A stretch of 42,315 nucleotides of DNA from Alphaproteobacteria bacterium (lineage in GTDB: Bacteria; Pseudomonadota; Alphaproteobacteria; Sphingomonadales; Sphingomonadaceae), in the NCBI GenBank assembly GCA_006226465.1, contig SBHJ01000198.1:1-42315 (forward strand), written 5' to 3'. The notes under the pieces were generated by a model. That model was not told the DNA's origin and made no database searches. It saw nothing but the letters and a program-made list of their open reading frames with translations. A program made the translations under genes and the position numbers. Below, one piece after another: positions 1 to 42,315 of the stretch. Every line of letters begins with the position of its first letter. Within the stretch, counting starts at the first letter, position 1.

Positions 1-1
1 T

Positions 2-94
2 ACTCCGGAAACGATTCTTGCGCGCGCTTTAGAGGAATGCGCGATGGGGGTAAATCGATGCGAGCGTTTCCTACCTCGAAGCTTTGCGGCATAG
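2..94 (+). CDS. possible C-terminal fragment of an upstream CDS (truncated by window edge)
   Basis: Frame 2 is open from the window edge to TAG at 92-94 (TPETILARALEECAMGVNRCERFLPRSFAA*); no domain recognised. Confidence 0.25.
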   Translation, partial: TPETILARALEECAMGVNRCERFLPRSFAA

Positions 95-215
95 CCGGGT
101 CATGGCCACCAACGCGTACCATCTCTACGGGAACTCCCGATGTAACCGTCCAAAGAGGACTGCGAATTGGTGGCTCGGACAGTGTTCCGTGTGTTCCATC
201 CTGTAGGATTTCCCG

Positions 216-1175
216 ATGAGCCAGACCAACCGCATGCCGACCCGCCAGGGTGTACTCGATGCCGCCGAAAAGGTGGCGGCCTTGCTGCCCCCCACCCCGC
301 TCTTGCCGATCAGAATCAATGGAACGCCTTGCTGGATCAAATGCGAAAACCTGCAACCGATAGGCGCGTTCAAGATCAGGGGCGCCTGGCACCGCTTGAC
401 CGCGTTGACCCAGGAAGAACGCAAGAACGGTGTCGTCGCCGTATCTTCGGGCAACCACGCGCAGGGCGTGGCATGGGCTGCGCGCGAACTGGGCGTGGAT
501 GCCAGGGTCGTGATGCCGCATGATGCACCACAAGTAAAACTTGATGCGACGCGCGCGTTCGGTGCCGAAGTGGTCATATATCGTCGCCCCGAAGAGGATC
601 GCGATGGAGTCGCAGCCCAGATCATCGAACAAACCGGTGGCGTCTTGGTCCACGCCTTTGGCGACCCGTGGGTAATCGAGGGCCAGGGCAGCATGGGGAT
701 CGAAATAACTGCGCAATTGGGCTGCGAGCCGAGCCGCATTGCTGCGCCTTGCGGCGGTGGGGGTTTGGTAGCTGGCCTTTCGCTTGCCTGCCCTTCCAGC
801 GCGATTGTACCGGTTGAGCCGGCAGGTTGGGACATGGTGGGGCAATCGCTTGCTGCCGGCGAGATCGTAACAGCCGGCCCCAATCCGCCAAAGACGATAT
901 GCGATGCCTTGCAGCCGCTCGCCACCAAGCAGATCAACCTCGACGTCCTTCAGAGCCGCAGCGATCCGGGTGTGGCGGTAACCGATGACGAGGTGCGCGC
1001 AGCGGTACGCTTTGCCTTTTCGCAGCTGCATCTGGTGGTCGAGCCCGGCGGCGCAGCGGCGCTGGCTGCGGCATTGGCGGGCAAGGTTGCCCTGGATGAG
1101 AGCACCGTGATTGTTCTGTCCGGCGGAAATGTCGACATGCAAGGCTATGCCGGGATCATCTCCGGCAAAAGTTAA
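216..1175 (+). CDS. PLP-dependent threonine/serine dehydratase-like protein
   Basis: 319 aa; KCENLQPIGAFKIRGA PLP-lysine motif, SSGNHAQGVA, CGGGGLVAG phosphate-binding Gly loop. Confidence 0.88.
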   Translation: MSQTNRMPTRQGVLDAAEKVAALLPPTPLLPIRINGTPCWIKCENLQPIGAFKIRGAWHRLTALTQEERKNGVVAVSSGNHAQGVAWAARELGVDARVVMPHDAPQVKLDATRAFGAEVVIYRRPEEDRDGVAAQIIEQTGGVLVHAFGDPWVIEGQGSMGIEITAQLGCEPSRIAAPCGGGGLVAGLSLACPSSAIVPVEPAGWDMVGQSLAAGEIVTAGPNPPKTICDALQPLATKQINLDVLQSRSDPGVAVTDDEVRAAVRFAFSQLHLVVEPGGAAALAAALAGKVALDESTVIVLSGGNVDMQGYAGIISGKS

Positions 1176-1238
1176 GTTGCAATTGACAATCGATTGCGCT
1201 GACCGCAGTCTCGCCGCGCATTAAGGAGGGACAATCTT

Positions 1239-1685
1239 ATGCAAGCTCAAATGCTCGCGCCCGCAGCGGCGCTTATTGCATGGTCGCTGATCATGCTTCT
1301 GTGGACTGCAGGTACACGTTTCCCGGCGATGGCCAAGGCTGGCGTCGATCTGGGCGGAAGGCCCGGCGCACGCGGCCAGGATCTGGAAGGTCGGATACCG
1401 GACAGCGTCAATTGGAAATCGCACAATTACACGCATTTGATGGAGCAGCCGACCATCTTCTATCCATCGGTCATCATCATTGCGATGATGGGCGCCGCCG
1501 CTGGCGACGTTACCGCTGCGTGGATCTATGTTGGGTTGAGGATTGTTCACTCGGTTTGGCAAGCCACCGTGAACAAGGTCCCGGTGCGCTTCATGCTTTT
1601 CATCCTTTCCACCCTCGCAATGGTCTACCTCGCCTATCGGGCTGTCATGTTGACGGCATTTGCAAACCCGGGAGTGGTCGCATGA
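1239..1685 (+). CDS. MAPEG family membrane protein (copy 1)
   Basis: 148 aa, four hydrophobic segments; HNYTHLMEQPTIFY and YVGLRIVHS motifs typical of MAPEG. Confidence 0.8.
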   Translation: MQAQMLAPAAALIAWSLIMLLWTAGTRFPAMAKAGVDLGGRPGARGQDLEGRIPDSVNWKSHNYTHLMEQPTIFYPSVIIIAMMGAAAGDVTAAWIYVGLRIVHSVWQATVNKVPVRFMLFILSTLAMVYLAYRAVMLTAFANPGVVA

Positions 1686-2113
1686 ACGGTACTGAAATAC
1701 TTCAATCGGTCGTCGCCCTGGCGGCATGGACAATGGTGATGTGGTTGTGGATGTACGCCACGCGCCTGCCCGCGATGGGCAAGGTGCCCGACCTTGACAC
1801 GAAGAACCTGGTCGGCGGGACAGGCAAGGATCTGGACAACATCCTGCCGGCGAAAGTCCAGTGGATCGCCCACAATTACAACCATTTGCATGAAGCGCCG
1901 ACAGTGTTTTATGCGGTAGCGCTGGTCCTTGCTGTCACTGGACAGGGAGGCGGCCTGAACGCGACCTTGGGGTGGGCCTATGTCGGCCTGCGCGTGCTGC
2001 ATTCATTGGTGCAGGTGACGTCCAACCGGATCATGGTGCGCTTCAGCGTCTTTGTGCTGTCGAGCCTGGTTCTCATCGCGCTGGTCGTTCACGCCGCTAT
2101 CGCAGTATTCTAA
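1682..2113 (+). CDS. MAPEG family membrane protein (copy 2)
   Basis: ATG at 1682 overlaps the stop of copy 1 (ATGA). HNYNHLHEAPTVFYA and YVGLRVLHS motifs; clear paralogue of copy 1. Confidence 0.8.
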   Translation: MNGTEILQSVVALAAWTMVMWLWMYATRLPAMGKVPDLDTKNLVGGTGKDLDNILPAKVQWIAHNYNHLHEAPTVFYAVALVLAVTGQGGGLNATLGWAYVGLRVLHSLVQVTSNRIMVRFSVFVLSSLVLIALVVHAAIAVF

Positions 2114-2159
2114 CGTCAGTCTTGACGGGGTGGCTCCGGCCCGCGCCGGAGCCGACCTC

Positions 2160-3104
2160 TCAATCTTCGCGGGATGCCAAAAACCGCTCGGCATCGAGCG
2201 CGGCCATGCAGCCCATGCCGGCAGCGGTCACTGCTTGGCGATAGGTGTGATCGGTGACATCACCCGCGGCAAAGACGCCGGGTATTTCGGTCTTGGGTGA
2301 CCCAGGCTCGGTCAGCAGATATCCACCGCCGTCCAATGGGAGCTTGCCTTTGAACAGCTCGGTCGCCGGAGCATGGCCGATCGCGACGAATGCGCCATCG
2401 ACTTCGAGCATCGAAGCCTCGCCCGACACGGTATCCCTGAGCACGATGTGACCGAGCGTACCATCCTCACCAGCGACGAAGCTCTCGACCGTCTTATTCC
2501 ACAGCGTCGAGATCTTCGGGTTCTTGAACAGGCGATCCTGCAGGATCTTCTCGGACCTCAGTTCGTCACGACGATGGATCAGAGTCACATCGTCGGAATG
2601 GTTGGTGAGATAGAGCGCCTCCTCCACCGCGGTATTGCCACCGCCGATCACCGCCACCTTCTTGCCCCTGTAAAAGAAGCCGTCGCAGGTCGCGCAGGCT
2701 GATACGCCCTTTCCGCCCAGCTCCTGCTCTCCTGGCACCCCGAGCCATTTGGCCTGCGCACCGGTCGCGATCACCAACGTGTCGCCGATATACTCGTCGC
2801 CGCTGTCGCCGATCGCACGAAATGGCGGGCCGCTTTCGAGATCAACCTTGACGATCGTGTCCCACATCATTCGCGTGCCGACATGCTCGGCCTGGGCCTG
2901 CATCTGTTCCATCAGCCACGGCCCCTGAATCACATCGGCAAAGCCCGGATAATTCTCGACATCGGTGGTGATGGTCAGCTGGCCACCTGGCTGAATGCCC
3001 TGCACCACGATTGGCTCAAGCATCGCGCGCGCGCCATAGATCGCGGCGCTGTATCCGGCCGGGCCGGAACCGATGATGAGCATTTTGGTGCGATGGGTGG
3101 CCAT
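2160..3104 (-). CDS. trxB: thioredoxin reductase (NADPH)
   Basis: 314 aa; GSGPAGYSAAIYGARA FAD motif, CATCDG redox motif, GGGNTAVEEALYL NADPH motif. Confidence 0.95.
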   Translation of the reverse strand: MATHRTKMLIIGSGPAGYSAAIYGARAMLEPIVVQGIQPGGQLTITTDVENYPGFADVIQGPWLMEQMQAQAEHVGTRMMWDTIVKVDLESGPPFRAIGDSGDEYIGDTLVIATGAQAKWLGVPGEQELGGKGVSACATCDGFFYRGKKVAVIGGGNTAVEEALYLTNHSDDVTLIHRRDELRSEKILQDRLFKNPKISTLWNKTVESFVAGEDGTLGHIVLRDTVSGEASMLEVDGAFVAIGHAPATELFKGKLPLDGGGYLLTEPGSPKTEIPGVFAAGDVTDHTYRQAVTAAGMGCMAALDAERFLASRED

Positions 3105-3169
3105 TGAATTCGAACCTTATGGAGGTAGTGCTTGATGGTGGGCCTATATGGGAAGGCGCGCCGCGATTG

Positions 3170-3946
3170 TCACGCCACCAGCTTGCTGTGCAGCCTTTTC
3201 CGCATCGCTTCATCCACACCTAATGTCCGGGAGATAAAGTGATCGACCGAGCCGTGCTGCTGGTTGATCGCGGCACGATAGGTGTCGAGATATTCGGGCC
3301 GAACATCCATCAGATTACTTATCGCGTCCGGGTCCATCGGTCCGTAGATTGCCTCCATGCGCGGCACAGACTGCCGGATCAATATTTCGCGCCCCGGGGC
3401 GCGATTGGTGAGCAGATATTCGCCCATGATGTCGTCCTCATGGGCGCCAAGGACATGTAGCAGCAGTGCGGCCGCAATGCCGGTGCGATCCTTGCCCGCG
3501 AAACAATGAACCAAGCTGGCCCCTTCTCGCTCGTCGAGAGCCCGGAAATAGCGCCCGAACATGTCGATCATCGCCGGATTGTTAGGCATGCGGGTGTAGA
3601 CCGCCTTCATCCGGTCGAATGCCATCTGCGGGGTCATCCCGCTGGCACCCGCCGCTTCGTGCGGAGGTGAACTTGTCGTTTCACCTTCGTAGAAGATGAC
3701 ATGAGCCGAGAAATCGGGCGCCCGACGGCAGGGGAAATTGCTGCGCTCACTCTCGCCGCGCAAATCGATCACCGTGCGAATATCGAGTTCGTCCAACCTG
3801 GCAAGGTCCGCGTCGCTCGCTTCCATGTGTTGGCCGGAGCGATAGAGCAGGCCGTGCCTGACTCTCCCGCCGTCAGCGACTGAGTAACCGCCATAGTCCC
3901 GGAAATTGTGGATGCCCGACATCGGCTGGAAGCGTTCGCGAATCAT
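3170..3946 (-). CDS. tyrosine-protein phosphatase (DSP/PTP-like)
   Basis: 258 aa; IHNFRDYGGY N-terminus and active-site HCFAGKDRTGIAAALLL. Confidence 0.88.
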   Translation of the reverse strand: MIRERFQPMSGIHNFRDYGGYSVADGGRVRHGLLYRSGQHMEASDADLARLDELDIRTVIDLRGESERSNFPCRRAPDFSAHVIFYEGETTSSPPHEAAGASGMTPQMAFDRMKAVYTRMPNNPAMIDMFGRYFRALDEREGASLVHCFAGKDRTGIAAALLLHVLGAHEDDIMGEYLLTNRAPGREILIRQSVPRMEAIYGPMDPDAISNLMDVRPEYLDTYRAAINQQHGSVDHFISRTLGVDEAMRKRLHSKLVA

Positions 3947-3994
3947 CGCATGACCGTGGCAGCGGAATGCCGTGTCCGCAACAATTGGTCGGCG

Positions 3995-4939
3995 CTACGA
4001 TTTCGGGTCGGTTCGGCGTGTGAGTTCATCCCACAAGCTTTCGCTGCCCCAGGCAATCGCTTGGCCACCTATCCGCGCGCTCCAATAGGCATCGTTTCCG
4101 CCCTCGCTGCGCCAACCCATCATTCGTCGGGTTAGTTCGTTGAGCGGATATTCCTGCGTGAATCCTATTGCGCCATGGACCTGGTGCGCCAATGCGCATC
4201 CCGTCTTGATCGCAGTGTTGGTCCGAAGTTTTGCCGCCGCGATTTCAAAATCGGCATCGCCCCGATCGAGCGCTTCGGCAACGCCGGTCGCAGCGCAATT
4301 GACCGCAGCAGCTTCGCTCGCCAGCAGGGCAATGCTGTGCTGCACGGCCTGGAACTGCGAAAGGGTTCGCCCAAACTGCACGCGCTGGCTGCAATAATCG
4401 ACCGCAAGAGCCAGCGCCGCATCCAGCGCGCCGGCAGTCTGGCACACCCGAAGGAAGGCAACCAGGCCGAGAAGATTGGCCTCGATATCCAAGGATTCTG
4501 CGGAGTCCATTTCGAACGTAATCACATCGCGCGGTTCCCCGACCGGGCTTGCACCTTCGGTCACCGTGCCGCGTGCCAGGAATGTCCTTCCCTCTGCCGG
4601 AACCAGAACCCTGTCCGCATGCCTTCCCCACGGCACCGGCGAGTTCAATCCACTGGCCAGGGCGGTGAAGCCCTCGCCGCCAAGGCCACCTTCGTTCAGC
4701 AGCCATTGCGTCAGCACGTGTTCGCCGAGTGGCGCCGCCAAGGCATGGAAGCCGGCGAGCCGCATCACCGCGGCCAGATCCCCAAAATCACCGCCAAACC
4801 CGCCCTCGGTTTCGGGGAGCAAGAGCAAACCGAAACCCGCTTCCTCCAAACGGGGCCAGATCGCATCGAAGCCTTGCCCGCGAAGTTCGGCGAACAACCC
4901 GTCAGCCATCTCCGTCAGTTGTGTGCGGCTTTCGCTCAT
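3995..4939 (-). CDS. acyl-CoA dehydrogenase family protein (short)
   Basis: 314 aa; YCSQRVQFGRTLSQFQAVQHSIA and HQVHGAIGFTQEYPL C-terminal ACAD motifs. Confidence 0.88.
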   Translation of the reverse strand: MSESRTQLTEMADGLFAELRGQGFDAIWPRLEEAGFGLLLLPETEGGFGGDFGDLAAVMRLAGFHALAAPLGEHVLTQWLLNEGGLGGEGFTALASGLNSPVPWGRHADRVLVPAEGRTFLARGTVTEGASPVGEPRDVITFEMDSAESLDIEANLLGLVAFLRVCQTAGALDAALALAVDYCSQRVQFGRTLSQFQAVQHSIALLASEAAAVNCAATGVAEALDRGDADFEIAAAKLRTNTAIKTGCALAHQVHGAIGFTQEYPLNELTRRMMGWRSEGGNDAYWSARIGGQAIAWGSESLWDELTRRTDPKS

Positions 4940-6111
4940 CGCAAGCCCAACCCCCGGGCAATAATCCCGCGCAAAACTTCACGTGTACCGCCACGCAATG
5001 AAAAACTGGGTGCGGCTTGCAGCAGCACTGCCATCATCCGCGCCAAAGTGCTGCTGTCGGCCAGATCGGCATCGACCACGGCCTGCACCGCAACAGGCAA
5101 ATCCTGTTCAAACGAACAACCCAGGTCCTTGACGATGGAGGCCTCGACCATCGGGTCTTGCCCTGCGGCAAGCTTGGCCGCGACCGACATCGACATATGC
5201 CGCAGAGTCCACATATCGGAAACCAGCTTTCCGATTGTCGTAACCAGGAGCGGGTCCGCGTCGGGACCGACGCTGTCGATCAATTCAGCCAGCAAGGCGT
5301 GGCTGGACAAATAGCGCTCTGGCCCCGAACGTTCGAGTGCAAGTTCGGATGTGGCCTGCTTCCACCCTTCCCCTTCGGTGCCGATCAGTGCGCCATGCGG
5401 TACCAGCACATCCTCGAAGAACACCTCGTTGAAATGGTGTCCGCCAAACATATCCACGATAGGGCGGATCGTAATACCTGGTGTATCAAGGTCGATCAGG
5501 AACTGGCTGAGCCCACGCTGTCGGTCGCTGCCCTGTTCGCTACGTACCAGCGCCAGCATGACATGGCTATGATGCGCACCGGAAGTCCAGATCTTCTGCC
5601 CGTTGATCAGCCAGCCGTTATCGGTCTTCCGCGCTGAAGTTCGCACCGATGCGAGGTCCGAACCAGAATTGGGTTCGCTCAAGCCGATGCAGGAATAGAT
5701 TTCTCCCGCCGCCATCCCTGGCAGATATTTGCGGCGCTGTTCCTCGGTTCCATAGCGCAGGATCAGCGGACCCGTCTGGCGATCCGCGATCCAGTGCGCA
5801 CCAACCGGCGCGCTGGCAGCCAAGAGCTCTTCCAGAACAATATAACGCTCAAGCGGGTTGCGCTCATGCCCACCATACTCTTTGGGCCAAAGCATGCCGA
5901 TATAGCCTGCTCTCCCCAGCTCGCGCGAAAATTGCGGATCGAAGTTCATCCAGCAATTGGCTTTCAAAACCGGATCGCCTTGCGGAAGGTGTTCTGCAAG
6001 AAATGCGCGCAATTCCTGCCTGATCTGCTGCGCATTTTGAGGCGCAATGAACGCGTAATGGGCGAAGGATTGCATATTCTGACTGATGCGCAATTCCGAT
6101 CGCACAGGCAA
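4936..6111 (-). CDS. acyl-CoA dehydrogenase family protein
   Basis: 391 aa; YSCIGLSEPNSGSDLASVRT, WLINGQKIWTSGAHHS motifs; overlaps the downstream ACAD. The true start may be the internal Met at 6075. Confidence 0.9.
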   Translation of the reverse strand: MPVRSELRISQNMQSFAHYAFIAPQNAQQIRQELRAFLAEHLPQGDPVLKANCWMNFDPQFSRELGRAGYIGMLWPKEYGGHERNPLERYIVLEELLAASAPVGAHWIADRQTGPLILRYGTEEQRRKYLPGMAAGEIYSCIGLSEPNSGSDLASVRTSARKTDNGWLINGQKIWTSGAHHSHVMLALVRSEQGSDRQRGLSQFLIDLDTPGITIRPIVDMFGGHHFNEVFFEDVLVPHGALIGTEGEGWKQATSELALERSGPERYLSSHALLAELIDSVGPDADPLLVTTIGKLVSDMWTLRHMSMSVAAKLAAGQDPMVEASIVKDLGCSFEQDLPVAVQAVVDADLADSSTLARMMAVLLQAAPSFSLRGGTREVLRGIIARGLGLR

Positions 6112-6147
6112 GCTTTGATGGAGGTTTCATAATCCACCTTGCATTCG

Positions 6148-6161
6148 TTCGTTCGAACGAA
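6148..6161. promoter_or_regulatory. perfect palindrome TTCGTTCGAACGAA, candidate TetR operator
   Basis: 14-bp perfect palindrome in the 6112-6191 divergent intergenic region between an ACAD operon and a TetR regulator. Confidence 0.55.
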
Positions 6162-6191
6162 TAATGACTTGAGTGAGACTGAGTTGTCCTG

Positions 6192-6848
6192 ATGACAAAA
6201 CCCGAACCGAACCTCGCAGCTGAGATCGATCCAGTACGAAAGCGCATCCTCGATGCCGCTGTCGTCCAGTTTTCGGATCGCGGATATGAAGGGGCGAGCA
6301 CTCGCGCCATTGCCCAGGTCGCGGGGGCGGCCATGTCGTCGATTACCTATCAGTTCGGCGGCAAGCACGGGCTGTACCTCGCCACTGCCGACCATATCGG
6401 TGACCAGATTGCAGGCTTCATGCACCCGCGTCTCGACGCCGCGCGCACCGCCGTGCGCAACGGTACCTTACCACATGTAGAGGCAGTCCTGATGATCCTG
6501 GGCGGTATGGCCGAAATGATGCTTGATGACCGCTCCCAGAAATGGGCTGGCTTCATCGTGCGCGAACAGCAAGAGCCGGGAGAAGCCTTTGATCGCCTCT
6601 ATGAGCAGGTCATGGAGCCAATGGCTGAGCTGATGATCGAGTTGATCGGCGTGGCACGTCCCGACCTGTCAGGGAAGCGACTGCGGGCAATCGCGATGAG
6701 CCTTGTTGGGCAGGTAATCGCGCTGCGGGCAGCCCGCGCCGCCATGCTGCGAATCCTGGATATCGAGAAATTGGATGCTGCCGAACGAAATTTGTTGCGC
6801 GAGGCGCTGCAAGCCAATGTCCGTGCAGTGCTGGAAATGAAAGGCTGA
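6192..6848 (+). CDS. TetR/AcrR family transcriptional regulator (CecR/YbiH-like)
   Basis: 218 aa; RKRILDAAVVQFSDRGYEGASTRAIAQVAGAAMSSITYQFGGKHGLY HTH; located just upstream of a YbhGFSR-type operon. Confidence 0.88.
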   Translation: MTKPEPNLAAEIDPVRKRILDAAVVQFSDRGYEGASTRAIAQVAGAAMSSITYQFGGKHGLYLATADHIGDQIAGFMHPRLDAARTAVRNGTLPHVEAVLMILGGMAEMMLDDRSQKWAGFIVREQQEPGEAFDRLYEQVMEPMAELMIELIGVARPDLSGKRLRAIAMSLVGQVIALRAARAAMLRILDIEKLDAAERNLLREALQANVRAVLEMKG

Positions 6849-6851
6849 ATT

Positions 6852-7853
6852 ATGGACCGGCGCAAACTGATGCCAATCGCCCTGGTGCTTGTGTTGGCGA
6901 TAGCTGGTGCATGGTATTTCGGCCTGTACGGCGGGCGCGATCAGGGCGAACTCAAGCTTTATGGCAATGTTGATGTCCGCGAAGTCAATCTGGCATTCCG
7001 AACCGGCGGGGAGATTGCGGACATCCCGGTCGAGGAAGGTCAACGGATCAAGAAGGGCCAAGTCCTGGCACGGCTCGACCTCGATCAACTCAACAACAGG
7101 CTGTCCGAAGCCGATGCCCAGATCGACGTGGCGGAGGCCAACCTTTCAAAATTGCGCAACGGCAGCCGCCCACAAGAATTGGCACAAGCACAGGCCCGCA
7201 ACTCTGCCGCGCAGGCCGAATTGGCGCGCGCGCAGGCCGAATATGATCGGCGCAAGGGCCTGGTTGAATCGGGTGCGATCAGCCGTACCTTGTGGGACCA
7301 GACCGCAGCACAGCTGAGCCGCGCCCAGTCTGCCGCCGCCGAAGCCAGCCAGGGCTTGTCGCTGGTCCGCCAGGGCCCGCGTGTAGAGGACATTACGGCT
7401 GCCCGCGCGCAACTCGGATCGGTGCAGGCCATGCGCAACACGATCCGCACCGACATTGGCAATGCCACATTGCTCGCCCCATCGGATGGCGTGATCATGA
7501 CCCGCGCGCAGGAACCCGGCGGCGTGGTCCAGCCGGGACAGACCGTGCTCAGCCTCGCAATCGATCGCCCGATGCGACTGCGCGGATGGATCGGCGAGCC
7601 CGATTTGTGGCGGGTCAGCCCAGGCATGGAAGTTGAGGTTTCCGCTGACGGAAATCCCAGGACTTACAAAGGCACGATCGGGTCGATCAGCCCGCGCGCC
7701 GAATTCACTCCGCGATCGGTCCAGACCGAAAGCCTGCGTGCCGATCTGGTCTATTCGATGCGGATCATCGTGAACGACCCGGACGATGCCTTGCGGCAGG
7801 GGCAGCCAGTAACGATCCGCGTCCCAGGCGCCCGCACCTCTCGCGGGGAGTGA
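6852..7853 (+). CDS. HlyD/YbhG-like periplasmic adaptor protein
   Basis: 333 aa; N-terminal TM, FRTGGEIADIPVEEGQRIKKGQVLARLD lipoyl-like half motif, coiled coil, second half motif. Confidence 0.88.
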   Translation: MDRRKLMPIALVLVLAIAGAWYFGLYGGRDQGELKLYGNVDVREVNLAFRTGGEIADIPVEEGQRIKKGQVLARLDLDQLNNRLSEADAQIDVAEANLSKLRNGSRPQELAQAQARNSAAQAELARAQAEYDRRKGLVESGAISRTLWDQTAAQLSRAQSAAAEASQGLSLVRQGPRVEDITAARAQLGSVQAMRNTIRTDIGNATLLAPSDGVIMTRAQEPGGVVQPGQTVLSLAIDRPMRLRGWIGEPDLWRVSPGMEVEVSADGNPRTYKGTIGSISPRAEFTPRSVQTESLRADLVYSMRIIVNDPDDALRQGQPVTIRVPGARTSRGE

Positions 7854-9565
7854 CGACATTGCTCGAGCCGGTTGCGATTGCCAAAGGTGTGGTCAAGCGC
7901 TTCGATGCGCTGATCGCGCTCGACGGCGTGGATATTGCGATCACGCCCGGCGAGATCACCGGTCTGGTCGGTCCCGATGCAGCGGGCAAGACCACACTGA
8001 TCCGCATACTTGCAGGCCTCATGTCCGCCGATGAAGGCGAACTCAGCGTGTTGGACGGCGCGCCAGGAACCAGCCTGGAGCAACTCGGTTACATGCCACA
8101 ACGCTTCGGCCTCTACGAGGATCTTTCGGTCATTCAGAACCTTGAGCTCTACGCAGAACTGCGGGGGCTTTCGACGGAAGAAAAGCCTGAAACCTATGGG
8201 CGATTGCTCGACTTCACCGATCTCGCGCGCTTCCAGGATCGCCCGGCAGGCAAGCTTTCCGGCGGGATGAAGCAAAAGCTCGGGCTCGCCTGCGCGCTGG
8301 TGAAGACACCGCGCCTGTTGCTGCTCGACGAACCCGGCGTGGGCGTCGATCCGATCAGCCGCCGGGAATTGTGGGCCATGGTCAAGGCCCTGACCGCAGA
8401 GGGGATCGGCGTGTTGTGGTCCACTGCCTATCTCGACGAAGCTGAAAAGTGCGATTCGGTGACCATGCTCAACGATGGCCGGCTGATCTATGCCGGCGAC
8501 CCAAGCGGTTTGACCGACCGAATGAAAGGGCGGGTATTCAGCGCCGGTAGCGGCACGCTGGACCGTCGGCAATTGTTGGCCCAATTGCTTGACGAAAGCG
8601 AAGTGCTCGATGGGACAATCCAAGGCAGCTCGATCCGCCTTCTGACCAGAAACGAGCACCCTTCACTGCCGGGAATTCACCTCAATTCATTGGCTCCACG
8701 GCTAGAGGACGGCTTTATGGAGGTGCTGGGCGGCGGCCCAGGCGGTACAAGCGCCCTGGCTGATGCATACACCCGGTTCGATCGTACCGATGCACCGGCC
8801 ATCGAGGCCCGTGCACTGACCAAGAAATATGGCAATTTCACTGCCGCCAACCAGATCAGCTTCACAGCCCGGCCCGGTCAGATCTTCGGCCTGCTCGGCC
8901 CTAACGGCGCGGGCAAAAGCACCGCGTTCAAAATGCTGTGCGGGCTCGCAACCCCAACTTCGGGCACCTGCTCTGTAGCCGGGCATAGCCTCAAACACAC
9001 CGGGCCTGCGGCACGTCAATCGCTCGGCTATATGGCGCAGAAATTCTCGCTTTATGGCGATCTTTCGGTCGAGCAGAACCTCAATTTCTTTGCCGGTGCC
9101 TATGGCCTGAAGAAAGCGGCAGCGCGCAATGCAATCGACAAGGTAGTCGAGATTTTCGAGCTTGACAGCCGTATGCGCACCAACGCCGGTGTATTGCCAC
9201 TGGGATATAAGCAACGCCTCGCCCTCGCCTGCGCGGTGATGCACGAACCGCCGGTTCTGTTTCTCGACGAACCGACTTCGGGCGTTGATCCGGTGATGCG
9301 GCGCGAATTCTGGGTCCACATCAACGGTCTTGTCTCGCGCGGCGTATGCGTGCTCGTCACCACTCACTTCATGGAGGAGGCCGAGTACTGCGATGATATC
9401 TTGCTGATCTATCGCTCCGAACAGATCGCAATGGGCTCACCCGATGAACTGAAGGCTGAAGCAGGCCGCATCGCTGGTCTTGGCGATCCGACGATGGAAG
9501 ACGCATTTATTGCGCTGATCGAGGCATCCAATATCGACACCAAGAACCCGAGGAAAGCGGCATGA
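7850..9565 (+). CDS. ABC transporter ATP-binding protein with two NBDs (YbhF-like)
   Basis: 571 aa; GTG start; two Walker A motifs (GPDAAGKTT, GPNGAGKST), LSGGMKQKLGLA, two LLLDEP/LFLDEPTSGVDP Walker B motifs. Confidence 0.93.
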   Translation: MTTLLEPVAIAKGVVKRFDALIALDGVDIAITPGEITGLVGPDAAGKTTLIRILAGLMSADEGELSVLDGAPGTSLEQLGYMPQRFGLYEDLSVIQNLELYAELRGLSTEEKPETYGRLLDFTDLARFQDRPAGKLSGGMKQKLGLACALVKTPRLLLLDEPGVGVDPISRRELWAMVKALTAEGIGVLWSTAYLDEAEKCDSVTMLNDGRLIYAGDPSGLTDRMKGRVFSAGSGTLDRRQLLAQLLDESEVLDGTIQGSSIRLLTRNEHPSLPGIHLNSLAPRLEDGFMEVLGGGPGGTSALADAYTRFDRTDAPAIEARALTKKYGNFTAANQISFTARPGQIFGLLGPNGAGKSTAFKMLCGLATPTSGTCSVAGHSLKHTGPAARQSLGYMAQKFSLYGDLSVEQNLNFFAGAYGLKKAAARNAIDKVVEIFELDSRMRTNAGVLPLGYKQRLALACAVMHEPPVLFLDEPTSGVDPVMRREFWVHINGLVSRGVCVLVTTHFMEEAEYCDDILLIYRSEQIAMGSPDELKAEAGRIAGLGDPTMEDAFIALIEASNIDTKNPRKAA

Positions 9566-10689
9566 GCAGCAACCTCGCCCGTTTGGATCGACGCCGGCTT
9601 GCCGCCCTGATCCGCAAGGAAGCTGTACAGATCGTCCGCGATCCTTCGACGCTGCTCATCGCCTTTGTATTGCCAATTTTGTTGCTGTTCATTTTCGGGT
9701 TCGGCGTTTCGCTCGATGCCAACTCCATCCGCGTAGGGATGGTGGTACAGGATAGCAGCCCGCAGGCGGATTCACTCGCACAAGCTTTCCGGGCGAGCCC
9801 TTACCTCGAAATTGAAGAAAGTCCTGCGATCCAGCCTTTGCGCGAGCGGCTGGTCGCCAATCGAATTCGGGCGATGATCGTCATCCCGCAGGAATTCGGC
9901 GCTTCGATCGATCGCCGCGCGCCCCTGCCGATCCAGGTGGCGACCGATGGTTCGCAGCCCAATACCGCAAATTTTGCTGCAGCCTATGTCCAGGGAATCT
10001 ATGGCACCTGGATTGAACAGCAAGGCATGGCTCACTTTGCACCCACAGTGGGGGTCAATGCGCGATATTGGTGGAATCCCGAGCTCAAGAGTCGGTTTTT
10101 CCTGATCCCGGGATCGATCACCATCGTTATGACCATGATCGGCACGCTGCTGACCGCGCTGGTGGTAGCGCGCGAATGGGAACGCGGCACGCTGGAAGCG
10201 ATGATGGCAACGCCGATCAGCATGACCGAATTCATTGCCAGCAAGCTGGTCCCCTATTTCGTGCTGGGCTTGGGATCGATGGCCTTGTGCACGGTGCTGG
10301 GAATTGTCGTGTTCGGCGTCCCGCTGCGGGGGTCAATCCTGGCCTTGTTCCTGCTCGCTTCAGCCTTCCTGGTCCCCGCACTGGGTCTCGGCCTGTTCAT
10401 TTCGGCGGCAACCAAGAACCAGTTTGTCGCGAGCCAGGCCGCCCTGTTCTCCGGCTTCCTTCCTAGTTTCCTCCTGTCAGGTTTCATTTTCGAAATATCG
10501 TCCATGCCCAAGGTAATCCAGATGGTAACCTATCTGGTTCCAGCCCGATATCTCATCCCGCCGCTCCAGACCGTGTTCGCAGCTGGCGATGCATGGGGCA
10601 TGTTCGCACGCAATATTGCGGTGATGCTGGCATTCGGGGCGTTTTTCTTCTTCCTTGCCTATCGCACCACGCGCCGGAGCCTCGACTGA
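9562..10689 (+). CDS. ABC-2 type transporter permease (YbhS-like)
   Basis: 375 aa; IRKEAVQIVRDPSTLLIAFVLPILLLFIFGFGVSLD; WERGTLEAMMATP ABC-2 signature. Confidence 0.92.
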   Translation: MSSNLARLDRRRLAALIRKEAVQIVRDPSTLLIAFVLPILLLFIFGFGVSLDANSIRVGMVVQDSSPQADSLAQAFRASPYLEIEESPAIQPLRERLVANRIRAMIVIPQEFGASIDRRAPLPIQVATDGSQPNTANFAAAYVQGIYGTWIEQQGMAHFAPTVGVNARYWWNPELKSRFFLIPGSITIVMTMIGTLLTALVVAREWERGTLEAMMATPISMTEFIASKLVPYFVLGLGSMALCTVLGIVVFGVPLRGSILALFLLASAFLVPALGLGLFISAATKNQFVASQAALFSGFLPSFLLSGFIFEISSMPKVIQMVTYLVPARYLIPPLQTVFAAGDAWGMFARNIAVMLAFGAFFFFLAYRTTRRSLD

Positions 10690-11783
10690 TGGGACGGCTC
10701 AAAGCAATCACGATCAAGGAATTCTGGGCGCTGCTTCGCGATCCCAAGGCACGGATGGGCCTGTTCCTGCCTCCGCTCATCCAGCTTTTCCTGTTCAGCT
10801 ATGCAGCAACGCTGGAAGTGCGCAATATCGATATCGGCCTCTATGATATGAGCCAGGGGCGCCACAGCCATGAATTAGTCCAGCAGCTGAATGGCAGCCC
10901 CAATTTCAGGCGGATTGTGCCGATCAACTCACCCCAAGAGCTGCGGCAAGCAGTCGAAGATCAGAGAGTGATCGCCGCAATCGTGATCGAGCAGGACTTC
11001 GATCGACGCATGGCACGCGGTGATCCCGCTGATATCGGCGTTGTGCTCGACGGCAGGCGGTCGAACGCAGCGCAAATCGTCGCCTCCTACATCACCCGTA
11101 TTGCGGGCGGAATTGGCACGCAGGTCAAGCAATTGGGCGAGCCTGAAAGCGTGCGCGTCACCAATCTTTTCAACCCTAGCCTGGATTTCTTGTGGTTCAA
11201 TTTGCCGTCGCTCATTGTCATGCTTGGCGTGATTACCAGCATCGCCATCACCGGGCTTAGTATATCGCGCGAGCGTGAGCTCGGCAGTTTCGATCAATTG
11301 ATGGTATCGCCGCTCCGCGTGCACGAAATCCTTATCGGCAAGATGATTCCTCCGTTGTGCATTGGCCTGCTGAACGGCGTGATCTTTATCACTGCGGCGC
11401 AGCTGATTTTCGGTGTTCCATTCCGTGGATCCTACACGTTGTTTATTTCGGCGTTGCTGATCTTCAATTTCGCGCTGATCGGCGTCGGAATGTTTGTTTC
11501 TTCATTGTCACAGACCCAGCAACAGGCGTTTTTGGGGTCGTTCCTGTTGACGGTTCCGCTCATTATGCTTTCGGGCTTTTCGTCTCCAGTCGAGAACATG
11601 CCCGACTGGCTGCAGGTGCTGAACCACGCCAATCCGGCGATGTACTTCCTGCCCGTGGCGCAGGGAATCTTTCTCAAGGCCATGCCGCTTTCCGCTGTCG
11701 TCAGTTGGATGTGGCCGGTTGTGCTGATTGCAATTGTCACACTCAGCGCATCGGCATGGCTGTTCAGAGCAAGAATGGAGTAG
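10689..11783 (+). CDS. ABC-2 type transporter permease (YbhR-like)
   Basis: ATG at 10689 overlaps the preceding stop; MGRLKAITIKEFWALLRDPKARMGLFLPPLIQLFLFSYAATLEV; RERELGSFDQLMVSP. Confidence 0.92.
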   Translation: MGRLKAITIKEFWALLRDPKARMGLFLPPLIQLFLFSYAATLEVRNIDIGLYDMSQGRHSHELVQQLNGSPNFRRIVPINSPQELRQAVEDQRVIAAIVIEQDFDRRMARGDPADIGVVLDGRRSNAAQIVASYITRIAGGIGTQVKQLGEPESVRVTNLFNPSLDFLWFNLPSLIVMLGVITSIAITGLSISRERELGSFDQLMVSPLRVHEILIGKMIPPLCIGLLNGVIFITAAQLIFGVPFRGSYTLFISALLIFNFALIGVGMFVSSLSQTQQQAFLGSFLLTVPLIMLSGFSSPVENMPDWLQVLNHANPAMYFLPVAQGIFLKAMPLSAVVSWMWPVVLIAIVTLSASAWLFRARME

Positions 11784-11787
11784 CGCG

Positions 11788-13185
11788 ATGCGCACCTGTC
11801 TCTTTGTCCCAATTATCGCACTGGCCGGATGTACGGTTGGGCCTGACTACGCACCGCCCGCCAGTACGGCAGCGCCCGAATGGGTCGAACCTGTTGTTAA
11901 AGCGCCCGTCGATCTGGCGTGGTGGAACAGCTTCAACGACCCACTGCTTTCCAGCCTGGTCGAGCGTGCAATCGCCAATGCTCCTGAGGCGCGTATCGCC
12001 AGCGCCCGACTGGCTGAAGCGCGAGCCAATCGCGATGCCGCCTATGGTGGGCGCTTCCCGCAGGTGAACGCGATCGGCTCGATCACCGAGAACGTACTCT
12101 CCGAAAATGGCCAGTTGCCTGTTGCCAATATTCCAGGGTTCGAACGCGACTTCTCGCTGTTCGACCTGGGCTTCGACGCCAGCTGGGAAATCGACCTGTG
12201 GGGCAGGCAACGCCGCGAGCACGAGGGTGCGCAGGCTCGCGCCGATGCCGCGCTGGAGGCGCGCCGTGAGACCCAGCTGCGGCTCGCTGCCGAAGTTGCA
12301 CGCTCTTACGTGGATTTGCGCGCCGCGCAGCAGGAAGCTGGCTTGCAGGAAAGGATTTCCCAAAGCGCTTCCGCCCAGGCAGGGCTGGTTGCACAATTGC
12401 ATCAGGCTGGAGATGCCTCGCGCATCGACGCCGAACATGCGCGAGCTGCAGCAGCCAATGCGGCAAGACAGCCTCCGTTGGCGCGCGCCAAGGCCAAGAC
12501 TGCAATGTACCGCATCGCTGCCTTGCTTGGTCTCGCGCCAGAGGAGCTTGCACCCGAACTTGAACCGCCCGCTCCCCTCCCCGCCCCGCCCTTTGCTATC
12601 GGCGCAGGGCTGCGATCCGAACTGCTCGAACGTCGTCCAGATGTGCGCCGCGCCGAGCGCGAGCTGGCCGCAGCAACAGCCGGAATCGGCATAGCCAAGG
12701 CCGACCTGTTCCCGCGCTTCTCCTTGCTTGGGTCGCTGGGGACGCAGGCACGCAATACAGGCGATCTGACTTCATCCGACAGCCTGCGCCTCAATGTCGG
12801 GCCGCATTTCTCGTGGCCGATTTTCTCTGCTGGTCGCATTCGGGCACAGGTCCGTGCGGCCGATGCCCGGGTCCTAGGCGCGGCGGCGGCATGGGAAGGC
12901 GCGGTCGCAGGAGCGCTTGCCGATAGCGAGGCAGCGATCAACCGCCACGCCAATGCACAGATCGCGTACAATCACGCGCTGGATTCCCTGGACAGCCAGC
13001 GCCGCGTCAATGCATTGGCCCGCAAGCGATACGATGCGGGCGAGGACAGTCGCAGTCAGTGGCTCGCCGCAGAAATCGAGCTGGCGCAAGCCGAACTGGG
13101 AATGCTCCAGGCGCAATCCATGTCGCTCGACGCGGCGATTGCGCTCAACAAGGCATTGGGCGGGGGCTGGTCGGATGCGGATTGA
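11788..13185 (+). CDS. NodT-family outer-membrane efflux lipoprotein (TolC-like)
   Basis: MRTCLFVPIIALAGCTVGPDYAPP lipobox and GPDY motif; WEIDLWGRQR; LLERRPDVRRAERELAAA. Confidence 0.92.
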   Translation: MRTCLFVPIIALAGCTVGPDYAPPASTAAPEWVEPVVKAPVDLAWWNSFNDPLLSSLVERAIANAPEARIASARLAEARANRDAAYGGRFPQVNAIGSITENVLSENGQLPVANIPGFERDFSLFDLGFDASWEIDLWGRQRREHEGAQARADAALEARRETQLRLAAEVARSYVDLRAAQQEAGLQERISQSASAQAGLVAQLHQAGDASRIDAEHARAAAANAARQPPLARAKAKTAMYRIAALLGLAPEELAPELEPPAPLPAPPFAIGAGLRSELLERRPDVRRAERELAAATAGIGIAKADLFPRFSLLGSLGTQARNTGDLTSSDSLRLNVGPHFSWPIFSAGRIRAQVRAADARVLGAAAAWEGAVAGALADSEAAINRHANAQIAYNHALDSLDSQRRVNALARKRYDAGEDSRSQWLAAEIELAQAELGMLQAQSMSLDAAIALNKALGGGWSDAD

Positions 13186-13217
13186 ACCGAGCCTCTGGCT
13201 CCGATATCAATCGAGGC

Positions 13218-14243
13218 ATGACCCAGACCGATACCCGTACCGAATTCATCGCCCGCCTGCCCAAGGCTGAGCTTCACCTCCATATCGAAGGTTCCCTCGA
13301 GCCCGAACTGATGTTCGAGCTGGCGCAACGCAATGGGGTGAATATCCCCTTCGCATCGGTCGAAGAGGTGCGCGCGGCCTATGACTTCTCGAACCTGCAG
13401 GACTTCCTGGACATCTACTACCAGGGCATGGGCGTGCTGCTGAAGGAGGAGGACTTCTTCGACCTGACCATGGCCTATCTCGAACGCGCCAATATGGACA
13501 ATGTGCGCCATGTCGAGATCTTCTTCGATCCGCAGGGACATACCGAGCGCGGCGTGTCGTTTGACACCGCGATTGGCGGGATCCTGCGTGCGCTCGATGC
13601 AGGCGAAGAGCGGTTCGGCATCACCTATCGCCTTATCATGTGCTTCCTGCGGCACCTGAGCGAGGAAGCGGCGTTCGAAACCCTGGCAGAAGCTGAGAAG
13701 TGGCTGGACCGTATCGAAGGGGTTGGGCTCGATTCATCCGAAGTTGGCCATCCACCCAGCAAGTTTGCGCGGGTTTATGCCGCTGCCCGCGAAAAGGGCC
13801 TCAAGCTGGTCGCACATGCAGGTGAGGAAGGCCCGCCAGAATATGTCTGGGAGGCGCTCGACCTGCTCAAGATCGACCGGATCGACCATGGCAATCGCGC
13901 GCTGGAAGACGGCGCGTTGGTCGAAAGGATCGCTGCCGATGGCCAGACGCTGACCGTCTGCCCGCTCTCGAACCTCAAGCTTTGCGTGATCGATCGGATC
14001 GAGCACAGCCCGGTCAAGCGCATGCTCGAACTTGGCATTCGCGCCACGGTCAATTCCGATGATCCGGCCTATTTCGGCGGCTATGTGAACGCCAATTTCA
14101 ATGCGATCGCCAGTGCGCTCGATCTTTCGGTTGCCGAGCTAACACAGCTTGCCGCCAACTCCTTCAGCGGATCATTCCTGAGCGACGCGGACAAGGCCGC
14201 ACATATCGCCAAGGTGAGCGCCTTCGCCCGCGACTATCAGTAA
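13218..14243 (+). CDS. add: adenosine deaminase
   Basis: PKAELHLHIEGSLEPELMFELA metal-binding motif, HAGEEGPPEYVWEAL, TVNSDDPAYFGGYVNANF. Confidence 0.92.
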   Translation: MTQTDTRTEFIARLPKAELHLHIEGSLEPELMFELAQRNGVNIPFASVEEVRAAYDFSNLQDFLDIYYQGMGVLLKEEDFFDLTMAYLERANMDNVRHVEIFFDPQGHTERGVSFDTAIGGILRALDAGEERFGITYRLIMCFLRHLSEEAAFETLAEAEKWLDRIEGVGLDSSEVGHPPSKFARVYAAAREKGLKLVAHAGEEGPPEYVWEALDLLKIDRIDHGNRALEDGALVERIAADGQTLTVCPLSNLKLCVIDRIEHSPVKRMLELGIRATVNSDDPAYFGGYVNANFNAIASALDLSVAELTQLAANSFSGSFLSDADKAAHIAKVSAFARDYQ

Positions 14244-16636
14244 CCTTTCCCGCCGCCGAGCTGGTCGCCATAGGGGATCCAGATATTCTTCACTTCGGTG
14301 GCACGGCGCAGAACGTGCTCGCCCTCACCCAGCGCTGGATCGGCGAAGTCGTAGTGGCGGCCATTGCTGAGCCAGCTGCGCTTCATGTTGTCGGTCGCCA
14401 GCGTTTCGATAGCGCGGCAACTATCCGCGTCGCCGAAGTGCCAGATGCCATCGACATTGTCGTGCGCGGCAAGCACTTCTGCCAGCTCCTGCCGCTTGCC
14501 GGTGACGATGTTGATCACCCCGGCAGGTACATCCGAAGTCTCGATCACCTGATAAAGGTCGGTCGCCACCAGCGAAAGATGCTCTGACGGCAGCGCGACA
14601 ACGCGGTTGCCCATGGCGATGGCCGGAGCGACCAGTGAAACCAACGACAGCAATGGCTGCCAATCGGGGCAGGATATTCCGAGAATGCCCACCGGTTCGT
14701 TCATCGCCAGCGCAACCCCGCGCATTGGCGGTTGGTGAACACGGCCATCGTATTTGTCCGCCCAGGCAGCAGCGGAGAACAATCGGGAGATCGAAAGGTC
14801 GAATTCCTTGGCCGTAGTCGCCTTGGCTGCGCCTGTCAGTTCAACCAATCGTGCGACGAATTCGCCGCGCCGTTCCTCAAGGTTCTCGGCAAGGTAATAA
14901 ATGATCTGGGCGCGCAAATGCGCGGTCGATGCGCCCCATCCGGATGCTGCGTCGGCAGCTTCCACCGCATTGCGAATGTCCTTGCGATTTCCCAGCGCAG
15001 CATGGCCGGCCAGCCCGCCCTTGGCCGAATAGACCGGATAGCTCGATCCACCATCGGCGCGCGCCTGCTTGCCTCCAACATACATCTTTGCCGTGCGATC
15101 GATCGCATCGCTGAGCACATCGTGCTTCGGTTTGGGCAAAGGAACCGGTTTTTGCGGAGGAAGCTTCGCCTCAAATGCGGGCTTCAGATAGGCCTGCAGG
15201 CCCTCGATCCCGCCTTCGCGGCCGAAACCGGATTCACGATAGCCGCCGAAGCCGACTGCCGCGTCGAAGAAATTGGTTCCGTTGATCCAGACCACCCCGG
15301 CCTTGAGTTTGGGTGCGATCTCCAGCGCGCGGTTGATATTCTCGGTCCAGACCGATGCCGCGAGGCCATAGCGCGTGTTGTTTGCCAGCTGCGCGCCTTC
15401 CGCCTGAGTTCGGAAGCTGATCACGGTCAGCACCGGACCGAATATTTCCTCACGCATGCACACATTGGCGCTGCCCGCGTCGGTGATCAGGGTCGGCGGG
15501 TAAAAAATACCCTTCTCAGGCATGGCAATTTCGGGTTGCCAGATCGTGGCACCCTCTGCCTTGCCCTGCGCAACCAGGCGTTCGATCGTATCGCGCTGGC
15601 TGGCATCGACCAGTGCGCTCATGTCGATACACTTGTCGAGCGAAGGGCCTATACGCAGCTTGCTCATCCGTGCCTTGATCTTCTCGATCATCGCCTGCTC
15701 GATGCTCTCCTGCACCAGCAGGCGCGAGCCTGCGCAGCACACCTGCCCCTGGTTGAACCAGATTGCATCGACCAGCCCTTCAACCGCGCTGTCGAGATCG
15801 GCATCCTCGAACACGATATAGGGCGACTTCCCGCCCAGCTCGAGCGTGAGAGCCTTGCTCGATCCGGCGACACTGCGCCGGATGATCTTGCCCACTTCGG
15901 TCGAACCGGTGAAGGCGAGCTTATCGACATCGCGATGCTCAACCAGGGCCGCGCCGGTCCGCCCATCCCCCGTCACGATGTTCACGACGCCGGGCGGCAA
16001 ACCGATCTGTTCGAGCATGTCCGCGAACCAGAGCGCACTAAGCGAGGTGAATTCGGCTGGCTTCAGCACCACGGTATTTCCCGCTGCCAGTGCTGGGGCG
16101 ATCTTCCACGACAGCATCAGGAAGGGGAAGTTCCACGGGATAATCTGGCCGACGACGCCATGCGGGACATATCCCGCAAGCTCGCTATCGGCCAGCTGCG
16201 CCCAACCCGCATGGTGGTAGAAATGCCGTGCAGCGAGCTGTGTATCGAGATCGCGGGTTTCGCGGATCGACTTGCCGTTATCGAGCGATTCCAGCACCGC
16301 CACCACACGCGAATGTTTCTGGATCTGTCGCGCGATGGCGTAGAGATACCTGGCCCGGCCATGCCCGCCCAGCTTTTGCCAGGCAGGCTGCGCCTTGCGT
16401 GCTGCCTTCACTGCGGCGTCGACATCCTTGGCGCTGCCCTGCGCGATCCGGGCCAATTCCTGCTCATCGCTGGGCGAATAGGTCGCAAACAAGCTGGATT
16501 TGCCAACCGCGTGCCATTCCCCACCAATGAAATGCCCGAACTTGCGGCCGTGCGCATCGAGCCAAGCAATGGCCTGCGCGCTGTCCTCCGGCGCGGGGCC
16601 GTATTCCATGCTTTCGAACTTGTCTTTCAGGCTCAT
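14237..16636 (-). CDS. two-domain aldehyde dehydrogenase (ALDH16-like), C-terminal domain apparently non-catalytic
   Basis: 799 aa from MSLKDKF. First domain has FTGSTEVG and catalytic-Cys WFNQGQVCCAGSR; second ALDH-like half lacks the GQxC motif. Confidence 0.88.
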   Translation of the reverse strand: MSLKDKFESMEYGPAPEDSAQAIAWLDAHGRKFGHFIGGEWHAVGKSSLFATYSPSDEQELARIAQGSAKDVDAAVKAARKAQPAWQKLGGHGRARYLYAIARQIQKHSRVVAVLESLDNGKSIRETRDLDTQLAARHFYHHAGWAQLADSELAGYVPHGVVGQIIPWNFPFLMLSWKIAPALAAGNTVVLKPAEFTSLSALWFADMLEQIGLPPGVVNIVTGDGRTGAALVEHRDVDKLAFTGSTEVGKIIRRSVAGSSKALTLELGGKSPYIVFEDADLDSAVEGLVDAIWFNQGQVCCAGSRLLVQESIEQAMIEKIKARMSKLRIGPSLDKCIDMSALVDASQRDTIERLVAQGKAEGATIWQPEIAMPEKGIFYPPTLITDAGSANVCMREEIFGPVLTVISFRTQAEGAQLANNTRYGLAASVWTENINRALEIAPKLKAGVVWINGTNFFDAAVGFGGYRESGFGREGGIEGLQAYLKPAFEAKLPPQKPVPLPKPKHDVLSDAIDRTAKMYVGGKQARADGGSSYPVYSAKGGLAGHAALGNRKDIRNAVEAADAASGWGASTAHLRAQIIYYLAENLEERRGEFVARLVELTGAAKATTAKEFDLSISRLFSAAAWADKYDGRVHQPPMRGVALAMNEPVGILGISCPDWQPLLSLVSLVAPAIAMGNRVVALPSEHLSLVATDLYQVIETSDVPAGVINIVTGKRQELAEVLAAHDNVDGIWHFGDADSCRAIETLATDNMKRSWLSNGRHYDFADPALGEGEHVLRRATEVKNIWIPYGDQLGGGKGY

Positions 16637-16644
16637 ATACTCAC

Positions 16645-17613
16645 CTAAGCCATGGCATGCCGGTAGCTGGCAGAATAGCGCCCGGTAGCGTGAAACTCGA
16701 TTTGCCGCTCCAGATCGTTGAGAAGGCCGGAGGCACCGAACCGGAACATGTCGGAATTGAGCCACTCATCGCCCAGTTCCTCTTTCACCATGATCAGATA
16801 GGCGACTGCATCCTTGGCCGTGCGAATGCCTCCGGCGGGCTTGAACGCCACTTTCTGTCCGGTAAGGCGCTGGAACTCGCGGATCTGTCGCATCATTACC
16901 AGGCTGACCGGAAGTGTAGCGTTGCTGCTTTCCATGCCGGTCGAAGTCTTGATGAAGTCCGCGCCCGCCATCATCGCGACCATGGACGCGCGTGCGACAT
17001 TTGTCAGCGAACCTAGCTCCCCCACGGCGATAATCGCCTTGAGGCGCGCGGAACCCGCCGCCTCGCAAAATGCCTGCACCTCCTCGTAAAGCTCGCCCCA
17101 GCGTTGATTGAGCACGAGGTTGCGGGTGACGACGATGTCGATTTCGCGCGCGCCCGCCGCCACCGAGGCGCGGATTTCCTGCAGCCTGGTCTCCATCGGA
17201 GCAAGGCCAGCGGGGAAGCCGGTCGAAACCGCCGCTACCGGAACCTGTGAACCGCGCAGTGCCTCAACCGCCGCCTCGACCATGGAGTGATAGACGCACA
17301 CAGCACCCACGGTGAGCGGCATGTCGGCAATGCCGAGCGCCGCCTTGATCGCCGGATCGAGCGGATTGAGCGCCTTGGCGCAAAGCCTGCGGACCCGGCC
17401 CGGGGTATCGTCGCCTTGCAGCGTGGTCAGGTCGATCATCGAAATGGCGCGCAGCATCCAGGCGACCTGCCATTCCTTCTTGACCGTGCGCCGCCCGCCC
17501 AGGCTCGTGGCCCGACGTTCGACCGCACTCATGTTGATGCGCTGGGCATCGACCAACGCCGGGTCGAACTGGATCCCGCTGTTGCGCAATCTGTGCGGAG
17601 TGACATCGTTCAT
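16645..17613 (-). CDS. deoC: deoxyribose-phosphate aldolase
   Basis: 322 aa; IDLTTLQGDDT, EIDIVVTRNLVL, DFIKTSTGM, VAFKPAGGIRTAKDA. Confidence 0.93.
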   Translation of the reverse strand: MNDVTPHRLRNSGIQFDPALVDAQRINMSAVERRATSLGGRRTVKKEWQVAWMLRAISMIDLTTLQGDDTPGRVRRLCAKALNPLDPAIKAALGIADMPLTVGAVCVYHSMVEAAVEALRGSQVPVAAVSTGFPAGLAPMETRLQEIRASVAAGAREIDIVVTRNLVLNQRWGELYEEVQAFCEAAGSARLKAIIAVGELGSLTNVARASMVAMMAGADFIKTSTGMESSNATLPVSLVMMRQIREFQRLTGQKVAFKPAGGIRTAKDAVAYLIMVKEELGDEWLNSDMFRFGASGLLNDLERQIEFHATGRYSASYRHAMA

Positions 17614-18446
17614 CTTGCTGCGCCCAATTTGGGGATCAACCTTTCGAGCAGTGCCCGCAGTGGAATCGCAGCCCGCGCGCCTTCGCTCATCGTCTCTTCA
17701 TGGGTCAGCGCACCGCCCTGCATCCCCGCGCCGAGGTTGGTAATGCTGGAGATGCCAAGCACGCGCAGGCCGGCATGGCGGGCTACGATACATTCGGGCA
17801 CAGTCGACATGCCCACCGCATGCGCGCCCATACCGATCATCATGCGGATTTCCGCGGGCGTTTCGAAGTTCGGCCCCTTGACCATCAGATAGACCCCGCT
17901 GGTCAGGTCATCGACGTGTGCATCTGCGGCAGCTTTTTGCGCCAACTCGCGCAGATCGGCACTCCACGCGTCGGTCATGTCGGGAAAGCGCGGGCCAAGC
18001 CGGTCGTCATTCTCGCCAACCAGCGGATTGACGCCGGAAAAATTGATGTGATCCTCGATCAGCATAAGCCGTCCCGGGCCGACATCGGAGCGCAAGCTGC
18101 CCGCCGCATTGGTCAGGATCAAGATCTCGACACCTATCCCCGCCAGCGTTCGCACACCATAGCCCAGCTTCTCCGCTGGCTGGCCCTCATAGGCGTGAAC
18201 GCGCCCCTGCAGGCAGGCGACCTCGACCCCACCCATGGAGCCGACGATCAGTTTGCCGTGATGACCTGACACGGTTGTCGTGGGGAAGCGCGGGATGGCA
18301 GAGTATTCGATTTCCATCGCGTCGCTCAGCGACGCCGCCAGATCGTTGAGCCCGCTGCCCAGCACCAGGCCGATCCGGGGTCGCCGCTCACCCAGACGGT
18401 CCTTGAGAAAGGCTGCGCTGGCTTGGATATCGTCAAACAGGGTCAT
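17610..18446 (-). CDS. purine-nucleoside phosphorylase
   Basis: 278 aa from MTLFDDIQ; LGSGLNDLAASL, VSGHHGKL, LQGRVHAYEG, GPNFETPAEIRMM, VGMSTVPE; overlaps deoC start (ATGA). Confidence 0.92.
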   Translation of the reverse strand: MTLFDDIQASAAFLKDRLGERRPRIGLVLGSGLNDLAASLSDAMEIEYSAIPRFPTTTVSGHHGKLIVGSMGGVEVACLQGRVHAYEGQPAEKLGYGVRTLAGIGVEILILTNAAGSLRSDVGPGRLMLIEDHINFSGVNPLVGENDDRLGPRFPDMTDAWSADLRELAQKAAADAHVDDLTSGVYLMVKGPNFETPAEIRMMIGMGAHAVGMSTVPECIVARHAGLRVLGISSITNLGAGMQGGALTHEETMSEGARAAIPLRALLERLIPKLGAAR

Positions 18447-18540
18447 TGCGCTCCCTTGCCGCAGACTGCGGCATAGACGCAAGGCTGCTCGAATGCATCG
18501 GCGCAATTTCGCGAAGCTGACGGTGCTGTCGAATGTTGTT

Positions 18541-18685
18541 TGGTAGCGGAGGAGGAACATCTGATGAACATCTACCTCTTTGATTTAGGTCTCTAATTTT
18601 GGTGTCAGTCCGAAAAATACCCCCACTGATACCCCCTGAAGCAAGGCTTTGCGCCAAGTCGTTGCCGTAGCGCGATTGACCGATC
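18541..18685. repeat. att-like half site, copy 1: tRNA-3'-end-like 15-mer plus paired arm-type motifs
   Basis: TGGTAGCGGAGGAGG at 18541-18555; ATACCCCC at 18617-18624 and 18629-18636; then TTTGCG..AAGTCGTT. Co-linear and ungapped with 38363-38507. Confidence 0.7.
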
Positions 18686-19050
18686 CCGAGCGTGATGAAC
18701 TACTACGCAATTCGTGATTTCGAGCGGCAGAACTTGGGCCGGAATCAGACAGTCCGCAAATGGGTCGCGGTGTGCACCAAAAAGTCATTCCACTCGTTAT
18801 CTGCCCGCGTTTGACAGTCCGCGGCAAAACTAGATTGGTGCGGCGCACCCTGGATTCTCGTGGCAGCTGTGGTCAATCCCGCAACCGAGCTTTGTGAGGG
18901 AGGTCACGGTTATTGTCCTCGATTCTTCACATAGAAGTTGCTTGGCCGAACGGTGGTCGATGCGATGACACCAGGTAGAGAATTCACCGATTCGCTTCGG
19001 GCCTGCAGCCCAGATTGAATATCGTACTTCATAAAGAGAGTTCGGATGTG

Positions 19051-19075
19051 GGAATATTACCCACATCAATCCGTT
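19051..19075 (+). promoter_or_regulatory. ECF-type promoter candidate GGAATATTACCCACATCAATCCGTT
   Basis: GGAAT-N16-CGTT, 36 nt before the ATG at 19111; same spacing as four other elements in the island. Confidence 0.75.
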
Positions 19076-19110
19076 GTGTTTCCGACGGTTGCCGTTGGAG
19101 ATGCAATGAA

Positions 19111-20472
19111 ATGATTGAATCTGCAGACTTTCCAAGGAGTATTTCGGGAGCGCAAGCTGCGAGGCTGGGTGCCTTGATTGACGCGCATGCGGCGCGGGTC
19201 GGCGTTATCGGCCTCGGCTATGTCGGCCTGCCGCTCGCGATGGCTACCGCACGAGCAGGATTTCCTACCTCCGGCTTCGATATCGATCATGAAAAGGTCG
19301 CAGCGCTTGGCCAGGGCCAATCCTATATCGATGCCGTTCCTGCGACGTCGCTGGGCGAGGAAATTGCTGCGGGGAGATTTGGTGCGAGCGCGGACATGCG
19401 CCTGCTCGAGCGGTGCGATGTAATCGTCATTTGTGTCCCGACGCCACTGTCGCGCAATCGCGAGCCCAATCTTGCCTATGTCGAGGCAACCACGCGGCAG
19501 ATCGCTGAGACGCTGCGGCGCGGCCAGCTTGTCGTGCTTGAATCCACCACCTGGCCCGGCACCACGGAGGAGGTGGTTATTCCGATCCTCGAGGAAACTG
19601 GCCTGATCTGCGGGAAAGACTTCTTTGTCGGCTTCTCACCCGAACGCGAGGATCCGGGGAATGCAAGTTTCCACACCCGCAACATTCCAAAGGTCGTGGC
19701 GGGGCATGGCGATGATGCGCGCCAGATGGTCGAGGCCTTCTACAGCGCGGTTGTCGCCAACACTGTCGCGGTGTCGACAACCGCGACTGCCGAAGCGGTC
19801 AAGATTACCGAAAACGTTTTCCGCGCGGTCAATGTCGCCTTGGTGAATGAACTCAAGGTCATCTACGAGGCGATGGGGATCGACATCTGGGAGGTGATCG
19901 ATGCCGCCGCGACCAAGCCGTTTGGCTATATGCCCTTCTATCCGGGGCCGGGCCTCGGCGGGCACTGCATCCCGATCGATCCGTTCTACCTGACCTGGCG
20001 GGCACGCGAATTCGGAATTGCCACCCGCTTCATTGAGCTGGCTGGCGAGATCAACCATGCCATGCCCGGCTTTGTCGTGGCCCGGTTGGAAGAGGCGCTC
20101 GATCGGCATTGCGGCAAAGCGCTTAGCCGCGCACGCGTGCTCCTTGTCGGCATGGCCTACAAGAAGAACGTGTCCGACATGCGCGAAAGTCCCTCGCTCG
20201 AACTGATGGAACGGGTGACGCGACGCGGCTGCTCGGTGGACTACCACGATCCGCACGTCCCAGAAGTTCCGCCGACACGCGAATACACAGTGCTGGCCGG
20301 GCGCAGGTCGGTAAGCCTTGATCGCCTTGACGACTATGATGCGGTCCTGATCGCGACCGATCACGACACGATCGACTATGGTGCAATCGCAGACAGCGCG
20401 CGGCTGGTGGTGGATACGCGGAACGCAATGGAGCGGCGCGGGCTGGTCGTCCGCCAACTGGTCAAAGCCTGA
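19111..20472 (+). CDS. nucleotide sugar dehydrogenase (UDP-HexNAc/UDP-Glc 6-dehydrogenase family)
   Basis: VGVIGLGYVGLPLAMATARAGF Rossmann motif, ESTTWPGTTEEV, GFSPEREDPGN, GPGLGGHCIPIDPFYLTWRA catalytic Cys motif. Confidence 0.92.
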   Translation: MIESADFPRSISGAQAARLGALIDAHAARVGVIGLGYVGLPLAMATARAGFPTSGFDIDHEKVAALGQGQSYIDAVPATSLGEEIAAGRFGASADMRLLERCDVIVICVPTPLSRNREPNLAYVEATTRQIAETLRRGQLVVLESTTWPGTTEEVVIPILEETGLICGKDFFVGFSPEREDPGNASFHTRNIPKVVAGHGDDARQMVEAFYSAVVANTVAVSTTATAEAVKITENVFRAVNVALVNELKVIYEAMGIDIWEVIDAAATKPFGYMPFYPGPGLGGHCIPIDPFYLTWRAREFGIATRFIELAGEINHAMPGFVVARLEEALDRHCGKALSRARVLLVGMAYKKNVSDMRESPSLELMERVTRRGCSVDYHDPHVPEVPPTREYTVLAGRRSVSLDRLDDYDAVLIATDHDTIDYGAIADSARLVVDTRNAMERRGLVVRQLVKA

Positions 20473-20487
20473 CGCAGACCATTCCGT

Positions 20488-21924
20488 TCAGAAGTTCTTG
20501 GCAATCTTGAGCTCGGCGAGCCAGGCGCGTTCGCCGTCGAGCGTGCCGAATGCGGGCCCCGCCTCGAACACGCCGCCTGTCAATTCAAAGTCCCACCCGC
20601 TCGTCGGGCGGAAGCTTGCGATCAAATTCACCTCCTGTCCAAGTCGCGGCGAAATGCCGTCTGGCTCGATATCGAGCCGCGAACCCGAGATTTCGGGCAA
20701 TGCGGTGACCTGGTGATAACGGTGCCAAACCGCCTCCAACCAGCCGTCCTCAACCGGCTCCACACCCAATGCCGCAGTCAGCACCTTTAGGTTGCTGAGA
20801 TCGGGCCGAAGCACTTCGCCATAATAACGAAAGCGGCTGTTGCCGCGGAATTTGCCATTGTTCCCATGTAGTTCGGTCTGACGGAACGGCGTATCGCCGC
20901 CCGATCCGCGTGCGTGGCTGACAGTGAGATAGGGCTCGGCAGGGACGGGAAGTTCAAAGCTTGCGCCGATGTCGTAGGCCCAGCCGCTAACGCGCTGGCG
21001 CGGGGCACCGACAATCTGTTCGGTGCCGCTAGTTAGCTCGACAGTCTGATAGGCAATTTCATGTCCACGTACCCGTGCAATGTCGCCCCAATAGTAGATT
21101 TTGCCGGGGAATTTCGCTTTGACTCGTCCTCGAACCCGCAATCCCAGCCAGGTTGCGTCCAGCTCACTTTTATCCAGCAAATCCGGCTCGACAATCGCAC
21201 CAGGCACGTATTCCGATGACCTGTCACTCTGATCGAGCGCAAACAGCTGGATTTGCTGTCGCTCAGCCCAATCCCATTTCACGCTGCCAAGCTTGCGCAC
21301 AATGCCGCGATCTTCTGGATCGCGCCCGCCCAGCGTCGAATAATTGCCCAACTCGCGACCGATCCCGGCAAATGCGGTCACGCGGTCGCCAAAATAGTGC
21401 AGGCGAACCATGTCCAGGTCTTCATCCCACCACCATTCACGGCGGTCCTGCAATTGCTGGCGACCGACCTGCAGAGCAAAGGGCGTTCCGCCAATCCGTG
21501 TTTTCAGCAGCCAGGCTTCACCCAGTTCTACCCCGACGTCGCTGTCGTCTACCCCGCGCTGGAAATCGTCAACCTCACCCACCACCTTACCCTTGGCGAA
21601 GGCGACCAGGTCGCTGCCAAGCTCCCAAATCAGCTCGAGCTTGCCCTCTGGATTCAGAGACGTGTCGGTATCGCCGGCCTCGGTGCCAAGTGCGTAGTTG
21701 CTCTTGTATTTGACCCCAACTTCGACTTCGCCGCCGATCACCAGATCGCTTCCCAACAGCTTGACGCGGAGCTGCTCTTCGGGCCGCCGGTCGTCGTCCG
21801 ACACCCCCAGTTCGCGCGCAATTTGAGCCGCATTCATTTGGCTGGGTCTTGGTTCATCGTCTTGAGCCAGTGCCGCGGTCGAGCAAAGCAGGGAGACTGC
21901 GATGGGTATGGCTGTGCGTATCAT
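20488..21924 (-). CDS. alginate-export (AlgE-like) family outer-membrane porin
   Basis: MIRTAIPIAVSLLCSTAALAQ signal peptide; GEVEVGVKYKSNYAL; WLLKTRIGGTPFALQVGRQQLQDRREWWWDEDLDMVRLHY typical of alginate_exp proteins. Confidence 0.8.
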   Translation of the reverse strand: MIRTAIPIAVSLLCSTAALAQDDEPRPSQMNAAQIARELGVSDDDRRPEEQLRVKLLGSDLVIGGEVEVGVKYKSNYALGTEAGDTDTSLNPEGKLELIWELGSDLVAFAKGKVVGEVDDFQRGVDDSDVGVELGEAWLLKTRIGGTPFALQVGRQQLQDRREWWWDEDLDMVRLHYFGDRVTAFAGIGRELGNYSTLGGRDPEDRGIVRKLGSVKWDWAERQQIQLFALDQSDRSSEYVPGAIVEPDLLDKSELDATWLGLRVRGRVKAKFPGKIYYWGDIARVRGHEIAYQTVELTSGTEQIVGAPRQRVSGWAYDIGASFELPVPAEPYLTVSHARGSGGDTPFRQTELHGNNGKFRGNSRFRYYGEVLRPDLSNLKVLTAALGVEPVEDGWLEAVWHRYHQVTALPEISGSRLDIEPDGISPRLGQEVNLIASFRPTSGWDFELTGGVFEAGPAFGTLDGERAWLAELKIAKNF

Positions 21925-22637
21925 GGGCGTCCTTTCGCGATCCAATGGCGCATGGGACGGACCGAGATTGCCGAACTGGCAGCAATCACATCGAGCGCCC
22001 CACCGAGCTCGGCTCGGGCTGCGTCATCCATCGCTTCGTGGTGGAGCATGATCCCAATTGGCCCATCTGCTTTGGCAAATTGTTCGACCAGGCCCGCTTC
22101 AAGCCGCTCCTCGCGACGGTGTCGTTCCCAATCGAATGTCACCGGAAGTTGAGCGGTTGGCGTTTCTCTCGAACGGCGCGACCGGTCGGCAGAGAACAGG
22201 GCAAATCCGTGTTCGCCCAGGGCATCGACGAGTTCGTCAGAGCAGCGGTTCCAAGGCGGCGTGAAGATTGGATCGATTACTTCGAGCAAACTTGCCAGCC
22301 GCTCGCGCCCGGCAATAACGTCGGCAATCTGGGAAGTAGCGGGCCGCGACGGCCCAAATTCGCATTTGCGCCTCTCCTCCGGTTCATAATTGAGGTGGGC
22401 ATAACCGTGCTGGTGCAGACCGATTCCGCCATGGCATTCCCGCCGAGATGCCAGATTTCGAGCCGATACCTTGCCCAAGGCGGCAGGTATCACCGCCAGG
22501 TCGATCGGCAGACCGCGATCTTCGAACAGATCAAGCAGCGCGTGCAGTTCGGGATCGGCCCAACCGGCATCGTCGTCGCGGAAGAACACTTCTACCGGCG
22601 ATTCAAGCGCCTCGATTGTCGCCGCCAGGCCCTTCAT
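21921..22637 (-). CDS. polysaccharide deacetylase family protein
   Basis: VEVFFRDDDAGWADPELHALLDLFEDRGLPIDLAVIPAAL; HQHGYAHLNYEPEERRKCEFG; ATGA overlaps on both sides. Confidence 0.8.
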   Translation of the reverse strand: MKGLAATIEALESPVEVFFRDDDAGWADPELHALLDLFEDRGLPIDLAVIPAALGKVSARNLASRRECHGGIGLHQHGYAHLNYEPEERRKCEFGPSRPATSQIADVIAGRERLASLLEVIDPIFTPPWNRCSDELVDALGEHGFALFSADRSRRSRETPTAQLPVTFDWERHRREERLEAGLVEQFAKADGPIGIMLHHEAMDDAARAELGGALDVIAASSAISVRPMRHWIAKGRP

Positions 22638-23758
22638 GCCGCAAGCTCCGCGATAAAGGCTGCGCTGCATTGCGCACCGCGCATATCAAGAGCGCGTTTG
22701 CCGCTCGGCTCCTTCAATTCGAGTAACAATTCGGCCAGCCGCTCGCCCGACAAGCCTTGCTCGGGTGCCCAGTTTGCCAAATCCATGTTTGTGAGCTGCC
22801 GCGCCCGCGCAGTCTGTTCGCTTTCCTGCCCGCGGGAAAAAGGCACAAACAACACTGGTTTGCGCGCCTGCAATATCTCCAGCGCGCTGTTGTAGCCGCA
22901 TTGGCTCACAACCCTCCCAGCCTGCTGGAGCAAGGGCTGGAGCGATGGGACGGCACGCACCAGGGTAAGCCAAGGAGCGTCCCGCGCCTTGTCACAAATT
23001 GCCTGCCAATCCTCATCTGGAAGCAGTGGCCCGGCGACCATGACCATTGGCCAGCCGCGCTCTTCCCAGAGGATCGACTGCGCGGCGATGGCAGCTTCGT
23101 AAAGCCCGCGGCCAACCACGCCACCGCCCGCAGTAACGAGGGTCACGCCCTGCGGCACGGAGCTCTCCAACGAAATGGTGCGGGTGACGAAACCGGTGTG
23201 CTGGACTGGAATACGCAATGGGTCATTGGGCCGAAAACTTTCGGCCAGGCAGAAAATGCGCTCATCCGAATGGACCAACACCGCATCAAATGTGGCGTTG
23301 AGCTTGTCCGCCGCACGTTGGTCGTGCCGCTCCTGATCGACCCGCCCAGTCACCAGCAGGTCCCGCACGCTGCAAACGATCTTGCCGCCCTGTTCGCGGA
23401 CCCTGGCGATCAAAGGATCGATTTCCGCGGCAAACTTCTTGCGCCCGAACGGATAGAGTTCGATCAGCAAGGCTGCGACCGGGCCTTCCCCTGCAGCTGC
23501 CAACATCCGGTCACGTCGTTCGGCGATCAATTGCTCGACCGCGCCCTTGCCCGAAAGCGAACCGTCCTCCTCCATCCGTAGGGGCGGGAGATGGACGAAA
23601 CGGATCGCCCGCGGCAGGGCCACCGCCATCGGCACCGGTCCACCGTTGAAGAAAATCACCTCGAAGCGTTCGACCAGCGCTTCGGCCAGTGCCAGCGAGC
23701 GCATGAAATGGCCAAGGCCAAGCGAATGCTGGCAATAGAGGAGCAGGCGCGGCTTCAT
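22634..23758 (-). CDS. MurG/GT28-like glycosyltransferase
   Basis: RLLLYCQHSLGLGHFMRSLALAEAL N-terminus; VSQCGYNSALEILQARKPVLFVPFSRGQESEQTARA C-terminal nucleotide-sugar site. Confidence 0.82.
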   Translation of the reverse strand: MKPRLLLYCQHSLGLGHFMRSLALAEALVERFEVIFFNGGPVPMAVALPRAIRFVHLPPLRMEEDGSLSGKGAVEQLIAERRDRMLAAAGEGPVAALLIELYPFGRKKFAAEIDPLIARVREQGGKIVCSVRDLLVTGRVDQERHDQRAADKLNATFDAVLVHSDERIFCLAESFRPNDPLRIPVQHTGFVTRTISLESSVPQGVTLVTAGGGVVGRGLYEAAIAAQSILWEERGWPMVMVAGPLLPDEDWQAICDKARDAPWLTLVRAVPSLQPLLQQAGRVVSQCGYNSALEILQARKPVLFVPFSRGQESEQTARARQLTNMDLANWAPEQGLSGERLAELLLELKEPSGKRALDMRGAQCSAAFIAELAA

Positions 23759-24846
23759 ACCAGCTCCCTCGACTGCACCGCCGCCGCCTGAAGAACCTCA
23801 AGGCAGCGCTCAGCTGCATCGAGCCGGATCGAGCAGAGCAGGCGGAGCGCCTTGGCTAAATGCTTGTGCAGCTGATAGGCCTGGAACAGCCGCGGATTGA
23901 CGGGCCAATCTGCGGCAAAGCCCTCAAGATAGGCGTCCGCAATCTCTCTAGCCCGTCGATCGCCCTCGAACTCCATCTCGGCGTAGAAGGTCGCCGCATC
24001 CAGCTCGGGATCGCCCCACCCAAAGCGGTCGAAGTCGACCAGATGCAGGCCTGAATCGTTGATCAGCCATTGATGAAGGTGCGGTGCCCCGTGAATTGGA
24101 CGGTCGGCAGATCCCGGCGTTATGCTTTCCAGATTGCTTGTCAGCTCCGGCAAGTATTTGGCTGATTCCGGCAGCCGCTTGGCTATCCTCCGCGCATATT
24201 TGTGACTGCGCGCCATCTGCCAGCCATAGTCATAGCGCGCTGCAGGCCGGAGGCTGGAAGCAGCGAGCGAAGCATTGGCCACCCCCATACGCTTCGCCAG
24301 ATCGACGCCCTCCGCCCCGAAGATCACGTCCGCGATTGACCGAGCCTTGATCGCGTGCATCGCAATGATACGCTGCCCGGGAAGCCAGCCTGCGGGCCGC
24401 GCCACCCCGAAATCCAGCTCACCGCGCTTCGACGCTGCCCACAGTTGGCGGGCATCGCGGACAATTGCTTCACCACGATCATCGGCCAGAGCCTTGCAAT
24501 AGAGTTCGCGCGGCATGCCCAGCCGGAAAGTCAGCCGCTTGCCCGGGCGATAACGTACCGGGATCAAGCCCGGGCGCTTGCTGGCGATATTGCGCATTTG
24601 CGGCAGCGTTGGATCATTGCGCCAGCCATCCACCGCGCTTTCGACAAGGCGCGCCAGTTGCTGGGCCTGATCGTCACCGATTGTGAGCGCAGCAATCTCA
24701 TTCGCGCCCGAAATTCGTTCGTAAAGCAGTGTTGCATTGCCTCTGTGATCGGTCCTCCCATAGCTCCGCTGCCAGCCGATCGGATCACCCAGCAGGGTCG
24801 GTATCGGGTCCTCGTGAACCAGCAGTTCGAGCAATGACTGGCTCAT
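23755..24846 (-). CDS. APH/choline-kinase-like phosphotransferase
   Basis: IHGAPHLHQWLINDSGLHLVDFDRFGWGDPELDAATFYAEMEFEGD: aminoglycoside-phosphotransferase-like catalytic and metal motifs. Confidence 0.72.
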   Translation of the reverse strand: MSQSLLELLVHEDPIPTLLGDPIGWQRSYGRTDHRGNATLLYERISGANEIAALTIGDDQAQQLARLVESAVDGWRNDPTLPQMRNIASKRPGLIPVRYRPGKRLTFRLGMPRELYCKALADDRGEAIVRDARQLWAASKRGELDFGVARPAGWLPGQRIIAMHAIKARSIADVIFGAEGVDLAKRMGVANASLAASSLRPAARYDYGWQMARSHKYARRIAKRLPESAKYLPELTSNLESITPGSADRPIHGAPHLHQWLINDSGLHLVDFDRFGWGDPELDAATFYAEMEFEGDRRAREIADAYLEGFAADWPVNPRLFQAYQLHKHLAKALRLLCSIRLDAAERCLEVLQAAAVQSRELV

Positions 24847-26561
24847 GACTCGCCTCCTGCCATTGCTGTTTCGGTGCGGTGCGAGCTTCCGATCACCAGT
24901 TCCTGATCAACCAGCCCTTCGGGCAGCGGCTGATGTGAAATGACCAGGATGGTCCTCTCACCTTTCTCTCGATGCAGCGCGCCAAGGATGATGTCAGCCG
25001 ATCGGTGATCGACATTCGCCAGCGGCTCGTCGAGCAACAGAACCGGACGGTCCGCCAATAACGCACGTGCTAGTGAAAGCCGTGCCTGTTCGCCGCCCGA
25101 AAACCCACCGCCGCCTTCGCCCAGTGCGGCATCGAGCCCTCCGCGCAAGCGTATCAACTTGTCGAGCGCGACCGCTTCCAAAACACGCCAGCATGCGTCC
25201 TCGCGAATTTGTGCGTTACCCAGCATCAGCCAATCGCGCACCGTTCCGGCGAGCAGTGGCGGCGATTGCGGTGCGATAGCAAATTGCCGTCTCAGCGCGT
25301 CAATTTCCCAATCGTGATACGAAGTGTCGTCAAGCGAGATAGTTCCGGAAACAGGGTCAAACAGCCGGGTCAGTAGCGCGAACAGTGTGCTTTTCCCGGC
25401 GCCGCTTGGCCCGGTGACGGAGACGAATGAGCCGCAGGGGATCGCTACCTGTCCGATGGCAATTTCCCGCCCGGATTGATAGGTGAAAGACACATCATCG
25501 AGCCGGATTGATCCCCGCGCCCTGCCTTTCACGAAGTTGCCGCTACGATCGAGCATGTCAGCGCGATCGAGCAATTCCGCCAGACGCCCTGCGCGACTGG
25601 TCGCGCCGGTAACCGCAGAAGCCAGGTCGTTGATCTTCTCCAGCGGCTTCAGCATCTGGTTGAGATAGAGGACGCAGATGGCCAACCCACCTGCGCTGAT
25701 TGCGCCTTGCAAGGCCAGCGCAGCACCCACTCCGACAATCAGCGCCAGTGCCAACCCATTTGCAATCTGCATGATCCGTTCGAGTCTTACGGCAACTGTG
25801 GTCTCTTCGACTCCGGTGGCCAGCGCTGCATCGCTCGTGCTGGCAAATGCGGCCCGAATTTCACCTTCACTACCCGATGCCTGGACAAAGTCGAGCAGGC
25901 GCAAGATCTCTTGGGCGCTGGCAGCAACCTTTCCTTCCTGCCTACGCTTGGCGCGAGCAGCCCGTGACAAAGGTCGTGCAGCAACCCGCATGATCGCGGC
26001 AAGTATGATTGCAATGCCCACCCCCAATAGCCCCAGCAACGGATCGACCCAGGTCATCGCTGCCAGCGCCATCAGAAATGTCAGAAAATGACGCAGGATG
26101 GCGGGGCCGGTCTTGGCGAACAGCCGTGCAACATTCTGGCTGTCATCAACCAAACGCAATGCCAACTCCCCCTGACGATCCTCGCCGCGGCACAGCGGGG
26201 TGAGGAGCATGAACCGTTCAAGACAAGCCATGCGGATCGCGCGTGTCATTCGCTCCCGTGCGCGTGCGCTCAAGACCTTCTCAAGCGCCGAGAATAGCGC
26301 AGCTAGCGTAGCCAAAAGGGCCGCCGCCACTGCCAGAATGGTGGCAGCAGCAGGCGGCGAGGTGCCCGGCGGCAAGAATCCGGGAGTCTTGCCTGCCAGG
26401 AGCTCGTCGATCACCAGCTTCAGCGGGATCGGTGCGAGGACAGCAAAGCCGCTTGTAAGCAGAGCGGCAACAAAGATCGCGGCTGCCAATCGCGCCTGCC
26501 CCTTCGCAAATGGCCAGAATCGGCGGCACGTATCGGCAAGTGTGAAGGCGCGTTCAGTCAT
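24843..26561 (-). CDS. ABC exporter with fused TMD and NBD
   Basis: N-terminal TM domain; Walker A GPSGAGKST, signature FSGGEQARLSLARALL, Walker B PVLLLDEPLANVD. Confidence 0.92.
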   Translation of the reverse strand: MTERAFTLADTCRRFWPFAKGQARLAAAIFVAALLTSGFAVLAPIPLKLVIDELLAGKTPGFLPPGTSPPAAATILAVAAALLATLAALFSALEKVLSARARERMTRAIRMACLERFMLLTPLCRGEDRQGELALRLVDDSQNVARLFAKTGPAILRHFLTFLMALAAMTWVDPLLGLLGVGIAIILAAIMRVAARPLSRAARAKRRQEGKVAASAQEILRLLDFVQASGSEGEIRAAFASTSDAALATGVEETTVAVRLERIMQIANGLALALIVGVGAALALQGAISAGGLAICVLYLNQMLKPLEKINDLASAVTGATSRAGRLAELLDRADMLDRSGNFVKGRARGSIRLDDVSFTYQSGREIAIGQVAIPCGSFVSVTGPSGAGKSTLFALLTRLFDPVSGTISLDDTSYHDWEIDALRRQFAIAPQSPPLLAGTVRDWLMLGNAQIREDACWRVLEAVALDKLIRLRGGLDAALGEGGGGFSGGEQARLSLARALLADRPVLLLDEPLANVDHRSADIILGALHREKGERTILVISHQPLPEGLVDQELVIGSSHRTETAMAGGES

Positions 26562-27828
26562 TGGCTCCACCGATTTCTGTCAACGCGCGCATGGCGAGGC
26601 CAAGCAACTGCATCGGCATGGCCTTGCTGTTTGCCTTCAGCCTCGTTCCGCAACGATAAAGTCGCTCGGCGATGAGGCAGGCGGCGAAATTCCACAGGAA
26701 GTCGGAAGCCTCGATTGCATCTCGTGCAGTGGCCGCAAATTGCAGCTCTTCAACGATCCGCCAGATCTCGTCTGCCGACATTCCCGTCGCGAGCATCTTT
26801 TGGGCAAAGGCTGCTGCAAGGCTAGCGTGATCAAGCGCCGCTGGCGCCAATGCGCAGGTGTCGAGATCGATCAGCGCAAAGCTTTCGCCGTCCCATAGGA
26901 GATTGGCCGGATGGAGGTCGCAGTGGCTCAGCACCAGTCGCGAATCTGGTTTGGCGACCGCCAGCAATCGCGACATGACGATCGCCAGATCGGGCGAGAG
27001 GGCTGGAAATGCAGATCTTATCCTGACTGCTCGCCACTCGATTCGACCCAGCGTCGATTGGGGTGTTTGCAGTTCGATTTGGGCGGGAGGCGAGAGCCCG
27101 TGGAATGCGGCAATGGCGCTGGCGAGGCGATCGGCCCAATGCGCTGGACCGGAGCATAGATCAGCGACCGAGAGTGCATCACCTTTGACAGCCGCCTGCC
27201 ACATGATCCGGTTGGTTGCGTCATATTCAATCACCGGGGCGAGTCGAAGTCCGACCAGATCCTGTTTGATGGCCCCTATTGCGACCTTCGCTGCAGCCAA
27301 GCAGCGGTCATCGACGCGCGCCTTGCCGAATATCGCTCCCTTGGGACCATCAACCCTGATCGTGCACCCCTGCTCGGGGACATAGTGGACGACTTCTATA
27401 TCGGTCCCAAACGACTTCGCCTGCTCCAAAAGCCGCGCAATCCCTATGACCTTGCGATCATTGGGAAAGAACCAGGCCGAGCCGGACAGGGCTTCGCTTT
27501 GCAGGAGCGGCGGGCCAAAAGCAGGAGTATCTTCGCTATTCCCGTCAACGACAGACAAGTGACCCCGCTTGCCACCCGGCCAAAGCGTCAGCATCAACCG
27601 TTGATCAATCAGATTGCCGTCAATAGCTTCGCCCAGCAAACGCAGTCCCAGTAACGCCTTGCGGCCCGGCTTGAGTCGGACCCGTTCAAGCTCTGCTACC
27701 AGTCGCTTTGCCGGGAACCCCGCGCCAGCCAATTCATCACGCAAGGCGGACGCCGCGTATTCGCAGTCGAGCGCTTGGTGCAGCGAAGGAAACACCGGAT
27801 CCGTCGTGATTTGGGCGGGCATCAACAT
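26554..27828 (-). CDS. APH-like phosphotransferase (second)
   Basis: RLVLSHCDLHPANLLWDGESFALIDLDTCALAPAALDHASLAAAF catalytic motif. Confidence 0.8.
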   Translation of the reverse strand: MLMPAQITTDPVFPSLHQALDCEYAASALRDELAGAGFPAKRLVAELERVRLKPGRKALLGLRLLGEAIDGNLIDQRLMLTLWPGGKRGHLSVVDGNSEDTPAFGPPLLQSEALSGSAWFFPNDRKVIGIARLLEQAKSFGTDIEVVHYVPEQGCTIRVDGPKGAIFGKARVDDRCLAAAKVAIGAIKQDLVGLRLAPVIEYDATNRIMWQAAVKGDALSVADLCSGPAHWADRLASAIAAFHGLSPPAQIELQTPQSTLGRIEWRAVRIRSAFPALSPDLAIVMSRLLAVAKPDSRLVLSHCDLHPANLLWDGESFALIDLDTCALAPAALDHASLAAAFAQKMLATGMSADEIWRIVEELQFAATARDAIEASDFLWNFAACLIAERLYRCGTRLKANSKAMPMQLLGLAMRALTEIGGAND

Positions 27829-27830
27829 GG

Positions 27831-29507
27831 CTACCGCCCCCTCGCACCTGGCAATTCGGCCACATATGGAATGCTGAAATACTCACCATTCACCGTGAAG
27901 CCATTGGCTTCACAATTGAACTTTAATGACCTCGAAGCGAGCCCACCGGGTAAGAGCAGTGTACCGAACCAGGAAGATTGCGCGGTTTGGGCCGCTACAA
28001 TGCGCGGAGCGGCGAGTTTCATGCCGTATGTTGGCGCGACCCAGCCCTGCTCAAGTTCAATTTGCGGATTGTGGCTGCTAGCGACAATCATCGCCAAATC
28101 CGGCATTTCGATCCGGCCAAATCCACTTGTGGATTGGGGAGCCCGGACGTGATCTTGAGCCTCTGGAGCAAGCTGGAACAGCGCCTCATAGAGGTTCTCC
28201 TCCAATCCCTCGAGCCGGTCGTGAACCAGCCACCAGCCGTGGTCATGCGAGATGATCGATCGCTGGTGCACCACCGCATATTCGTGACTTGCGGCGCTTG
28301 CCTGTACGATCCGACAATGCCCTAGGTCGTGATAGGCCAGCAATTCGGCCACCGGGGCAGGCCCGTTAATCTTCATTCGCTTGGGGCCCTGGCGATAGAG
28401 CGTCTGCTCGCATCGATTGACCTGCACCAGGTTATGCGCGCGTGTGCGGCGGAATTCGGCGCGCCAATTGGTCTCGCCGCCCTCGTGATAGGTGTAGCGA
28501 CCGGGATCAACGATCAATGAGCGTCCGCAAGCAGCAAATTCGAACGAAAGGCAATCAAGGTGTCCGTGGTTACCCGCACCGATGTCGCCGCAATCAAACG
28601 CCAGATAGCCGCCATCGCGATGGCCCAATACCGCCCGCCGATCGCGCATCACTGCATAGCCGCCGGCCGGGAACAGTTCGACCAGTTTGGATGCCTTGCC
28701 CAACCCCAGCATGGCTCGATAATCGCCCGTGTCACCATCGCTCAGCGCCGGGATGTGGCCATCAGGCTTGTGCAAGACGCGGGCGAAATGGCTGGCCCGG
28801 GCAACGATCGCGCGTAGCTCCGACGGCACCGGCAGGCCATTGTCATCGGCCAGCTCGATCGCTTCGCAGAAGTTGCGCAAGGCGATGCAGTGGTAGTGCG
28901 ATGACAGTTCGATATGGACACCATCCGACAGGAAATCGCTTCGTGCGTTGGCGAGCAGCTCATCCATCGCGAAATCGGTCAATCCGGCTTCGCCGAGCCA
29001 TACCCCCGCGATGTAGATCGCGAACAGTTCGAGCGTGCGATGGTTGCGCTTGGCATGAAGATTGGCCTGCAGCCACTCTACTTGGTGACGGAGCGACGTG
29101 GCCATAGCGGCGCTCAACTTCGGTCGTGCAGTTCCCAGCAGCGAAAGCGCATAGACCCAGTTGCGTATCCGCCGCCCGGTTACATCGGCGGCAATGAAGC
29201 CGGGCGGGATCTCACCAATCCACTGTGCGATGTGAGTTTCCAGCAGGTCGAGGTGACGCGCTTCACCGGTTTGGAGCCAGCGCTGCACCAGGATTGGCGC
29301 ATGGTGGAATTTGTGGAGCACAATGTGCCATTCGAGATCGTCAGAGGGGTTCGTGACCCAGTCAATCGAATGAGTTTCGCCGCCCGTAGTGAAGTGCCCG
29401 CAGTACCACTCCTCGACTGCCTCGGCATTGTCGAATTCCGGTTCGAAACGAACGCGGATTGCCGGAATGCCTTGCGACTCAAACTGGGTTGGGCAGGCGG
29501 GCTTCAT
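27831..29507 (-). CDS. heparinase II/III family protein (polysaccharide lyase-like)
   Basis: 558 aa; FLSDGVHIELSSHYHCIALRNF, YLAFDCGDIGAGNHGHLDCLSFEFAACGRSLIVDPGRYTYHEG typical of Hepar_II_III. Confidence 0.88.
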   Translation of the reverse strand: MKPACPTQFESQGIPAIRVRFEPEFDNAEAVEEWYCGHFTTGGETHSIDWVTNPSDDLEWHIVLHKFHHAPILVQRWLQTGEARHLDLLETHIAQWIGEIPPGFIAADVTGRRIRNWVYALSLLGTARPKLSAAMATSLRHQVEWLQANLHAKRNHRTLELFAIYIAGVWLGEAGLTDFAMDELLANARSDFLSDGVHIELSSHYHCIALRNFCEAIELADDNGLPVPSELRAIVARASHFARVLHKPDGHIPALSDGDTGDYRAMLGLGKASKLVELFPAGGYAVMRDRRAVLGHRDGGYLAFDCGDIGAGNHGHLDCLSFEFAACGRSLIVDPGRYTYHEGGETNWRAEFRRTRAHNLVQVNRCEQTLYRQGPKRMKINGPAPVAELLAYHDLGHCRIVQASAASHEYAVVHQRSIISHDHGWWLVHDRLEGLEENLYEALFQLAPEAQDHVRAPQSTSGFGRIEMPDLAMIVASSHNPQIELEQGWVAPTYGMKLAAPRIVAAQTAQSSWFGTLLLPGGLASRSLKFNCEANGFTVNGEYFSIPYVAELPGARGR

Positions 29508-31888
29508 TCCGCCGCCTCTCGCCAGATGGTGCCCTCGAACAGATCATTCAGGTCATGGATCGTTTTCGAAGCATCGAATACCTCCGCGATCCGTGCGGTG
29601 GCCGCCTGGCCAAGCCGCCGCCTAAGTAGATCGTCATCGGCGAGGCGCGCCAAGGCATCGGCTAGCTCCGAGCTGTCCTCGGGGGTGACCAACAATCCGT
29701 TCACATCGTGGTCGACGATTTCCGGAATGCCTGAAACATCGGTTGAGACGACGGCAAGGCCAGTCGCCATCGCCTCGGCCAGCACATTGGGGATGCCATC
29801 GCGATCACCACTGTCGTCGATCCGGCACGGCAGTACGAAGACATCGCTGGCGTGATAGGCGCTGCGTAGCGCATCGCGCGAAAGCGGTGGCTCGATCGCG
29901 AAATGGTCGCCCAATTCAAGCGCTGCGGCCAAGGCTTCCAGGGCTTGGGTCGCAGGGCCATTTTCCCCGATCAACCGGCAGGTGAAGGCGATCTTGCGAC
30001 GCTTGAGCTCGGCCAGCGACCGCAGCAGCAGATCAAAGCCCTTCTTCTCAACGTGCCGCCCCACAGCGAGGATACGCAGCGCTTCGTGCCGCTCACGCTT
30101 GGCCGGATGGAAGAAGCTGGTGTCGAGGCCGTGGTACACCGTGTGGAGTTTGGCAGGTTCCTCGACCCGCTCAGCCATGTGCTCGTGATTGGCCGCAGTG
30201 CAGGTTGTGACGAAGCGCGCCGCATCGACCTTGCGCGAGAGTAAGTCGGCCGGATTGTGCCTTGCCTGATAGATATCCTTGGCATGCGCCGTGAAGCTGA
30301 ACGGCACACCGGCCATATCCGCTGCGAGCCAGGTAATCGTGGTCGCACTGTGGCAGAAATGGCCGTGGAGATGCGTTACTCCGGCGCGGCCAACGGCCTC
30401 GGCCACAGCACCGGCTTGCGCGAATTGCTTCAGATAGCTGCGCTTGAACCTGCGTCCATCCTGGTGGCGATATTGCCTCGCAAATCGCAGGGCGCAAAGA
30501 AGCGCCTTGCTCCATCCACGCGGATTGCGGCGCATCAACCGCCAATGCACGGGCGCGTAAGCAGGGAGCGCAACGCGCAGCCAACCAACAAGGCTGCTCT
30601 TGCTGACCGATCCCGGTGCAGGGAGGTAGGCAAGCGGCGAATTGAGGCGCGCGAGGACAGGGGCAGCGAGGTCGTCCCCGCGCGCACCAGCAAACAGCGT
30701 CAGCTGCTTGCCGAGCTGTTCGAGGCCAAGGACCTCATTGCTGATGAAGCTTTCAGAAAGTCGCGGAAAGCCTTTGACGAAGTAGCCGATATTATCGCCA
30801 CCCTCACCGGTCGCGCTGAGCAGCAGTCGGTCCAGTGCCGCAATATCCTTACCCGAGCCGAACGCATCGCGGACGAACCCTTGAGCATTCCCTGCGAGCG
30901 AAGCGCGATATTCTGGAGCCTCCAGAAGCTTGGCAATTGCGCTGGCAAGCTCAATCGGATTCTCGGGCTCGACCACCAATCCGTTGCCGCCATGGTGGAG
31001 CACCTCAGGCACCCCTGAGACATTGGTCGAGACGACCGGCACGCCGGCTGCCATCGCCTCAAGGATCGCGTTGGGAATTCCGTCGCGGTCACCATCGGGA
31101 TCAATCCGGCACGGGAGTGCGAACACGGTCGCCGCCGCCAGCCGCGCGCGGACATATTCGTGGGACTGCTTGCCTGATAAAATTACGTGATCGGCAATCC
31201 CGAGATTGGCTGCGAGCGCGCGCAATCTTGGCTCTTCGGGGCCGTAGCCGATGATTTCACACACAAACCTTCGACCGTCGTTCGCAAGCTCGGCGCAAGC
31301 ACGCAAAAGCAGGTCAAAACCCTTCTTGGTGCGGAGCCGCCCCACCGAAAGGATCAGCGGCAGATCGCACTCCTTGCGCTCGTGTTCAAGAAAGCGGTCG
31401 CAATCGATCCCGTGATAAAGCTTTGCGACCGGTACGCCGGGTGCAACGTCACGCAGATACTCCGCATTGTGGCTGGTGCAGGTGGCGATGAAACGCGCGT
31501 CGCGCATGACCCTGGCCAGTCTGCGTCGATCCGACGTGTAAATGTCCTTGGCATGGGCAGAGATGCTGAAACCGATCCCGCATTTGTGCGCCGCCTGCTG
31601 GGCGATCTCCGATGGACGGCCGGCGAAGTGCGAATGGATATGGGCAATCCCCATAGCCGCGCAGAACCGTGCAAGATCGGCTTCCGGCCTCTTCCAATTG
31701 AGCTGGATGACGGGCGCCTTGACTTTGGCCACGTCCGGATGGCGAATGGTATCGGTCGGCGGCTCAAGCGTAAAGATTGTGATTGGCCAACCCAGCTCTT
31801 CCAGGGCGAGGATTTCGCCCAGGATGAAGGTCTCCGACAGCTTGGGGAACCGCTTGACCAGGACTGCTATCTGCTTCCGCTTAGTCAC
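29504..31888 (-). CDS. tandem-duplicated GT4 glycosyltransferase (two complete domains in one chain)
   Basis: 794 aa, GTG start; paired motifs VKRFPKLSETFILGEILALE / VKGFPRLSESFISNEVLGLE, SAHAKDIY x2, VGRLRTKKGFDLLLRA / VGRHVEKKGFDLLLRS, PEVLHHGGNGLVV / PEIVDHDVNGLLV. Confidence 0.9.
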   Translation of the reverse strand: MTKRKQIAVLVKRFPKLSETFILGEILALEELGWPITIFTLEPPTDTIRHPDVAKVKAPVIQLNWKRPEADLARFCAAMGIAHIHSHFAGRPSEIAQQAAHKCGIGFSISAHAKDIYTSDRRRLARVMRDARFIATCTSHNAEYLRDVAPGVPVAKLYHGIDCDRFLEHERKECDLPLILSVGRLRTKKGFDLLLRACAELANDGRRFVCEIIGYGPEEPRLRALAANLGIADHVILSGKQSHEYVRARLAAATVFALPCRIDPDGDRDGIPNAILEAMAAGVPVVSTNVSGVPEVLHHGGNGLVVEPENPIELASAIAKLLEAPEYRASLAGNAQGFVRDAFGSGKDIAALDRLLLSATGEGGDNIGYFVKGFPRLSESFISNEVLGLEQLGKQLTLFAGARGDDLAAPVLARLNSPLAYLPAPGSVSKSSLVGWLRVALPAYAPVHWRLMRRNPRGWSKALLCALRFARQYRHQDGRRFKRSYLKQFAQAGAVAEAVGRAGVTHLHGHFCHSATTITWLAADMAGVPFSFTAHAKDIYQARHNPADLLSRKVDAARFVTTCTAANHEHMAERVEEPAKLHTVYHGLDTSFFHPAKRERHEALRILAVGRHVEKKGFDLLLRSLAELKRRKIAFTCRLIGENGPATQALEALAAALELGDHFAIEPPLSRDALRSAYHASDVFVLPCRIDDSGDRDGIPNVLAEAMATGLAVVSTDVSGIPEIVDHDVNGLLVTPEDSSELADALARLADDDLLRRRLGQAATARIAEVFDASKTIHDLNDLFEGTIWREAAE

Positions 31889-33084
31889 AGCACCTGCTCC
31901 AGCCGCTGGGCGACTTCCTGAGCGCGCTTGCCGAGAGCCAGCTCACAGATCCGTTCGAGCCCATTGAACTTGAGGCGTGCGGCGTGGCTCGAATGGATGT
32001 TCGAACGATCGAGCTCGATCTGGATCGATTGCCGCAGGACTGCAGGCGACAGGTCCTCCATCGGAATCATCGAGAGTAGGCCCAGGCGCGACATGCCTTC
32101 GGCTCGGATGCGTTGTTCGCGCACTGGTTCGGACCGCGGCACCACTATGGCTCGCTTGCGATAGCTCAGAATCTCGCAAACAGTATTGTAACCGCCCATC
32201 GAGACAACAACGTCTGCGGCAGTCAGTTCCGCGCCCATATTGTCAGAGAAATCGAGCCACTCGGTATCAGCGATCTGGGCTGCAGCGACCGATAGGCGAC
32301 GCCGCTCGACTTCGGCCATCTCCGGCCCGCCAATAACTCTGCACTCATAGTCACGCTCTGCACCGGCCTGAACCAGCGCACCCAGGGCAGCCTCGATCAG
32401 CGCAACGCCGTCCTGTCCCCCGCCCGCATGGACCAGCACCCGCATCTTGCCATCCACATTGGCTGGGCGCTTGGTATGCCCTGCCTCGGCGCGATTGATA
32501 TATCCGCAATAGTGCAGCTTGCAGCGTGTGCTGTCAGGGAAACGATAGGCTTCGGCGAGGTCGAATATCTGTGGCTCGCCCACTACCAGGATGGAATCAT
32601 AGCAGCGATCAATTACGCCGTGATAGTCGTTGGCTTCCCATACACTGCGGGTTGCCTGTGGCGTGTCGAGGATGTCGCGCAGCAGCAGGTGCATCCGAGG
32701 CCGGTCGGCGCGGCGTGTCATCAATTCCAACATGGGCGCAAGTTCGCCGGCCACACCCAGCGGCTTCTTGTCCACCAGCACAATGTCCGGATTGAATTCG
32801 CTGGCAGCAGCCATGATCACGCTCGCGCGCATACGCACCGCGTCGCCGAAATCCATGTCGAGGTGCTTGACCCCATACTCACCCTTGGTGTCGCGGGCGA
32901 GGCACGGCAGCTTCACATAGTCAATCCGTTCAGCCAGCCGGAATGCATGCAGCATGGGTGATCCGGTGACCAAAAGCACCGAGCTCGCCGGGTCATGCGC
33001 CACGAGCGCTTCAGAAATTCGCAGCATCCGGCGGATATTTCCGAGCCCGAATGTGTCATGCGAATAGACGAGGATGCGTGCCAT
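31885..33084 (-). CDS. MurG/GT28-like glycosyltransferase, first gene of the polysaccharide operon
   Basis: RILVYSHDTFGLGNIRRMLRISEALV; VVSMGGYNTVCEILSYRKRAIVVPRSEPVREQRIRA. Confidence 0.85.
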   Translation of the reverse strand: MARILVYSHDTFGLGNIRRMLRISEALVAHDPASSVLLVTGSPMLHAFRLAERIDYVKLPCLARDTKGEYGVKHLDMDFGDAVRMRASVIMAAASEFNPDIVLVDKKPLGVAGELAPMLELMTRRADRPRMHLLLRDILDTPQATRSVWEANDYHGVIDRCYDSILVVGEPQIFDLAEAYRFPDSTRCKLHYCGYINRAEAGHTKRPANVDGKMRVLVHAGGGQDGVALIEAALGALVQAGAERDYECRVIGGPEMAEVERRRLSVAAAQIADTEWLDFSDNMGAELTAADVVVSMGGYNTVCEILSYRKRAIVVPRSEPVREQRIRAEGMSRLGLLSMIPMEDLSPAVLRQSIQIELDRSNIHSSHAARLKFNGLERICELALGKRAQEVAQRLEQVL

Positions 33085-33129
33085 GCTGCTCTCCCGGATG
33101 GGCTCCGCTTTTGCGGGTTCCAGGAAGCT

Positions 33130-33154
33130 AACGGGCCATTTGCCTGCTTATTCC
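33130..33154 (-). promoter_or_regulatory. ECF-type promoter candidate GGAATAAGCAGGCAAATGGCCCGTT
   Basis: GGAAT-N16-CGTT on the minus strand, about 45 nt upstream of the polysaccharide operon's first start codon. Confidence 0.75.
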
Positions 33155-33205
33155 GCCAGTCATGGGAAATTTTTTCGCTTGAAGAAATGGCGCATCCAAC
33201 AGCAA

Positions 33206-33231
33206 CGCCCCGCCTGGTACCAGACGGGGCG
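33206..33231 (-). terminator. hairpin terminator-like palindrome after the outer-membrane barrel gene
   Basis: CGCCCCGCCTGGTACCAGACGGGGCG, near-perfect 26-bp palindrome 25 bp downstream of the stop at 33256. Confidence 0.6.
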
Positions 33232-33255
33232 CTTAGCCAGCTTGAATGCCTGCTA

Positions 33256-34236
33256 TCAGAAGCGCGCGGTAATCGTCGCACCGCCGAACAGATCGGCGCT
33301 GTTGTCGTTGAGTCCGGTCCCCAGATAGGTCGTAAGGCTCAGCGTGCGGCTGATCCGGAAGTTGGCCCATCCGGTCACCTCGCTGCTCGCCCGACGGCCG
33401 TCAAAGGCGGACTGCTGCCAATCGTAATCAGCTCCGATATACACGCCCGTGCCCATCCGGCCGCTGATCCCGCCACTTGCACCCCAGGTCGAACGGATCG
33501 TCGAGCCTTCAGGCTTGCCGGCGAACTTGCGCCTGCCGCTGACGTAAAGCGACGCATTGCCAATGTCTTGGATCAGAGCGGCGGAGGCTGTCACATCGAC
33601 TTCGCCCGTGCCCAAGCGTTTGCTACGCGAAGCGGTCGGCAGCTTCACTTTCACGCCCGGTTCGAAGTATGTCGATCCGCCCAGCGCAAATGAATAACTC
33701 ATCGAGACATTGACGTCGCCGAAACCGTTGCGCCGATTGTCTGGTAGGCCAACACCGCTATCGTCCACCACATCGCCCAGTACCGGATCTTCAACTTCCA
33801 CCTCGCTACCGCCACTGGAGCCTGAGCTACCTGAGCCGGAATTGGAGCCGGAACTACCCGATCCGGAGTTTGACCCTGAACTGCCGGAACCGGAATTCGA
33901 GGAATCTTCACCCGAACCACTTCCACCGCCCGAAAAATCGCGCCCTTCGGGTGTTGAGAGCAGCGAGCCTGGGCCGTCGATCCAGACGTAGGGCACTGAA
34001 ACGCGGATCTTCAGGCCATCCTTCTTGTAGGTAAGGCTCATCGGGATAGCGACGACCTTTGTGTCTTCCAATTCACCGTATTCGCCACTTGAGAACGTCA
34101 CCCCTGTGCTCAGGCGAAAATTACTTGGCATGACCTGTTGTCGGTCTTTTTCGGAATCCTGCGCCCATGCGGGCACCGATATGCAGGCCATACCCCCTGC
34201 AGTGATTGCGAGCAGGACTTTCCCATTGATTTTCAT
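33256..34236 (-). CDS. outer-membrane beta-barrel protein with Ser/Gly linker insertion (Phenol_MetA_deg-like barrel)
   Basis: Signal peptide AITAGGMACISVPAWAQ; SGSGSSGSNSGSGSSGSNSGSGSSG linker; NGFGDVNVSMSYSF...GVKVKLPTAS; terminal ATITARF. Confidence 0.75.
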   Translation of the reverse strand: MKINGKVLLAITAGGMACISVPAWAQDSEKDRQQVMPSNFRLSTGVTFSSGEYGELEDTKVVAIPMSLTYKKDGLKIRVSVPYVWIDGPGSLLSTPEGRDFSGGGSGSGEDSSNSGSGSSGSNSGSGSSGSNSGSGSSGSSGGSEVEVEDPVLGDVVDDSGVGLPDNRRNGFGDVNVSMSYSFALGGSTYFEPGVKVKLPTASRSKRLGTGEVDVTASAALIQDIGNASLYVSGRRKFAGKPEGSTIRSTWGASGGISGRMGTGVYIGADYDWQQSAFDGRRASSEVTGWANFRISRTLSLTTYLGTGLNDNSADLFGGATITARF

Positions 34237-34303
34237 GATCTCGTCTCCCGGATTTGAATTTTGACTATTGTTTTATTTGCGCGTCAAGGCGCTTGCACAG
34301 GAA

Positions 34304-34331
34304 CCCCGGCCGGAACCAGGTCCGGCCGGGG
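34304..34331 (-). terminator. perfect 11-bp stem hairpin downstream of the DR-repeat gene
   Basis: CCCCGGCCGGA-ACCAGG-TCCGGCCGGGG; no T tract follows on the minus strand. Confidence 0.45.
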
Positions 34332-34351
34332 CGCCCTGCGACCGTCAGGGC

Positions 34352-34729
34352 TTAGTCGTGGCCCACCGGATCATCATTCTCGTGTCCATGGCGATGTTCG
34401 CCATCGTGGCCTTCGGTTCGATCATCATCTCGATGCCCGCTACGACCTTCGCGATCCTCTCGATCCTGCCTGTCTTCACGGTCTTCTCGATCCTGGCGGT
34501 CCTCACGATCGTGTCGGTCTTCGCGACCTCTTTCGCCGTGGCGGTCGGCTCGATCTTCCCGGTTCGCGCGGTCCTCGCGATCTTGCCGATCGGCACGATC
34601 TGCCCGGTCAGCACGATCGCTTCGATCTTCGCGATCTCTGCCGCCGTGCCAAGCAATGGCCGGACTGGTAAGCGAGATCGTTGCGAGGCCAGAGAGGAAG
34701 GCCAGCGCAAGTTTCTTACTGGATTGCAT
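34352..34729 (-). CDS. small secreted Asp/Arg(Glu)-repeat protein
   Basis: MQSSKKLALAFLSGLATISLTSPAIAW signal peptide followed by (D-R-x)n: DREDRSDRADRADRADRQDREDRANREDRADRHGERG...; GAAGGA RBS before ATG 34729. Confidence 0.75.
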   Translation of the reverse strand: MQSSKKLALAFLSGLATISLTSPAIAWHGGRDREDRSDRADRADRADRQDREDRANREDRADRHGERGREDRHDREDRQDREDREDRQDREDREGRSGHRDDDRTEGHDGEHRHGHENDDPVGHD

Positions 34730-34770
34730 TGAATTTTCCTTCATTGAAATCTGTCGATTGACAGGCTGAC

Positions 34771-34795
34771 AACGAAGTTGATCGGCGCTTATTCC
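34771..34795 (-). promoter_or_regulatory. ECF-type promoter candidate GGAATAAGCGCCGATCAACTTCGTT
   Basis: GGAAT-N16-CGTT, 42 nt upstream of the DR-repeat gene start; shares GGAATAAGC with the element at 33130-33154. Confidence 0.72.
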
Positions 34796-35556
34796 ACTGC
34801 GCTAAGATTATTTTTGCTTGGACTCCAGTCCTGCTGAATCAGCCGGGCTTCCCGCTTTGCGTCGAATGGGTCGCTAGCGCCGAGCCGATCGTAAACCGCA
34901 TCAAGGGTGGCGTCCTCGACGCCGGATGCCAAGGCAATCTCATTTGGATCGGCGAGTTCGGTTGCTCCACGTTCCAATGCCTCGACCTGCCATGATCCGC
35001 TGCGCCGGCATGCGATGCCTGCTCCACCGGCAGCTGCTTCACGCGCAATCGAGAATTCGCGACAGTAGCTGCCGTCGCTCGCAACAAAGGTGAGTAGCGG
35101 CGTTAGCCGCGACCCATTGTCCATAGCTGCAAACTGCCCTGATGGCGTATTTTCCAACGCACGGTCGAACGAATTCCCGCCCGGCCCAATGAACAATATG
35201 GCCAATGTGAGCGAGGCTGCGATCGCCCCGCCGACAGGCAGCGCCCAACGCGTACGGAACGGCGGATTGTCGTTGGCCACCCGGGCCGATCGTCGGTGCG
35301 CATCAAGATCGACCGGCTTCTCGACCTTGTCCGGCAGCAGGCCCATCCGAGCCAACAGCGCGTCATCGGCCACTACCTGCATTGGCGCGCCGAATGCCTC
35401 GCGTAGCAGCGTATCATTCGCCATCAGGCGTTCGAGCTCTCCTGCCAGCTCACTATCGGTTTCGAGTTCAGCTTCGAATGCGGCCAGCTCCGATCCTTCG
35501 AGCGCACCGTCGATGAATGCCGCAATACGTTCGTCCCTAGTCAGGTTTCCGGTCAT
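34789..35556 (-). CDS. membrane-anchored anti-sigma factor
   Basis: RDERIAAFIDGALEGSELAAFEAELETDSELAGELERL N-terminal domain, single TM (WALPVGGAIAASLTLAILFI), 4-nt overlap with the sigma gene. Confidence 0.8.
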   Translation of the reverse strand: MTGNLTRDERIAAFIDGALEGSELAAFEAELETDSELAGELERLMANDTLLREAFGAPMQVVADDALLARMGLLPDKVEKPVDLDAHRRSARVANDNPPFRTRWALPVGGAIAASLTLAILFIGPGGNSFDRALENTPSGQFAAMDNGSRLTPLLTFVASDGSYCREFSIAREAAAGGAGIACRRSGSWQVEALERGATELADPNEIALASGVEDATLDAVYDRLGASDPFDAKREARLIQQDWSPSKNNLSAVE

Positions 35557-36074
35557 TGCACCGTCTCCCCATTTACAGCCTTATCAATGGCGCGACGCGC
35601 GCGGGCTATGCGGCTCATGACCGTTCCAATCGGAATATCGAGTGTGGTCGCTGCATCCCTGTAGCTCATGCCATCCAGCACCACGAGCGCCATCAGCACG
35701 CGTTGCTCTTCGGGCAAAGCCGCCATAGCGGTCTGTGCCCGTTCAAGGTCGGAGCGTCCTTCGACCAATTGCAGCCCGTCTTCGCCGCGCAGGCCATAGG
35801 CCTCGTCCACGTCAATCTCGACCCCGCGCGTCTGCAGGCGCCTGGCCTGGTCGATGTGTATATTCTGGGCGATACGATACATCCAACTGTCCAATCTCGT
35901 TCCTGTTTGGAACTGCTCGGAACGTGATAGTGCACGTTCGATCGCTGCCTGGCACAGATCGTCACCCTTGTCCGCATCCCGCGCCAACGCCATGCAGAAA
36001 CGGCGCAATCGGGGAAGGAGGGCAACGATCTGCTCGCGCAAGTCGGTCGTATCCGGCCGGCTATCTCGTTCCAT
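35553..36074 (-). CDS. ECF-family RNA polymerase sigma factor
   Basis: LRRFCMALARDADKGDDLCQAAIERAL (region 2), DSWMYRIAQNIHIDQARR, LPEEQRVLMALVVLDGMSYRDAATTLDIPIGTVMSRIARARRAI (region 4). Confidence 0.9.
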   Translation of the reverse strand: MERDSRPDTTDLREQIVALLPRLRRFCMALARDADKGDDLCQAAIERALSRSEQFQTGTRLDSWMYRIAQNIHIDQARRLQTRGVEIDVDEAYGLRGEDGLQLVEGRSDLERAQTAMAALPEEQRVLMALVVLDGMSYRDAATTLDIPIGTVMSRIARARRAIDKAVNGETVQ

Positions 36075-36087
36075 TCCACTCCCCACA

Positions 36088-36112
36088 AACGGATCGAAGA
36101 GCCGGTTATTCC
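36088..36112 (-). promoter_or_regulatory. ECF-type promoter candidate GGAATAACCGGCTCTTCGATCCGTT (autoregulation)
   Basis: GGAAT-N16-CGTT upstream of the sigma gene. Only 13 nt separate CGTT from the ATG, so the message may be near-leaderless or the start mis-assigned. Confidence 0.65.
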
Positions 36113-36161
36113 CGCCGGGGCGCAATAATTCAATGGGTCTGCCGAATTCCTCGGCGGAAAT

Positions 36162-36186
36162 GGAATATTGCAATTGTTTGTGCGTT
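36162..36186 (+). promoter_or_regulatory. ECF-type promoter candidate GGAATATTGCAATTGTTTGTGCGTT
   Basis: GGAAT-N16-CGTT, 37 nt upstream of the S8 protease start, divergent from the sigma gene. Confidence 0.75.
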
Positions 36187-36223
36187 CATATTCCATGTTC
36201 TAGTTTGAATGCGGGTTTGAAAT

Positions 36224-37711
36224 ATGGGTGACCTACGATCTTCTCCTCGCCGGATGGTAACGGCCGCCGCATGCATGGCCCTGCTGCTCGGTTGGCCGGG
36301 CACAGCTACGGCGTGGCTGGCATCCGGTAGTGGCAAGGATGCTGCTGAGGATACGGCAGACCGCCTCGACCGGGTTGATCGGGACACCCAACGCGCGTTG
36401 GAACAAGCGGATCGCGACACATCGCGCCTGGCCGAACGCGCAGCTCGCGATGAAGCCCGTTATGTCGAGGACCGTGCCGAGATTCTGGCCAAGACCGCCG
36501 ATGATCCCGTGCGGCAACAACAGGAACTTGCCAAGCTTGAGGCTGACCGCATTGAGGACCAGGCCAAAATCCAGGAAGAGGCCGCAAAGATTGCAGAAGA
36601 GCTCTCCGAAGAACTTCATGAGATCAACGAAGATGCGGGCGAGCACGCGGTCGAATTCGGCGATAGCACCGAGATGCGCAATCTGGCAGAGCGTGAGAAT
36701 CCAGAATTCGACGAAAGCGGGTTCCCCGTTCGCCAGGGCGAGATCGTGGGGCTCAACCTCGGAGAAGGTGGGGTCGGCACACTCCAATCAAAAGGCTTCA
36801 CAGTTATTGCGACGCATGACCTGCCCGCCTTGCAGAGCCGTGTAACACGGCTTTCTGCGCCGGTGGGCCTGGATGCAGGGATGGCATTGGCGAAAGCCCG
36901 GAACGCCCTGCCCAACGCAACTCTGGACTACACTCACTACTACGCGATGCAGTTCTCTTCTGCCGGTGCGGCAGAGAAGGATCGAAACGCGAGTCTGCCG
37001 CGAAAAAAAGGTAAGCTCACCATCGGCATGATCGACACCGGTGTTGTGAGCCATTCCGCCTTGCGCGGCGCGTCGATCGAATCCCGGAATTTCGGCAGCG
37101 TCGAAGGAGCAGCAACAAAGACGCATGGCACCGCCGTTGCCTCGATCCTGGTCAGCGAGGGTTCGAACAAGCTGTACGTCGCCAATATTTTCCGTGGCAG
37201 TTCCAGCCAGCCCTTCACTTCTGCAGATGCGATTGTCGATGCGCTCGACTGGATGGTCGCGAACAAGGTTCCGGTAGTGAACATGAGTCTTTCCGGCCCT
37301 CGTAATGCCATCCTGGACCGGCTCGTGGAGCAATCGGTAGGTCGCGGAACAATGATTGTTGCAGCCGCGGGCAATGGCGGCCCGACCGCACCGCCGGCCT
37401 ATCCCGCTGCCTTGAGATCGGTAGTGGCTGTGACGGCAGTCGATCACGAAAACCGGGTCTACCGCTACGCCAATCAGGGCCGCTACATCACCGTTGCGGC
37501 GCGAGGGGTTGGCGAGGCGGCGGCGGACAGTCGCGGCGGGATTGGACAATTCTCCGGCACCAGCTTTGCCACTCCGCATGTCAGCGCGTGGATGGCGCGG
37601 TGCCTGACCCGTAGCAGCCCACTAACTTGCGGGCGCAAGCTGAGAACATCGGCGCGCGATCTTGGTGCGCCGGGTTATGACCCGGTGTATGGTTACGGGC
37701 TGGTGGACTAG
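36224..37711 (+). CDS. S8 (subtilisin-like) serine peptidase with charged Asp/Arg/Glu-rich N-terminal domain
   Basis: Signal peptide; DRLDRVDRDTQRALEQADRDTSRLAERAARDEARYVEDR; catalytic MIDTGV, THGTAVASI, GTSFATPHVSAW. Confidence 0.92.
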   Translation: MGDLRSSPRRMVTAAACMALLLGWPGTATAWLASGSGKDAAEDTADRLDRVDRDTQRALEQADRDTSRLAERAARDEARYVEDRAEILAKTADDPVRQQQELAKLEADRIEDQAKIQEEAAKIAEELSEELHEINEDAGEHAVEFGDSTEMRNLAERENPEFDESGFPVRQGEIVGLNLGEGGVGTLQSKGFTVIATHDLPALQSRVTRLSAPVGLDAGMALAKARNALPNATLDYTHYYAMQFSSAGAAEKDRNASLPRKKGKLTIGMIDTGVVSHSALRGASIESRNFGSVEGAATKTHGTAVASILVSEGSNKLYVANIFRGSSSQPFTSADAIVDALDWMVANKVPVVNMSLSGPRNAILDRLVEQSVGRGTMIVAAAGNGGPTAPPAYPAALRSVVAVTAVDHENRVYRYANQGRYITVAARGVGEAAADSRGGIGQFSGTSFATPHVSAWMARCLTRSSPLTCGRKLRTSARDLGAPGYDPVYGYGLVD

Positions 37712-38159
37712 TTCGATGCACTAGTCTCTGTGGTGATGCACTGAACAGGCGCTTTCAATTGAAGCGCAAGTTCGCTTCGAGGTGCCAGGCCTTGGTCGAG
37801 TGAGCGCTTGATTACCAAAGCAGAACCAACGTTCATGTTAGGTTGCTTACGCCGCGACCCATATGCCAACGATCGATCTAACGCTCAATGAGTTCGGTTG
37901 TGTGCCGCACCAAAGCGGTCTTTCCGCTTTACGCATATGAGGAGCCAGTTGAACATGTCCGGAGCGGGGGCGCAAAGCGGTCATTTTATACCAGGAACCC
38001 ATGCCCACTTTCACCCCCACGCGGTTGCCCGTGTTCGGATCCCACGCAGGGACTCGAACGCAACGGTAAAATTGGGGCCTCTTGATTGATCCGTTTTCCA
38101 AGTCGCTTATATAAGCCGTTGCAGCTGAATGAAAATCCGCTTCTACCGCAAGTTCACGG

Positions 38160-38215
38160 GTGGGGGTATGACCCGATTCCACACAAGCCGAAAACACCCC
38201 CATCGATACCCCCAC
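38160..38215. repeat. inverted GTGGGGGTAT / ATACCCCCAC pair with an additional ACACCCCC, arm-type-site-like
   Basis: GTGGGGGTAT 38160-38169 and ATACCCCCAC 38206-38215 (perfect 10-bp inverted repeat); ACACCCCC at 38194, 12 bp before ATACCCCC. Confidence 0.6.
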
Positions 38216-38362
38216 AAAGGCCCCGGCTTCAGGCGAACTCATGCGGACGCATACGGCCCCAAGCGGACTGGCGTGATAGAACGTCTATAATTAAAATCAG
38301 TTATTTAGGTCGAAAATCCGGACCCATACGAACACAAGCGAACCTATGCGGACGCTGTTTCC

Positions 38363-38507
38363 TGGTAGCGGAGGAGGGACTTACAAGTAACGAATAAATA
38401 TCTGAAACATATTCGTAATTTTGCGTTAGTCTGCGGGAATACCCCCGTCGATACCCCCTGCGACCGAATTTTGCGTTAGGTCGTTACAGATGTGCGGTTA
38501 ACCGCCT
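38363..38507. repeat. att-like half site, copy 2
   Basis: TGGTAGCGGAGGAGGGACTT at 38363-38382; ATACCCCC at 38439 and 38451; TTTGCG..AGGTCGTT; same offsets as copy 1 (76 bp core to first arm motif). Confidence 0.7.
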
Positions 38508-39057
38508 TCGGGCACGGGGAGCAGTCGATCGAATGCCGTCCATTCGTTCGAAACTGGACCGATTGAAGAATGTCCGGTTGTAGCGGTTCCTGGATAATGA
38601 GCCGTTGGTCGTCTCACGACCCAATATCGGACCTGATGCGCAATGGAGAAACGCTTCGCCTCGGTTGAGCCTTCGGCGTAAGCCCCCAAGAGCTGCGAAC
38701 AGACGCTCCCGCGCATATCCTTGCGCGTCAGGACTGGTTCGCTGCCGGCTTTCTGGATCGTAGACTTGCGATCATATTAGCCAAACTCTGGCGCGCACGG
38801 CGAATGTCAGACGCTGCTGAATACGCAGCCGGGATTACCAACAAGGTGAGGAGCGTGGATGTCGTCAGGCCACTTTGTCCAAACGGCGCCAATCAAATCA
38901 GAGACTCACATTCTATTCCACACCAATTCTGGTTCGATAACAACACGCTTTCCAGCAAATTGTAGCTGACAACAAGGTATGACGCTTTACATTAATGGGT
39001 AAAACGATATTGTAGCAAATGGGATAGGGGCCTCTCCACAAACCCACCCACTGACTA

Positions 39058-39088
39058 GAGAGGTGGCCTCTCGGCCACCTCTCTTTTT
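39058..39088 (+). terminator. intrinsic terminator in the leader of the TonB receptor gene
   Basis: GAGAGGTGGCC-TCTC-GGCCACCTCTC-TTTTT: perfect 11-bp stem, 4-nt loop, T5. Confidence 0.85.
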
Positions 39089-39144
39089 AGCAGTGATGCG
39101 TGGAGTGCGCTCGCCCAAAAGGAATGATGGGGAGAGGGAAGCTC

Positions 39145-41817
39145 ATGGCTAAAAAGATTTTCTGGCTTACGGGGGTTGCGCTTGTTGCCGTCTCGCATCA
39201 AGCGCGCGCGCAAGATGATCAAACGGGCAACGATAATGCGGCCAACAACGATAACGTAATTATCGTAACTGCGACGCGCCGAGCGTCGGACGTGCAGGAT
39301 ATTCCGATCGCTGTGACCGCGGTGACGCCGGCACAGCTTGATCAACAAGGTATCACCAATATCCAAACACTCGGCGCAGTTGCTCCGAGCTTCAACATAC
39401 AGTCTTCGCAAACTGAATCACAAGGCACATCCATCCGCATTCGTGGTGTGGGGACGACGGGTAACAATATCGGCCTCGAAAGTGCGGTCGGCGTATTCAT
39501 CGATGGTGTCTATCAGTCTCGGCCTGGCGTTGCGCTCGGTGAACTTGTCGATGTGGAGCAGGTCGAAGTCTTACGCGGTCCGCAAGGAACGCTCTTTGGG
39601 AGGAATACGACGGCAGGCGCACTCGTGGTGAGGAACAAGGCTCCGGAATTCGGCGGATTCGGCGCCTTTCTTAATGCCACTTATGGAAACTTTGACCTGT
39701 TTAATGTGCAGGGAGCGATCAACGCCCCGCTGGGCGAAACGGTAGCTGCACGCATTACTGGTTCTTATCGTGAGCGCGACGGCTTCCTGGATTCCGCAGT
39801 TCCCAACGTGCCCGACCAGAATGATCGGGACCGTTACTTGATCCGTGGCCAGCTCCTGTTTGAACCAACTGCCGATATTAGTTTCAGGCTGATTGGGGAT
39901 TACCAAAAAACCGATGAGCGGTGCTGCGATGCAGTTGTTCTGACTCCTTCGGCCGTTCCCGTCGCGCCGGAGTTGACAGCAGCGCTTTTCCCGGGAGGTG
40001 TTCCAACCCCTCCAGGCACCAATCTTCGAGAATTCCCTTTCGAGATTGATCGCGTGTCGAATTCCCAGGGATTTCTCAACTCCGTCGAACAATGGGGTCT
40101 ATCTGGAGAGCTGAACTGGGATCTTGGCGGAGCTGAGTTGACCGTAATAGGTTCCTATCGCGATTTTCGTGGCGAATCCACGCAAGATGACTTTCATGCC
40201 CTGAACACCTACTCTGTCGGCGGTGGTCCTGCTGCCCCCACCGGCACAACGCCAACGTTTGACGACATCAAAACTTGGACTGCCGAGGCCCGACTGCAAG
40301 GTTCAGCATTCGAAGGCGTCGTCGATTGGCTAGTGGGGGGGTTCTACTCCGATGAACAGATCGTCGAAGTGTTTCGCGCTGATTTCGGCCCGGACTACAC
40401 GACAGCGTATGGCGAAACCATTTTTGGCAGCGGTCCGCTCCTCGCTGCGACTACCGCAGCCGGAAACTTCTTTCTAGGCGGGGGCAACAATCCGCTTGAT
40501 TTTGTTCCCAGCAGTTCTGACGGCGCATTCGCGGAAAACCGCTTCGATCAGGACGGGACGTCGTTCTCTGTGTTCACGCACAACATCATCAACCTTACCG
40601 ATGAGTTCAATATCACGCTCGGTGCGCGCTACGTCGATGACAAGAAGGACGGAAGCTTCAATCAGATCGATGCTTTCAATCCGGCGTGTGCTGCTAGCAA
40701 CGCATATTCCATTCAGTATGCGTCTGATCCTGCTGGAACAATCGCCGCGCTCTCATCCATCCCGGGACTGCCTCCGGCACTCATAGCCGGATTGAGCAGC
40801 CCTGTCGTCGCGATAAGCGGCACAACGATCAACTGCTTCTTCATTGCGACGCCCGTTGCGACAACGGCTCCCGGCGTGCTGCCCACACTCGTTGATGTGC
40901 TGCCGAGGGAGTTCGATCAAACTTTCGAAGACGACGAGTTTATCTATACGATCCAAGCCGGATGGGAACCGAATCCTGATTTATTGATCTACGCCGGGTT
41001 TACCCACGGTTACAAAGCTGGCGGTTTCAACCTCGACCCACAAGCTAATGCCGTAAGGACAGGTAGCGACCCGCAATTTGCTTCGGAAGAAATCGATGCT
41101 TACGAATTGGGGATCAAGTCGACGTTGCTGAATGGCAGGGTACGCGCCAACCTTGCGCTCTTTTATTCTGATCTCGCGGATTTTCAGGTGCTTGAGTTTA
41201 CCGGCACGCAGTTTGAGACATTCAACGTCGACGATGTTACTTCAAAAGGCTTTGAATTGGAGGTATTCGCGCAGTGGAGCGATTATATCAGCAATTCATT
41301 CGCAGTTACCTACACCGATGCCGGCTATGGCGATGAATGTGATCGCGGTGGAACGATCAGCCAGGCCATCACGCTATGTGGCGCAAGCTTGACCAATGCT
41401 CCGGAATGGGTCGGCATCTTCGGTATGACCTATGACGGTCCCATCAATAGGTCAGACTGGTCCATGTTGGCTAACGTCAATATCCGCTACGAAAGCGACC
41501 GCCGGACGAGGACCAATCCATTCAACGGTGGGTTGTTGGACATATTTGGCAATCAGGTGGTTCCAGCTGTACCTGCACCGTTTGATGTTCAGGATGCGCA
41601 TTTCAAGGTCAACGCTCGGCTGGGCTTCACCACACCGGACGAGAGACTGACCTTCGAAGTATGGGGTGTGAACCTGACCGACGAGATTACCCGTTCGATC
41701 ACTTTCAACACACCGCTCATCGGTTCCGGGCCGAGTGGCACTGCCTCAGCGAGCGCCTTCATTGAAGAACCGCGAACGTATGGCGTAACCGTAAGAGCGA
41801 GGTTCGGCGCACAATAA
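39145..41817 (+). CDS. TonB-dependent outer-membrane receptor
   Basis: Signal peptide; IIVTATRRASDVQDIPIAVTAVTP TonB box/plug; VEVLRGPQGTLFGRNTTAGALV; C-terminal YGVTVRARFGAQ. Confidence 0.95.
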   Translation: MAKKIFWLTGVALVAVSHQARAQDDQTGNDNAANNDNVIIVTATRRASDVQDIPIAVTAVTPAQLDQQGITNIQTLGAVAPSFNIQSSQTESQGTSIRIRGVGTTGNNIGLESAVGVFIDGVYQSRPGVALGELVDVEQVEVLRGPQGTLFGRNTTAGALVVRNKAPEFGGFGAFLNATYGNFDLFNVQGAINAPLGETVAARITGSYRERDGFLDSAVPNVPDQNDRDRYLIRGQLLFEPTADISFRLIGDYQKTDERCCDAVVLTPSAVPVAPELTAALFPGGVPTPPGTNLREFPFEIDRVSNSQGFLNSVEQWGLSGELNWDLGGAELTVIGSYRDFRGESTQDDFHALNTYSVGGGPAAPTGTTPTFDDIKTWTAEARLQGSAFEGVVDWLVGGFYSDEQIVEVFRADFGPDYTTAYGETIFGSGPLLAATTAAGNFFLGGGNNPLDFVPSSSDGAFAENRFDQDGTSFSVFTHNIINLTDEFNITLGARYVDDKKDGSFNQIDAFNPACAASNAYSIQYASDPAGTIAALSSIPGLPPALIAGLSSPVVAISGTTINCFFIATPVATTAPGVLPTLVDVLPREFDQTFEDDEFIYTIQAGWEPNPDLLIYAGFTHGYKAGGFNLDPQANAVRTGSDPQFASEEIDAYELGIKSTLLNGRVRANLALFYSDLADFQVLEFTGTQFETFNVDDVTSKGFELEVFAQWSDYISNSFAVTYTDAGYGDECDRGGTISQAITLCGASLTNAPEWVGIFGMTYDGPINRSDWSMLANVNIRYESDRRTRTNPFNGGLLDIFGNQVVPAVPAPFDVQDAHFKVNARLGFTTPDERLTFEVWGVNLTDEITRSITFNTPLIGSGPSGTASASAFIEEPRTYGVTVRARFGAQ

Positions 41818-41838
41818 CGGGTAACGCAAGCAATATCA

Positions 41839-41875
41839 GGGGACGCCGGCGTACTGCGCTGGCGTCCCCTTTTTT
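41839..41875 (+). terminator. intrinsic terminator of the TonB receptor gene
   Basis: GGGGACGCC...GGCGTCCCC followed by TTTTTT. Confidence 0.88.
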
Positions 41876-42232
41876 GGCGACCCAAATTTCAAAATACATC
41901 TCGCCTTTGCGCATGAAAAATTGACGAGAATTAGCGCCCGCCAGTCTTGCGAAATCTCCACCTTGAGTGGAATGAACATTCCAAGAGGGAACTCGCGAAA
42001 AAGTTTATATTGGCAAGAACGAAAAGAGCGGAGCCGAACGCGTCAGTTGATTTTCGCAATGAGTTAGCGCCGAAGAACGCAGCAAGCTCGGCATAAGGGG
42101 AGGCAAGACAAATCAAACGAAACCGGACTTGCTTAGTGAAAATATGGCGGCGTCGGCGACTAGGGGCGATTTTTCCGGGACTGGCCTAAAAGCAACGCTT
42201 GTAGGTACTGATCGTCTCGTTCAGACAAGGCA

Positions 42233-42315
42233 TCAGATGCTCCAGAATGCCAGCACCGCCCGAAGCGCAGCAACGAACGCGAGCGGCTGGTCCAGCATGA
42301 GATGATGGCGCGCAT
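42233..42315 (-). CDS. possible C-terminus of an alpha/beta hydrolase (truncated by window edge)
   Basis: Minus-strand frame RAHHLMLDQPLAFVAALRAVLAFWSI* resembles the His-containing C-terminus of alpha/beta hydrolases. Confidence 0.4.
   Translation of the reverse strand, partial: ARHHLMLDQPLAFVAALRAVLAFWSI

Follow-up and report, generated by a model that had tools for sequence, protein, structure and literature searches.

A conserved gene cluster pairing an MsbA-type ABC exporter with an AlgE-family barrel and APH-fold kinases, predicted to produce an acidic extracellular glycan

A compact operon of nine genes from an alphaproteobacterium of the Sphingomonadaceae probably directs production of an acidic, partly de-N-acetylated extracellular glycan, which would be assembled in the cytoplasm, carried over the inner membrane by an ABC exporter, and released through an AlgE-type barrel. 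Our confidence is higher that this is a polysaccharide locus, and lower in the exact route, than in this reading as a whole. The same set of ten proteins (the fused GT4 enzyme of this operon counting as two) recurs in near-fixed order in ~30 loci across several phyla. The component families are known; their combination is without a published description in the open-access literature searched. The operon lies in a window of 42,315 nucleotides (contig SBHJ01000198.1), which comes from an assembly that is 67.8% complete.

The nine genes are tightly packed on the minus strand, running from 33084 to 20488 by ORF coordinates (Table 1). An earlier note on this DNA, made from the sequence alone, had given the same extent and strand, and had counted eight genes. 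Its description of the junctions as mostly ATGA/GTGA overlaps holds for five of the eight, which are exact 4-bp overlaps if the porin is counted from the ATG at 21924 (the start adopted here; the ORF list begins at a TTG, 21945); the other three are a 2-bp gap, a 17-bp overlap, and a 37-bp overlap. The dehydrogenase gene UGD converges on the end of the operon, with 16 bp between. Pfam and PDB searches back the family calls of that note for the two GT28 proteins, the GT4-GT4 fusion, the heparinase, both APH proteins, the ABC protein, and the porin (Alginate_exp), and its deacetylase call is carried by orthologues and conserved NodB-like motifs. A PHROGs search gave no match, and promoter and terminator scans gave fewer sites than in shuffled sequence.

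Table 1. Genes of the operon and its surroundings, with positions in the window.
Feature	Coordinates	Strand	Basis or remark
GT28a, MurG-like glycosyltransferase, operon gene 1	31885..33084	-	PF04101; PDB relatives MurG only
GT4a-GT4b, fused double GT4 glycosyltransferase	29504..31888	-	two GT4 domains (Pfam/PDB); both D-x7-E motifs
PL12/heparinase-III-like lyase	27831..29507	-	heparinase II/III (Pfam/PDB); Asn155, Tyr205, His314/His316
APH1, APH-fold kinase with extra N-terminal domain	26554..27828	-	APH (Pfam/PDB); catalytic residues
ABC, MsbA/Sav1866-type half-transporter (TMD-NBD)	24843..26570	-	Pfam/PDB
APH2, second APH-fold kinase-like protein, probable pseudokinase	23755..24846	-	APH; HGAPHLHQ
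GT28b, second MurG-like glycosyltransferase	22634..23758	-	GT28_C
PDA, NodB/DUF2334-like carbohydrate deacetylase	21921..22670	-	orthologues and NodB-like motifs
PORIN, AlgE-family outer-membrane barrel with signal peptide	20488..21924	-	PF13372; sole PDB relative AlgE
UGD, nucleotide-sugar dehydrogenase, UDP-N-acetylhexosamine subclass	19015..20472	+	GGHCIPIDP motif
BB, Gly/Ser-rich outer-membrane-like protein, upstream of operon	33256..34236	-	homologues beside two other loci
Putative anti-sigma factor, candidate regulator	34789..35556	-	very weak zf-HC2; inferred from position by sigma factor
ECF-type sigma factor, candidate regulator	35553..36173	-	
Subtilase (S8)	36224..37711	+	homologues beside five other loci

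An alignment of GT28a used as seed yielded 80 related loci, onto which all window proteins were mapped; a search that took just the heparinase protein as seed gave no loci. By profile annotation of 33 loci, the usual order is GT28a, GT4a, GT4b, lyase, APH1, APH2, ABC, GT28b, deacetylase, porin. The ABC gene sits between APH1 and APH2 in the window, in Hyphomonadaceae, and in the Woeseiaceae locus. Among the 30 loci that carry the lyase, a kinase and a deacetylase are present in every one, the ABC protein in 29, and the porin in 28. Thus the neighborhood search proposed in the earlier note, for APH kinase, ABC exporter, GT4 enzymes, and heparinase together, finds them co-occurring in ~30 loci. 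Carriers of the cluster are Hyphomonadaceae, many Betaproteobacteria, Gammaproteobacteria such as Methylomonas, Nitrospirota, Acidobacteria, and one Woeseiaceae bacterium. Hyphomonadaceae loci are identical to the window in order and in the GT4 fusion (with the dehydrogenase adjoining GT28a in L015 and L016), and GT4a and GT4b are separate genes in Betaproteobacteria and Nitrospirota. Relatives in cyanobacteria and Bryobacterales/Acidobacteria have a reduced GT28-GT4-ABC core, without lyase or kinases.

A plasmid search with APH1 matched only plasmids of Candidatus Manganitrophus, on which each gene of the cluster has an orthologue; there GT28b is fused to the deacetylase and GT4a is a gene of its own. 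APH1 is absent from the 36 other sampled genomes of the window's genus. Sampling at higher ranks showed it in one of 301 genomes for the order (the window genome alone), in 2 of 386 for the class, and in 3 of 399 for the phylum. This sporadic distribution, along with plasmid carriage in Nitrospirota, suggests that the locus has spread horizontally. As GC content stays flat at about 0.60 throughout the operon, with no compositional sign of recent import, the argument for transfer is one of distribution alone. The earlier note had allowed that the cluster might prove to be an already characterized pathway; we found no description of it in the open-access literature, including that on Manganitrophus, Methylomonas LW13, sheath formers, and S. 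meliloti. Passages of the paper on LW13 polysaccharide bands name genes other than those of the cluster (PMC11072679).

Both GT28 proteins have a GT28_C domain supported by Pfam and PDB searches. The lyase profile has PL12 heparinase III as its best match, and the motifs around Asn155, Tyr205, and His314/316, which we take to be equivalent to the published PL12 catalytic residues, align with HepIII entries and are kept in 33 homologues. Known PL12 heparinase III lyases have a secretion signal, whereas the window lyase has no hydrophobic N-terminus; a hydropathy scan showed no signal peptide in this protein or in most of 15 homologues, and the two homologues with the highest hydropathy (L070, 1.84; L032, 1.42) also have no typical signal peptide. 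In Methylomonas and Nitrospirota loci (L021, L023–L025, L074, and L089) the heparinase-like gene is present as a tandem pair whose two copies are divergent. The window deacetylase itself scores under the Pfam cut-off and as sole query has no PDB relative; its orthologue in L094 matches DUF2334 and Polysacc_deac_1. The deacetylase motifs DD, H-x3-H, TPPW, and LHH are kept in nearly all homologues, with the first histidine replaced by asparagine in both Manganitrophus copies. No signal peptide was seen in the deacetylase.

The dehydrogenase had been put forward as the source of a uronate. A nucleotide-sugar dehydrogenase does converge on the operon, but it is of the UDP-HexNAc type and not of the UDP-glucose/glucuronate type. 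Because it is closest to UDP-ManNAc/Cap5O-type enzymes and has the motif GGHCIPIDP, its product is likely to be an aminouronate rather than glucuronate. Such a dehydrogenase gene lies beside ten loci (the window and nine others), often right after the porin and on the same strand. Seven of these neighboring enzymes, from six loci, divide into four nearest UDP-glucose dehydrogenase and three nearest UDP-HexNAc dehydrogenases, with L142 carrying one of each. Four loci also have an epimerase that resembles UDP-glucuronate 4-epimerases (the 4-epimerase reading was made by eye). The presence of differing dehydrogenase types beside one core supports a polymer that would be acidic and whose uronate would vary between loci, and the two subfamilies found adjoining nine further loci strengthen the acidic-polymer idea of the earlier note.

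The two kinases are numbered by position, since the APH1 profile picks up APH2 as well. In APH1, the catalytic residues H302-D304...N309...D321-D323 are invariant in 19 sequences. In APH2 of the window the catalytic aspartate is replaced (motif HGAPHLHQ), making this protein a probable pseudokinase judging from its motif; the aspartate is likewise lost in Hyphomonadaceae and Woeseiaceae, and the asparagine has become glutamine in all 14 sequences compared. AlphaFold models of the kinases (pLDDT 88 and 87) have maltokinase as their top PDB match, and glucosamine kinase is also among the structural matches of APH2. These mycobacterial APH-fold enzymes are the closest solved folds to both operon kinases, which share low sequence identity with them and which differ further in the missing catalytic aspartate of the window APH2. 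As the TM-scores are modest, we read the modeled folds as a hint of sugar-kinase ancestry and not as a substrate assignment. APH-fold proteins are broad in function. Two variant loci, L094 (9107–10660; complete genome G161) and L074 (16783–18441; Nitrospirota), have an extra gene in which an APH kinase is fused to an N-terminal nucleotidyltransferase-like segment, recognized by eye from the motif GAFRPPHAAH (Pfam detects APH only) and hinting at an NDP-activated substituent in these loci. Genes of the histidine phosphatase family occur inside the Manganitrophus, Methylomonas, and cyanobacterial versions of the cluster (L007:27266–27901, L021:18057–18725, and L075:17103–18266).

The ABC protein is a single polypeptide (ABC_membrane and ABC_tran) with MsbA and Sav1866 as relatives, and its Walker A and B, signature, and H-loop residues are intact and conserved. 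MsbA-type exporters move lipid-linked substrates or short glycans, and MurG-like glycosyltransferases classically use lipid-linked acceptors. Because of this property of MsbA-type exporters, there is room for a reading in which the ABC protein, being of the MsbA/PglK type, acts as a PglK-like flippase for a lipid-linked repeat unit, and a distant polymerase and initiating enzyme finish a Wzy-like pathway, the locus taking the place of Wzx and Wza. Families of the initiating transferase (PGT), Wzy, Wza, and Wzx have no match on the window contig, as the earlier note had reported for the window. They are widely present elsewhere in the genomes: among 28 genomes, including that of the window, 26 carry a PGT, 27 Wzy, 28 an outer-membrane polysaccharide export protein (OPX), and 27 Wzx. 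However, none of PF02397, PF04932, PF01943, and PF02563 has a match within ~45 kb of the locus in any of the 28, and no OPX (PF02563) lies within ~60 kb, in contrast to the strict linkage of the ten genes with one another; these distances are taken from listed coordinates, with fragmented contigs limiting the test. The nearest canonical case is a Wzy-type locus ~48 kb from the cluster in G478. In these genomes the canonical genes thus lie elsewhere, and neighboring loci do not supply them in the way that would have spoken against the earlier note. Moreover, the Woeseiaceae genome G484, a MAG that may be incomplete, has the cluster and neither a PGT nor a Wzy match. We regard the lipid-linked reading as unlikely.

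The porin scores 92 bits against PF13372 (cut-off 25.2), and in the PDB its profile finds AlgE alone (E 1.4e-24). PF13372 barrels are broad in function. A profile for AlgE-like proteins, made from the window sequence and two plasmid sequences, gives one match per genome, on the same contig and at the cluster, in 27 of 30 genomes, with coordinates usually just past the last gene of the retrieved stretch; the other three have no match. No other single observation argues as strongly for the barrel being part of the system as this linkage. The linkage also speaks against the product being an envelope-bound glycan or glycolipid, of the lipo-oligosaccharide or periplasmic glucan type, with a porin that serves another purpose. 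That reading draws on matches of the ABC protein to the exporter models of ChvA (cyclic glucan) and heterocyst HepA, both below their cut-offs, and on the cyanobacterial and Acidobacteria relatives that retain the core without lyase or kinases, and we think it quite improbable. Lyase, porin, and kinase families are also known from catabolic loci, but an operon for degrading uronate-containing glycans by means of a lyase, an uptake porin, and sugar kinases is very improbable and was rejected on gene content: the locus encodes four glycosyltransferase domains, a biosynthetic UDP-sugar dehydrogenase, and an ABC protein of the exporter type, its lyase has no signal peptide, and no enzymes of unsaturated-uronate catabolism were seen in the window.

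The defining features of the Wzy, synthase, and Wzm/Wzt schemes are each missing at the locus, in agreement with the mismatch noted earlier. The Wzx/Wzy pathway encodes its initiating PGT, Wzx, Wzy, and OPX together with the glycosyltransferases, and the operon has none of these nearby. Like the operon, Wzm/Wzt and KpsMT systems combine a cytoplasmic glycosyltransferase set with ABC export over the inner membrane, and multidomain GT4 enzymes such as WbdA occur in these pathways. They use an ABC-2 permease and a separate ATPase, however, whereas the operon exporter is a fused TMD-NBD protein of the ABCB/MsbA type, no OPX is near the operon, and its outer-membrane part is AlgE-like. For a GT2-type membrane synthase with a c-di-GMP-linked co-polymerase, no Pfam domain was found among the operon proteins; the neighbors of other loci were covered by inspection. 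The Pseudomonas alginate system shares with the locus an AlgE-family barrel, a lyase, and a uronate-supplying dehydrogenase; the operon differs in having no recognized Alg8/Alg44 synthase, a PL12-like lyase without signal peptide, and an ABC exporter. An AlgE-like barrel outside the synthase pathway has a precedent in EpsX/EpsY, an OPX/β-barrel composite translocon (PMC9601211), though the locus has no OPX partner within ~60 kb. Nothing in the cluster was recognized as a periplasmic bridging protein of the AlgK or PCP type. Rhizobial and Azospirillum replicons (L151 on S. meliloti pSymB, L152, and L153) share the GT28a, GT4, ABC exporter, and deacetylase genes, and the S. meliloti and Shinella loci also have the dehydrogenase. 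These stretches differ from the operon in that nothing in them matched the heparinase, the APH proteins, or the AlgE-like porin, and in having additional importer-type ABC genes and cyclic-nucleotide-binding proteins; no function for them was found in the open-access literature.

For the secreted acidic glycan that we consider probable, we infer from the proteins encoded what the product is, which way it is transported, its chemistry, and what each tailoring enzyme does. The two GT28 enzymes and both GT4 domains would use nucleotide sugars to build the chain, and one of these donors is probably a UDP-N-acetylhexosaminuronate made by the adjacent UGD. The GT4-GT4 fusion and the lack of a linked Wzy favor polymerization in the cytoplasm. 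There the NodB-like protein would strip acetyl groups and the PL12-like lyase would trim or clear chains. APH1 may phosphorylate a sugar or the glycan, and APH2, catalytically impaired, perhaps holds or regulates APH1. The ABC protein, as a homodimeric MsbA-type exporter, would then carry the product over the inner membrane. Its release through the outer membrane would fall to the AlgE-family barrel. More tentatively, the cluster may represent a distinct Gram-negative secretion route, sporadically distributed through horizontal transfer, that combines cytoplasmic polymerization, MsbA-type export, and AlgE-family release, and in which the kinase/pseudokinase pair might govern chain synthesis or export.

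Subtilase homologues adjoin the cluster in Methylomonas (L127–L129) and in L130 and L139, suggesting that the ECF sigma factor, putative anti-sigma factor, and subtilase genes of the window (34789–37711) are a shared regulatory module. Beyond the dehydrogenase, positions 13059–18560 encode an adenosine deaminase, a double aldehyde dehydrogenase (842 amino acids, two Aldedh stretches), a DeoC-like aldolase, and a nucleoside phosphorylase, likely a nucleoside catabolic block. What appears to be a complete efflux system of the YbhFSR type lies at positions 6192–13185, with genes for a TetR/CecR regulator, HlyD, a double-ABC ATPase, two ABC-2 permeases, and an OEP protein.

Polysaccharide export in Gram-negative bacteria is usually divided into Wzy, Wzm/Wzt, and synthase classes, with the OPX/barrel composite a recent addition. 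A conserved locus in which an MsbA-type exporter stands together with an AlgE-family barrel, and which has kinases as well, would widen this scheme. In methanotrophs, Betaproteobacteria, and Candidatus Manganitrophus, it would also provide the genetic signature of an unassigned exopolysaccharide. Cultured strains of Methylomonas, Aromatoleum, and Rubrivivax make the locus open to direct study.
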